Shown one piece after another: positions 1-64,000 of a stretch of 64,000 nt of DNA. Both the position numbers and the translations under genes were made by a program. The notes under the pieces were generated by a model that had not been told where the DNA came from, made no database searches, and was given only the letters and a program-made list of their open reading frames with translations. The number at the start of each line of letters is the position of its first letter. Position 1 is the stretch's first letter. Origin of the DNA: Diadema setosum (lineage: Eukaryota; Echinodermata; Echinoidea; Diadematoida; Diadematidae); assembly GCF_964275005.1 (NCBI RefSeq), contig NC_092688.1, positions 25,720,934 through 25,784,933 on the forward strand, in the 5' to 3' direction.

Positions 1-77
1 TTGCGATAGTAGTGAAAATCACATTACATTGATATTCACATTCATATACTTACGCAGATAACACTGTAACTACTTAC

Positions 78-390
78 CTCCATAACAAGTCACGTTGATC
101 TTGAATTTAACTGGGTAGGTATATATACTGTATCAATAGCTTCACTCGATGGGTAAGAGATAAAGTGGAGGAAGGCTGGTTTTGACCGAGAATTAGGAAA
201 GAAGTCTTCGTGTTTGATATTTCATCGATAATGTTGAATGCCGTCACTCTGTTGTTAATGGACTCCAGAGTAGAGAAAATTCGCCGTCCAAGAGGTGCCC
301 GTAGAACCCAACTAGTACCGTTTACAACACAGCTTCTGTCACACGATATCTCGCGTTCCAATGGCTTTCCCGAACAATTCAAAGTGAAGT
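78..390 (-). pseudogene. Gene A exon 2, CUB-like ectodomain exon (broken)
   Basis: The exon runs from a CAG acceptor to a GGAG/GTAAG donor and is exactly 313 nt, like its counterparts in genes B and C. The first two thirds read as a secreted domain with an LNCSG start, paired cysteines and a WVLRAPLGRRI core, which recalls the W-x-I-x-AP-x-G-x-RI strand of CUB domains. Third-position differences from gene B support this frame here. The frame meets TAA at 107-109, where gene B has GAA. The alternative frame used at the 3' end of B and C meets TGA at 133-135 and 142-144. This exon therefore looks inactivated in A. The CUB assignment is tentative. The rest of the gene lies left of the window. 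Confidence 0.6.
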
Positions 391-651
391 CTGCGCGAGA
401 TTAAAAAGGGATGACATACATATCTTTTGTTTTGTTAAAAAGAGAGAAAAGCACCAAGACAAATATCTATAGGAATAAGGATATTCAGCAAAAGCTTTCA
501 CAGAAAAAATCTACCCCACTATAGTGATACTTTCATCTGTTTAGAGGTCATAAGACACACAAAAAAAATGTAGTAGACCTAGTATATCTCAGTAAAATTG
601 GAATGCTTTTAGTAATTTTAAAATTTTGGATAAAATGTGAGGTATACATAC

Positions 652-748
652 CTGTCGTTTGTAAATCTGGCGCTGTAGAATTCACGAAAGGACAGCAAAA
701 GATGAAGCAGGCAAACCACAACGAACCGGACTGCGTTCTTCCTTCCAT
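652..748 (-). CDS. Gene A exon 1, signal peptide
   Basis: ATG at 748 opens MEGRTQSGSLWFACFIFCCP, a charged start followed by a hydrophobic core, as expected of a secretory signal peptide. The exon ends ACAG/GTATGT in phase 1, and joined to exon 2 it gives an Asp codon leading into FTLNCSG. Genes B and C have the corresponding exon with an MEERM start and a donor at the same alignment position. A is the most diverged of the three copies. Expression is doubtful given the stops in exon 2. Confidence 0.6.
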
Positions 749-859
749 TGCGAAAAAGCAGTAGGGAAAATCGATATCTGACTATAGTAATTCTTTGACC
801 AGTTCCAGCTCAACACAGAATACTAATACTCAAGCTAAGGTAGTCTAATTTACTCCATA

Positions 860-996
860 ATGAAGGTATACGCTATATTTGTTGCTCTGTTATCCCTTCC
901 CTTTGTTGTAAAATGTAGAATTTAGCAGTTGCCACTTCTGGTGATTTTGTGCCTGCTGATGACATTGAAAAAGCAGAATCAGATTTGTTCATGTGA
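860..996 (+). pseudogene. Possible relic of a small secreted peptide gene
   Basis: An ATG at 860 opens MKVYAIFVALLSLPFVVKC, a typical signal peptide, then stops at TAG 923-925. Two bases out of frame the sequence continues LAVATSGDFVPADD and on through an acidic stretch to a TGA at 994-996. The second part looks like the acidic prosegment that often follows the signal peptide in invertebrate antimicrobial or neuropeptide precursors. No splice signal joins the two, so a frameshifted relic is the simplest reading. It may also be chance; the family is not recognised. Confidence 0.3.
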
Positions 997-999
997 GGC

Positions 1000-2165
1000 T
1001 GCGCAACTGCACACGGCCACTCCCTGCGTTTATCTTTCGCCGTTGAATTGTGATGTATCTTCGTTTTCCAAGGCTTTCAAAGAAGTGGTGTGTTACGAAA
1101 TGCAGTAACCCTTGAAAGTGTCAATCAGATGTTCTCTTGGCAACATCGTCTCTCGATAGATGATTACTTACTTTAGTTTCTACTATCTTTTGTGGTTTCG
1201 GGGCAATGTAATGGTTTATGCCTTGCAACAATGCACGTCGTTGAGATATCGACAGTCTTCATATGATTGTATGTTACTAATATCATCGTGCCGGATGTTA
1301 GTTTTGAAGATCAAGTGTATACAATATTATGATCATGATAACTTGGAAACGCCTGGGATTTTACGGTGCTAATCTAAGAAGATACCTAGTCCCGACGTCA
1401 CCTCAGGGTGGTATGAAAAAAATTATGTTGTTGCATTGTCGCCCCTATATTACGGTCGAGTTTGTTTGGCAATTTTGATAACTGCAACTGTGAACATAAT
1501 CATTTCACATTTAGAAAGCCTTACCATCTGTTAGAGCATAATATAGAATAAATTCATTTCCTTAACTTTTCACTTGACGTGACATTGCGAGTGAGAGTGA
1601 AATTGTGTTTTATACGTTGTACCCTCAAGAGTAATGGCTTACAAGTAATTCGCTTTGATAACATCAAAAAATTTGAAATGATGTTAGTGTAAAAACTATG
1701 TAATGCAACCATTAAAGCTTTAGTCAAACTAACAAGAGCGCACTACATGAACACTTGGTCGAGGAAAATTATTGACACTATTGACCGCAAAACAAAGACC
1801 TTTGTAACGATATTCTTTATCTTTTTTCGTGTAACAAATGCACTTACAAAATTAGAAATTAGTATTAAAGTTTACATTGCCGTGTGTGCGTGCGTGTGTG
1901 TTTTTTTTTTGGTTTTTTTTTTGTTGCTGTTGTTGTTGAAGAAATCTGCTTTTTAATCACATTAACCAAAAGAATCAATGTTGATAAAGTACAGTGTATA
2001 TAACGAGGGTCTTCGGTCTTTCGTCTGTTGGTTTCTTTGCCAATTACTATCTATATGCATGTTAAATGGAAGCAAGATATTATTCAGAGGGGTGAAGGTT
2101 CAGGTGTGAGTTCCTTCAATTTGTCTCCATCTGCAAATGACATTTGTTAAGACCGAAACAAAACA
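1000..2165. other. Intergenic, no gene seen
   Basis: AT-rich DNA upstream of gene A. Short open frames lack splice sites or domain-like composition. A T-rich and GT-rich tract lies near 1880-1935. A CCACTCCCTGCG segment near 1017 and a CCAAGGCTTTC segment near 1067 recur near 25600-25665, so part of this is interspersed repeat. Confidence 0.5.
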
Positions 2166-2169
2166 AAAA

Positions 2170-2330
2170 AATTAATGAAAGGTGGGTCTCACCTTTTATT
2201 AGGATCGCTTTGTTTTGGATATCTCAGCCACTTCAAAACCAATTTTCATCAAATAAACGTTGAATTCCTTTTGGAATTACATGCACTTTCACATTTCATA
2301 AGAGGTCATTACCTCACCAAAAAAACTGAC
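2170..2330 (+). repeat. Interspersed repeat R1, copy 1
   Basis: The block containing GGATCGCTTTGTTTTGGATA and ATCAAATAAACGTTGAATTC recurs with substitutions at about 22975-23110 and 41618-41717. Three diverged copies in one window identify a dispersed repeat family. No terminal repeats are visible. Confidence 0.7.
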
Positions 2331-2424
2331 TTTAGGTCTTCACTGAATTCTGGTCTGCCAGAATCGCACGCCAAACTCATGAAACGACTGCGATGCGGGT
2401 CTATTCAATAAATGGTGTGCTGAC

Positions 2425-2510
2425 AACCCCCCCCCCAAAAAAAAAAAACAAAAACAAAAACAAAACCAAAAACAAAAAAAACAAAAACAAAGAAAAAAAA
2501 CAAAACAAAT
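2425..2510. repeat. C-run and A/AAC-rich simple repeat
   Basis: A run of C followed by A-runs interrupted by single C, of the CAAAAA type. Low complexity. Confidence 0.85.
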
Positions 2511-3171
2511 GGGCTGTCTAAAATATTTTAGAAAATTCTAATTCACCCGAAGTTCACCGAATAAAATTGACAATTTGTTTATATAAAAACTGATGCTTCA
2601 ATTAATCATGCATGTCGTTCATATGATATGTCATTTGTAAATCTGATCTTTTTTTTTTTCAATTATCGAGTTTCTAGGAATTCAGGGCTCACAACTGGGA
2701 GAACATCAAATTGTAAAGTCTAAACCCCTCTAAAGCCATACACATAATTGACGGACTTTTTATGTGTTTTTCGGGGGTTGGTTTTTTGATTTTGTTTTCT
2801 TGTCTTGTCGGAACAGGATAAGGAAACATAAAATTCTGGAATATTGTTGGCGTTTGTCACATTTGGTAAAACTAGAGATTTCTGGGACAAATAAAGATGG
2901 TTTATGTGCTGTTAAGATTTTTGAAAAGTTAACTTTGATAGTTGCATAGCAGGATTCAGTCAGAAATATTTTTAGGACGTTCCCTAATCATTTAATGACA
3001 GCAGAGAGAATGAAAAGCACCTATAAGTGTCTAGCAATTAGATACATATAATCACTGAAGAGTGCATCCAGCAGGTAAAAAACTAGAGACTATCTTGCCT
3101 CTCATGTATATTTTCCCTGCACATTATTAGAAATGTGGTAGGCACAGAGTGACATTGCAGGCGTACATATG

Positions 3172-3198
3172 TAATATATATATATATATATACATATA

Positions 3199-3253
<55 letters not shown>

Positions 3254-3268
3254 ATATATATATATATA
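3172..3268. repeat. TA microsatellite
   Basis: About 97 bases of near-perfect TA repeat lying immediately left of a foldback element. Confidence 0.95.
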
Positions 3269-3269
3269 C

Positions 3270-3562
3270 CGGGTGTCCCAAAAAAAGCGGAACGGTGGAT
3301 TTTCAGTACCTTGCGTTCTTTAAGTGATATATTTTTTGACATCATTAGAAAGAACATCTTCCGCAGAAGACAATGATACCAAAATCATTAAATTTGGTTC
3401 AGTACTTCTTATTCTACGCCAATTTCTGAAAATGCAGCCATTTTTAAATTTTTTGAGATAATAATTTGAGTGCGACACGCGATCCATACGGTGAATATTG
3501 TGTAAGCTCGGTGATCCATGTCAACAAAAGATACAGCTTTCACATTGGGCACGGGCCAGGAA

Positions 3563-3603
<41 letters not shown>

Positions 3604-3880
3604 TGTCTGTCTGTCTGTCTTTGTGTGTCTGTGTGTGCGCGCCTGATATGAAAGCGTTATCTTTTGTTGACATGGATCAACGAGCTCATAAGTCGCAAAA
3701 TATTGAAAATGACTGCATTTACACAAACTGACGTAGAATAAAAAGTACTGAACCAAATTTAATAATTTTGGTATCATGGTCTTCTGCGGAAGATGTTCTT
3801 TCTAATGATGTCAAAAAGGATATCACTTTAAGAACGCAAGGTACTGCAAATCCACCGTTCCGCTTTTTTTGGGACACCCG
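3270..3880. mobile_element. Foldback/MITE-like element with long inverted arms
   Basis: The left end CGGGTGTCCCAAAAAAAGCG is matched inverted by the right end at about 3861-3880. Similarity continues inward for roughly 280 bases: GAAGATGTTCTTTC, AAATTTGGTTCAGTACTT and GATCCATGTCAACAAAAGAT all occur in opposite orientation in the two arms. The loop is a GT/GTCT microsatellite at about 3570-3620. There is no transposase frame. It is a non-autonomous foldback DNA element; the superfamily is not clear because no clean target duplication is seen. Confidence 0.8.
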
Positions 3881-4157
3881 CATTCTTGAATATAACGCTG
3901 TCCAAGTCCAAATATCTGCTTTATCTGAAAAAAAGTTGTATTATCTCATTAACATAATATATGATACATTTTGTGTCCTTGTCAATCTAATGCTCCATTG
4001 AGCCCAAACGCATAATTTCGGAAAAGGGCAATTCTTGCTTTTTTTCTTAATACTATCATGCTTTTTATTTAATTTTTATCCAAAAATTGTTATGTACTCT
4101 TCTTTAGTTTTTTTTTTCTTCTAAATTTTCTCTTGCGCTTTTTTTCTTTCCCGTATT

Positions 4158-4162
<5 letters not shown>

Positions 4163-4194
<32 letters not shown>

Positions 4195-4345
4195 ACATAC
4201 ACACATACAGCTTGACCCCATGTTAGGCAAGCTATTGCAGCTGAATATGGGCTTTCCAGCCGTCGTCACAGATGGAAATGAAACAAACAAATACATATAT
4301 ATACGTATAAATGTGTGTGTATGCGTGTGTGTGTGTGTGTGTGTG
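4163..4345. repeat. CA and GT microsatellites flanking a short unique segment
   Basis: (CA)n at about 4163-4207 and (GT)n at about 4312-4345 face each other across some 100 bases. Confidence 0.9.
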
Positions 4346-4465
4346 AAAAACGTACTGTTAAGGGTAGAATTTTATGGAAAATAAAAAGAAAGTGCGTACT
4401 AACGAACCTTCGGAATAACAAACTGTAACCCATACATTCAACTTGTACATTTACTTATAAACATA

Positions 4466-4467
<2 letters not shown>

Positions 4468-4503
<36 letters not shown>
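4468..4503 (+). repeat. Poly(A) tract
   Basis: 36 consecutive A bases. It could be the tail of a retroposed sequence, but no retroposon body was recognised upstream. Confidence 0.9.
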
Positions 4504-4505
<2 letters not shown>

Positions 4506-4761
4506 CAAGCACAAAACGAAGTCTCTGCTATGGATCTTTAGACGATTATCTGTTTTTATTTCGCATGCACTATTTCCATGCTTTTCTCTGTACAAATATC
4601 TCGTTGCACTTTTATCACAATTTTAAATGCGTAGGTGGTATCTCGTGCTTTCCGCTCTATTTCGGTAAGAGTATTTGGTTCTCTGCTCTCGATACACTCT
4701 TCCATAGACAACTTAAGCCATTTAGGACAGGCTGATTTTGCTTTGACACACATTTCCCAGT

Positions 4762-4793
4762 GACACCAGCCCGAGTTTACTCGGGCTGGTGTC
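4762..4793. other. Perfect 14-bp-stem hairpin
   Basis: GACACCAGCCCGAG, then TTTA, then its exact reverse complement CTCGGGCTGGTGTC. The stem is GC-rich in AT-rich surroundings. It sits at the start of an 80-codon minus-strand frame (4556-4798) that I could not assign. It is not the animal histone 3' stem-loop, which has a 6-bp stem. Confidence 0.85.
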
Positions 4794-4804
4794 TCCAACG
4801 GGTT

Positions 4805-7395
4805 AAATTATTTCTAGACAACAAATCTTTCCTTGAAAAGAAAAGCAATCCTCACAAAGGCAATAAAATACTTTAATTATCTATTACCGCATCATGGGGT
4901 GGAACATCCTGATCAGAGAGCTGGTTTCTATAGGGCTCCATCTCTTTGTTGTTATATCCAATATCATTATGTAGTATGTTAATGAGTGTATTTTTACATA
5001 GCACATTAGCCTACAAATGTTATGATTAACTGTTTTCCCGAGTTATTCAACTGATCTCCATCTTAGATATCAAGCAAAACAGGACGTTCAGACCAATGAT
5101 GTAATATTCGTCTCGTATCTTTCTTATCCGTCACCACGCTGCAGATATGTCGACAAGCATATATGTGATTTAAATGAAAACAAAATAAAACGTTGCAAAT
5201 GTTGGTTAAAAAAATCTAAATTTCTTTATGCCATAGCTGCCTGTAATAGCTGCCTTCGATCCAAATTCTGAATTCATTTTTTTTTTTCATTTGACTTGAC
5301 AGAATGCAGGATCTCATTCTCAAATCCCATTTCTGTTAGAACTTTGACAATGATTACACTTGTAATAGGTGCTGGGTGAGAAGTAGCATTAAACTTTTCC
5401 TCGTCGAAAGCAACACAGAGAGTAAGTAATTGTGTTCTAATTTTAGGGGAAAATATATGTGACAGTAGCATTGCAAAATGGAGATACACATTGTTCGCTA
5501 CCAGTCATCAGTAGACAAGATGGAGTGAACGAGTTACTTTTTTAACCTTTAACAGTCGAAATTTTCCATATTTACATACCGTAAGCACTTAAACTAATCC
5601 TGGGCTGTGAGTGAACGAGTTACTTTTCTAACCTTTAACAGTCGAAATTTTCCATATTTACATACCGTAAGCACTTAAACTAATCCTGGGCTGTGCTCTG
5701 AAGTTTACACAACTACCTCGACCCTATAGCCTTTCCTGCTTCCTCGACATTTCTCCGTATTCTTCTAAATTTATTAATCTAATTTTTTGCTTGTCTTCAT
5801 AAAGTTAGAATCTGTGTAGACTCTTCTCTATTTTCTGTAATTTTGAGATGTTTGAAATATGTGAAAGTTATCTGTAATATTTGTATGCAAATAGAAAATT
5901 AAGGGATTTATAACTACCTATGAACCCTTAAAACTCTAGAGTTTCAATATTACTTTGTTATTATTTCAGTATTTTTTGTACACCTTTGATGCCTTAAAGT
6001 TCTAGAGTTTCAATATTAGTACTGATTAGAGTTCATACTTCAACGTTCAAAATGACAAACTGCTCAGCTTTAAATTTGATACATTTAGCGGTGTTCATCC
6101 CAGCATATCTTCAATTTACTTTTCCAAAATAAGCATACGAAGATTTGTCAGGTTCATTAATTTGCTTTCAACCTTGTTTGTGTTTTCTCGTTGACCTGAT
6201 TTCAATGCCTCCAATGACAGGTATAAAAATACCCTCACATACCATCCGTATGGCATATAAGCTTCATGTGGACAGTAAAATGGGAAAATGTTATGGAAAT
6301 GAGATTCCCCTAAACGACAATCCTGTCCAAAAATAAATCAGTCCGATAAGAAAAAGTAAAATACTACAAGTTCAATGGTAAAATTTTGATCGAAAGCGGG
6401 TGAAAAATAAAGAGGTTAAGGACATTTTGAAGTTTCGCTAATTTTTTCAGGAAACAGTTCTTGAACAGTCAATAATGCAAATGGCAAAGTGAGCATGTCA
6501 TTCCCTCACATCTTGCCAGATAGTTTGTACATAGAATAGTGCAATTTCCAGTGTTTTATTCAAACGCAATTATGCCCCAGGCTAAAATTCTGGCATGTAT
6601 AACTATTCACTGTTCTGAATTATTCAACCAGGAATAACATCATGTTTCAGACTTCAATGACAGAAACATTGAGTTTCATCATTTTTTTTTTTTGTACACG
6701 ATCAATGGAAAATTGTAAGGTTATGACATGATTAGCTCACTCATTTGCATATTCAAATCCACTATACTGTTTTGCAGAAATTAGCAAAATTTCAAAATGT
6801 CATAACTTCCTTATTTCTCACCCAATTTCGGTCAAATTTTTACCGTTTTCTATCAGACTCACTTATACATGTATTTGGACTAGATTTTCCCTTTAAGAAC
6901 GCTTCTCAGTTTTCAAATATGACCCTGTTCTACTAATTCTCATCAAAAGTCAATAAAATGATTAGACATGTCATCAGCATCAGTACTATTTTCATGTCCG
7001 TCTTTCAGGAGACGGGCAGGAAATCGACCATAATGTTCATACAAGTTCATGTTCAAATTCACACATATACACAACACAAACATAATACTTAAGGTACTTA
7101 AACTTTTTTTTACTCTTGCCTTGTGATGAATAAGACATTACCGTTATTAAATGGAACTCTAAAGTGTTGAAAGTCGCGCTTTCTTTTGGTCTCACTGTTT
7201 TTGTTACGATTGTAACACTACATAGCAATCAAGAGAATTGTGTTATTTTGCCGAGATGCATACGTCATTTTATGTAATCATTAAAAAAAAAACGTGGATG
7301 AATAATAAATTTTTCTCATCTCATTACGACAATTGTTATGTACGTGTACTTGTAAGTTTCTTATTCATGTCTTTTGCGCATGAATATGTGTAATC
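4805..7395. other. Intergenic between genes A and B
   Basis: No convincing exon was seen. The stretch holds the tandem duplication listed separately and a small repeated phrase, TCTAGAGTTTCAATATTA, at about 5935 and 6001. The part nearest gene B is its presumed 3' untranslated region. Confidence 0.5.
5523..5695. repeat. Tandem duplication, two 86-bp units
   Basis: The unit beginning GAGTGAACGAGTTACTTT is repeated directly at 5609 with a single visible T/C difference. Near identity points to a recent event. Confidence 0.95.
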
Positions 7396-7401
7396 TTTAT
7401 T
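7396..7401 (-). terminator. Candidate polyadenylation signal of gene B
   Basis: AATAAA on the minus strand about 170 nt past the gene B stop codon. It is the nearest canonical hexamer at a plausible distance. Confidence 0.45.
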
Positions 7402-7570
7402 GTCCACTGTTATTACATCAACAACATAATCGTTACTATAGTATTTTCAGTGAATACTGTTACCATTCATTAAGATACAATCACAAGCTTTCACTGAACT
7501 TGATGGGATATGCGATTTTTCGGTATATACATTCTGTGAGAACTCATAGTGTCCTCTTTCAAATAGCCAC

Positions 7571-8711
7571 CTACATATCAATAAAGTTCATATAGATTTC
7601 TTCCTGCGTCGTTGGCTCTGACTCAACCCTAGAAGCTCCTCGTGTTTTATCCACCTGTGCATACAGCTCCTCACACGGTGACGGTTCTGCGACCGAAATG
7701 TTACCTACTGTTTTGTTCACCGTCGCGTACATTTCCTCACAGGTTTGGGGAGTTGCCGTAAAGCTTCTCGGGTTCTGAATCTCGGTGTCGTGGCAGTCAT
7801 TGACATTGAAACTGTCCCCTTTTATCATCTTAGGACGAAGATCATTGGCGAAGTCTTCTTCAGGATTCAACAGACTATAATCTCCCGAGTCGAAAGCATC
7901 AGGACATCGCGGTTGCTTGTTGGTATCAATGCCATTTTGTTGCTCCGGATTCAGTTGATAGTAGAAGACGTCTTCAGAAGGCATGGCTGTTATGGCATCC
8001 TTGCTGGAACAGGGCTTATCATATTTCCTGTCAGGGTAGATCTTATGCTGTAAAGTTTGTCCAATAGGTGACAGACCAGGGTTGTGACTTCCTGTTCTGA
8101 CGTCAGGGAAAGCATGATTGATGCGATCGTACTCGCTTTCTGTAGGCATTTCGGATGAATCATGAAATGACGTCAGTGAATTGTAATAACTGTCATCAAA
8201 CAAGCACGCTTTACCTGTGGGTCTAGCTGCAGCATTCGTCATCTTGTCCAACTTACAAAGGTCTACATCCTGGTATTCATCATCATCACCATAAGCACAC
8301 GCTGGTTGGTCCAGCAATGTCTCCTGCAAGCCACAATATTCATTATCAGAAGGAATATTCATTGAGGTCAAAGAAGTGTCGATGCCGGTATTTATATTAC
8401 TTTCTACAGGAACTGTACAAGGGAAGCCATGATTTATGCTGATAAAGGTAGAAATCCCCTCGTCTATCTCTTCAGCATCCTGGTAGATGTGACTAGTGTG
8501 CGCTAGATGGCTCCCTCTGTCTCCGACGGTGTTACCCAGAATGTGGGGCAAAAAGCGACCAGCTGTATTAGCATTATGATTGGCAGCGTCCGACAAAACG
8601 GCATGATCCGTCCTGACTGGCTCTTGTACAGAAGTGTCGATGGGATTCATCTGAATCTGTCTGCCATTTGGGTGAACATTTGACTGATGCGAAGTTTGGG
8701 ATCTCCAACGT
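7571..8711 (-). CDS. Gene B exon 10, tyrosine-rich cytoplasmic tail
   Basis: This is the terminal coding exon, opening after TTACAG with the base that completes the Arg codon split by the transmembrane exon (AAA AG/A CGT). It is open for 379 residues to TAG. Visible tyrosine motifs include YATV, YAQV, YMNF (YxN, a Grb2-type SH2 site), YYQL, YSLL, YQDV, YCGL, YDRI and YYNSL. The last three are spaced as EEMYATV, EELYAQV and EEIYMNF, which looks like internal repetition of one motif. The tail is acidic and Ser/Asn/Asp-rich with no folded domain recognised. It resembles the tails of adaptor-recruiting immune receptors. The frame remains open upstream of the acceptor to 8770, but the splice site and the gene C match fix the exon start. 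Confidence 0.8.
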
Positions 8712-10507
8712 CTGTAATTTAATGGGGAAATTGAATTCATAATCTTAAGCATAATTATGTGACCGTGCATCGCAAAACCACAAAAAAGTCGCCATACAAG
8801 GATTTTTAGTTAAGAGTAGATTGTGGAAGAGCAGAATCTAAGATTAAAAATGAAATATAATCAACTATACTTCAGTGTAAATAGACTTGCCAAACCCATT
8901 TAAATAATGGAAAGAAAGTCCACACTGCAAAAATGTGTACTCAGAACAGAGGCTTTAAAGTTTAGGGTCTAGGCAAATGCGTAATTTCCCCCAGTTGCCT
9001 ACAATAAAGGGAACAAAGAACATGATACAGATTTCCATGAAAACCACTATTAAGTGGTTGTTAGACTTAACTGAAAGTTTGCTCATCATTCAAAAGTACA
9101 TTTTATTTATTGCCAATATAAACTTCAAATGCAATATCAGTGTGATTTCAATTATTAGAGATGAAAGGTGTTTGAAGATTTTCTAGTGTTTTGAATCGGC
9201 AAAACTGAGAAAGCCTACATTAGACCGAAACAAAGTGTTTGAAAAAAAAAAAACTGCAAAAGAAGCATGGTGCGCAATCACATAGTATAGTGTTGTGGAA
9301 TCAACAGCGCTTGAAGCGTGACCATGTAGTTCAGCGTAATAAAGTCGGAAATCCTAGAGCTGACAAAAAAGAGCTAAATTTATTTTGCCCTTGCTTCGTG
9401 TTCACCAGTGCCACTTCTAGTGCCACTTTTTTAAGGTTCATTTAAATTTGAAGGTCTAGTAAGCTTGGCTTTCTCTTCGCACACTCGTCAGACGAGTGGT
9501 CAGAATTTTCAAGAATTAAAGACCCAGTAGCATGGGTAAATGTGGGTGTCCGATTGAAGTGGTCATAATTCGTTGCCCATCGGGCACACTACGAAACCCC
9601 GAATAGTGCCCATCAGCCACGAGTCAGCGAGTAAGTGCATCGAAACGTACGCTCATCGGTACGGGTCGATTCCAGTCAAGGTTTTTTTTTTTGTTTTTTG
9701 TTTTTTCGGCTGTGTATTTACTTGCACAGAGATCAGTGATAAAACTATGCACAATTCGTCACGGGAATTATCGAATATACCCAAACCGGGCCCACCTTCC
9801 GAATCCATGCATCACCACGCTACGGGGTCTTTAAGAGATGCGATATTTGATCACTAAAAATTATGATAAGTATTACAGTTGTTTTTGAGGTCAGCAAAGT
9901 CAAACAAGATAAATGTCTTTTTATGGTTTTAAAAACCAACGGGAGGCTAATTCAATACTTGGAATTAGACTTGGAGAGATACTCATCCCGTATGATAAGC
10001 CTGCATTTACCAGTTGCAGTCTAACCACTCACTCTCTCTTGACAGCCTTAAAAATTCAAATCAATGTCATTAAGTCTTTGCTTGTTTTCCTGTATTTTCG
10101 TATTCTTTTTTCTTTATTTTTTATTGTGCGTACATAGGCGGCACCTTGGCATTGGTGTGTTGTTGTTTTTTGTTTTTTGTTGTTTTTTTTGGGGGGGGTT
10201 TGTTTTTGTTTTTGGTGGTGTTAGTGGTGGTGGTTTTTGTCTAAGATATTGAACAAATACTGTGTCAATGAAAGTTTTTGGCGACAGATGGAATAATGAC
10301 ATAATAAAATGTCTGGCGACAAGAAACTCAGATTTTCGTGACAACAACTCTATCCACCAATTATGTAAGAGGAATGCAAATCAGCAAACTTACTTAAAGA
10401 TTCATGTGCATTCAATGTACACTCACTTCTGAATATGCTTTGTTTAATGAGTCGCATAAAATGGTTTCACACTCCAGATTTACAAACTAGTTTTTATAGA
10501 AATTCAC

Positions 10508-10625
10508 CTTTTCTGTTGATGCCTACACCAAGCAATGGACAGTATGCCAACCACAGCAAAAACAACGAGAAGGGTTCCCAGGATGTACGTAATAATATTA
10601 TAATTGTTCCCGATACTCTCAGGAT
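10508..10625 (-). CDS. Gene B exon 9, transmembrane segment
   Basis: 118 nt between TTTCAG and AAAAG/GTGAAT. It encodes an Asp/Asn-rich juxtamembrane stretch, then ILGTLLVVFAVVGIL as the core of a single membrane helix, then WCRHQQKR as a basic stop-transfer. Phase 1 in and phase 2 out. The gene C counterpart is also 118 nt and nearly identical, the best-conserved part of the two genes. Confidence 0.85.
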
Positions 10626-10931
10626 CTGAAAGATAAAGCATTAAAATTAAATTTGATTCATTATATATTAAACATATTCAAGATATAAATGTATAACATC
10701 TATGTCTATTCCCAATGTCACATTTATCTATGTACAATTATAAAAAATGATGTTCTTGTAATGTTTAATAGAATATTTATATTAAATGAATTATGCAAAC
10801 ATACATAATATGAAAATATTTTTTATGGTAAAGTAGTTAAGTTTATTACATCAAACTCTAATATATAGACAGAGCGTTTAGAATTTCCAAAATTATAAAA
10901 GGATAACTGGGGAAGAAAATATGGTCAATAA

Positions 10932-12091
10932 TATAGGTTTTTCCGGCCAATTTCGCACTTTTCTCAGTCCAATTCCTAATTGCTGCATTCAATTTAGCAA
11001 AATTTAGCGTAGATGACATGTTTGGTATATTGTATTTCAGTTTCATGATCTCTTCATTCAAATTCATTTAGGAGCATTCAAATTACCTTTAGTCTCATTC
11101 TAATTAACATTTGATCAAGCGAAATTCGTAAAACAAGCACAATTTCGTTATTCGTTCATTCAATTTAGAATGACATAGTCCCGTGATCATGCCCCACTCG
11201 TTCATTCGAATTCATTTTTGGGCATCCAATTTAACATCTTTTGCAGTCAATTTAGCATGTTTATGCTTTGGTTCTTTCTTTCTTTTTTTCAACATAGTTA
11301 TTGTTTTGCAAGCGTCATTACATTTTATATGTTCGTATTTATCTTAGAGATTTTGAGATGCTTATTGAGTCTTCCAGTCCGAAGAAAGTGCATGTGGTCA
11401 CAATTTATCCGGCCGTATAGAGCGCTTTATTCCGAGTGTGTCGCCCAGTTGTAGGAAGTAAAGGTTATGATCACCAAATGTTCCTATAATTCCTATTCTG
11501 TCTTCTTGAGAACTACATGTACGACTGTATCTGTATCTAACTTGTATTGTCATGACTGTAAGAAGATGAAATCAATCTGTAGTATTGGTACATGTAGGTC
11601 TAAAATGACATGTATGGAAGGAAAGGGGCGTTACAGAACAACAAACTCGAGTTATATAGTGTCAAAAATATGATACTTTAACTGCTTAACAGTGCGTGGA
11701 TGAAACAAAAATTCCCATAAAAATACGTGTTTAAATGTTCTCACCTTTTCAAAAAAAAAATAATAAAAAAATAAAATAAAAAATAAAATGACGTTAATTT
11801 GAATGAACATGTTTGGAATTTGACTGCCCATACGCGAAATTGAATGAATGAAATATCCTTTCTGCCAGTGCTGGCGAATTTGAATAACTGAAGACCACGT
11901 GCCAATTTGAATACCCGTTTTACGAATTCGAAAAGCATATGAGCAAATTTCATTGATCGAAATGCTAGATTGAACGACCAACTTGCAATTTTGAGTGACA
12001 GAAAGTGCAGTGACGAGGATTTTCGCTAAATTGAATGAACCTTTAATCAAGTGGACTGACAAAGGTGCGAAATTGGCCGGGAAAACCTATA
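10932..12091. mobile_element. TIR element E1 in gene B intron 8
   Basis: The ends are TATAGGTTTTTCCGGCCAAT on the left and its approximate inverse at about 12066-12091. Phrases such as TTCATTCAATTTAG recur inside both ends as subterminal repeats. Gene C at the matching place (near 56030) runs directly from GTCAATAAT into the shared flank and has no insert. No transposase frame; non-autonomous DNA element of about 1.16 kb. Confidence 0.8.
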
Positions 12092-12657
12092 ACTTTCTTC
12101 AGGCCCTTTACTCCACAGTATTACTCGGTCCTGTAGCACAATGATATGGATGCACTTTCATTGCACTTGTAACCCATTTTCCCCCCATTGAGCTATTCTT
12201 TTTACAGGAAAATGCCTTTTCATTAGATGAACGGATATTTGCATTATGATTGTTATATCACCACCAAAATCTGTTAATCGATGAATAAGAGTTTTCTTTT
12301 TAGCTCCCGTTGAAGAACAGCGCATTGCAACATTTCTTCATTTCTTCATGGACGTTCTTGTTATTCTTGTATCATAAGAATTAAACTATTCTGCACTATG
12401 AGACAGTAACAATTTCAAAACTTGAATCCAGTATATTGATTCATGATGAATTCACTATGAACAAACGGTGAAGAACTACATCTTGTGTGTTTCCGTCAAA
12501 ACCAGGTGGTGAAACAATAATGTTTAGGCAATAGTAGCAAAGTAGTCCTAATGTAATTATTGCGTATATGCAATTAATGCGTTGAGAGGTAAAAGTGGAA
12601 ACACTAGAAGCAAAATATGTTTTACTGCGAGTCAAATCATTTTGATACTAAACTCAC

Positions 12658-12720
12658 TTGACTGAGACGTTTCAGTTGTCGTTCGCAATGACGTAATGGC
12701 TTGGGTAGTCTGCGTCTGCC
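12658..12720 (-). CDS. Gene B exon 8, Ser/Thr/Gln stalk
   Basis: 63 nt between GCACAG and TCAA/GTGAGT, phase 1 to phase 1. It encodes QTQTTQAITSLRTTTETSQS, a probable O-glycosylated membrane-proximal stalk. Gene C has a 69-nt counterpart with the same start. Confidence 0.75.
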
Positions 12721-12899
12721 CTGTGCATTGAGATAAACCCACCACAATCAATTGATGGTATGTACATGCTCACGATATAATATCTGGAAAATACGTTCAT
12801 AATAAATCTTTTAATCTGTCAAATGTCAGATTTTTGTACGCGGTGATAAAAGTATGAAAATGTGTAATGCATGAATGCTCATAATGGAGATGTTGACTT

Positions 12900-13025
12900 T
12901 GCACAGGCCGCCAACCCCCCCCCCCTCCAAAAAAAAAATAATAATAATAATAACAATAATAAATAAGTGGTCTCCCGAAACAAAAAATCAGGGGAAGAGG
13001 AATCAGAAATCCTGAACGCAAAAAA
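12900..13025. repeat. Low-complexity C-run, A-run and AAT-type tracts
   Basis: C10, A-run and (AAT)n tracts inside the gene B intron; gene C has a corresponding C-run and A-run near 56868-56890. Confidence 0.8.
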
Positions 13026-13164
13026 AAAAAATAGAATAGATAAATAAAAAAAGTAACTTAAAAGATTCCGCCAGGAGATTCTTCCCTCAAAGGGAAATAT
13101 ACACTACACAAACATTGACCCTTGACCCTCTGTGGCGCTGTCATCGCCCTATCAAAAGAATAAA

Positions 13165-13216
13165 AAACACACACACACACAAACAAACACACAAAGAAAC
13201 ACACGCACACAAACAC
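13165..13216. repeat. CA-rich microsatellite in gene B intron
   Basis: Imperfect (CA)n with AAAC interruptions. The paralogous place in gene C (57090-57124) has a purer (CA)n. Confidence 0.85.
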
Positions 13217-13565
13217 TTCCACATGGCCCCTGCAGTATATTGAAATCATGCCACTGTCTAGACATTCTATGTCGCAGAACTAATTGTAATACATGTAGTA
13301 AAAAAAGGGGGAAGTGATAGGCTTTGCGGACAACAGAAATTTGAGCAGCTAGTCGCCAGTATACAATCCATGTCTGCGAACTTCATAATCACCATCTTTT
13401 CTGTTGGTGGTGATGTTTATTCCAAGCGCGTAGGGGTCTTTGAGCTGGCACTTTATGAATACTCCAAATATCAATTACTGTATAACATTGTGATCATTCT
13501 ATCATAGCACATACGGTTTTGTTCATAGTATGTTACACTGTATAATTGCCAAATGTACTACATAC

Positions 13566-13634
13566 CTATAGACACGATAGAAGTGCTTTCTGTACTTTGT
13601 GTAGGCATTGTGCTGACATCTGGCCACTCTGTGT
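13566..13634 (-). CDS. Gene B exon 7, Ser/Thr stalk
   Basis: 69 nt between TTCACAG and CTATAG/GTATGT, phase 1 to phase 1. It encodes a TEWPDVSTMPTQSTESTSIV segment suited to an extended glycosylated stalk between the CCP domain and the membrane. The gene C counterpart is 66 nt with a WQDGNNSTMPTQS core. Confidence 0.75.
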   Translation of the reverse strand, partial: TQSGQMSAQCLHKVQKALLSCL

Positions 13635-13802
13635 CTGTGAACAAACATTCCCATCCCCAAAAGCAATGACAAACTCATGTAAAGATCTTGTGTGATAGCA
13701 GACAAAAGATTTATCATAAAGCATACTGAGAGATACATGTGGTGTCGTAATCTTACGATATTAAATGGTAAAAATATCAATCTCTTTGGTCGTTGTTGTA
13801 TG

Positions 13803-14963
13803 TAGGTTTTTTCAGCCTATTTCGCACTTTGTCAGTCCATTTGATAGAAGGTTCGTTCAATTTAGCAAAAAAAAAAAAATAAAAAAAAACCCTCGTTATC
13901 ATACAGTCTGTCTTTCAAATTTGCAACTTGTGCGTCCAAATTAGTATTTCGATTAATGAAATTTGCACATGTGACTTTAGAATTCGTAAAAAGGTATTCA
14001 TATTGGCAGGTACTCTACGTTCATTCAAATTCGCTATCATTGGCCGAAAAGGGTATTTGATCGAGTCATTCAATTTCGCGAATGAGCTATCAAATTCCAA
14101 TTATATTCATTGAAATTTACTTCATGTTATTTCTTTTTTGAAAAGGTGAGAAAATCTAAACGTGTATGTCAATGTACCTCTCTGTTTTCAAATTGTTAAG
14201 CAGTAAAGGTATCATTTTTTTTTTACCCTTTTAGAGTTTGTTGTTCTATAACGCCCCTTTTCTTTCACACATGTCATTATAGGCCTACAAGTACCGGTAC
14301 TTTTTTTTACAGTCATGACAGCACAAGTTACATACAGACGTATATCTCAAGAAAACAGACAAAGAATTATAGAAACATGTGAGGATCATAATCTTGACTA
14401 CCTAGAACTGGCCGACACATTCGGAATAAAGCACTTAACGGCCATATAAGTTGTGACCACATGCGCTATCTGCGGACTGTGAGATTCAATACGCACAATG
14501 AAATAAAAACTGTTGCCAAAATCTAGATACGAAAATATGAAATGTGATGATGTTTACAAAATAATGGCTATGATGAAAGAACATAAAGAAGGAAGCGAGG
14601 CATAAACATGTCTGCTAAACTGACTGCAGAACATGTTACATAGGATGCCCTAAAATGAATTCGAATGAACGAGTGCAGCATGTACGTGATCACGTGACTG
14701 TATCATTCTAAACTGAATGAACGAATAGTAAAATGGCGCTTCTATTACGAATTTCATTTGTTTGTTTTTTTATTTATTTTCTTTCGCAAAAGTGCTGATA
14801 AGAACAAAGTTTAAGATAATTCGAATGATTCAAAATGAATATCACTGAAGAGATCATAATATCAAAATACCGAACATGTAATCTAGGCTAAATTTTGCTA
14901 AATTGAATGCAGCAATTAGGAATTGGACTGTAAGAAGCGCAAATTTGGCCGGTAAAACCCATA
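13803..14963. mobile_element. TIR element E2 in gene B intron 6, inverted relative to E1
   Basis: The right end, read in reverse, matches the left end of E1 through the terminal repeat and on through CAATTCCTAATTGCTGCATT. Internal phrases such as AACTTGT-GTCATGACTGTAA also match in inverse orientation. E2 is therefore a second full-length copy of the same family in opposite orientation. Gene C lacks it: its intron runs from ATCTCTTTGG into TATTTTCAAATTAAGAG near 58540-58565. Confidence 0.8.
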
Positions 14964-15529
14964 TTTTCAAATTAAGAGGAAGGAAATATGCAGTGAGCAT
15001 TTCAGAGCACGTATCATACTCATGAAGAAGATATACCGAGTATAAAATAGATTGATATTCCTCAATGAAATACTCCACGGGGAAACATTGTGTATAATTC
15101 CGAGAAATGGAAAATTTTGCTGGTAAACATTGTCTCATGTCAATGCATTTGAATGACTTATTTCAATTTTTCTCCTATCATGCTTATCAAATATGGCAGT
15201 ACAGGTATTCCCATTGGTGCGTTCTATGTCATGTGGCGTGTTTTAGGTGAAGGCTCAAATGGCATATACATGTATTTGTTATCAGCCCCACTCAGATGCC
15301 GATAACTCTCGGAAAGTATGCTTTAAAAAAAAGGAATACCAAGGAAAAAAGATACAAAAAAATAGAATATCATTTGCAGCTCTTCCCTTTGAGGTATAAT
15401 GTACAATGCTGGGTTTTTTATATTTCTCTTACACTATTGCACTTAGCAGAGATTTCTTTTTTTTAAATCATAATCACTGATAATATACTGTCTAATGGAT
15501 TTCTAATATAGGACAGGCCGTTGCATTAC

Positions 15530-15739
15530 TTTCAACTGCTTGGCACGAAGGGACCGAAGCATTCCATACTGGGAAGTAAGTCGACCATCCCGGTTGTTTC
15601 ACACACTGCAGAGTCGCACTCCCGTTGACGGCGTAATCTTTGTCACAGATGAGAGTTATCTTCGACCCGAAGCTCGTGATATCCGAGTCCCAACTTCCAT
15701 TGGGCACAATCCCAGGATGATCACAAAAACCGACCGAGA
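15530..15739 (-). CDS. Gene B exon 6, CCP/sushi domain
   Basis: 210 nt, phase 1 to phase 1, between TTGAAAG and GAAA/GTAATG. It encodes one CCP module: C-DHPGIVPNGSW opening, GSKITLICDKDYAVNGSATL centre and C-x-Trp-Pro-x-W-x-Cys close. Four cysteines, the Gly-Ser/Asn turn and the Trp before the last Cys are present, as expected of about 60-residue sushi domains. NGSA and similar sites may be N-glycosylated. CCP modules bind protein ligands in complement-type and adhesion receptors. Confidence 0.88.
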
Positions 15740-16189
15740 CTTTCAATGAAGGAGAGATGTATGGAAATCTCATGAGCCATGAGGGGAAAACTTGAAATAA
15801 TCATATCATTGCGATATGTTCCATAGATAAATCATTATGAAGAAAGATACTATGATTATATACATTTAAACAGATTCACTTTTGTATCTCTTCTGGTAGG
15901 GTTCAGATACCTGTTTATCTGCAAAAATCAATTGACAAGCTGACTTGCACAAAACTTTAACATGATTATAAACATTGATTGCATAAAATAAATAACAGTA
16001 AACATATATGAAGTTTAATTTGGTAACTGAAGGTGTGAACCTGACAGAGCATATCGTGAGGATTACAGCTTATTAACAGTCACTGACAAATGGCTGAATA
16101 ATACTGTCGTTATTATTGTCACTGATGCTTGCAACACTTGTCTTATTTCACTCTCTAATGTTAGGTAATCTTTGGCCCTGAATACTCAC

Positions 16190-16459
16190 GGCCAAATGAA
16201 CGATGTCGGTTGTATTCAAAATGTGTCGCAAGAGGACATGTCCAATTGTGAGAAAAGTTTCCGCCAGAAATGATCTGCGCGTACGTTTCAGACTGAAAAC
16301 AAATGCACAATCTTCGATGCATGAGAGCAACGCCATTGTCTTCGGGCTGTCTTCTACAGGTAGACATGCACTCGCTGTCCGAATCAACGCCAAATCCGGT
16401 GTTAAATGCTGTTTGAGAGTTTAGTTGGTTGTCTTTGTAGCATCCAAGAAATCCAGGTT
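16190..16459 (-). CDS. Gene B exon 5, WSC-like domain
   Basis: 270 nt, phase 1 to phase 1, from GCGTAG to GGCC/GTGAGT. It encodes about 90 residues starting EPGFLGCYKD, then ECMSTCRR, then LCICFQSETYAQ and a final WTCPLA. The FLGCY start, the spaced C-xxx-C and the C-x-C-F core match the WSC fold known from yeast stress sensors, Kremen and polycystin-1, where it is thought to bind carbohydrate. It has fewer cysteines at the C-terminal end than the standard domain, so it is diverged or shortened. The exon is fully open here, unlike its gene C counterpart. Confidence 0.75.
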
Positions 16460-16922
16460 CTACGCAGTGACAGAATATTATGATAATTTCAACCTTCCAA
16501 TACCTGAAACTTTGAAGTGTACATTATTTCAAATTCATTTCCACAGCAGCTAGTCACAAATCATCCCTGAAATGGCAGTTGAAAAGCCGTTTTTTTTTTT
16601 TTTTTTAGATACAGGTCAACTATTTTACAACTGTAGCGCCTGAAAAAAATATGTATATGTATAATGTGCGTGTGTGTGTATGTGTGTATGTGTGTGCGTT
16701 GATATCTAAATTTATGGCTGTTCAGAGTGTCGAGTTGTATTCCACCATAGGCCTACACAATTAACGACTAAAAGAGCTCTAGTTCGCATACACCAAACAC
16801 ACTAATTCAGTAAAGATATCAAAGATATCATTCATCAAAGATATCAATATGTTTGCGAACATCTGCTTTATGAATGATAACGAAAATTAACATGTTTTCA
16901 TTTGACATTTTGCATTTCTTAC

Positions 16923-17000
16923 CTTGACATTGGAGTCTAACAATCCTGTTTGAAGAACACACGGTAGTTGGCATTAAGCAGTCCATTAAACGCAGCGAAT
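16923..17000 (-). CDS. Gene B exon 4, SRCR domain second half
   Basis: 78 nt between GCACAG and TCAAG/GTAAGA, phase 1 to phase 1. It encodes DSLRLMDCLMPTTVCSSNRI followed by VRLQCQ, which matches the C-terminal SRCR pattern of a serine/leucine segment, D-C, a middle Cys and V-x-L-x-C. It follows the first half in the same phase and leads directly into the WSC exon. Confidence 0.8.
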
Positions 17001-17632
17001 CTGTGCATCGATATTGTACAAATCGTTCATGAAATGGATAAAGTTTAATGCCGCATTTCCCTTAAAAGTTTGATGCATAGATAACGGCTCTCGTGTTTAA
17101 TGAATATTCATGTAAAGAGAAAATAACTATGGTATAGTAACAAAACATAAAGAGAATATCAGTAATGAATGCGTTTTTATATTATAAGAGTTTCTGTGTA
17201 GAGAAAACGAATATTATTCTAATGAATGTTTTAGTGTTTCATCTATATCACTAAGCTCTGTAATGTAACGATGTCATTGGCAAGTATTATTGATCATCGT
17301 TGTGTACGTGTACAGCAAGAAAACTGGCAGTATAGTTGAAAAACAGAAGAGAAAGAATAACATTAGGAATTTTGGAATGCCGTGATATTAAAAGTGTTGC
17401 ACGTTAAGAAAACGAACCATAGGAATGGTAAAATGCCTACCTCATTAACTTTAGTTTTCTAATATGTACATTGTATTTCCATCGTTGAATATCTTGCAAA
17501 GTTACCTTTGGACGCAAAATGTGCTTTCAGGCGATCAAGATTATTTGATGCGATACATGCTATTCTACCTGGGATGATAAATACATATGCATACACAAGT
17601 TCTGATCGGCATGCATATTATTCTGCAGTTAC

Positions 17633-17869
17633 CTTTACGACACGACAGCACTTGGGTCTTGTTTAGTGTTGCTGTAGCGATTGCGGCCAAATTCTCAAAA
17701 GTATACCCCTTTGCCGCTGGGAAGCCGAGCTCTTCGCAGACCAATTCAGTAGCTTTGGTGGTAAATTCATCAGCCTTGAATTCATCATAGCACACGTATT
17801 TATTTGACTCAGTAACCAATAGACCTTCAAGGGGAGAGGGTCCGTCAGCCAGCTTCACAGATGATATCC
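17633..17869 (-). CDS. Gene B exon 3, SRCR domain first half
   Basis: 237 nt, phase 1 to phase 1, from TTTTCAAG to CGTAAAG/GTAACT. It encodes SSVKLADGPSPLEGLLV, then KYVCYDEFKADEF, then ELVCEELGFPAAKGY and ends at LSCRK. The VKL-DG start, the V-C-x-D-x-F segment and the V-C-x-x-LGF segment are the signature of scavenger receptor cysteine-rich domains. With exon 4 it gives six cysteines. SRCR modules bind polyanionic and microbial ligands; echinoderms carry very large SRCR families. The entry phase needs exon 2 to end in phase 1, which exposes the extra base in exon 2. Confidence 0.85.
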
Positions 17870-18059
17870 CTTGAAAATCAACGACCAACGTTCGATTTTT
17901 TTTTTTTTTGGGGGGGGGGCTAACAGATAATCTATAAGCAATCATTCACACCTTACCTCATTCAAAGTGAAGACAATTATTAGAATTATGGTCTAAATCC
18001 CTCTTCGAGTTATACACTGTGGTTTCCCCTTCACAGTTCCTCTAAAGGAACGGAAGAAG

Positions 18060-18105
18060 CAACGCGATTTATAACTTGTTTTTTTTTTTTGTTTTTTTTT
18101 TTGGC
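18060..18105. repeat. Poly(T) tract in gene B intron 2
   Basis: Two T-runs separated by a single G, low complexity. Confidence 0.85.
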
Positions 18106-18532
18106 TTCTTTTATGTAGATCGCACTCTGCTTTAATTCTCTTCCCCAAACTGGGGAACAGTATGAAGAAAACTGAATAAACTGGGTCATCAATAGAATTC
18201 ATGAATGCAATTCATACGTGACGTAAGGAATAATGATAACACCTATTATTCTAGATAATGTAGTGAATGTCGAGAAATCAATCTATCAACTAATAGTCAG
18301 TACGTGATCAGTACGTCATGGCTTTCTGTTCATCCGGTATTGGAATAAACATATACACCAAATTGAGTACAATATACAGTATAATAATACATTATGACAG
18401 ATACGGATATGGAATGATGGCTATTAGATGAATTGATTTTCACAACACTCATGGACAACGACATTAATGTCGTTGAATCTAAAGATTGCAAAGGTTAAGA
18501 ATTGTTGGTGTGCTGGCATTTTAGACTCATCA

Positions 18533-18695
18533 ACCTCTTCCTTATCGCCACTATCATAATCACCATCAACATTATCGTCACCATCATAATCATCATCACC
18601 ATCATCATCACCATCATCATCTTCATCAATATTTTCATCATCATCATAATCATCATCATCATTATCATCACTATCATCGTCGTCATCATTATGAA
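18533..18695. repeat. Imperfect ATC/CAT trinucleotide repeat
   Basis: About 160 bases dominated by ATC/CAT triplets, open in several frames only because the unit lacks stops. It lies in gene B intron 2 and is absent from the corresponding intron of gene C. Confidence 0.92.
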
Positions 18696-19629
18696 TTATA
18701 CCACAGAGGTGAGAGGAATATTATATGTATATCATATGTTTATATACAGTCATTATTTACGGGCCGGTTATGTCCATTTTGATTTTCCCCCTTTGTATTG
18801 TTAAATAAATATGTATGTTTATAGGATTTATATTTTTGCATATGCATTTATCATTATGTAAATTTTACGTTTTTTCTATAATATTGGATGTGAAATAATT
18901 ATGATTATGTTGGGTGGATTTAATGGAATTTATTGGTAGTGAATTTCGGTAGATTCATATAATTGAACCAATGATTAGAGCTACTTTTTTGTGTGAGTGT
19001 TTCTCAGGTTAAATATATGCTGATATAAGCTCATTTTAGCGGGTTTTTTTTTTTTCGTCCTGAAACAGCTGTTCATGTATCATGTTTGTGTGTAAATGCA
19101 CTTGTATACATGTATATATTTGTGTAACTGTCAATTGTGGTGTGATGGACCGGGTCCACTGTATTTCTTTCCTTGTACTTTCCTGCCTGTGGGCAGGTAG
19201 TATCCTAGGAATATTTCTCACATGCTTTAAGTTGCAAAGGAAATAAAGTATGTTATATACTCTTTCCTGTTTGCATTTTGGGTTTTATTTCTTTTAAGAT
19301 AATGGCCAGGATATCTACCAAGGAAGTATTAAAAACCAACAACTAAAATTTCAGATTTGCCGAACACCCCGCATTGAAATTGCCATCATGTATCTTCCAG
19401 GACAAATCAATGTCGCAAATTTCATTTCGTACATTTCATATTAGTGGGGGACAAACCAGTAATTTGGTGTTTAAGTCGCGTACATATACCTTTGTATATT
19501 TCCAATTAATAATGGTGTATCTAAACTGTTTTGTGTGTCATACACTGAATGTAGCTATGCAATGTTTGTGATTCTCTTTTGGTGCACTGTGTCGTGGAAC
19601 TTTGTGTTTGAGCTTGAGAGTGGCTTATT

Positions 19630-19850
19630 TTGAGTAGTCACCGTGGAAGAATTGAAACTGTATATAAAAAAAAACAAACATACAAAGAAACAACCACGGG
19701 AAAAGAAACCTTAAGCCCCCTGCAAAGGAAAGGACAAGACACCTTGCTTAAAAATGCAAAATCGCTACCGCCATGGGACCCAGAGCGGGAAAAAAAGAAT
19801 TGCTGGTTCTCTCCCCTGAGCCATAACAATCCCATGAAATAATGTTGTCA
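19630..19850 (-). mobile_element. tRNA-derived SINE-like repeat in gene B intron 2
   Basis: Read on the minus strand it begins with a TGGCTCAGGGG A-box-like segment and a degraded B box, followed by an A/C-rich body. The same sequence occupies the matching intron of gene C (62225-62410). Its presence in both copies means it was already there before the B/C duplication. Confidence 0.5.
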
Positions 19851-20275
19851 ATCACTGAATATTTGTATACATTTGTCATTCTGATACATACTTGTATTAT
19901 GGCTTCGATGAAAATGAGGTATATGATACGGCATTTAATTACTTTGTGTACTTTCATTTTACTTCCATGTGATGTCACTGTTTCATCGCGTCTTTTACGT
20001 TATAAGACTTGAATCTATGTTTTTCATTAGTAATGTGTGTCAACGTGTGAGTACGTCCTCGCTGTATAGGTCTTCATGTTTCACTCTTTTAAAAACACGA
20101 TGTCGGCCATTTTGAAATCATCCGGCCTGCTTACTACTAGTGTCAACACAATCATACATTTTATGTCCTGTCATCAAATGGAAACATCAGGTTCGGAGGG
20201 AGAAATCAGTGTAGGAGTAGATAAAAGTCAGTAAACAGTTGTATTCATGGTGATAAAAGTGTAAACTGCACTTAC

Positions 20276-20588
20276 CTTTGTAACACTTCACGTTCATGTT
20301 GAATTTCACAGGGTAGATATATATACCATAACCGTAGCTTCGTCTCATGAGTGAGCGATAAAAAGGGAGAAGACTCTTTGTCTTTCACTATCAGATCCCG
20401 AGTGGTCTTGTTTGCTATTTCATCAAGTCTTTCGAATCCCACCACTCCATTGTTGATGGGATTGAGGGTATAGAGGATTCTCCTTCCACGGGGTGCCTGC
20501 AGAACCCAACTATCACGGTTTCCAACGCAGGTTCGGTTACACCATATCTCCCGTTCTAGTGGAATCCCCGAACAATTTAGACTGAAAT
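20276..20588 (-). CDS. Gene B exon 2, CUB-like exon with a one-base phase conflict
   Basis: 313 nt from CATGCAG to CAAAG/GTAAGT. Read in phase 1 from exon 1 it gives FSLNCSGIPLEREIWC, then SWVLQAPRGRRILYTL and a charged stretch to SSPF. From the TTTTT run near 20358 the other frame is the credible one: it gives YRSLMRRSYGYGIY, then YPVKFNMNVKCYKG, and ends in phase 1 as the SRCR exon requires. Differences from gene A fall on third positions of that second frame near the 3' end. The exon is thus one base long for a continuous reading. CUB-like is a tentative call based on the W-x-L-x-AP-x-G-RRI strand. No ATG lies in the frame, so ORF finders miss this exon. Confidence 0.6.
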
Positions 20589-21010
20589 CTGCATGACGAT
20601 AAGGATCACAAAGTAGTAAAGTAGCAAAGTGTAGATTAATAAATTATAAGAAAAGTAGTAAAAGGAACAATTAAACATTCCTCCAGTGTTCGAACTGATA
20701 TTAATTTGGTGAAATAATTTAAATTCGTAAATCATATACTATTTCTTACCGAATTCTTGGAATGTATTCGTCTTCCTGGAGGTCACAGCTAGTAGTGAAG
20801 TCATATATTGTTTTTCCTTAAAAAGCGTGGCAGATAAAAATGATATAGGTTAACTTAATAGAACCCTAATTACTTGTGGGAATTGTTAGAACAGAGGTTC
20901 AACCATATCATTCCATTCTCCTGTAAACACGGACATGCTATAAGAACTGAGAAAGAGAGGAATGTGCGAGATATGTCATTGATGGAAAGAAAATTGAAAG
21001 GTATACCTAC

Positions 21011-21104
21011 ATGTATTAGTTCCCAATGCTGAGGACTTCAAACAAGGATTGCAACACAAGAAATGAGCAGAAATCCATACTACGAATACCATTCTTTCCT
21101 CCAT
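21011..21104 (-). CDS. Gene B exon 1, signal peptide
   Basis: ATG at 21104 opens MEERMVFVVWISAHFLCC, an acidic/basic start then a hydrophobic core, consistent with a signal peptide. The phase 1 donor ACAT/GTAGGT lines up with the gene A and C donors; an alternative GTATAC donor four bases on would break the frame. Upstream sequence to about 21380 matches the region above gene C, so the promoter was duplicated with the gene. Confidence 0.7.
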
Positions 21105-21399
21105 CGCGAAAAAGGGTGAGTCATAGCACAGCCACTGCAGATAACTCCGAAATATCAGCACGCTACGAAAGTCTGAAAGTCGGTGTAAGTTCCCTTGAAT
21201 GTCAATGCATGCAACGTGGAATGAAAATGAACAATAATTACTGTTGATGGTACTGAGCTGATTGGTAACGTGGTTGGAGAATTGAAAAGTCTAAGTGCGC
21301 ATGATAAGAATGCGTTTTGAGAGCAGAATCTCATAAAGTTGCCTGGGCTTTCAAGGAAGCGATACAGGCGGATCCACAACATGCAGGTACTCGAGAATG

Positions 21400-22970
21400 C
21401 CAATCATTAGTTTCAGTGATATAACGCCCGCGCTGTCGTTCGAGATATTGTATTGTCATGTCATTACTGTTATATATATTATCATATTTCTGTGATCAAA
21501 ATCAACAAAGTACTTTCGGAGTACTGTATTACTGACTAGAGCTTCCAGCAAGCTGAATAACTCCATAAAGAATTGTGCTGTACTATAGATGCATGTTCTG
21601 AGCCATTAATATGTAAACCAAATTGATACACGAAACTCTTGAGGTTGTATATTTTAAATGGAGACTACTTTCGACCCTTAACAAATTCACAAAGCATTAT
21701 CTCTTTCTCGCTCTCTCTCTCTCTCTCTCTCTCTCCATCTTTGGGCCATGCATTTTAGATCATCTTAAATGTATAATAGTCTTGGTGCAAGAAGCTAAAC
21801 CCGCCCGCTTTTTTTTTTCTTTATAGTGAGGCTGGATTCAAATCTGGATGAAAAAGCTCTTTCACAATTGAGGGCTGTGGAATATTAAAGGACAAGTCCA
21901 CGTTCATGTGAATTGGGTGAATAAAGTAATATTAGTACATCAGTGAAAGTTTGGGGAAAATCGGACAGTCAGTTCAAAAGTTTGGAATTTCTCCTCTGTC
22001 AAAAGTTTGGAATTTCTCCTCTGTCACTGCAGGATGAGAAGACTGTTACAGCTTGTGATGATGTCACATGTATAGAACAATATCAAGAAAATATAAAGAC
22101 GTTTCAACATATTTCCACTTTTTTTCGCATCATAAAAAAAAATGACTTGCCTCTTTCAGAAGGCGGGGGATGATACATGACCGCTTTTTTGTGCACCACA
22201 TAAAGGAATACATAAGGTGTCATCACTTTTGGCCCCCACTTTTTTTTAAACCCGGAATTACGTAAGTGGCTTGAGTGGCATTAAAAAGAAATAGTAATAG
22301 AGTGTGAGCGCGGTAAGGTTATGTTTTTCCTTTGAAGACCTTTTTTTTTTTTTTTTTGCTTGTCAGCTGGAGAAACCCGGAAGTGGAAGGAGAAAGATGA
22401 GGTGAAGACCTTTTTTGGGGAAGAAATCCGGGATTGGAAGGGGAGAGATGAGGTGAGGACCTTCTTTTTTTTTGGGGGGGGGGGGGTTGTTGTTGTTGTT
22501 GTTGTTGTTTTTTTTCTTTTGGTTTTTAACTCATGAAACTAAAACCCTGAAGTGCCCCCCCCACACACACACACACACACTTTTGAAAACGCTCCGCCGG
22601 CCCTGATGCTATAGGTCTTCCCGCCTAATTTCATCAGATCTGCATTCAATTTACAAAAAAAAAAAAAAAAATCGAGTAAATTTAAATGATCACTTTAGCA
22701 TTCAAGAAGGTATCTAGGTCATTCAATTTAGTTTAATCAGCATACGATTTCATAAGTTTCTCAAATAAACATGTATAAAGGGCGTTAAAAGAAGGTTAAA
22801 GGGATCGTATAGTTTTGGTTGAGACCTAATTTCAGGTTTCTAACATTTTTGGTGAGATAATGAGAAACCTCTTATGAAATATGAAAGAGCATGTAATTCT
22901 ATGAGGAATTAAACTTTTATTTGATGCAAATTGGTTTTAAAATGGCTGAGATATCAAAAAAGAGTGATTC
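21400..22970. other. Intergenic, no gene seen
   Basis: Upstream of gene B. Contains a CT microsatellite at 21710-21736, a perfect direct repeat of CAAAAGTTTGGAATTTCTCC near 21975-22019, two AGATGAGGTGAAGACC-type phrases near 22400-22460, a G-run/GTT repeat at 22472-22510 and a CA run at 22563-22580. Bases about 22610-22750 are a diverged fragment of the E1/E2 element family. Confidence 0.6.
22610..22750. mobile_element. Fragment of E1/E2 element family
   Basis: TATAGGTCTTCCCGCCTAAT followed by CATTCAATTTAC and later GTCATTCAATTTAG repeat the terminal and subterminal phrases of E1. Truncated, one end only. Confidence 0.6.
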
Positions 22971-22974
22971 TGAT

Positions 22975-23110
22975 AAAGTGTGGGACCCACACTTTATCAA
23001 GATCGCTTTGTTTTACTTTGTTTTTGGATGTTTCAGTCATTCCAAACCCGATTTTCATCAAATAAACTTTGAATTCCTCTTAGAATGGTATGCTCTGTAC
23101 TATAAACCAC
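22975..23110 (+). repeat. Interspersed repeat R1, copy 2
   Basis: Shares the ATCGCTTTGTTTT and ATTTTCATCAAATAAAC phrases with the copy at 2170. Confidence 0.7.
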
Positions 23111-23144
23111 ACATAAGTGTTTTCTTGGTATCTCGCAAAAAGTT

Positions 23145-25090
23145 AAAAGCTGTTACGGCACATTTTGGTAACTGCACATTTTGCACATTTCGGTAATTTA
23201 CCAAAATACGCCGATGGTGCACCTATACCTGGCGGGATCAACTGTTACTAAAATGTGCAGTTAAAAGTGGATTTGCCTACACATTTTGGACAATCTGCAC
23301 ATTTTGGTAATTGGACTAAAAACCCATGGATAGGCTCGAGATTTATAATACTGTCAAGGAGATTTATAAGGTGATAAGGTCCTGCTGCAGCAGTAAAGAC
23401 AGGCAAGACACTTATTTAGCTCACCCGAGCTGAAGGCGCGAGTAAGCAATTGCGATTGCTTTTCGTGCGGGTATGCTGTGTGACCTACGTGCCAGGTGCG
23501 TGGGGCTGACAACTCAGTGAAGGAATTCCTCTGAAGGAATGGCAGAAGTACTACAGAATGTCATTAATTTGGCCGCATACGGGGACTGCGAAATACATGC
23601 GTGGGAGTTGCCTGCGAGGTGCTGCCGATAAGGGCCTCCTACTGGCGTTCTGCGTGTACCTCTGTGGGCAATTTCCATGACTCACACGGAAAAAGTTTTG
23701 GTCATGCTGTAAACTTAGCTGCGGGTAAATCGGACTTGCTTGCGCACCTCCGGGCAAATACCGGCGAGATACGCGCTAGGTACAGTCAGGTGCGGACCAT
23801 CTGCGGAGAGCTCCGGGTAGCAAATTTGCTTGCCCGCAAGTCAAACTTCCCCAGATACGGTATGACAAGGCCTTGAGCATGTTCAAAATAATTCTGTTCG
23901 AAGAGAGTTGCGGGGTACACGCAGAACACCAGTAGGAGACCCTTACCGGCAGTACCTTGCAGACAACCCCAACGCAGGTGCTTCGCAGTACCCGTAAGTC
24001 GCTCGTAACAGAAAACGGATCGGTTTCAAAGTTGTCACCCAGGTCAAACGGAATACACGCAAGTAGAAGGTAAGTAGCACGCGTCTAGCAAATAAGACAC
24101 AAGTGCGAAACTCGTAAATATTCTTGTCCGCCCGCAGAAAATTTTCCTGCGTGAGAAAAAAAAAATCCCTACTCGCAACAAGCCCGCGTAGCTTGCCCGG
24201 GAAGGTGTGACACGGCCTTACAGGCCGTGTCACATCTTTCCGGGCAAGCCTTGCGTGCGACTTGCGAAGAACAATTTTTACTACCCAGAGGTCCCCGCAG
24301 ATGACCTGCACGTAACAGTACCTAGCACTTATCTCACCCGTAGTCGCCCGGAGATGCGCTCGCAAATCCTTTTTACCCGTAACCATGTTAAGGCCTTGTC
24401 ACACCTTTCCGGGCAAGCTACACGGGCTTGTTGCTTGTGAGGATTTTCCAGCATACCGGACAACTTCTGAGGGCGGACTAGGATTTGCAAGAGTTGTGCA
24501 TATGTGTCTTACTTGCTGGATGCGTGCCACTTATGTTCTTCTTGCAAATATTGTGTGACCTGCGTGCCAGGCGCGTGGGGGCTGACAACTCAGAAATTCA
24601 TCTGAAGGAATGTCAGAAGTCCAACAGAAATGACAGAATGTCATTATCTTGGCCGCGCTGACCGCATACAGGGACTGCGAAGTACCTGCGTGCGAGTTGC
24701 CTGCGAGGTGCTACTCAAAATTTGGCTGCGGGTAAATCGGACTTGCGTGCGCAGCTCCGGGGAACTACGGGCGAGATAATTTTCCTGCGTGCTGGGAAAA
24801 CCTTACTCGCAACAAGCCCGCGTAGCTTTCCCGGAAAGATGTGACACGGCCTTTAAGCTGCCGAACTCATTCGGTGGGGACAAAAACCAACTGCACTTAC
24901 AATGTGTTTTTGTATGTGATGATTGTGGACGAACAGAAAGTTACCAAAATGTGCCGTCAATGTCCTGCACATTTTGGTAAATTTACCAAAATGTGCCGTA
25001 ACATATTTGTAGTTACGGCACATTTTGGTAACTGCACATTTTGGTAATTTACCATAATGTACAATTTACCAAAATGTGCCGTAACAAAAG
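23145..25090. repeat. Complex repeat: ACATTTTGGTAA clusters around a GC-rich palindromic core
   Basis: Clusters of TTACGGCACATTTTGGTAA and its inverse lie at about 23153-23312 and 24940-25085. Between them is a GC-rich block (about 23400-24860) built from direct and inverted copies of phrases such as CAACAAGCCCGCGTAGCTT and GTGTGACACGGCCTT, with an immediate palindrome at about 24208-24246. The open frames here are by-products of the repeats. It is probably a nested or rearranged non-autonomous element. Confidence 0.7.
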
Positions 25091-25094
25091 CCCT

Positions 25095-25706
25095 ATTCTC
25101 ATCTCCACCTATACTGTACTAACATTGCTGCATTCACTCAATTCACATGCCTACGAAGGTGGACTTGTCCATAGATGGTCGCAAAAAAAAAAAAAATGAC
25201 GTCTTGCCACATTTTCTTTTAAATTGTTGAAAACGGAGAAATAAAAATTAAAGATTTACTTTATCTCGAGTTGGCTTAACACGGATCTGGATGAGGTAAC
25301 TTTTGCATCCTTGAGAATTATGAGATATTCAAGATTCAGAATAAATGTACCAGTTTATTTTATGTTAAATTTATGATAGTATAATATGGATATCCAGGCC
25401 CGTTCCGCCTCGATATGGAAAATTACTGCAGTGGTAGGCTCCTCCATGTGCTTGTCTGCAGAACGGGTGACGTTTGCAGGAGATCTTTCCTGCTCTGTCT
25501 GTAAAGTTATGTGAACGCATAGTATCCCTGCTCTGTCAATGTCGAGGAAGAAAAGGGCTCGAGTAAACGTCATGAGACCTCTTCAGCTAATCGGCCACTC
25601 CCTGCGCGTGCGTAGATGTCCAGGCGTACAGGCATGTATCTCATACGATTTCCAAGGCTTTCAGGAAAGTGGCACGAGCAATGTCGATCATCTTTCGATT
25701 CGTTTA

Positions 25707-25751
<45 letters not shown>

Positions 25752-26545
25752 AACACCACACACCACTTTTTTTTTTGTTTTTCAATGATATTTTATTGAT
25801 TTCATTCAAATCAATCATAAATCAACCCATTCTGGGTGTAACATGAACATAAAAACGGTACAAATGCCATTCAAAAGACAAATCCATTACCAACTTATAC
25901 TGCCAATCATCTCCCTTCAAGCATAACAACACACCCACACACACCCACACACCCACACACACACACGCACACACACACACACACACAGACACAGACACAC
26001 ACATAAACAGTACACAATTTCTAAACAGGTTATATTTGTTGCTCGATCGGGCAACTAAAGTTATAGATTGTTCATTTCTATATCTGGCCACCAAGTTTTG
26101 AAATTTCAAGAACTTAGTGGCCCGCAAGAGCTATCAGACAAGAAAGTATAGTGTCTAGCCAATACTTTTATACATGTGTGTGTATGGTTGTGTTTACATT
26201 ATGTATTAGTATGCATGTATATAAAACATATTGAAGCACATACATGCCCTCATTATTTCAAATGATTTTCTTTTTATTACATGAACTTAAGCGTATACAC
26301 ACAGGAGTGCTAGATATTTTTGTCGTGTTTTTTTTTTTCTTTCCTAACGCGTCATGGTAACAGAAATAAAGTTAATAATGATGAAGAACACTTTTTGACG
26401 TGATCTGGGAAAGTATAGCATTTAGATCCAAGATCCCCGAATCATTTTCTTATTTTCATGATCATTCAATGCTTTCGTATGGAATCATTATGATTTTGTG
26501 TAGAAAATGTTTGGAGTTTTCTTCTGATAAATTACTGTCACCATT
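25095..26545. other. Intergenic with CA microsatellites
   Basis: (CA)n at 25709-25772 and again at about 25926-26002; otherwise no exon seen. The GGCCACCAAGTTTTGAAATTT phrase near 26085 resembles one near 29380-29430, so this includes a dispersed repeat. Confidence 0.6.
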
Positions 26546-26548
26546 TCA

Positions 26549-26897
26549 CATTCAATTTCAACATGCAAGGCTGGAAGTAAGAGATGACACTGAGACTAAT
26601 ATTCTTGCAGTGTGTGTCTTTGTATGTCACAAGTCATACGGTGTGACTTCAAAAGGGGCATTTTTCCAAGCTGCAGAAAACTTATGACGACAGATGATTG
26701 CCCTCCTTCTGTCGATATCAGGTCGAAGCGCGGGATGAACTATTCTTCCATAGTCCATCGAGTGTGAATGTAAAAGTGTTACTGAAGTTGGGCATTGTAT
26801 GTTGATATTTCTGGCCTTCCGTATTAAAGCTGCCCATGTCAATGGAAAGAAAACAAAATCCCACTCTTCCTTTTTTTTTTTACTTTCATATCCTTGA
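26549..26897. repeat. Direct duplication, copy 1 (about 350 bp)
   Basis: Nearly identical to 27574-27923, from ATTCAATTTCAACATGCAAG to CATATCCTTGAT, with few substitutions. It is part of an unassigned 135-codon minus-strand frame (26627-27034) in copy 1; the second copy follows a different flank after the T-run. Confidence 0.9.
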
Positions 26898-27484
26898 TGT
26901 ATGTACTTCGGTATATTATTATACTCCAACACACCTGACCATGGCACATACACAAACGTTATCTGGTTATGGTGCGAATCTTCATGAGGTGTACACATAA
27001 TGTACCTTTGCAGCGTCTCAAGAAAACGCTCCACAACACTGTGGAAATGAACTTTTTCTTATATTCAACTTATAGCAACGCAACAATGTATGACATTTTT
27101 ACAAAAAAAGAAGTAAACGTCGGTCTCTACCAAAAATATTTTAAAGAACGAGTTTTGAATATGACAAAACTGCTTCATTCATTATTTTCATCAATGGATT
27201 ATGATAAACATCACAGGTTAAATTAATTTTGGTTTCCTTTGTATTTTTTGCTCTGCACTTGAATTCAGCCTATTAAAGGTGAAAGTGTTTTTTTAAGGCA
27301 CTCTTAAAATGAGCATTTGTTCTCATACTTCCGGATTATATTGCATGGTTGTCATGCTTGTTGTTAAGTTTATGAAGCCTATGGGATTCGCTAGCTCCGT
27401 CATGATGAATGGTTCAGAGATGATTTAGCCAAAATATAAGTTAATATTGGAAGGTTCATTAGTGCGCACCTTCTCATCATTTTC

Positions 27485-27573
27485 GGAATGAAAGAACCTT
27501 CGGACTTGCAAATCTTATTTCATTTTCAGATTAACAACCCTTCGGCGTAACAAACTGCAATTAATTTTCGCAA
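27485..27573. repeat. Left copy of a CTTCGGAC repeat shared with 51011
   Basis: TTCGGACTTGCAAATCTTAT and the following bases to ATTTTCGCAAC recur at 51014-51092 in the same orientation with one visible difference, 23.5 kb away. Confidence 0.9.
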
Positions 27574-27923
27574 CATTCAATTTCAACATGCAAGGCTGGA
27601 AGTACGAGATGACACCGAGACTAATATTCTTGCAGTGTGTGCCTTTGTATGTCACAAGTCATACGGTGTGACTTCAAAAGGGGCATTTTTCCAAGCTGCA
27701 GAAAACTTACGACTACAGATGATTGCCCTCCTTCTGTCGATATCAGGTCGAAGCGCGGGATGAACTATTCTTCCATACTCCATCTAGTGTGAATGTAAAA
27801 GTGTTACTGAAGTTGGTCATTGTATGTTGATATTTCTGGCCTTCCGTATTAAAGCTGCCCATGTCCATGGAAAGAAAACAAAATCCCACTCTTCATTTTT
27901 TTTTTCACTCTCATATCCTTGAT
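27574..27923. repeat. Direct duplication, copy 2 (about 350 bp)
   Basis: See copy 1 at 26549. Start-to-start spacing is 1025 bases. Confidence 0.9.
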
Positions 27924-28345
27924 CGGTAATAAATTTGTAAATGCTGTTTGCCTCAAACATGCAGCTAATGAACGGAAGTTGCTCCCTATTCATCTACTTT
28001 CATTGCACTGAACACACCAGTATTTAATGTATAGTCAGCATCGAAATGTTTGGATTCTGAACGCGGAATTTCACATCTTGCATATGATTTAAATTGAGTC
28101 ATTGACAAAAAGGTTAATGAAATGGTGATTTCGTTCCTCTTTAATTCAAATCAGTTGCTCCGGTATAGATGGTTTAACTTTAACGGTCGGCGTTTGGAGT
28201 GAGTGTTTTTGTTTGTCTACATGAAATGCATTTTTAGGATGAACGTAGAGCTGTGATCAAACTCCTTCAAGCATTTTCCAGGATCTCTCCTCAGCAGTGA
28301 GTTCTTCAATGACAATGTTTACACTTTCACATCATGATACGATAG

Positions 28346-29100
28346 ACTGTAAAAAATTTGTTTAGTTTCTAGACACCTAACTAAACACTTTTCTGTGACA
28401 GTTTAAAAACACTGCGACGCGTTTATATATTGAACATGTTTAGGAGCTAAACACATGCTGTGTTTATTTTCAGCACACCCTAGGTGTTTATCACACACAC
28501 ATGTTTATGTATTAAACGGTTCTGATGTTTAAAAACTAAACACCTGCTGTGTTTATAGCCTAAACACCAAACGTTTACACCATAATCACTCACAGTGTTT
28601 AAATACTAAACACCGCACAGTCACATAATCACCCACAATGTTTAAGATCTAAACACTGAACAAAAAAATAAACATGACGCACTGTTTACGATGTAAACAC
28701 TGCGACATGTTTATTCGCTGTGACAGATTAAAAACACTGCGACATGTTTATTTGCCATTTTAGTGTTTATTCTCAGAACACATGTCTGATTTTTAGATCG
28801 ATCAGAAAAATGCATACACTAAACATGTGACATGTTTACATATTTATTAAACATCGCAATTTCTCAGTGTTTATATGATACATGTTTACAACTTAAACAT
28901 GCTGAGTGTTTATATGAGACATGTTTACACCTTATACATGCTAATTGTTTAAATGAGACATGTTTACACATCATGCTAATTTCCACGTGTTTATATGATA
29001 CATGTTTACACATCATACATTAATACATGTTAATTTCTACGTGTTTACATGAGACATATTACTCATCATACATGTTAATTCCCATGTATTTACTAATGCA
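28346..29100. repeat. GTGTTTA/TAAACAC-rich island
   Basis: Begins ACTGTAAAAAATTTGTTTAG and then contains more than 30 occurrences of TGTTTA or TAAACA in 750 bases, often as facing pairs around a short spacer (for example CTAAACACCTGCTGTGTTTA). A smaller island of the same type lies at 50855-51011 in the opposite orientation and ends in the inverse of ACTGTAAAAAA. Likely subterminal repeats of a DNA transposon. The short frame 28832-29023 is a by-product. Confidence 0.7.
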
Positions 29101-29104
29101 GGGC

Positions 29105-31020
29105 TCGACACATTTTTTTGAAAAGTATGTCAATAAATTCGTAACTTTTTGCGCCGGAAATTAGCAGTTAAATTTATTCAAAGGATGGATGAAAAGGACT
29201 GAATGAATGCCTGAGAGTGAGTGTTGCAAGTTTGTTGAAGTTTAATTATGAGTAGATATGTCCAACTTCTAATTCTTACTATCATCAATCTTAAATATTT
29301 GACTCATTTAAAAAAAAAAGAACTTTTAATGTTTTTTATTGTTGCTGTTTTTTCGGGACGCCAAATTTTTCTCTCGGGCCACCAAAAATTTGAAATTTAG
29401 GATTTTGGTGGCCCCATCGGGCCACCAAACAAAAAAGTGATTAATGTAAAATGGATTGTTTCCATTTTTGCATGGAATGAGATAAACGCATAACATTACT
29501 TGTATATAGAATTTACCCAGCACACTTACATCGCATAATAACAGGGAAGACCTGGGTTAGCTTTCACAAACATTTTGGCTACAAGAGTCACAGGCAATTC
29601 TCTGAATGCAAGTTATCAAAACAGCAGTCAAAGCTTGGGCAACATCTGATGAATAATATGTTAAAATCCTTTAAATATTACCATGTTCTGCTATATGACA
29701 CCATACTGAGTTAAATGCAAGAGACCTGGGGGTCACAGGCCTGTACACGAAGACATAAATAAAATTCTCTCCTATACACACAGTAAAGTTTGTATATGCA
29801 GGAAGTTGCACACAACTCACTTTTGGGGAACAAAAAATATTACATTTAAAAATTACTTTTCAGTCACATGTAATTCTTGGCCTACTTTCAAGAATTGCCT
29901 TCTTTCTACTGCTTTCAGAAATAATTCTTAGTATTGTACAACAAACTAATAGACTTGTTGATTGTGGATTGCAACTCAATGCTTCGGAACAGAAACATAA
30001 CTGCAGTCTGTGAACAAATCCATGCCGACCTTGAAGATTGCATCAATTATTGGTAAAGTGCTTTGGGATATCCGAACCAGATTAGGTTCACGGCAAATTA
30101 TACAATGCACAACATATGGGCGTATTGGCACTAATTAGGGAGTGTAGATGATGCACTCCACCATAAACAAAAAGAAAAAAAAGTTTTCACAGCATTTAGC
30201 CTGTGCTGAACATCTGCGCTCCCTGCATGTGCTGATCAGTACCAATAATGGAACTTAAGTACATGATATTGTTCTTTTCACTGCGACGATCACTGAAAGT
30301 ACATGTAGGCTAACAGTACTGTATGGATTTTTCACTTTTGCTATTTTGAGAGATGTTAGTGGATTTCAAGGGGGTGAGCGAGAAAAAAACTTCTACCTTG
30401 CTAGAACCTGGGAGAAAGAAGTTAAACTCAATGGGTATACATGAATACTAGTAGTCTATGAGAGTCTAATCAGTCTCATCATACTCCACATAATCATGGT
30501 ATGGAAGGCTAATATCGATCTCGACACAGCTAGAATTTTTAGTAAAGACAAGAGGATATGAACAAAGAAAAAATGATTCATTGCAACTGGAGGCGGGAGG
30601 GTATGCAAGGCTGTCATGAATACACGATGTGATCAGAAGGACTCCTCCCTTGTCAATTTGTCAGTCAGCTGCAAGACTCCTCCCTATTCTCCATACATGT
30701 TGTACTACATTTCTAATACATTGTACCTCTCTCCATGTGACCTATTTCAAGAATGTCTCTGAAAGAAAATAACTACTGAATACTGCATTTCCTATCAGGT
30801 CTACAAGAAAATTGCAAAGAATTCCAAACAAATACAATTACTGGCCTTTTATGTGCGTCCAATATCTGCTGATTGTATAGGAAGCACCTGAGAAAAAAAA
30901 ATAAAATGGCTGACATTTTTATTTGATTTGCTTTGATTTCTACATTTCTTTTTGTACAAGAATATAACAGAAAGTCAATCGAACAATGTTCTTGAGTAAT
31001 ATCTTAACAGTGAATTACAA
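29105..31020. other. Intergenic, no gene seen
   Basis: AT-rich. No splice-bounded open exons found. A phrase AAGTGCTTTGGGATATCCGA near 30055 is typical of dispersed invertebrate repeats. Nothing else is supported. Confidence 0.5.
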
Positions 31021-31022
31021 GT

Positions 31023-31210
31023 AGTTGGGGGCCTAAGGGCTCAAAATGGGCTGTTTGGTTCAAGTTCTTCCAAAAGCACCAAATTTGGCTCATAGGTCCC
31101 TTGTACCATACTCTTTCGATTTTTGATGGGCGCCAAGACTAAAAACCCTTGGGGCCGCCATATTGGTGAAATCCAATATGGCCGCCATCCGGGTTAAAGG
31201 TCAACTGCAG
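31023..31210 (+). repeat. Left arm of inverted repeat pair bracketing the Penelope region
   Basis: AGTTGGGGGCC, then CCAAAAGCACCAAATTTGG, then TTTCGATTTTTGATGGGCGCC and GCCGCCATATTGG occur here and in inverse order at 41212-41400. The pair resembles terminal repeats of a larger DNA element that has since been invaded. Confidence 0.6.
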
Positions 31211-31524
31211 TTACAAATTGAAAAGGTTGATCAAAGTAATGAATCCTATGTGGAAGGGTTTACGTGGTTATAGAATGTGATTCTAAATGTCACTTCTGCA
31301 ATTCATGGTCACTAATCACCTCTCACGGTCACTTTCAAGGTCAAATAAGGGTCAAATCAGGCATTTCGGGCATTTTTGGAAGTGGCGTCTGTGAGCATTC
31401 AACTGGACACCTATTTTGTCCCATTTGTCATTTCTTCCATACTTCTTCAATGATCAATTAGGGCCAAGAGCGGTTCCATTCCCCTACATATCAACGAAGA
31501 TTGTGACAAATAAATGAAAAATTA

Positions 31525-31529
31525 TATAT

Positions 31530-31570
<41 letters not shown>

Positions 31571-31730
31571 ATATGTATATATATAGTGAAAACTTTGAGC
31601 ACAGAAAATGGGTTTCCATCGGTTTCGTTTTCTTTTCTCTATTTCTTTGCTCAAAGTTTCGCTATTTATCATTTGTTTCTGGTCAGTTTTCCCTTTCTTT
31701 GTATCAATATATATATATATATATATATTG
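31525..31730. repeat. TA microsatellites flanking the 5' side of the Penelope-like element
   Basis: (TA)n at about 31530-31587 and 31707-31729. The right end of the element (36857) also runs into (TA)n, indicating insertion into a TA tract. Confidence 0.9.
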
Positions 31731-31923
31731 ACATCAAATCTTGCACATTAATAGACGTGGCTGGTGTTGGGTAGCACCCCTTTAATCATCGAGCTTTCGG
31801 GCGAAAAGCCCTTCTTCAGGATCTATACAGTCAATGACAACAACGTATAAATAAAATCAACCTAGGTATAAAATCATACTAAACTCAACTAGCCTCATAT
31901 ACTATACATTTCAAAATGTCCCA

Positions 31924-32771
31924 TTTTTTTAGATTATTACAATATTTGTTAGACTAATTGAATGTTAGTATATGATAAATATGTTATTGTTTGAGAAGGT
32001 TAGAATAATTTTTAGTTAGATAGAATTAGTGATTGATGTACATGTAGGTAGATATATGATAGGTAATGTAATAATGGTATATGTATTTTGGGAAAGTTGA
32101 ACTGCAGTTAAAGTAACGTGGTTGTAAGTATGTAAGTATTTGGATAAATAGATTCATGTGTATAAATTATATTATGTATGCGGATATGTATGTTTGTATG
32201 TATTATAAGAGGTGTATTAATATGTAGAAATTGTAATGGTAATTTGGAAGTTTTTTTGTATTGTTGGATGGAAAAAATTTTTGAGTATTGGTAGTTTTTG
32301 ATTGATTATTGAGAACGAGCCTTAGTACAGGAACGCCCCCCCCCCCATATACACAAATACATATAAGATACACCCGACCACAATCTTCACACAGACAACA
32401 CTACAAGACCACACTCAGCACCAACACAGTAAGTTTTGTTTTGCGATTGTATTTAGTAATAGTATGCTGATTTGTTTTTTGTTATAAAATGCGCTGAATT
32501 GAGGTATGCTTTATGTTGAGTATATTTTGAAATGTATAGTATATGAGGCTAGTTGAGTTTAGTATGATTTTATACCTAGGTTGATTTTATTTATACGTTG
32601 TTGTCATTGACTGTATAGATCCTGAAGAAGGGCTTTTCGCCCGAAAGCTCGATGATTAAAGGGGTGCTACCCAACACCAGCCACGTCTATTAATGTGCAA
32701 GATTTGATGTCAATAGATTTACTGTTCTTGCACCGCCCGCCATGTTTTGGTCAAGTCTTTTGATGCCAGTA
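31924..32771 (+). repeat. Left pLTR of the Penelope-like element
   Basis: Matches 36010-36857. It contains the start of the long frame and the CTGAAGA/GAAA hairpin noted separately. Confidence 0.92.
32622..32646 (+). ncRNA. Hammerhead-ribozyme-like core in the left pLTR
   Basis: CTGAAGA, then a GGGC/GCCC stem with a T-rich loop, then GAAA: the two conserved core strings of the hammerhead separated by a stem II. Hammerhead motifs are documented in Penelope-like terminal repeats. The same string is at 36708-36732 and inverted at 31795-31819. I could not pair a convincing stem I, so activity is uncertain. Confidence 0.4.
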
Positions 32772-35700
32772 TTCATACTCCATGGGCTTTACTCGTATCC
32801 GTACACCCGGATCCACGGCGTAGGCACAGACGGCTGCTGCACCCCGGCCATTTGGCCCATTTCGTCCACAACATCGCTGACGATACATGCTACAATGACA
32901 AACAACAACGATGAAACAATCAACCGCCTCACGTGTAATCTTTCTGATCATCTGGAACGTAGAATTAGATATCAACTGCACGCAGAATTCCTAGGCAAAT
33001 ACAGAAAGAGAGGCATTGTCCCCAAAGGACTCCTCTTAAAGAAGACACCTGCCTTCATTGACAACAGCTCACGGGAACAATGGGAATCCATCCTATACAA
33101 AGCATCCTGTCAACTGAGAGATTTGACCATCCAGGTATTAGAAAAGAAAATCACTGAACTACAACAACAGACAGCTGACCACCAAGAGAAACTACGACTA
33201 GCCACCTCTCCTCGCACCTATCACGACACCATGAATGGAATTCATCGCGACTGCATGACTGTTAAAACCGGAATTGTGAAGCGCAAAGTACGGAAATTGG
33301 GTCGTGATGAAAGGGAACAGAACCCACAGATAAACAATACCAACGAGAGTCACATTAACGCCGTGTCCGAACGCGTCAGTAAAACAACAAACACGACCTC
33401 TGAACGCAAGCGAACCAATAGGAGATTCAGGAGGAAAAGACAAGGAAGAAAAACGTCAAAGAATACATGTAACAATAACAATGCCCAAAATGTACCCCCT
33501 GAATCGTTAGTCGAACACCCTATGGCAGCCATTGTGAACCTCTCGCACCATAAATTATCATCAGCAGAAACAAGTCTACTCTCCAAAGGTCTGAAATTTT
33601 GTCCCACGCCCCCTCAGGTTGACGTTCAATCCATCAACAAAGATTTTGAATCGTTTAAACGGAAAATGTCTCTGAAAGCCCATTTTAGCACAGATCAAAG
33701 AGATAAAGAAAACGATAACGCTAACACCTCCAGCCCTCTGACTTACCCCGGCACACAAGACAACACAAACACGTTCATTCCACCAAAACCAGCAAATATG
33801 TGGTCACCTCCAATCACCAACCCCCACTTGAGTGTCTACCTCAGCAATATACAGTCAGAAATGGAGGACAATGCCAAATCATATAACTCATCGCGACACA
33901 TTGATAATCTCACAAAGGATGAACGGGAAGCACTGAAGGCACTGAAGTCAAAGAAGGATATTATCATCAAACCAGCTGATAAAGGCTCGGCGGTTGTCAT
34001 AATGTCCACAAATGACTACATTGCAGAAGGAGACAGACAATTATCAAACAGTACCACATACAAAAAACTCCCTGCGGATCCCACCCCACAACACTTACAG
34101 AAAGTGAAAGATGCAGTCCAGTCTTTAGATGTAGACTCTGACACAAAAAGGTATCTGGTACCAAAAAACCCAGTATGCCCAAGCTTGTATTTCCTCCCAA
34201 AGATTCACAAGCAAAACAACCCAGGGCGCCCTATCGTATCTGGCTGCTCCTGCCCTACTGTAGAAATTTCAAGGTTCCTAGATTTTCACCTCAGACCACT
34301 CGCACAACGACTGCCATCATATCTAAAAGACACAACCCACTTCCTGAACCACATTCTCGACATCAACACACATCACACCCCACTCTCTTCAAGAACACTC
34401 CTCGTCACTGCAGACGTCACATCGCTGTACACAAACATACCCCACCAAGAAGGCATGCAAGCATGCAAAGAAGCACTCAACACCCGAACAAATACACACC
34501 CACCGACAGACCAACTCCTCCGCCTCCTCCATCTCGTACTCACACTCAACAACTTCTCATTTAATGGTGAACATTACCTACAGATCCAAGGGACCGCTAT
34601 GGGAACCCCGGTTGCCCCCACATACGCCAACATCTTTATGGGCAAAGTAGAACATGCCATACTATCGTTGACAAATCCTCCTCTCCTCAAAACTTCATGG
34701 CGACGCTACATTGATGACATCTTCTTCCTATGGAACGGCTCCCCCCGCTCCCTCGCATCACTCCAAGAGAAAATGAACAACATACACCCAACCATCAAAT
34801 TCACGTTTGACTCCTCACCCGAACAAACACACTTTCTCGACGTCACAATCAAACACGCGGACTCACAACTTCACACAGAACTTTACACCAAACCCACTGA
34901 CACCCACACATACCTCCTCCCCACATCCTGTCACCCAGCACACTCTTTCAAGGGTATTGTATACAGCCAAGCCCTACGCGTCACACGGATATGCTCAAAC
35001 ACAGAGTCACTGGAACACCACCTACAACAACTCGCACAACATTTCATCCAACGAGGCTACAACAAACAAATGGTCCACAACCAGATAACACGGGCAAGAC
35101 ACACACCACGTGATGAACTTCTCTCCTACAGAAAGGGAGGCGACACACATAAACAGGACATATTCTTTCCAATCACATACTCGCCTGCCACTGCCAAACT
35201 ACCTCACATCACACACAAACACCACCAGACTCTACAACAATCTGACAACACCCGGGAATTATTCCCCAAACCCCCTACCATCTCCTTCCGCCGTGGACGC
35301 ACAATAAGAGACCTCTTAGTTCGGGCCAAAGACCCCTCCCCCAGCACGCCATCACACAAACCTAACGGATTCTACCGTTGCAACTCACGAAAATGTAACC
35401 TTCACCAACACATCGTAGAAACTACAACATTCCAAAGCACAACCACAGGTAGACAATTCAAGATCTCCTCACACATCAACTGCAAATCCACATGCGTCAT
35501 ATACCTCCTAACATGCTCACTCTGTCATAAACAGTACGTCGGGAAAACAGAAACAACACTGTACACAAGAATCAACAACACACTATCAGAAATACGTAAC
35601 TACCACAACCCACATCACAAAACACTCCCATACACCAAACATTTCAACCTACCCTCACACTCATTATCCAACCTACAACTTACAGCCATCGAAGCTATCG

Positions 35701-35795
35701 AGAGCAAATCACACACGACAACATTACGCCGAGAATCCTTTTGGATTGACAAGTTAAAAACCCTCCACCCAAACGGAATTAACATAGAACCTTAA
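32742..35795 (+). CDS. Penelope-like element reverse transcriptase / GIY-YIG endonuclease
   Basis: 1017 codons without interruption. An N-terminal basic and coiled region (roughly residues 50-340) is followed by the reverse transcriptase: IIKPADKGSAVVI near 405, LPKIHKQNNPGRPIVSG near 485, DVTSLYTNIP near 557, QGTAMGTPVAPTYANIFMG near 615, RRYIDDIFFLW near 655 with the catalytic Asp pair, and HFLDV near 697. A Cys-containing segment (FYRCNSRKCNLH, near 876) leads to a GIY-YIG nuclease: CVIYLLTC with QYVGKT near 917-935, a conserved Arg, and RRESFWIDKL near 996. This is the canopy of endonuclease-bearing Penelope-like elements. The first ATG lies inside the pLTR; the ATG at 32895 (MTNNNDE) is a plausible alternative start. 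It is probably still competent or only recently silenced. Confidence 0.95.
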   Translation: MFWSSLLMPVFILHGLYSYPYTRIHGVGTDGCCTPAIWPISSTTSLTIHATMTNNNDETINRLTCNLSDHLERRIRYQLHAEFLGKYRKRGIVPKGLLLKKTPAFIDNSSREQWESILYKASCQLRDLTIQVLEKKITELQQQTADHQEKLRLATSPRTYHDTMNGIHRDCMTVKTGIVKRKVRKLGRDEREQNPQINNTNESHINAVSERVSKTTNTTSERKRTNRRFRRKRQGRKTSKNTCNNNNAQNVPPESLVEHPMAAIVNLSHHKLSSAETSLLSKGLKFCPTPPQVDVQSINKDFESFKRKMSLKAHFSTDQRDKENDNANTSSPLTYPGTQDNTNTFIPPKPANMWSPPITNPHLSVYLSNIQSEMEDNAKSYNSSRHIDNLTKDEREALKALKSKKDIIIKPADKGSAVVIMSTNDYIAEGDRQLSNSTTYKKLPADPTPQHLQKVKDAVQSLDVDSDTKRYLVPKNPVCPSLYFLPKIHKQNNPGRPIVSGCSCPTVEISRFLDFHLRPLAQRLPSYLKDTTHFLNHILDINTHHTPLSSRTLLVTADVTSLYTNIPHQEGMQACKEALNTRTNTHPPTDQLLRLLHLVLTLNNFSFNGEHYLQIQGTAMGTPVAPTYANIFMGKVEHAILSLTNPPLLKTSWRRYIDDIFFLWNGSPRSLASLQEKMNNIHPTIKFTFDSSPEQTHFLDVTIKHADSQLHTELYTKPTDTHTYLLPTSCHPAHSFKGIVYSQALRVTRICSNTESLEHHLQQLAQHFIQRGYNKQMVHNQITRARHTPRDELLSYRKGGDTHKQDIFFPITYSPATAKLPHITHKHHQTLQQSDNTRELFPKPPTISFRRGRTIRDLLVRAKDPSPSTPSHKPNGFYRCNSRKCNLHQHIVETTTFQSTTTGRQFKISSHINCKSTCVIYLLTCSLCHKQYVGKTETTLYTRINNTLSEIRNYHNPHHKTLPYTKHFNLPSHSLSNLQLTAIEAIESKSHTTTLRRESFWIDKLKTLHPNGINIEP

Positions 35796-36009
35796 TGTCT
35801 TTTTTGTTTTTTTTTTCCTTTTTTTTTTCTTTTTTACTGATTGTCAGATATGTATGAGTAATTGTAGAAATAAATGTAAGTATGTATGTATGTTTGTATA
35901 TATATTTTGTTTTTGAATCATGGGAAAGTATTGAATAGATGTATGAGGGTGTATTATATAGAGATAGATGAGAGGAGATTGATTGAATGTTAGTGTATAA
36001 AAATATGTT

Positions 36010-36854
36010 ATTTTTTTAGATTATTACAATATTTGTTAGACTAATTGAATGTTAGTATATGATAAATATGTTATTGTTTGAGAAGGTTAGAATAATTTTT
36101 AGTTAGATAGAATTAGTGATTGATGTACATGTAGGTAGATATATGATAGGTAATGTAATAATGGTATATGTATTTTGGGAAAGTTGAACTGCAGTTAAAG
36201 TAACGTGGTTGTAAGTATGTAAGTATTTGGATAAATAGATTCATGTGTATAAATTATATTATGTATGCGGATATGTATGTTTGTATGTATTATAAGAGGT
36301 GTATTAATATGTAGAAATTGTAATGGTAATTTGGAAGTTTTTTTGTATTGTTGGATGGAAAAAATTTTTGAGTATTGGTAGTTTTTGATTGATTATTGAG
36401 AACGAGCCTTAGTACAGGAACGCCCCCCCCCCATATACACAAATACATATAAGATACACCCGACCACAATCTTCACACAGACAACACTACAAGACCACAC
36501 TCAGCACCAACACAGTAAGTTTTGTTTTGCGATTGTATTTAGTAATAGTATGCTGATTTGTTTTTTGTTATAAAATGCGCTGAATTGAGGTATGCTTTAT
36601 GTTGAGTATATTTTGAAATGTATAGTATATGAGGCTAGTTGAGTTTAGTATGATTTTATACCTAGGTTGATTTTATTTATACGTTGTTGTCATTGACTGT
36701 ATAGATCCTGAAGAAGGGCTTTTCGCCCGAAAGCTCGATGATTAAAGGGGTGCTACCCAACACCAGCCACGTCTATTAATGTGCAAGATTTGATGTCAAT
36801 AGATTTACTGTTCTTGCACCGCCCGCCATGTTTTGGTCAAGTCTTTTGATGCCA

Positions 36855-36857
<3 letters not shown>
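36010..36857 (+). repeat. Right pLTR of the Penelope-like element
   Basis: Nearly identical to the left pLTR, including the hammerhead-like core at 36708-36732. It is followed directly by (TA)n. Confidence 0.92.

Positions 36858-36898
<41 letters not shown>
36858..36898. repeat. TA microsatellite at right edge of Penelope-like element
   Basis: About 40 bases of TA repeat, the remainder of the target tract. Confidence 0.92.
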
Positions 36899-36900
<2 letters not shown>

Positions 36901-37129
36901 TATGCTTAAATACGGCTGCCACAATACCATTCCAAGGTGCTGAGTCAGGGTGCAATGGCAAAGAGGGTAAGAAAACACACCTAATCTTATTTTGTCTTCA
37001 TTTTTCCTCCTGACGAGATAGCTGGATAGCCCGTATGCAACTAGATGGTCTGTTTGTAAAGCTGGCCAGTCGTATGTGTACTTGGAGTGGACCACTTTGC
37101 CGGTTTATGCACCTTGAGTTTTCCGATAA

Positions 37130-37363
37130 CGAAATGCCGATTCGGGATCTTTTCATGTGTCTGGGTTTGTGATTCTTTCACACAAGGGACTTCCACTTTT
37201 TATATCCAAGTGATGAGGTGCAAAGTGTTGTGCCTCTACTAGAGGGGACGGTATGACAACACACACCAATGCTTAGCTAGACTTGAGATAAGTGGGATTC
37301 GAATCCGCGCCGGAACACAAGTCCCTCTAAGCCAAATGCTACCGACTGAGCCACCTCGTCACC
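37130..37363 (-). mobile_element. tRNA-derived SINE
   Basis: On the minus strand the head reads TGGCTCAGTCGGTAGCA (A box) and GGATTCGAATCCC (B box) at pol III promoter spacing, followed by a tRNA-unrelated body toward 37130. The acceptor arms do not pair, so it is a SINE head rather than a working tRNA gene. Confidence 0.7.
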
Positions 37364-37364
37364 T

Positions 37365-38775
37365 TTCATGGTCAATTACATAACTTCCCAGCTGGCAAGC
37401 GATATGATTCTCCTCCTGCTGAAATTGGTGTATGCCTGCTCTCCCTTGGCAAGACAGCGTCTGCTTCTTCAGTGAAGGAAGCAATGGCCGAAGCTTCCAG
37501 GGAATCGAGTTCCTCAATCCAGATCAGACCAGTTTTCTAGGGGCAGTAAACTAAATTTGATCATTAAAGTCCTTTAATGGCAGTATCTTATCAGAGTAGG
37601 TGAAGACAATTCAGCTGAAGGTTTTTTTTTTCTTATCTTTTTTATTCTCTTTTTATCAAACGAAACCGTTTCTTTACTGAAAGCGCAAATGACTAGGGAA
37701 ACTGAACACCTATTGATGTCGTATGGGATACTCTGATCCTGAAGAAAATAATCTTAATTTTCCCTTTTGCGCAGCAACACTGTGCAGTCCCCTGACAAGA
37801 GATGGTGATGGCACCACTCAAATCTCAAATTATGATTGGAAGAGCGTAGCGGCTTGCTGAAAATTAAGATTGGAAAATAAAGAACTGCCCTCATTTATCA
37901 GCGCACAGATATCCAAGAATAAATGGGACGGACAACTCATCCTGAGCACCTGATTCGAGACGGAAATATCCAACAGGAATTGTGAGCTCACAATCCTTCA
38001 GCTTTCCAACAACTTAGATACGATCTCCGCAAAGATATCCTTGCAAAGAATGACATAATATTTTCTGAAAGCATTTTCTGAAAACAGTATACAATCGCAC
38101 GGATGAGCATAACATCAAATTTTCGGTAGTGTGCTTTTTTTAATCCCTTCGATCTGAGGGAGTTACGGGTGGGTCGTAATATTGAAAAGATAAAGGCCTT
38201 TTCAGCTCTTTCCTGTACAGCATACCTCTCTTCCAGAACCAAACATCAGGCACTGACAGGGTGCGACATTACTTCAGACTTGCTTTGATGTGGCATGCAA
38301 AATGCCTAAGTAGTATGGGTCCGCAAACCAGAGCTCACTGACACATTAACTACTTTAATAATCGTGCTCATGTCCAGCAAATACTGATGAGCAACAAGGT
38401 TTATGGGGCAGCCGGCGTCAACGAGGGTAGGCATCGTCTCGTCATAACGTGGGAGCAGATCATCAGAAACTACCCTATCTGCTCAAGCGGCGCTGTATCA
38501 ACATTTCGAAGTTCCGAGTGCTGCTGCAAGTGAGTTTCTACTGGAATCATGACATGAGTTTCTACTGGAATCATGACAGCATGGGTCATGATGTGATCCC
38601 TGACTTCAGGGAGACAGAGTGGAGTTGGAGGAAAGATGGCACAGGTACATGGCAATTACTAGTACTATCAGCCACCCTCCGCAATGCTTCAGTCAGTACC
38701 AAATTTCATTCTTCTGCACCACAGCTGTTTCAAGGCATGCATTGGAGGTGGAAAACATGGAAATAAAAAAATGTT
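37365..38775 (+). other. Unassigned stretch with decayed coding-like sequence
   Basis: A plus-strand frame from about 37366 reads HNFPAGKRYDSPPAEIG and continues through KTASASSVKEAMAEAS to a stop near 37540. It has no start or splice sites that I trust. A second open stretch is at 38449-38766 and contains a short direct repeat of GAGTTTCTACTGGAATCATG. Possibly the remains of an element gene; no family recognised. Confidence 0.3.
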
Positions 38776-38776
38776 A

Positions 38777-38850
38777 AAGAAATGAATGAATGAATGAATG
38801 AATGAATGAATGAATGAATGAATGAATGAATGAATGGATGGATGAATGAA
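38777..38850. repeat. GAAT tetranucleotide microsatellite
   Basis: About 17 tandem ATGA units with a GGAT variant near the end. Confidence 0.95.
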
Positions 38851-38944
38851 GGTGAAAATGCACAATGTAGAGCAGGTGTCAGACGAGCCATGGTCAACAG
38901 TTTGATATTGCTGGAAAATTAAAGGGGGGAAGGGGATTTAGGGC

Positions 38945-39375
38945 CTATCTGACGGGAGGAGACATTGTCTCAATGCCAGCGTCTCGAAGAAATTATTTTC
39001 ACTGTCACAACTAATGCAATTTCCAGGGCGACGTCCAAGACGTCTTCAAACGAAGGGAAAACTTATTTGCTTGGAAGTCACGGGGATGTTGGCACGGCTT
39101 TTGCAGTCGCAGGGATTTATCAGAGGCGTCTTTTCTCAGCGACTTCTCCCTTTCGTCGCCATTATGTTATTACGGTCTCCACAAGATGCGGGGACATCTC
39201 GAAGATGTTGAAGACAAATTTAGTCCCCACGACATGGCCACAGTGATGGAGACTTCGCAGAGACGTCTCGGAGACAAGCTGAAAGACGGAAATAGTCTCT
39301 TCAAAAATCGAAAATGTTCGATTCTCCTGCGAATCCTGGAGATTGGGCTCGTCTCCAGGAGACGTGCCTCGTAGA
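38945..39375. repeat. GAGAC/GACGTC-rich segment
   Basis: Dense GAGACGT, GTCTC and GACGTC words in both orientations over about 430 bases, giving overlapping open frames on both strands. The pattern suggests a repeat-derived segment; no ends could be fixed. Confidence 0.45.
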
Positions 39376-39379
39376 GATG

Positions 39380-40730
39380 TTGCGGAGAGTAGAGTTACAA
39401 CCGTATAGTGTTCAGACCAACGAGATACCAACTTATAAAGTCTTGTGATATCATACCAATTTGCGTCCAAACACTTTGGATAGAATCTTAATAGACCCTA
39501 GAAGGTGTTATGAAAGTTGTACTATAGCATATCTCATCTGTACCCTGTTAATGGTGTCACTGTGGCACCTGTGAAATATGCTTGTTCCCTACATGTCCGT
39601 CATGTTCTCTGAACGGCATATTTAGGTGTGGAGGCACATAAAAATTCCTATAAGGACTTTAGCATCGAACTTTGATACACAAGTTCGAAAATATCAAATT
39701 GATGCCAACCTGATGCACTAAAAACTCTCTTAAACACGACAGATTTTTTTCTTTATCCAGATTAGGACTGATCTTCATAGTTATTATTCCATTGAATTTA
39801 AATCGGAATTATGAATATCTATTGTGATTGAGGATCCCTGAACTGCAACAGAGAAGTAAAAACACTTCCCTTTTTAGTGGCAACGTCAAGGACGCTGGTA
39901 ATATAGAGAGTAGCCCCCCCCCCCCAATTGCTAAACTATTAATATATTCGGTAGCAATAGGATTCTATTTCTCATATATGTATGTTTTTAATTGCATTCC
40001 TTGCAGATGAAGATGAAAATAAGAATCCAATAATCAAATCTTGAAAACTCTTTAACTCTTTATGTGCCATGGTGGAAACCCCCTGTGTGCCACGTTATTC
40101 TGAGACACGAAGGTAGTCATACTTTGAGAAAGAATTCTGCTTTCCAATTTGTATAACTGCTACAAATTTCTGTTAAGATGGGCATGATAGTAGACAAAGT
40201 TAAAGAGGAATGCCAAGCTTTGTTTCGACATAAATTGTATGAAGAATCTATTTTCAATTTTTCTTTTGAATGACCAGTTGCTACATTACTGTAAAGACAT
40301 GGGTTTTGCATATAAAACCGTGACAAAAACTTAGAATGTACGAGCAAATCTAGTTGGGAACACCACTTGATAGTGAATCACCACATAGAATGCAAGCCGT
40401 ATAAATGAGAGGAACAAAAGCATGAGAAACGCTTTCATTGTGCCGCGGGATTAGCAGTGATTAGCGATTTATCGATCGGTTTTGGCGGCTTTGTTTGTTG
40501 AGCAGAATATGCGAAGTTGGCACGCCGTCGACTGAGTCGGACGTGCGAACGTGGCACATAAAGAGTTAAAAGGGCATTACCCATAATTCTAACTAGCTCT
40601 TTTGGCTGTCATTAAAGCAAATGCAAATATATTGAGTTCCGCAAATATGACCAGTTGGTGAGGACATTTCCTCTTAGCGCCTGTAATGTAAAAATAATTA
40701 ATGGAATGATTGTGACATTAACTATGATAT
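39380..40730. other. Intergenic, no gene seen
   Basis: AT-rich with short C-run near 39916. No exon structure was found. Confidence 0.45.
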
Positions 40731-40734
40731 TCCA

Positions 40735-41300
40735 TAGGGAGACCTTATAAGAACCTTTAGGGGGACCTTATAAGGAAAAGTTGACATCAGACCATAAAAA
40801 TAACTTCAGAATCGAATCCCTTGACCCATAAAACCTCTAAAGCTGATTTTTCAAATTCTTGTAACACTTTAAATATTTTGAATACTGGCCTTTAAACGTA
40901 CGTGGCAGCCATATTGGATTTTGCAAATATGCCGCCCCGGAGGGCGCCCTTCACAAGAAATACGCCTTTTTTTCAGCCGTCGACAACTGCAATTCTATTA
41001 CTAAGGCTGGCATTCCTGGAATATTGTATATGCATGGCCAAGCCATTTTTTTTTCAATAAACTGTTATGAATACAATGGCTTGACCCCTAAATGACCTTA
41101 AGTGACCTTATAAGGAAAATTTGATTTCAGACCATAAAGACAACTTCAGATTCGAATTCCTTGACCCAGAAAACGTCTTAACCTGACTTTTTAAACGATT
41201 GTAACCCTTTTATGTTTTCAAATGCAAGTGACCTTTAAACCAATATGGCGGCCATATTGGATTTTGCCAATATGGCCGCCCCAGAGGGCGCCCTTCTTGG
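40735..41300. repeat. Two tandem diverged units ending in CAGCCATATTGGATTTTGC-type sequence
   Basis: GACCTTATAAGGAAAA, CAGACCATAAA, AACTTCAGA, CTTGACCCA and CATATTGGATTTTGC appear in the same order in both units, about 350 bases apart. They sit just inside the right arm of the inverted repeat pair. Confidence 0.75.
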
Positions 41301-41400
41301 CGCCCATCAAAAATCGAAATAGTAGGGTTTGGGCTACATGTGTGCCAAATTTTGGTGCTTTTGGAAAATTTTGAACCAAAAATTCCTTGCGCCCCCCACT
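41212..41400 (-). repeat. Right arm of inverted repeat pair
   Basis: Inverse of 31023-31210, ending GCGCCCCCCACT. See the left arm. Confidence 0.6.
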
Positions 41401-41617
41401 AAAGGACATTGGTTGATGAATAAAATGAAGTGAATAAAACTGTTTTTCTTAAAGATTGCAAAACGATTTCGAGCAAGTGTCTTTACATATTAGATGAAAT
41501 TACAATTTTACATATCAACTGTCAAAAAAAGACAATTAAACAAATCTATGAGCAATAAGCATGCAAGTGACAATAATCGTAAGCACAGAGGACAATGTAA
41601 AATAAAGCAATCTTAAA

Positions 41618-41717
41618 AAAGGTGGGTCAGAACTTATTAGAATCGCTTTGTTTTGGATATCCCTGCCATTTCAAAACCGATTTTCATCAAATAAACATTG
41701 AATTCCTTTTCGAATTA
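41618..41717 (+). repeat. Interspersed repeat R1, copy 3
   Basis: Contains ATCGCTTTGTTTTGGATAT and ATTTTCATCAAATAAACATT like copy 1. Confidence 0.7.
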
Positions 41718-41719
41718 TA

Positions 41720-42905
41720 CAGTGCGTATCGGAAAAAGCGTTACACTTTTAGAAAAATTGTCTAAATTCCATTTCAAAATATATGAAGATTTGTTCATAT
41801 TTATGGATGCCCAGTAGTGTCATCTATCAAGTGCAGTCAACAAAACAATTTTTTGTTCTCGCTTGGCTGAACACTGACGCTCTTTGTCCAGAGTGTTAAA
41901 AATGACGTGGGCCAAATTGAAAGAAGATGGAAAATTCAGCCAGCAGTACAAATGAGTGTCCCCATTCAAACAAATTGCTCTTTTGCTCACAGTTTTGATT
42001 ATGTTATGATAGTTTAGGAATTTTCTTGCGAATTTCTGTCACGTTTTAAATGATTCCATTGTGTTGTAAAAGGTTGATTAACAACATCAAGATCTTTTAA
42101 GCAGTTATCACAAATCATGCACAGACATATCAAAACCACATGCCACTCACTCAGTCAAGAAGAAAAGTACAAAATTAATGCATCCTCAGATCATTCAATC
42201 AATCCAATCAATCAATCAATCAATCCATCAAGCAATCAATCAATCAACCAATCATTCATTCATTAATCTAATCAAATCAATCAATCAGTCAGTCATAATT
42301 GTATGCATGTTTAAAGTGGCAGATCGACATAAGATATGTCGACATATATATGGATATGTATAGGACGTGATTGATTGATTGGATTGATTGATTGATTAAT
42401 TGGATCGATTGTATTGATTGAATGATCTGAGAATGCATTAATTTTGTACTTTTCTTCTTGACTGAGTGACTGGCATGTGGTTTTGATATGTTTGTGCATG
42501 ATTTGTGATAACTGTGCCTAAAAGATCTTGATGTTGTTTATTAATCTTCCAAAACACAATGGAATCATTTAAAACGTGACAGAAAATCGCCAGAAAATTC
42601 CTAAGCTGTTAGCTATCATAACATAATCAAAACTGTGAGCAAAAGAGCAATTTGTTTGAATGAGAACACTTTTGTACTGTTGGCTGAATTTTCCATTTTC
42701 TTTCAATTTGGCACAAATCATTTTTCACACTCTGGACAAAGAGCGTCAGTGTTCATCCAAGCATGAACAGAAAATTGCTTTGTTGATTGCACTTGATAGA
42801 TGAGACTATTGAGCATCCATAGATATGAAAAAAAAAATCTTTGAAATATTTTGAAATGCAATTTAGACAATTTTTCTAAAAGTGTAACTTTTTTTATACG
42901 CCCTG
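41720..42905. mobile_element. 1.19-kb palindromic foldback element with TA flanks
   Basis: Arms of over 500 bases face each other: CAGTGCGTATCGG plus AGTGTAACGCTTT-type end and ACTTTTAGAAAAATTGTC on the left, their inverses on the right, and matching interior words such as CTCTTTGTCCAGAGTGT and CAATTTGTTTGAATG. TA dinucleotides abut both ends (41718-41719 and 42906-42907), as in Tc1/mariner-type insertions. The centre holds CAAT-type and GATT-type tetranucleotide repeats that are also inverse of each other (42190-42290 and 42368-42420). No transposase. Confidence 0.85.
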
Positions 42906-42909
42906 TATA

Positions 42910-43229
42910 GGCCCCCTACCTTCATACACACACACACCGAGAAATGAAGCCCCATCGCATACAAAACTCTATCACCCCCAACATGATTACTTTATTCTAG
43001 TGTACAGGTTTAGGGTTTAGATGCACACTCTTGGTCAAGAAAAAAAAAACTATAGAAAGGTTGCTCTAACAGCTTGGATGCCTCCTAATAGGTCTATAGT
43101 ACATCATGACGATGTGAGACAACATGCACATGGTTAGCGGGAAAAAGATTATTAGCATTCCAAATTATTACCCATGGTTCATTTCCTTCATATGGCATGT
43201 AGGCCTATAGAAATACATCAGTACTAGCA
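42910..43229. other. Short gap, no gene seen
   Basis: CA-rich patch near 42925 and otherwise plain AT-rich sequence; probably the 3' flank of the unassigned minus-strand gene. Confidence 0.4.
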
Positions 43230-43370
43230 TCATACTCTTTCGACGTCCTTGTAATCCTCAGATGTTTGCACTTTTAGACGGGTTGTATAGAAGTAAGCGC
43301 ATGCATCTTTCATTCTAATCCAGACAGGTTTGGCGTGATCCCTGATCAATTCTTCCATGACGTACTGGTG
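43230..43370 (-). CDS. Unrecognised gene D, terminal exon
   Basis: After TTTTTACCAG the phase 0 frame reads HQYVMEELIRDHAKPVWIR, continues through KDACAYFYTTRLKV and ends VERV-TGA, 46 residues. Composition is clearly protein-like (mixed charged, Trp, Tyr, Cys) rather than AT-rich noise. It follows in phase from the exon at 43937-44044. I do not recognise the family. Confidence 0.45.
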   Translation of the reverse strand, partial: HQYVMEELIRDHAKPVWIRMKDACAYFYTTRLKVQTSEDYKDVERV

Positions 43371-43936
43371 CTGGTAAAAAGAAATGATTACACAAGGAAA
43401 ACAAATCAGTTGACTTTGCAATACAATGGACTTGACTGCTCCCATAGATTCCGAAAATAAATGAATAGCAAAGAAGATGACTGAATCCATAGCAAGTTCA
43501 AATTATAAGGGTAGAACAGAATCCCTTTTTCACATGAGCACTTAGTGTCTTGCATCAGTTTTTACTTACTTTGCTGAATTTTCTGAAAATAATTCAGGTC
43601 TTTTTTTGTTGTTGCTTCCTTCTTATTCATCATCATTATCAAGCAGAGTTACGACCATTACTGTATCCTTTGTCTCTTGGGTGTAGATATTGACATCTGT
43701 AATTTACACTTTCAGTAGTATTTGCAATAAATCAATTTTCCATATTTTTTCTCTTTTTTTATGGATTGGATTCGGTTGTTGGGAGTAGGTCCTCTCCCCC
43801 TCCCCCCTAAAAAACAAACAAACAGAAGAACTTAAAGCATTTAAAATCTGCATTTTATAGAAAATCATTCACATGCCCTTTAAGTACAGGTGTACATAAT
43901 ATTCATTGATTTGGCTCTGCAATTTTGAGTACTAAC

Positions 43937-44044
43937 TTGATTTCCACTTTCCACATGGGTAGTAGACAGTGATGCATCACCAGTTGATTTAATCTGCTGA
44001 CTGCACCATGCCTCATTCTCTGCCAGCAGAGGTAATGTCTTACT
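43937..44044 (-). CDS. Unrecognised gene D, internal exon
   Basis: 108 nt from ATCCAG to AATCAA/GTTAGT, phase 0 to phase 0, reading SKTLPLLAENEAWCSQQI and then KSTGDASLSTTHVESGNQ. The same frame continues upstream past stop codons, so the acceptor sets the start. It joins cleanly to the exon at 43230-43370. Alternatively a fragment of a decayed gene. Confidence 0.4.
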
Positions 44045-44049
44045 CTGGA

Positions 44050-45450
44050 TTTATACAGTCGTCAGGACATCATCATCATCCACTTTGGTGTCATCGCTTT
44101 TCAAGACATCCTAATGGGCTTTACATTCAACTTTCACCACCTGTTGAGTTATGAAGAATTTACAGGGAATAAAACTGAATTTTCACTCAAAATATATTCA
44201 CTAACCCATCGTCATTCACATTCACATAACTTCGTAAAATTAAAGATACAGTGAAATCAGAGTTTTCTTGTGATTATATAAGCTTTGCTTTTTTCTACAC
44301 AGAGGAATAAAAATCAGTGTGTTGTAATGTATCATTCCCAGTCTAATCAAGTAAATGCACTACCTAAATTTTGTAAGGAGAAAAAAAAAATTAACATGAG
44401 CTGTCTACCTGGGTTTTTTTTTCTTTTTTCCCCTGTAAACTCTCTCTCTCTCTCTCTCTCTCTCTAAATTTAGTGGAGGTTCTGAGGTTCCAATGGGATG
44501 AGAAAATTAGACCAAAATAGGCCCTATTGTACCACCCCCCCCCCCAAAAAAAAAAAAAAAAAAATACCATGAGGTGGATTTGCCATGAGCAAACTGAAAT
44601 CAAAATCACCAATCTACCTGCTCATTATAATTTAGAACACTAATTAAAATAGCTTATCACTTAAATTTAAGATTTATGAGAGGTTTTAAAATGAAGCATG
44701 ATTTGGAAGATCCTGTCACACCCCCATCCCCCCCCCCCCATTGTGTCCTTGTTTTGCTGTAGGCCTATCATGTGCACTCACACCAAAAGTAAATCCTTCC
44801 TTAATAACATGAAAGTGTTACTGTCTACTACAAATGTATACATCTTACTCCAAAACATGTACAAACACATTGTATAAGATTATTTGCAAATAAAATTTGG
44901 TGAGATATCTCATGTGGTTTAGGGCCTATTGTTAGTACATAAATCAACGATTAACATAAAGTGTTTCTAAACAGGAGACTTGTTACCTGTGTGGTGTCTC
45001 CCGATCTGCTTGCCCCAAATAACTCAACCCAACTGTATCTCGGATGACGATTGGTGATAATGATGATGATGACGGTCTAGACCCTAATCAACATTGTTGC
45101 TCTCCTGTTTATAGAATAATCAGGGAAATAAAACTTACTGGAAGGCATCAAAAATAAGGACTATGGTCTAGAAGAACCTAACAATAGACACTAACGTTAC
45201 ACGGATAGGCCTGATACACTTTGACTGATGATGTTGAATTCAGGTAGAGTGATCTCAGACTTTCACTGTTTTATAGTTACTGAATAACCCCATGAAAACA
45301 CTAAAGTTACAATCAACAAAGTCACATTGATTTAGTAAGTACAATCTGTAATACCAAAGGGACTTAGAAATTTATTGACGCAACATATTAGTCCAGCCAA
45401 TTAACGTTACATTACAAAATACCAGCTTTCAATGAAGACTTAACATGTTA
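44050..45450. other. Probable gene D intron region
   Basis: Contains C-runs at about 44537 and 44731 and the CT microsatellite. A segment at 44987-45060 ends ACACAG/GTAACA and reads NRHPRYSWVELFGASRSG in one frame, which looks coding, but I could not fix its upstream boundary or match its phase, so it is not called as an exon. Confidence 0.3.
44440..44465. repeat. CT microsatellite
   Basis: (CT)13 or so, in the region of gene D introns. Confidence 0.9.
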
Positions 45451-45451
45451 C

Positions 45452-45513
45452 CTCTTTAACAGATTCTTGGGAAATGATATTTTCTCCTAAAGTGAGACGA
45501 AATTGAGGTAAAT
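45452..45513 (-). CDS. Possible further exon of gene D
   Basis: 62 nt between TCAACAG and AAAGAG/GTAACA with the only open frame reading LPQFRLTLGENIISQESVKE, phase 1 to phase 0. It lies just outside the 4.24-kb transposon, which would then sit in an upstream intron. Short and unverified. Confidence 0.3.
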
Positions 45514-45578
45514 CTGTTGAATATTTTTGGTGAAATAGTGGTTACAATAAAGGCGGTCGATGAGTAGTACAGACACTA

Positions 45579-48500
45579 GGCCCAAAACCACTATTTCGGC
45601 ACAATTGGACAATCGCAAAACGCGAAAATTAAAGTTTTTAGAATAGGTTTCATTTTTATACCAATCCATGACACAAATATTTAAGTTTGTAGTTGAAAAA
45701 TATGAACACACAATCTTGCTTTATTTTTGTGGTGTGATAATTTCTTTCATAGGGCGTAGATTTCATCATGTAACATACGTTACCAATGTCATTCTATTTC
45801 AAATGCTTTAAGATTGGTGACTACAGTCTATGATTGAGATAATTATGCGTCAGATGTGAAGTATACCATCGGCTGCCATGTTTGTAAATGCTGCCTGCAG
45901 ATGGGAAGGATGGCAAATGACCTGTATGCTATACTGAACACAGCATGTCCTATTGTGTTAAATCTTATTTCATGTAATGTTCATTTGTTTTCTCGATAAT
46001 TTGATGTCAGACTTTCTTCCTGAGAAAATATTTTCAACATTCATCAGTCCCAAATTGCCAGCCAATTCTTGAGTATCATCGATGAAACATGTGAATCTAT
46101 GTGCGCAAAAATATATTCGTCAGACTCCACGTAACGTATGTTTCATGTTAATGTAACGTAAGTTACAAAGATAATACTACTACATGCGCAACTGATTTTG
46201 GTACTTTTTATTTTTGGTTTTGGTATATATTCTTACACTAATTTCTCGTCAACTCTAAGTGAACGTATATTATAACAAGATGTCGCAATATCATGGTGAT
46301 ACAATTCTCAAAAATTACAATTGAAATAGTTGTAAAACTGCAAGACTTTATAACATGTCCGCGTATAAACTCTGGAGTAGAACATTAATCCGTTACTGTT
46401 GATATTTTGAAGACAATTGGCTTCATACTTATGAATTTATGGCATTGAAATGATAAGAGTTGGGAACATGCTTTCACGTGCCTTCACGGACGAAAATATT
46501 GTCATGATGTACGTGTAATATAAAACGAGTGGTGGGTAACGTAGGTTTCACTTCAATTTTATCATAATGGAATTTTTCGTATGCTTGACGTCTTGTAATG
46601 TGTTATCTTCATATTGATGTCTTGTAACTTGTTATCTTCAGCTGTCACTTCATGCTGTTGAAAGATATGTTTCGAATCCATAACTTTACAGACTCCATAA
46701 CTTTGCTGTCGCAACCTGTCGCAACAGTTATTCTATGCAGGAACAGTTTGAAATTAGCAGTTGCAATACAATCTTCACAAGATTTTTAACACTTGTATGA
46801 AACAAGAAACGGCAGAAACGAGATGGTTACTCTACTAAAGTGCTTCATAATGAACAATAACGCCGTATTGCTTGTATTTGAAATTTCTGAACTCGGTAAA
46901 CAAGAGATATGGAGAGAAGGAACCAAGAAATGTTCTTTGTTAATTAAATAAATGACCACTTTACTAAGTTGACTATGGCAAATGAGGTCGATGAAATAAC
47001 GTCAAATTACATAGTACTGTTGCATTAGCACAATACTGGGTAGGATGAATGAAATTGTCATTAGTGAAATGATGTACTCGATTGTCCTTGTTATGTATGC
47101 ATAAGACAGTATAATCCACAACGATAACAAGAATAACAAGTCTTGCATTAATAATTCTTGCCGTATCTGGAAATTGTCTCCTGCATGGAAAAATGTTTTT
47201 GAATCGTTCAAAAGAAAAGTGAAAGGACAAGTTGCTATACATGCACAACAAAGGTACTGATAATGATTACAGGCAGGCCCGTAAGTAGGATTTTCATGGG
47301 GTGGGGGATGGGGTCAGAGTTAGAAAAAGTCGACTTCTTCCAGTTTTAATCACCTGACAGGGAGAAAAATAAAAGCTCCCGTGCCATTTTTTCTTTTGTT
47401 TCATTTCTTTTACCAGGTTTCATCGACTGACAAGCAAGAAAAAAAAAGAAAGAAAAGAAAATTGAAGAAATATAAAGAAAGGCTTCAGCTTAATTCTATG
47501 CTGCCATTACAAGCCCAATTTCATGTTTTTTTTATTTGTTTAATTCAAACTGGGGAGGAGGATTCTGCGATTCATTTTTTCTTTTTATTTCCTTTTGTTT
47601 ATATTTTGACTGCTGGCAAAGGGGCGGGGGACCTCGAACCCCCTCCCCTATAGTTACCCTGGTAGGGTAAATAAAGAAAAAAAAGATGCGTGACTTTGTT
47701 TCTTTTTTTGTCAACTACGCGACGGGTACATGTTTTTTTTTTCTTGAATCTTTGTTTAGAGGTATGATTTTTCGCCAATCTGATTGCAGCTTATACGTTC
47801 CCTATACATGGGGTTTTAGTCTTAGCACTGCTCTTCCCCATTGCAACTGCATTAACTTCAACGAGAAGGAAGAACAAAAAATGTTGATGTCTTAAACATA
47901 TATCTTACTGAAACATACATCACTATAATTATTATTAGCATTATTATTATCATGTAGGCCTGATCTATGATGGTATACTCAGTAATAGTTAAAATTACAT
48001 TTCTTTAATGCACATGTATTTTTGTTACCTTTTCTTCATTCAAAGTGTGTTTTTCTTCACTTTGAGATCATCAACGATATAACGACACAAATTTGAGTTA
48101 ATTTTCTCCGTTAGAAATAGTCAGGTAGTAGTAAGTCACCATATTGATTTATGATAACCGAAGATAAATATAATTGTAAAGACTTATTTCCCTATGAAAT
48201 TCCTTCAACTATAGTTCTGGAACAGTTAAATGTTATTTTTATCCACGCACATTCTCTAAAATATCCTTTTTCAATGACATGAATTGATGAAACTTACGTT
48301 ACCAAAACTAGAAACTTACGTTACTATATTAATGCAGGGACCTGATCCAATAGTTTTGAAGTAGAGATCTGCGTAATCCCTAAGTTTATTAGCTATTTAT
48401 TGAATTTTCTTAAAACAATGTTAAATTCATTGTTTATACCTGGAATATGACATCATTAAAGCCAAGTTGAACATCAACGCCCACCAAACGATTTTTTTTT

Positions 48501-49819
48501 CAAAGATACTATGATTATGTCCCCTGTTACTGCATCCTCCTAACAAACAAGAACATACAGCTGTAAATGAATTTGATATGTTTTGACGGAGAAACTCATC
48601 AACATCATAACTGCAACAATTAAATTGTCTCAAATTAAATGGGCTTTTCTGTGGATTGTCTGTTATCAACATGACAACATCTTGAAACTTACGTTACCAA
48701 AATTTGAAACATACGTTACGTAATAAATTGAGTGATTTATTTCAAAAGAATAAACCTGTACAGCAACGCAATAACTGGATTTTTACGGTGGAATCTACTG
48801 ACTTAATAAAGACACAATAAACAGAAGTAAAGCATGATTCTATGAAAAACAACAACACATTTCCAACAATCAAATACTTACTCAGTTTTTCAACACATCA
48901 TGTAAAGGTATTTTGCGCGCTGCCAGTGCTCAAGATGCCATTGAAAGAAGTTGCTGAGCTATCCCATGACCTCAAATCGACGGCACAGATTCGAGAAATG
49001 TACATTTAGGTGGTAATTAATGGTGTAATTAAGCTTTCTGTCATTTGGTGGTAACGTAAGTTACATCACGTATGTTACACTTGTGGATTAAATCGTATAA
49101 GTTAGCAACATAATAGTGAATCTTTTGCCACCCATGGGTATGACGACAATCTACTCCATTAGTCTCAACTCTAGAACAATCATTCAGAGCCATGCACCTT
49201 CATACTTTTTACAAAGATGGTAACGTATGTTACTTCTCTTAAATCTACCTTTTTAAAATCTATATTTGCGAGATTAGCAGTCGCATGTCTTTTGAAGCTG
49301 TGTGATGAAATATCTTTTAACATAAACTTACACCCCTTTTGGTCAGAAAAACAATACAATTGTGTAGTACTCACTGTAATAGCATAACCAAGTTGGCAGT
49401 ACAAAGATGGTAACGTATGTTTCAGCGGATCTGGCGACACATTTCCATCAGTTATTTTGTTGATAAAGAATGGTTAGTTTAAAAAGTTGTGTTAGGTTTT
49501 CATAGAACCTTAAGCCACTTTTCTGAAACCGTGAGTAAGCTTCCGCTTTATGCTCATATTTTCCCACAAAGTTGAGAAAACATTAAAAATCATCGTTGGC
49601 GACATGCACTTTTAAGCCTGTTGGCCGAACTTATCCCTCCACCAATGGCTTAGTGGTATAATTTCGCCTTCGAAATGATTTCAGTTTTTGTTTATATGTC
49701 CCTTGGTATCACATAAAATCACAGGGGCATTTTGAAAGAGCTTTTTATCTCTCCTAGGTGAGAAGGAACATGAGCGACACGATTTTTGACCAATTGCGCC
49801 GAAATAGTGGTTTTGGGCC
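45579..49819. mobile_element. 4.24-kb TIR element with dispersed 14-bp motif
   Basis: The left end GGCCCAAAACCACTATTTCG continues GCACAATTGGAC; the right end is its inverse with two differences over about 33 bases. ACTA occurs directly outside both ends (45575-45578 and 49820-49823), a candidate 4-bp target duplication. No intact transposase frame is visible; the frames 48427-48672 and 49180-49440 on the minus strand have somewhat protein-like stretches but no recognisable domain. The interior carries about a dozen copies of GTAACGTA(A/T)GTTAC. Superfamily unassigned. Confidence 0.75.
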
Positions 49820-49824
49820 ACTAG

Positions 49825-50395
49825 GTCTAGACAGTACGTCAGTACATAATGTAGGTCCAACCATACGTATAGGCCCTAACGTAGAACCATAACGTTGGGT
49901 CGTTAGGCAAAATCTGTAACGTTAGAGCGTTCCCCGATAATACTAGTTAACATTAAATCTAACAGTTAGAAATCTATAAAACAAATAAAAATCTTCAAGG
50001 GCGTAGCCTATTTCTACGACCACAGTTTTACATTAAACGAGGGCAATTTTGCAATAAATCTTGGTATTTACAAAGACAAAGAGCAGCAGACTCACCGCTT
50101 TCATGCAGGCCGGCCAGGCTATAACTCTATCGCTTCGACGCCATTAAGAATAATACACAGTGCTCTATATGCAGTCGATACATCACGGCGCGGTGGACAC
50201 ACACAGGCCTAGGCGCAGGCTAGCCAGCCAATCAGACAGATCCATCCGTACAGGTACGCACAAATCTCCTTTCCCGCCAATTGTGCGTGCATTATGGTCA
50301 TATGAATAGAACGAGTGTGCGCTAGAAGCACACGCACAGGATACCACTGCGTGCGTTGTGGCCGCGGCCGTCACATGCGCTGCTGACTTGTAAAG
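49825..50395. other. Locally CpG-rich segment, no exon fixed
   Basis: From about 50090 to 50390 the DNA becomes GC- and CpG-rich compared with its surroundings (CGCGGCCGTCACATGCGC is one example). On the minus strand CATGAAAGCG/GTGAGT near 50092 could be a first exon end of a minus-strand gene, perhaps gene D. Evidence is weak. Confidence 0.25.
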
Positions 50396-50399
50396 TACG

Positions 50400-51011
50400 A
50401 GTATTACAGTGTTTATATTAAACATGTGCGGTGTGTAGAACGTGTTTATGAGGGGTTCTAAAAGTAAACGCGTCTGTTTACCCTGACAGTAGAAGTGTTT
50501 AGGCCTAACCAACAAACAATTGGGTATTGCCCTAGACCATGAACGAAATCATTAACAAAAACAACTCCCATTTTTTTTCTAGCAGTTAAAATATAGGACT
50601 CTACATGTGAAACCAAAATATAAATTCATCACAGTTGCATTACATATTTTTAGGTTATCCTTTTTCTTTATTGATTAGGCATATAGTATATCCACGAAAG
50701 GCCTAAAACATGAATTATATCATAATGCATCTTGATGTCGTAACAGTTTCCACTATCTCGTGATAAAAGGGAACTAGAAATTACAATTTACACACCATTT
50801 CCAACACTTCTCCATATATATGTGGACATATTGAGATTAACATAGCGTGACCAGAATAAACACTCCAACTAAACACTCCAAGCTAAACACTTTAACTCTC
50901 AATACTTTACACGTGCTATACACACCGGGTGTTTAGATGTTAAACAAAGTGTTTAGATTTTCAACACTGTGTTTAGTTCATAAACATGTCGCATGTCGCA
51001 TTTTTTACAGT
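50400..51011. repeat. GTGTTTA-rich islands, inverse partner of 28346-29100
   Basis: Clusters at 50404-50515 and 50855-51011 contain GTGTTTA/TAAACAC words; the right edge TTTTTTACAGT is the inverse of the left edge of the island at 28346. Confidence 0.65.
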
Positions 51012-51390
51012 GTTCGGACTTGCAAATCTTATTTCATTTTCAGATTAACAACCCTTCGGCGTAACAAACTGTAATTAATTTTCGCAACATCAAACCTTCG
51101 GAATAATGAACTTTATTTGATTTTCGGATTAGAGAACGTTCGGACTATTGAATCGTTTTCGTTTTCTGATCGACAAACCTTTGGACTTACGAACTTTATT
51201 TACGAATCTTATTACATGTTAGGATTAACGAACCTTCAAAATACCGAATTTGATATCATTTTTTAGACCAACAAGCCTTCTGAATCACTCCACAAATGTT
51301 CGGATTTAGGAACCCTATTTCATTTTCAGAATACAAACATCTGGGTATAGGGAGTGTGTGTTTCGGAATAACGAACATCCAGAATGGCGA
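51011..51390. repeat. Degenerate CTTCGGA/TAACGAAC repeat array
   Basis: Variants of AACCTTCGGAATAACGAAC and TATTTCATTTTCGGATTA recur about every 30-50 bases. The first 80 bases are nearly identical to 27485-27573. Confidence 0.7.
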
Positions 51391-51459
51391 ATATCATCCA
51401 TCGTATATAGTCGTCGTTGTTGTGACGTGTAAGACACAGTTCATAAAATAAGTGTAAAG

Positions 51460-52275
51460 TCATATTGCGAGTTCTGGTTCACGAGGAATACTCTCATACA
51501 CTGTTGAATCGAGGTCATCTTCTCTTCTTGGGGAAATGTCGCTTTCGTATAAATCTATTTTTGTGGACGGAAAGTTGTTTTGGCTCTCACAGCGATCATT
51601 GATGTTTTCATCAGTATGTGCTTCTAAAACGAGATAGCCATGTTCATCCACCTCATGCTCAACTTGTGACGTGCTAGGATAGATAGAAGCTGCATATAAA
51701 GGATCGTTCTGGGTCATCGCATAAGGGTCAAATTCGTCATTTCCTTAGACATTCAAGTAGGTAGGACAGTTCTCCGTTTCTAAAGTGGGTGCAGCTTGGT
51801 CGGAAACTGAAGGAATTTCATGGTAGATTGGAAACTGGTAGTTCCTATATTGACCAGTGTCACCTACAGCTTTGGATGTGGTGGATGATGCTATGTTGAT
51901 GTCTTTACCACAGCGTGAGCCACTGGCAATGTCACTGGCCTCTATGGCATCTCGACTTGCTTCAGGCTGAAATCTAGTAGCTCTGTGCAGACTGACATTG
52001 GAAAGGAGGTAGCCGTCTTCATCAACATCTTCATCTTTATCAAAGTGTCTTGATTGAAGAAATATGACCTTCTTCTTCCCTTTCTTCTCTGAGCCTGACA
52101 TGTCCATGTATAGTGCTTTCCTGCTATTAGCTCCCATATGTATACACTCAAAAAAGTGTTCACTCTCCGGGTGTATGACGTCATAAGAAGGACGTGATCT
52201 AGTCTCTGCTGAATTTGCAATACCTCTCCCGATGCTCATTCTAGTTTCAAGAGACAGGTCTGGTGACATGTGACC
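51460..52275 (-). pseudogene. Gene C exon 11, tyrosine tail with internal stop
   Basis: Opens after GAAATAG in phase 0 with GHMSPDLSLETRM and runs 176 residues to TAA at 51745-51747, directly after TYLNV. The same frame then continues another 95 residues to TAA at 51460-51462. Motifs include YDVI, YMDM, YLLS, YRNY, YHEI and YLNV before the stop, and YAMT, YLVL, YESD and YESI after it. DEDGYLLSN before and DEHGYLVLE after the stop look like copies of one motif, so both parts were once read together. It does not align with the gene B tail. Protein ending at the first stop would keep about half the motifs. Confidence 0.7.
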
Positions 52276-53251
52276 CTATTTCATGAAAGACACAATGAGT
52301 CTCCATGAGGCACATCTATCATACTATTGTATCATATCCTGAAAAGGTATTTTCTGCTTAAAACTAAAATATTACTCATGAAACTTGCAGGATTGCCACA
52401 TCATCAAAGCAAGTTGGAATAAAACTATAGAAAAACGAGACTGAAGAATAGGACCTATTCTAGTGCACTTCTTGGGTCAGCTTATGTCGACGATTGTGTG
52501 TGAACCATGTCAGCATTTAAAACTAAACAGCTAAAAAGCAAGATGTACACTACTTATTGTATTGTCATATAACTTAGAATTTTGGGCACAGCGTAGTAAT
52601 ATACTGTTCCTGATTATGTCAGAGGCACTGCTGTTCATATTTTTTTTTTTAATAATCATGATAGTACGCATACACATTTCGAGGTGGAAAATCGAGATAA
52701 CAAATTTGTAGCAGAAGTGACTAAATTGGTCTCCGAAAACTGCTAAAAAGCACCACTGCTTTCAGGCAATGATTCTAAGCGCAAAAACGTATTTAAAGAA
52801 GATGTACCACTGTAAGAAAATACTATCTATAAAATCAAAAAGTCGACCAGAAATGCATTGTACGATTATGCATGTTTATTTGGCAAAAATAAATCTATGC
52901 AAATTTTTGTGGATTTTCTGGTAGCCGTTGAGAATAAATTCCTTCTTTTTTTTTTTCCAGATTACTCAATATTTTCTCATGCAAGTTCAGCTGCAGGGAG
53001 CATTTATATTCATTTACGTAAGTTAGATGGACCACGAATTGGATTTATTATATTCAAAACTCACTACACGCTGTGAATTTTTAAAGAAAATGAAAAAAAA
53101 AAGTTGAGGAGATTTTTCTGCTACATTTTCCGTCCCAAGCCTGCTCAACCCCCCCCCCCCCACAGAAACACACATACGTACAGTGAAATTCTCACTTCTA
53201 AACTGAAAATTGAAACCCGTGACCCATAAGACGTAATTTGTCTGTCATTAC

Positions 53252-53405
53252 CTCTGCACGGTTCTCATACGCGTTCTCTGGATGAGCTGTGGCGCCTCCG
53301 TGATCTCCTGTGCCTTCAATATGAGTCGAAGTGTTTGGCGGATTCAGTTGCGACTGCACTTCATTGGAATGGACTTTCGACTTTTGACTTGAAGCTTGTC
53401 GACGC
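53252..53405 (-). CDS. Gene C exon 10, start of cytoplasmic tail
   Basis: 154 nt from CTATAG to GCAGAG/GTAATG. It begins with the base that finishes the Arg codon split by the membrane exon and reads RRQASSQKSKVHSNEVQSQL, then NPPNTSTHIEG and ends NAYENRAE. The start aligns with the gene B tail (SQTSHQSNVHPNGRQIQ and MNPIDTS), showing common descent of this juxtamembrane part. In gene C a donor follows, in gene B the exon continues. Confidence 0.65.
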
Positions 53406-55595
53406 CTATACGTATAACATAAAATGAATAAAGAAAGAAAGCAATGCTCTTAGAATGCATATACTGTCAAACTGAAGAGGACGTTACTGTAGATCACAGC
53501 ACAAATAAGTCCATTATCAAAAAATTATTAATATCATTCTTTTTTTTTTTCAATTTTTCATTGCTTTCAATAAACAAATTGTGATACAAAATTTCTGTCA
53601 CTACAGTATCTAACACAGCAGAATACAAATACCACCACTTTTTTCTTTCCTTTTATGTCGTAGTATCTAATGTAGCTCAAATTAGTTTAACTTTTGGCAG
53701 CAGAGTTTTGAGATGAGCAAAATTAAATCGAGATTTAACAGTCCCATTTTCATTGATTAGCATGTAATTATAATCATAATGTTACCAAGGAGGTTCAAGA
53801 GAATGGAGTCACAACCGTCTTATATATCCATTTCCTAGACGTTCGATACCGCCACTCACATATGCCACATATTTGAAGCATGTGCCAAACAGGATCTGCC
53901 GTGCAGAGGGGAAGACAATTGACCCGTGTCTCATTGCATTATCACCAGTCACTCTGTAGGAAGATATGTCTTTGTGATGATAATACTTTTCGCTATCTCT
54001 TCTTATAAAAGACAGGTGATATATAATGGTAAAGACACGGGGATGCGCGAATAGGATTTGGACGAAAAAAAAATGATGAACTAAAAATGAAAATTACTCG
54101 ACTGGGGATATCCGTGCACTAATCTGATAGAATATCAATAAAGAATTATACTTGAAGATTCCAGTTTTATTTGTGGGAATTTAGTGGAAAAGTGATCAAA
54201 CCGGCTTTCCAGGATGAAACAGTTTTAAACACTTTAACATGATACAGCTGTGATCTACACTTTTGCACAAATTTCTGGACGGGATTGATTTTTGTTTTAT
54301 ATGCTTTATCATTAAGTGAGATTTCATTTTATTTAATAAATAAACTAGCAAAATATAGCCAACATTATCAAATGAATCTTCAGATCGCTCAGCGAGACGG
54401 CGGCATCAAACATCGATCATCAAAGGCACACATGCACGTGTGGACGTGTTTTGTACATCAATAGAAAACTGACAACTGTTTGAATAATTACAGCCAGTTG
54501 AAACTCCAAATCTTAAACCTCCTCGATGTTACCAAACATCAGCAGAAGGACGCGATGGGTAAAACAATACTAATTCTGGCATAGATATTTTCTCTGCTAT
54601 CTGATTTATTTTACTTTTTTCGACTCCATATAAACAAACGCGGCATCATGTTTTTGTTTTGGTGATGGTTTTCTTATCAAAATGTGACCCTGCATCACAG
54701 AACCAACAAAAAGTCGCCAGACATGGATTTTCAGCTATTCTGAAAGAGCAGACTCCAAGCTTTAAAATGATATATAATTCAATTAAAATGCACTCTTCTA
54801 ACCTATCTAAATATTGGAAACAAAGCACACACTCTGGAAAAGTGTGAACTGGGAAAAGAGGCTCTAAAGTACATGGTCTATTCAAGCGCGATGAATTGGA
54901 CAAGAAGAGGATGTACGCCATCGGAGCAACCACATCGAAGACATTATCAAATCAAGCTGAAATTCAGCATGCTCTATTAACACATTCTGTCCATGATTAA
55001 TGCCAACTTTTAAAGCAGTAGCATTTTGTTTTCAAAAGTTATTAGAATTGAAAGTGAAGAGTGTGCAAAAGATTTTCATGAAATGAAAGGAGCCTCTAAG
55101 ACATGCCCGATCACACTACTCTACAAAAAAGGGGTTGTTGAAAAACTGCTGAAAACGCACTTTTCAATCCATCTTATACTCCCAAACTTAGGAATGATGT
55201 AGAAGCAGAATAGCTCTTTCAGAAAACATGGAAAACTCAAGATTGACTTGGTTGACCAGTTTCACCTTTTTTGAGTCCTCACGTAAAATCAAGGGGTGCA
55301 ACTTTTTGTTGGTTTTGTCATGGACGATCACAAGTTATGTTGAACAAATACTGTGTCAAAAGTTTTGGGCGACAGATGGAATAATATAATAAAATGTCTG
55401 GCAACCAGAAACTGAGGTTTTCGTGACATGTTCACCTACCAATTAAAAAAGAGGAATGCAGATCATCAGCAAACTTACTTCAACATTCATGTGCATTTAA
55501 TGTACACTCACTTCTGAATGTTATGCTTTGTTTAGTGAGTCGCATAAAATGATTTCACACCCCAGATTTACAAACTTGTTTTGACAAAAATTCAC

Positions 55596-55713
55596 CTTTT
55601 CTGTTGATGCCTACACCAAGCGTTGGACAGTATGCCAACCACAGCAAAAACAACGAGAAAGGTTCCCAGGATGTACATAATAATACCATAATTGTTCTCG
55701 TAACTCTTAGGAT
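55596..55713 (-). CDS. Gene C exon 9, transmembrane segment
   Basis: 118 nt, same boundaries as gene B, encoding an acidic juxtamembrane part, ILGTFLVVFAVVGIL as the helix core and WCRHQQKR as stop-transfer. Only a handful of differences from gene B. Intact. Confidence 0.85.
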
Positions 55714-56580
55714 CTGGAAGATAAAGCATTAAGTTCAAATTCAATCTATAATATTTAACATATTTAAGATATAAATATAAAATATTTATATGTATTCCGA
55801 ATGTCACATTTTATTTCGATACATTTACAAAATAATATAATATAATCATAATGTTTAGTAAAACATCGATATTGCAATGATTTATAATTACATGCAAATA
55901 TACATAATATGAAAATATTTTTGATGGTAAAGTAGTAAAGTTCATCCCATCAAACTCTGATATTTAAGCAGAGCGTTTAGACTTTCCAAAATTATAAAAG
56001 AATAACGGGGAACAAAATATGGTCAATAATTGCTTACTTTACTTCACAATATTACTTGGCCCTTTTGCACAATGATATGGATGCACTTTCATTGCACTTG
56101 TAACCCATTTTCCCTCATTGACCCTTTTTTTCAGGAAAATGCCTTTTCATTAGATCAACTGACATTTGCATAATGATAGTTACATCACCACGAAAATCTG
56201 ATAATCGATTGATAAGAGCTTTCTTTTCAGTTCCTGTTGAAGAACGGCGCATTGCAACATTTCTTCATTTCTTCATGGATATTTTTTTTTATTCTTGTAT
56301 CGTAAGAATTAAACTCTTCTTCAGTAAGAGACAGTAACAGTTTCAAAAGTTGAATCCAGTATATTGATCCATGATCAATTCACTATGAAAAAACAATGAA
56401 GAACCACATCTAGTGTGTTTGCGTCTAAACCAGGTGGTGAAACAATAATGTTTAGGCAATAGTAGCGAAGTTGTCCAATGTAGTTATTGCGTATATGCAA
56501 TTAATTCGTTAGGAGATAAAAGTGGAAACACTAGAAACAAAAACACATTTTTACTACGGCTCGAATCAATATAAACTCAC

Positions 56581-56649
56581 CTGACTGAGACGGAGACGTT
56601 TCAGTTGTCTCTCGCAATGACGTACTGTCTTGAGTAGTCTGCGTCTGCC
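56581..56649 (-). CDS. Gene C exon 8, Ser/Thr/Gln stalk
   Basis: 69 nt, phase 1 to 1, GCACAG to TCAG/GTGAGT, reading QTQTTQDSTSLRETTETSPS. Two codons longer than in gene B. Confidence 0.75.
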
Positions 56650-57090
56650 CTGTGCATTGAGATAAACCCACCACAATTATTGATGGTATACATGCTGATG
56701 ATATAATGTCCTAAACACCTATCCCCAAGATGGAAAATACGATCATAATAGATCTATTTATCTATTCTAGATATCAGACTTGTGTACGTGGTGATAAAAG
56801 TATGAAAAGTTGTAGTGTATGAATGCTCATAATGAAGATGTTGACATTGCACAGGCCGCTGATCCTCCCCCCCCCCAAAAAAAAAAAGGAAAAATGTCTG
56901 GCTCTTCTGAAACAAAAGTAAGAGAAGAGGAATCAGAAATCCTGTTACCAAAAGAGTAAAAAAAAAGAAAAAAAAACATAATTCAAAAATTCCGCCATGA
57001 GATGTTTCCCCTCAAAGGGAAATATACATACACAGAACATTTACCCTTGACCCTCTTTGGAGTAGTCATCACCCTATCAAAAAGACTCAC

Positions 57091-57124
57091 TCACTCACAC
57101 ACACACACACACACACACACACAT
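57091..57124. repeat. CA microsatellite in gene C intron
   Basis: Pure CA repeat, paralogous to the CA-rich tract at 13165 in gene B. Confidence 0.92.
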
Positions 57125-57217
57125 GGCCCCTACATTGTATTGAATTCATACCATTGTCTTGTTATTGTATGTCGCAAAATAGTATTTAAAACTAGATATA
57201 TCGCTACGGCGACTGAT

Positions 57218-58061
57218 ATGCCTCCGCCATAATGCATGGTTCTCCTAATAGGTCTATAGTACAATGTCTTGACAATGTGTGATGACAGTTTCACACAATT
57301 GGCAAAATATTAAAATGACAGGTTTGCCACAAATGTGCTGAATGTTCACTTTCCTAGAACTAGGTTCAATTGGATAAATTATTCAAATGTCAGAGTGCAG
57401 GTATTTGGGGAACTGATGATTTTTACTTGACTTTTGACCCTTTTATAAGTTTATGCATTGAGTAATTTTCAAGGTATTGAGAAAAAGTATAATTTCAGTA
57501 TCAAATGGGAAAATAGCATTATCTAAACCTGGTCTTTGACCTTTGACCTCACAGTTCCACAGAGAATCACTGTTAGGTAGAACATGCATAAATATGTAAG
57601 TTTCATGATGATACCTTGAGTTACTTTCGAGATATGGAGGAAAAAGTGCAATTTAGCACTTTCACTTGACCTTTGACCTTTTGACCTTTGACCTTTTGGC
57701 AAGAAACTTCCCCAAAAATATATATTGGGTAATACATGCCATACATCAAGTTTAAAAAAAAAAAAAACCTTCAGGCATATTGCATTTTAAGGTACCTTGA
57801 ACCATTTGCGAGATATGGAGAAAAACATGAAATTTCAATTTTCTTTTCACAAAATAACCTGTGACCTTTGACCTTTGACCCTGTGACCCTAAAATCCACA
57901 CAAAGTATTATCCCCCAAGGATATACCCTAATACCAAGTTTGATGTAAAACCACCACACGGTTCTTGAGATATCGACAAAAACAAAACGGGACGGACGTA
58001 CGGACGGACGGACGGACGACCCGAAAACATAATGCCTCCGGCCACTTCGTTGCGGAGGCAT
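57218..58061. mobile_element. Repeat element with ATGCCTCCGC ends and TGACCTTTGACC runs
   Basis: ATGCCTCCGC at the left edge is matched by its inverse GCGGAGGCAT at 58052-58061. The interior has repeated GAGATATGGAG and TGACCTTTGACC phrases and a GGAC tetranucleotide run at 57990-58018. Gene B lacks it: its intron continues directly into the shared ATAGGCTTTGC flank. Hence a gene C-specific insertion, or loss from B. Confidence 0.7.
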
Positions 58062-58310
58062 AAAAATGAAGTTATAGGCTTTGCAGACAACAGAAATTCA
58101 AGCTAGTCGCCATTACTCTTGATGTCTGCGAACTTCACAATTACCATCTTTTTGTTGGTGGTAATGTTTATTCCAAGCGCATAGGGACCTTTGACCTGCT
58201 ACTTTATGAATATGCCAAATATGAATTACTTTTAACATTGTGATCATTTTATTATTGCACATACGGTTTTGCTCATATGTTACATGGTATTTGCCAACTG
58301 TAGTACATAC

Positions 58311-58376
58311 ACTTAGAAGTGTTTTCTATACTTTGTGTAGGCATTGTGCTGTTATTGCCATCTTGCCACTCTGCGT
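58311..58376 (-). CDS. Gene C exon 7, Ser/Thr stalk
   Basis: 66 nt from TTCACAG to AAGT/GTATGT, phase 1 to 1, with a AEWQDGNNSTMPTQSIENTS reading. A short deletion near the donor relative to gene B is compensated by a donor at a shifted position that keeps the phase. Confidence 0.65.
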
Positions 58377-59121
58377 CTGTGAACAAACATTCCCATCCAC
58401 AAAAACAATAACAACCTAATGAAAACATGTTTGATACCACAGCAAAGAAAGGATAAAATTCAGGAGTAAACTTCATGGAGTTCAAATCAGTGGTGCCTGT
58501 GGTGTCGTAAGCTTACGTGATCAGATGGTAAAAATGCCTATCTCTTTGGTATATTTTCAAATTAAGAGAAGGAAAACATGCAGTGAGCATTTCAGAGCAC
58601 GTATCGTAATCATGGAAAAGACATACCGAGTATAGATTTATGTTTCCCAATGAATTAATCCGCGGGGAACAACACGATTTTGTATATTCGAGTAGTGAGT
58701 AATTTTGTAGGTAAGGTTTGTCTTGTGTCAACGCATTTGAATGACTTACTTCAATTTTTCATCATATATGGAAGTATTAATACCAGGAACTTAAAACAGC
58801 AGTCATTATCGCGCTTTATGTCATGTCGAGTGTTTTAGGTGAAGGCTCAAATGGCACATATTCGTCATTAACCGCGCTCAAATGTAGATAACTCTCATAT
58901 AAGATACAAATGAATATATATATACATAATACACGTACATGTATATACCAGAAAATTTCACAACTCCTTCACTTCAAGACAAAAATAAAATGCTGTCTTT
59001 TTTTCTCTATCGCTCCGTCTTACACTATTTTACAAAGCAGAGATTACTGAAGATAATAATCGTTGATAATAATATATATATACTGTCAAAAATGATTTTT
59101 AGGACAGACCGTTTGCTTTCC

Positions 59122-59331
59122 TTTCGACTGCTTGGCAAGAAGGGATTGAAGTGTTCCAAACCGGGAAGTAAGTCGACCATCTAGGTTGTATCACACACTG
59201 CAGTGTTGCACTCCCGTTGATGGTGTAACCTTTGTCACAGGTGAGAGTTATCTTCGACCCGAAGCTCGTAATATCCGAGTCCCAACTTCCATTGGGCACA
59301 ATCCCAGGATGATTTCAAACTCCTACCGAGA
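59122..59331 (-). pseudogene. Gene C exon 6, CCP domain, first Cys replaced by stop and donor lost
   Basis: 210 nt, as in gene B. The codon for the first CCP cysteine (TGT in B) is TGA at 59315-59317. The donor GAAA/GTAATG of gene B is GAAA/GGAAAG here, so the GT is gone. The remainder, from NGSWDSDITSFGSKITL to the last cysteine, is well conserved, which suggests recent inactivation. Confidence 0.8.
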
Positions 59332-59873
59332 CTTTCAATAAAGGAGACATACAGGAAATTCTCGTGAGCCATGACGGAAAGGTTGAAATAACCACTACCA
59401 CCATCACAATATATAAAGAGAACTACTAAAGCAATATCATAGATTAAGATCATGACACTTGTTACATTTATAACCTATGATGCCAATAGCGAATAAAATG
59501 AATATGAAATCATAATGACTGCATATTTTATTGTATTTCTGATTATGAAATAGCATGAAATACTGTGCAAGTCAGAAAATGTGATTCTACGACTGGATTG
59601 CTTCCTTAATATTACTATTCACTATGTACCACTAGAGGGTCTGAAGTATCAGTTATTAATGAAAAGCATTGATGTACATCGATAGTTTTGTTATGGGAAT
59701 AAACATGATTTTGAAGTATATACGGACACATCCATCTGACAGCAACAGAGTGTTCATTAAAGCCTAGAAATTGGCAAAAATGATAAAATGACTCCGTGTT
59801 CAGGCATTTAATGCAAAGCACTACATGGATGCTCCCGCTGGTCACCTGCTGGTTATTTACGCAAGTACATTTT

Positions 59874-59908
59874 TCTTCTTCTTCTTCTTCTTCTTCTTCT
59901 TCTTCTTT
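59874..59908. repeat. CTT trinucleotide repeat
   Basis: About 11 CTT units in gene C intron 5; read in reverse it gives a meaningless poly-Glu frame. Confidence 0.95.
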
Positions 59909-60184
59909 GAACATGAATTCCATAGATTATTAAGTCTTGCAAGTCTGTTATGCACCATCATGACTATGTCACTTCGAAAACGAATGAAATGCCCAACCAA
60001 CTGAGAAAGAAAGGGGAAAAGTAAGAAAGAAAGGTCATTTTCAAAATGTGCACTGAGTTAATTAAGAACGGTTTATTGTGGCAATTACAGGTGTCAGAAT
60101 TTATTAGAAAATAATTCTGTCGTCTTCATTGTCATTGATGCTTGTCTACATTTATTTTACTCTCTGATGTCTCGGCGTACTCAC

Positions 60185-60454
60185 TGTTAAATGAATAATG
60201 TCGGTTGGAGTCAAACTCTGTCGCAAGTGCACATGTCCAATTGTGAGAAAAGTTTCCGTCAGAAATGATCTGCGCATACGTTTCAGACTGAAAACAATTG
60301 CACATTCCTTTTTGCATGACAGCAACGCCATTGCTTACGGTCTGTCTTCTACAGGTAGACATGCACTCGCCGTCCGAATCAACGTCAAGTACAACTTGGG
60401 ATGTTGCTTAAAGGTTTAGTTGGTTGCCTTTGTAGCATCCGAGAAATCCAGGCT
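60185..60454 (-). pseudogene. Gene C exon 5, WSC-like domain with stop
   Basis: 270 nt with the same splice sites as gene B. It starts EPGFLGCYKGNQLNL and then has TAA at 60408-60410; after it the frame resumes as DVDSDGECMSTCRRQ and MCNCFQSETYAQ to the end. The segment around the stop (33 nt) is unusually diverged from gene B while the flanks are nearly identical, as if two compensating indels had occurred. All the later cysteines are kept. Confidence 0.75.
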
Positions 60455-60799
60455 CTACAACAGTCACAAAATGTTATTATTTAAACCTGCCTATGGTTTC
60501 CTTTCTGCTCAAGAATTATTCCAATCACTGAAAAATCAAATTGTAGATATTGCAGAACAACTGAAATGACACTTTAACAAGCATTTCTGTTTGAAAACAA
60601 GTCCATTTCTTTATACCTGAAGCACCTGGAAATGATAATTGTAATAAAATCTATACACATGACATCGGAATTTATGGTTTCGCCATACACAATCATTGTC
60701 AAACATAAGAATTCAATTCATCTATGTGCCGTAGCATATTATATTACCTCTATTAACAATGATATATAATTCGCAAATTTCGATGTTTACATCTCTCAC

Positions 60800-60880
60800 C
60801 TCGGCACGGGAGTCTAACAATCCTGTTTGAGGAACACTCGGTTGTTGTTGTCTTTAGGCAGTCGACTACACGCAGCGGCT
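60800..60880 (-). CDS. Gene C exon 4, SRCR second half
   Basis: 81 nt, GCACAG to CCGAG/GTGAGA, phase 1 to 1, one codon longer than in gene B. Reads PLRVVDCLKTTTTECSSNRI then VRLPCR. Open, with the three expected cysteines. Confidence 0.75.
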
Positions 60881-61349
60881 CTGTGCATTGATATTGTACA
60901 AAGTAGTTCATTAACTATTCTTAAGTTTTGAACGCTGCATTTCTCATGAAAGTTTGAGACATGAACAACAGTTGCCATATCTGATAAGTATGCATGTATG
61001 AAGAAAACAAGCTACACAGTAAAGAATCAAGGTGTAAAAAATCAGATATGAAAATGTATCTGGGCATTAAAGATTTTGCATGTACAGAGAAGTGTTGCAC
61101 GTATATCAAAAGAAAAAACCGAATTATGATTATGACAATACCTCGCAAACTTTTGCTTATGAATTTCCATCTTTGAATACCTTGCAGATTTCACCTTTTG
61201 ACGCAGACTATAGTGTGCTTGTCAACTATCAACTTTCCCTTTGTCTGTGATGCGATGCATGCTATATTCTACATGAAACGGTGCACATGCATTACTCACA
61301 AGTTTTTTATCGGCATGCATAATGACAATCATGACAGTTCTGCGGTTAC

Positions 61350-61574
61350 CTTCACCACACAAGAGGACTAGAGTCTTGTCTCGTGTTGCTGCAGGCCCAT
61401 TGGCCAAAATAGACTGGCTTGTATACTCCCTTGCAGCCGGGAAACCGAGCTCTCTGCAGACCAATTCAGCAGCTTTGGGGGTAAATCTATCTCAGCAGAC
61501 GTATTTGTCTGATTCGATAACCACCAGGCCTTCAAGGGGAGAGAGTCCATCAACCAGCTTCACCGATGGCATCC
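61350..61574 (-). pseudogene. Gene C exon 3, SRCR first half with stop
   Basis: 225 nt against 237 in gene B. After KYVC the reading meets TGA at 61492-61494 at the edge of a 15-nt deletion that removed the YDEFKAD part; the frame then continues KAAELVCRELGFPAARE to the donor. The domain signature LVCRELGF is intact downstream of the stop. Confidence 0.8.
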
Positions 61575-61814
61575 CTTGAAGATTGATGTTCGAGGAAATA
61601 AAATGAATTGTGGTTACTGCTAATGTATAATAATTCATTAATGATTGCATAATTCTCATGTAATCAGCCATCGTAGCTCATTCGAGGTAAAGATGATTTT
61701 AGGGAGGAATATCGGAATGATAAGATCTATATCCTTGTTCGAGATATTCACCTAAATTTTCCTTGAGGATAAAGTGTATCAATTACAGCAGGAGAAACAT
61801 TGTACTCTTCGTTT

Positions 61815-61850
61815 TGATGTTGTTGTTGTTGTTGTTGTTTGTTGTTGCTT
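61815..61850. repeat. GTT trinucleotide repeat
   Basis: (GTT)n with an interruption, in gene C intron 2. Confidence 0.85.
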
Positions 61851-62224
61851 GAATTAGCATTGACCCTGAGGCCTTAACACACTTCCTACACTCCGAAACT
61901 GATAAAAAAAAATGATAATAATGGCCCAGTATTAGAGGTACCATCGAAGTCTTGAAGAAATGTCAAATTCTTTGGACACATTGCATTGCCATTGCCATCC
62001 ATGTCCCTGCGAATTCGGTGTCGCGATTTTATTTTGTACCATTTCAGGGATAGACAATGCATTTTACAATCAATCGTAGTTTACTTATTCTGCTTTGCTG
62101 CATTTTTGATATGGATTTTGATGCAAAGATTGCAAAGTTGATATGCAAATAAGGTTATTTCTGCAGTGATTGAAAGTCTTCATAGGTAGAAATTGTCATT
62201 TAATTTGATGTTAAGTATAAAGCC

Positions 62225-62410
62225 ACTATGGAAGAATTGAAACTGTATAAAAACAAACAACCACGGCAAGAACCGCAGCCTTAAATCCCCTCCAAACCAC
62301 CAGGACAATGCTAAGATGTATTCTCGCTGCCGCCATCGAACTCAGAAGGGGGCTAGAGATTGAGAATCCGTGATTCTAGCCCCTGAGCCACAACAATAAT
62401 CATGATATTC
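62225..62410 (-). mobile_element. tRNA-derived SINE-like repeat in gene C intron 2
   Basis: Minus-strand head TGTGGCTCAGGGGCTAG followed by GAGTTCGATGG resembles A and B boxes. It is the paralogous partner of 19630-19850 in gene B. Confidence 0.5.
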
Positions 62411-62897
62411 TCTCGTCAATCGAGAAAAAATGGTATGAACTTTGTATAAGTACACCATCATATTGATATCATGGCTTAGATGAAAATGACGCATTATGAT
62501 ATATTTTAGTTCTTTGATTTCTTTTCAATTATGCCTGCGTTTTGACGCAGTCTCTTATAGATACCATCGACATAAGGACTTGGATTTTTTGTTCAGGATA
62601 CCTATTTTCTATACGATAGTCATAGTATCATTATTCTGTGCAAAAAAGACTGTAATTTTTACTTCTTTGAATGTAGATATTACCGTTTCACTTTACAGTC
62701 TAAATGGTCTACTTTCACATGTGCGCTTTGAAATCACGTGCCTTTTTGACAATTAAAGTGTACGCGCGGTCTACGCAATCATACATAATCTGTTGCAATT
62801 CGAAAGATAAAGTCAGGTTCAAGAGAACTGAAGGAAATTATTGTTGGAGTGAATAAAACAAACGCAGCTTCTTCATGAAATTGTCATAGACACTTAC

Positions 62898-63210
62898 CCT
62901 CGTAACACTTCACTGACATGTTGAATTTCACAGGGTAGATATATATACCATAACCGTAGCTTCGTCTGATGAGTGAGCGATAAAAAGGGAGAATACTCTG
63001 AGTCTTTCAATATCAGATTCCGAGATTTCTTGTTCCCTATTTCATCAAGTCTTTCGAATCCCACCACTCCGTTGTTGATTAGATAGACGGTATAGAGGAT
63101 TCTCCTTCCACTGGGTGCCTGCAGAACCCAGCTGTCACGGTTGTCAACGCAGGTTTGGTCACACCGTATCTCCCATTCAAGTGGAATCCCCGAACAATTT
63201 AGACTGTAAT
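62898..63210 (-). CDS. Gene C exon 2, CUB-like exon with the same phase conflict
   Basis: 313 nt from CACACAG to GAGG/GTAAGT. The 5' frame reads YSLNCSGIPLEWEIRC, then SWVLQAPSGRRILYTV to YSPF; the 3' frame reads YRSLIRRSYGYGIY to VKCYEG and fits the next exon. The same TTTTT run separates the two frames as in gene B. No stop interrupts the 5' frame. Confidence 0.6.
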
Positions 63211-63629
63211 CTGTGTGATGATAAGGATCACAAAGAGTGCACGTAAATTAATGAATTATGAGAATAGCAATAAAAGGAACAATGAAAAATTCCTCTGAGT
63301 ATTCGAGCTGATGTCAGTTCTGTGACATGATTTAAAATGCCAAATCATGTACTATTTCTTGCCGAATTCTTGTAACGCATTCGTCTTCCTGGAGATCACA
63401 TGCCAGTAGTTAAGTTATCAATGAATATTCTTTCACAAACGCAGCAGATAAAAATGATAAAGGTTAACTTTATTGAACCTATTACTTGTGGGAATTATTA
63501 GGACAAAAGTTCAAGCATATCTGACAGAACATTCCATTCTCGTGTAAACACTGACTTGCTACAAGAACTGAGAAGGAGAGAAATGTGCGAGATATGTCAA
63601 TGATGGAAAGAAAATTGAAAGGTACCCAC

Positions 63630-63723
63630 ATGTATTAGTTCCAAGTGCTGAGGACTTCATAAAAGGATTGCTAAACAAGAAATGAGCAGAAATCCATACG
63701 AGGAATATCATTCTTTCCTCCAT
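63630..63723 (-). CDS. Gene C exon 1, signal peptide
   Basis: ATG at 63723 opens MEERMIFLVWISAHFLFS, nearly identical to gene B, with the phase 1 donor ACAT/GTGGGT. A run of about 20 A bases at 63727-63746 lies just upstream of the start. Shared sequence with gene B continues to the window edge. Confidence 0.7.
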
Positions 63724-64000
63724 CGCAAAAAAAAAAAAAAAAAAATGGGAAATCATAGCACAGCCACTGCAGATAATTCCGAAATAACAGCACGCTACGG
63801 AAGTCTGAAAGTCGGTGTAATGTTCCCTTCAATCCTTACATACAACGTGGAATAGATATGAACAAAAAATATTGTTGATGGTACTGAGGTGATTGATGGC
63901 GTTGGAGTATTGAAAAGTCTGAGTGCGCATGATAAGAATGCGTTCGAGCAGAATCTCATAAAGTTGTCTGGGCTTTCAAGGAAGCGATACAGGAGGATCC

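What the first reader, a model, noticed from the sequence alone, without database searches (positions are those of the whole stretch)
7571..21104. Receptor architecture combining CUB-like, SRCR, WSC, CCP, stalk, membrane helix and a phosphotyrosine-type tail
Ten exons with matching phases give one predicted protein with four different extracellular modules and about a dozen tyrosine motifs. SRCR, WSC and CCP modules are each known, but I do not know this order with a tyrosine-rich signalling tail as a described family. It is a plausible innate immune or scavenging receptor in a multi-copy tandem cluster.
Basis: partly seen in the sequence, partly recalled or inferred. Interest (0 to 1): 0.75.

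Follow-up and report, generated by a model that had tools for sequence, protein, structure and literature searches.

The report
Sea urchin receptors with offset reading frame
A sea urchin gene for a four-module cell-surface receptor belongs to a very large family, and in most of the copies examined the first module sits one base out of frame with the rest at a conserved spot, as if the cell must change reading frame there to make the whole receptor.

Summary
The window is from Diadema setosum (inferred from tail exons just outside it that match D. setosum database proteins at 100%). The order is not new as a family: database proteins of Strongylocentrotus and Lytechinus have CUB, SRCR, WSC and CCP in this order, and Diadema has many more copies.

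The CUB exon ends one frame away from SRCR. This offset occurs in 52 of 67 CUB exons read (12 continuous, 3 without the motif). Both halves are conserved in their own frames. In 48 offset copies with equal spacing, stop codons confine the switch to about 10 bases, where [T/C]ATATAT is present in 45. A neutral simulation puts stops in about 22 of 25 such CUB exons; none has one.

Best reading: recoding (ribosomal or RNA slippage at UAUAUAU) joins CUB to the receptor. Main rival: alternative splicing giving a secreted CUB and a CUB-less receptor. No transcript or protein was seen.

The parts
21011..21104 (-). exon 1, start codon and signal peptide (MEERMVFVVWISAHFLCC...), phase 1, donor T|GTAGGT
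   Evidence: the same exon is seen in copies c4 and c5 and in part in c2, and in c6 and c7
20276..20588 (-). exon 2, CUB module; frame changes by +1 inside the exon
20319..20325 (-). TATATAT heptamer, proposed frame-change site
17633..17869 (-). exon 3, SRCR first part
   Evidence: Pfam SRCR_2 2e-7 for exons 3+4
16923..17000 (-). exon 4, SRCR second part
16190..16459 (-). exon 5, WSC module
   Evidence: Pfam WSC 0.0076 (below cut-off); Kremen-1 match
15530..15739 (-). exon 6, CCP (Sushi) module
   Evidence: Pfam Sushi 2.7e-9
13566..13634 (-). exon 7, Ser/Thr-rich stalk
12658..12720 (-). exon 8, Ser/Thr-rich stalk
10508..10625 (-). exon 9, membrane helix
7571..8711 (-). exon 10, cytoplasmic tail of 380 residues, 15 Tyr, stop
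   Evidence: 314 of 380 residues identical to D. antillarum P0001
7396..7401 (-). AATAAA about 170 bases after the stop, possible poly(A) signal
51463..63203 (-). second copy (c2): CUB 63203-62898, SRCR, WSC, CCP, TM, tail type B; stop codons in SRCR, WSC, CCP and tail, pseudogene-like
78..390 (-). CUB exon of a third copy (c3), the rest of which lies left of the window

Best explanation
The gene makes a type I surface receptor of an echinoid CUB-SRCR-WSC-CCP family hugely expanded in Diadema: the outer modules probably bind microbial or damage ligands and the tyrosines, once phosphorylated, recruit SH2 proteins (inferred). In most copies examined, this one included, the CUB module is read in one frame and everything after it in the +1 frame. 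I propose that translation starts at the signal peptide, reads CUB, and at UAU-AUA-U a share of ribosomes (or of transcripts) shifts frame: a -2 slip re-pairs AUA on AUA exactly; a +1 slip or a UA-unit slippage in the RNA gives the same frame. Shifted products are full receptors. Unshifted ones stop near the end of the CUB exon or a few codons into the SRCR exon, leaving a short secreted CUB or a decayed mRNA. Shown: gene model by sequence, family, offset, conservation of both frames, narrow switch window. Inferred: the recoding event, its type, and all function.
For: Offset in 52 of 67 CUB exons on contigs C4, C7, C6, C17, C24 and C30; 12 continuous, 3 without the motif (sequences). Of 150 scored CUB exons 146 have no stop in the CUB frame. 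25 of 25 full offset exons have no stop over 84 codons; neutral simulation on a tree of the 27 full exons, started from c1 at the midpoint, gives 21.7 of 25 with a stop on average, and 0 of 2000 runs without any. Only 3-base internal gaps in that alignment, while introns show a gap run per 13-26 substitutions. Third-position excess lies in frame 1 upstream (P 0.003) and in frame +1 downstream (P 0.002), not in the swapped frames (0.54, 0.92). 52 of 52 offset copies have a stop-free switch window; in the 48 with equal spacing the last +1 stop starts at -18 and the first frame-1 stop at -7, leaving the stretch where [T/C]ATATAT (-13 to -7) occurs in 45 of 48. Spacing differs in L054 (+6), L093 and the like-spaced L092 (+9) and L094 (+3), and the offset is kept. 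GGTATATATNNCTACCC has 37 genome matches, 36 of them on or abutting a CUB exon listed; reversed control 0. The first CUB cysteine is kept in 25 of 25 full offset exons and the last one also; I presume that they pair.
Against: No RNA, protein or reporter data. No stable RNA structure downstream (z between -0.8 and +1.8 in four offset copies). Three of 48 lack the heptamer (L059, L062, L068), and L092 has a frame-1 stop upstream of it, perhaps dead copies. Among recent copies dN/dS of CUB is near 1 (pooled 1.1 below dS 0.1). An internal splice acceptor that would bypass CUB is open in 24 of 25 full exons, and an in-frame excision of most of the CUB core is possible in 23 of 25. L049, continuous, groups inside the midpoint-rooted tree, so one origin of the offset is not proven. 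c6 and L055 regained a continuous frame by apparent 4-base losses. Each base of the heptamer is a first or second codon base in one of the two frames, so dual coding could explain part of its invariance.
Confidence: 0.5

Rival explanations
1. Alternative splicing, no recoding. One mRNA includes the whole CUB exon and gives a secreted CUB. Another skips the exon (exon 1 and SRCR are both phase 1) or enters it at the internal AAG|C acceptor just before the hinge, and gives a receptor without CUB.
For: Exon 1 with donor T|GTAGGT is phase 1 and fits the SRCR exon directly. The internal acceptor is open in the +1 frame in 24 of 25 full offset exons; it needs the phase-2 end of exon 1. Database model P0011, by eye, joins its signal peptide to an internal site in the CUB exon.
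Against: Plain skipping leaves the +1-frame conservation of PVKFxMxVKCY unexplained. A +1-frame stop lies between that acceptor and the hinge in c3, L062, L063, L067, L072, L075, L077 and L081. Of GT/GC-AG excisions of 20 bases or more inside the exon the best fits 23 of 25 copies and removes most of the CUB. A frame-1 secreted CUB would lack its last strand and cysteine.
Confidence: 0.28
2. The CUB exon is a relic: an ancestral small deletion broke it and copies inherited the break; the working receptor starts elsewhere.
For: By pattern, 19 of 66 homologue records start at a Met in the last CUB strand. dN/dS is near 1 among recent copies. c6 and L055 regained a continuous frame by apparent 4-base losses.
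Against: No frame-1 stop in 25 of 25 exons against 21.7 expected, no frame-breaking gap. That Met is Ile or Leu in several copies, such as c3, c6 and L043, and a protein starting there has no signal peptide.
Confidence: 0.1
3. Sequencing or assembly error: one TA unit lost in a TA run.
For: Most offset copies have the TA run; one more TA unit would put them in frame.
Against: L059 has no TA run and is still offset. D. antillarum protein P0037, from a different species' record, reads by eye the +1 frame across the same hinge. The run is only about four units long.
Confidence: 0.04

Closest known systems
S. purpuratus LOC105446516 (P0057, P0058), 'CUB and sushi domain-containing protein 2' (P0059), LOC105443522 (P0060), LOC105444995 (P0061), LOC105444993 (P0063), LOC105446013 (P0062); L. 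pictus LOC129266185 (P0064)
   Same: CUB, SRCR, WSC, CCP in this order (P0062 has no WSC hit, its WSC-like part was placed by its EPGYKGC start and alignment); by eye a membrane helix and Tyr-bearing tail in P0062, P0064, P0061 and P0058 (sequences)
   Different: CUB is continuous with SRCR in the database protein; tails are of other sequence; their DNA was not seen
Sea urchin SRCR gene superfamily (PMC10855680, passages seen)
   Same: SRCR genes in tandem clusters: 253 of 359 in S. purpuratus; 38 Sushi, 36 WSC and 35 CUB domains counted among them
   Different: the passages seen name no CUB-SRCR-WSC-CCP family and no frame change
Kremen (kringle-WSC-CUB receptor)
   Same: WSC profile match; Kremen also among the fold matches of P0062
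   Different: no SRCR or CCP, different order (architecture recalled)
Antizyme +1 and arterivirus nsp2 -2/-1 programmed frameshifting (PMC6675879 and PMC7618843 seen as search listing; antizyme recalled)
   Same: two frames of one mRNA joined at a short conserved site
   Different: animal receptor genes in large numbers, a UA-repeat site, no stimulator identified, no product observed

Membership tests
SRCR superfamily | SRCR domain above Pfam cut-off | tested here: met
   SRCR_2 32 bits, cut-off 27; PF00530 24.9 bits, below its cut-off of 26.1
CCP/Sushi proteins | Sushi domain above cut-off | tested here: met
   37.7 bits, cut-off 20.7
WSC proteins | WSC domain above cut-off | tested here: inconclusive
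   16.9 bits, cut-off 27.8 for the window exon; homologue P0057 28.0 bits; profile finds Kremen-1 at 0.005
CUB proteins | CUB domain | tested here: inconclusive
   no Pfam hit; hhalign 95.5% with sea urchin CUBs, made with the continuous copies c6 and L049; single CUB chains match the model of homologue P0062 at target TM 0.75-0.82, query range not shown; window exon model of low confidence, pLDDT 62, not searched
Echinoid CUB-SRCR-WSC-CCP receptors | same module order in other sea urchins | tested here: met
ITAM receptors | two YxxL/I 6-12 apart | tested here: not met
   no match in the tail
ITIM receptors | [SIVL]xYxx[IVL] | tested here: inconclusive
   three sequence matches in the tail; phosphorylation not testable here
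Programmed frameshift genes | conserved offset with coding constraint in both frames | tested here: met
Programmed frameshift genes | downstream stimulatory structure | tested here: not met
   no stable fold in the tested windows; not every known case has one (recalled)
Programmed frameshift genes | frameshift product observed | not testable with these tools
   no RNA or protein data

The most novel reading that the evidence does not exclude
Diadema carries of the order of a hundred surface-receptor genes (extrapolated from 52 of 67 hinges and at least 150 CUB exons) whose full-length product needs a programmed frame change (a -2 slip of AUA on UAUAUAU, or an equivalent RNA slippage) inside the CUB module, so that one site sets the ratio of secreted CUB to membrane receptor across a whole receptor repertoire.
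Probability: 0.42. Interest if true: 0.92.

Novelty: new variant of a known kind. Interest (0 to 1): 0.7.

Why it matters
If recoding is real, it would be an animal receptor repertoire in which many paralogues share a frameshift site; [quoted passage not shown] It would also mean that many database models of these genes are cut short: 19 of 66 records fit a start inside the last CUB strand. If splicing is the answer instead, it is still a dual-output exon kept in two frames across a large receptor family, in a genus hit by mass die-offs (recalled).

Tried and rejected
Exon 20788-20750 as a real exon: splice sites missing or sequence deleted in c2, c4 and c5. Exon 1 ending at 21007 with acceptor 20581: also in frame, but the donor looks poorer and copy c3 lacks that acceptor; kept only as an alternative. 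Internal start at the Met of MNVKCY: not conserved. CCC as the slip site: 43 of 48, so not universal. Hidden GT/GC-AG excision of 20 bases or more inside the CUB exon: best 23 of 25, and it removes the CUB core. Downstream RNA structure: none. Rfam scan of the window: no match. BLASTP of the window CUB to P0062: not significant. The structure model of the window exon alone was poor and was not searched. Paper searches: SRCR + WSC domain + sea urchin, WSC + SRCR + CUB + echinoderm and frameshifting + immune receptor + gene family + sea urchin returned no paper; the five-term SRCR search listed nine, of which I looked into one; programmed ribosomal frameshifting + sea urchin listed four, judged off topic from the listing; two Diadema searches listed two each, not opened. 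Genome-wide counts of the other hinge lengths and of WSC exons did not complete.
Full report
The gene. On the minus strand, 21104-7571, ten exons with GT-AG sites join in phase 1 up to the membrane exon, apart from the frame change inside exon 2. Exon 1 gives a signal peptide, exon 2 a CUB-like module, exons 3-4 SRCR, exon 5 WSC, exon 6 CCP, exons 7-8 a Ser/Thr stalk, exon 9 the membrane helix, exon 10 a tail of 380 residues. Pfam accepts SRCR_2 and Sushi, puts WSC below its cut-off and does not see CUB. WSC is backed by a profile match to Kremen-1. CUB is backed by hhalign of two continuous Diadema copies to sea urchin CUBs; the model of homologue P0062 (mean pLDDT 60) matches single known CUB chains at target TM 0.75-0.82, the matched part of the query not being shown.

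Species and family. All 47 homologues in the first search are from Diadema setosum or D. antillarum. Tail exons just right of the window are 100% identical to D. setosum proteins P0007 and P0004, and the contig is 48,780,474 bases against a D. setosum contig of 48,786,125. No database protein matched the window's own copy at that level; the best was D. antillarum P0001 at 79%. CUB, SRCR, WSC and Sushi in the same order are found in six S. purpuratus models from five loci and in one L. pictus protein, WSC above its cut-off in only one of them (P0057); P0062 shows no WSC hit but has the aligned stretch. So the order is an echinoid family, annotated mostly as uncharacterized. Seven copies lie on one strand over about 173 kb of the region fetched. 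Genome-wide, 232 candidates for the CUB exon were found and 150 scored, all at E below 1e-15, in clusters on several contigs. Copy c2 in the window carries stops and looks dead; c1, c3, c4 and c7 are open in the exons compared.

The frame offset. In the window gene the CUB exon is open in frame 1 as LNC...KLRLWYIY and in the +1 frame as YPVKFNMNVKCYKG, and only the latter runs into SRCR. S. purpuratus CUBs end GFNISVSC or similar in one continuous protein. Six of seven cluster copies share the break; c6 is continuous and 4 bases shorter in the TA run. I read 60 further hinges, so 67 of the 150 scored exons: 20 full exons, mostly the next best matches, and 40 chosen for spread. By a fixed motif, 52 of 67 are offset by +1, 12 are continuous and 3 lack the motif; by eye, of those three L074 is +1, L069 is +2 and L064 is decayed. 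Continuous copies are c6, L049, L055, L060, L070, L071 and L085-L090. The sample leans to close relatives of the window copy.

Both halves are under constraint. 25 of 25 full offset exons have no frame-1 stop in 84 codons; pooled pN/pS is 1.1 for pairs with dS below 0.1, 0.7 at 0.1-0.3, 0.55 at 0.3-0.6, 0.56 at 0.6-1.0 and 0.45 above 1. Simulated neutral evolution on the FastTree tree gave 21.7 of 25 tips with a stop on average, and no run of 2000 without any; it assumes that the offset is as old as the midpoint root. Heterozygosity by codon position upstream is 0.242, 0.121, 0.420 in frame 1; downstream it is 0.146, 0.164, 0.364 in frame +1. Over the whole CUB stretch the frame-1 third-position excess is weaker (0.205, 0.149, 0.244). 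The motif used to find the downstream half demands its cysteine, so that cysteine's 52 of 52 is by construction; by eye L074 and L069 keep it too.

Where the switch must be. Relative to the Pro codon of PVKF, over 48 copies with the 16-base hinge, the latest +1-frame stop starts at -18 and the earliest frame-1 stop at -7. Between them lies [T/C]ATATAT at -13 to -7 in 45 of 48, the least variable run there, with more variable bases on both sides. Copies with other spacing, L054 (+6), L093 and the like-spaced L092 (+9) and L094 (+3), keep the offset; L092 has a frame-1 stop too early for this site. Five copies (L038, L061, L065, L068, L094) have a frame-1 stop directly at the site. Each base here is also a first or second codon base in one of the two frames, so dual coding could explain part of the invariance. 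Without a switch, c1, c4 and c7 stop 109 codons after the start of CUB, seven codons into the SRCR exon, and c3 stops just past the hinge.

Mechanism. A tRNA on AUA can re-pair on the preceding AUA after a -2 slip, which enters the +1 frame; a +1 slip or an added UA in the RNA would do the same. No downstream structure stands out. The strongest rival is splicing that separates a secreted CUB from a CUB-less receptor: exon 1 and SRCR are both phase 1, and an internal acceptor is open in 24 of 25 full exons. Against it stand the coding signature of the last CUB strand and the eight copies whose +1 frame is closed between that acceptor and the hinge. I cannot decide between them without RNA.

Tail. 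15 Tyr; eight fit YxxV/L/I/M, three fit the ITIM pattern, none an ITAM; 15 of 15 are kept in D. antillarum P0001 at 314 of 380 identical residues. Copies differ in tail type: c1 has type A; c2, c4, c5, c6 and, at 65%, c3 have type B; c7's last exon was not fetched. Type B carries motifs such as YESIP and GYLVLE, like YETIP and GYLI/GYLV in P0062 and P0064 (by eye).

Literature. PMC10855680 (passages seen) counts 359 SRCR genes in S. purpuratus, 253 in tandem clusters, with 38 Sushi, 36 WSC and 35 CUB domains among them, so the domain mixture is in print. Three searches of this library for the combination or for frame changes in such genes returned no paper; two returned lists (33: nine, one looked into; 93: four, not opened).

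Noticed in passing
window 10930-12091 and about 13827-14965: Two copies in opposite orientation of an AT-rich element with inverted ends (arms 10932-11002/12021-12091), lying in introns of the gene; probably a DNA transposon or MITE.
   Followed up: partly
window 51463-63203: Second receptor copy with stops in SRCR, WSC, CCP and tail, whose type B tail is 92% identical to that of copy c5 (P0004).
   Followed up: yes
L085-L090, L060 (contig C6): A set of CUB exons with a different hinge and a continuous frame, possibly nearer the ancestral state.
   Followed up: partly
L069 (contig C16): One CUB exon that by eye has a +2 offset instead of +1.
   Followed up: no
protein P0050 (D. antillarum): A family member whose tail holds many repeats around GYLVLEE, a multiplied tyrosine motif.
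   Followed up: no
G000 contig C12 10.73-10.79 Mb: A very dense array of similar SRCR domains, apparently a separate many-domain SRCR gene or cluster.
   Followed up: no
WSC exons of the cluster: Several pairs show dN/dS above 1 (for example c1-c2 1.67, c6-c2 2.02; c2 is pseudogene-like; also c1-c6 1.26), pooled pN/pS 0.76, the highest of the modules.
   Followed up: partly
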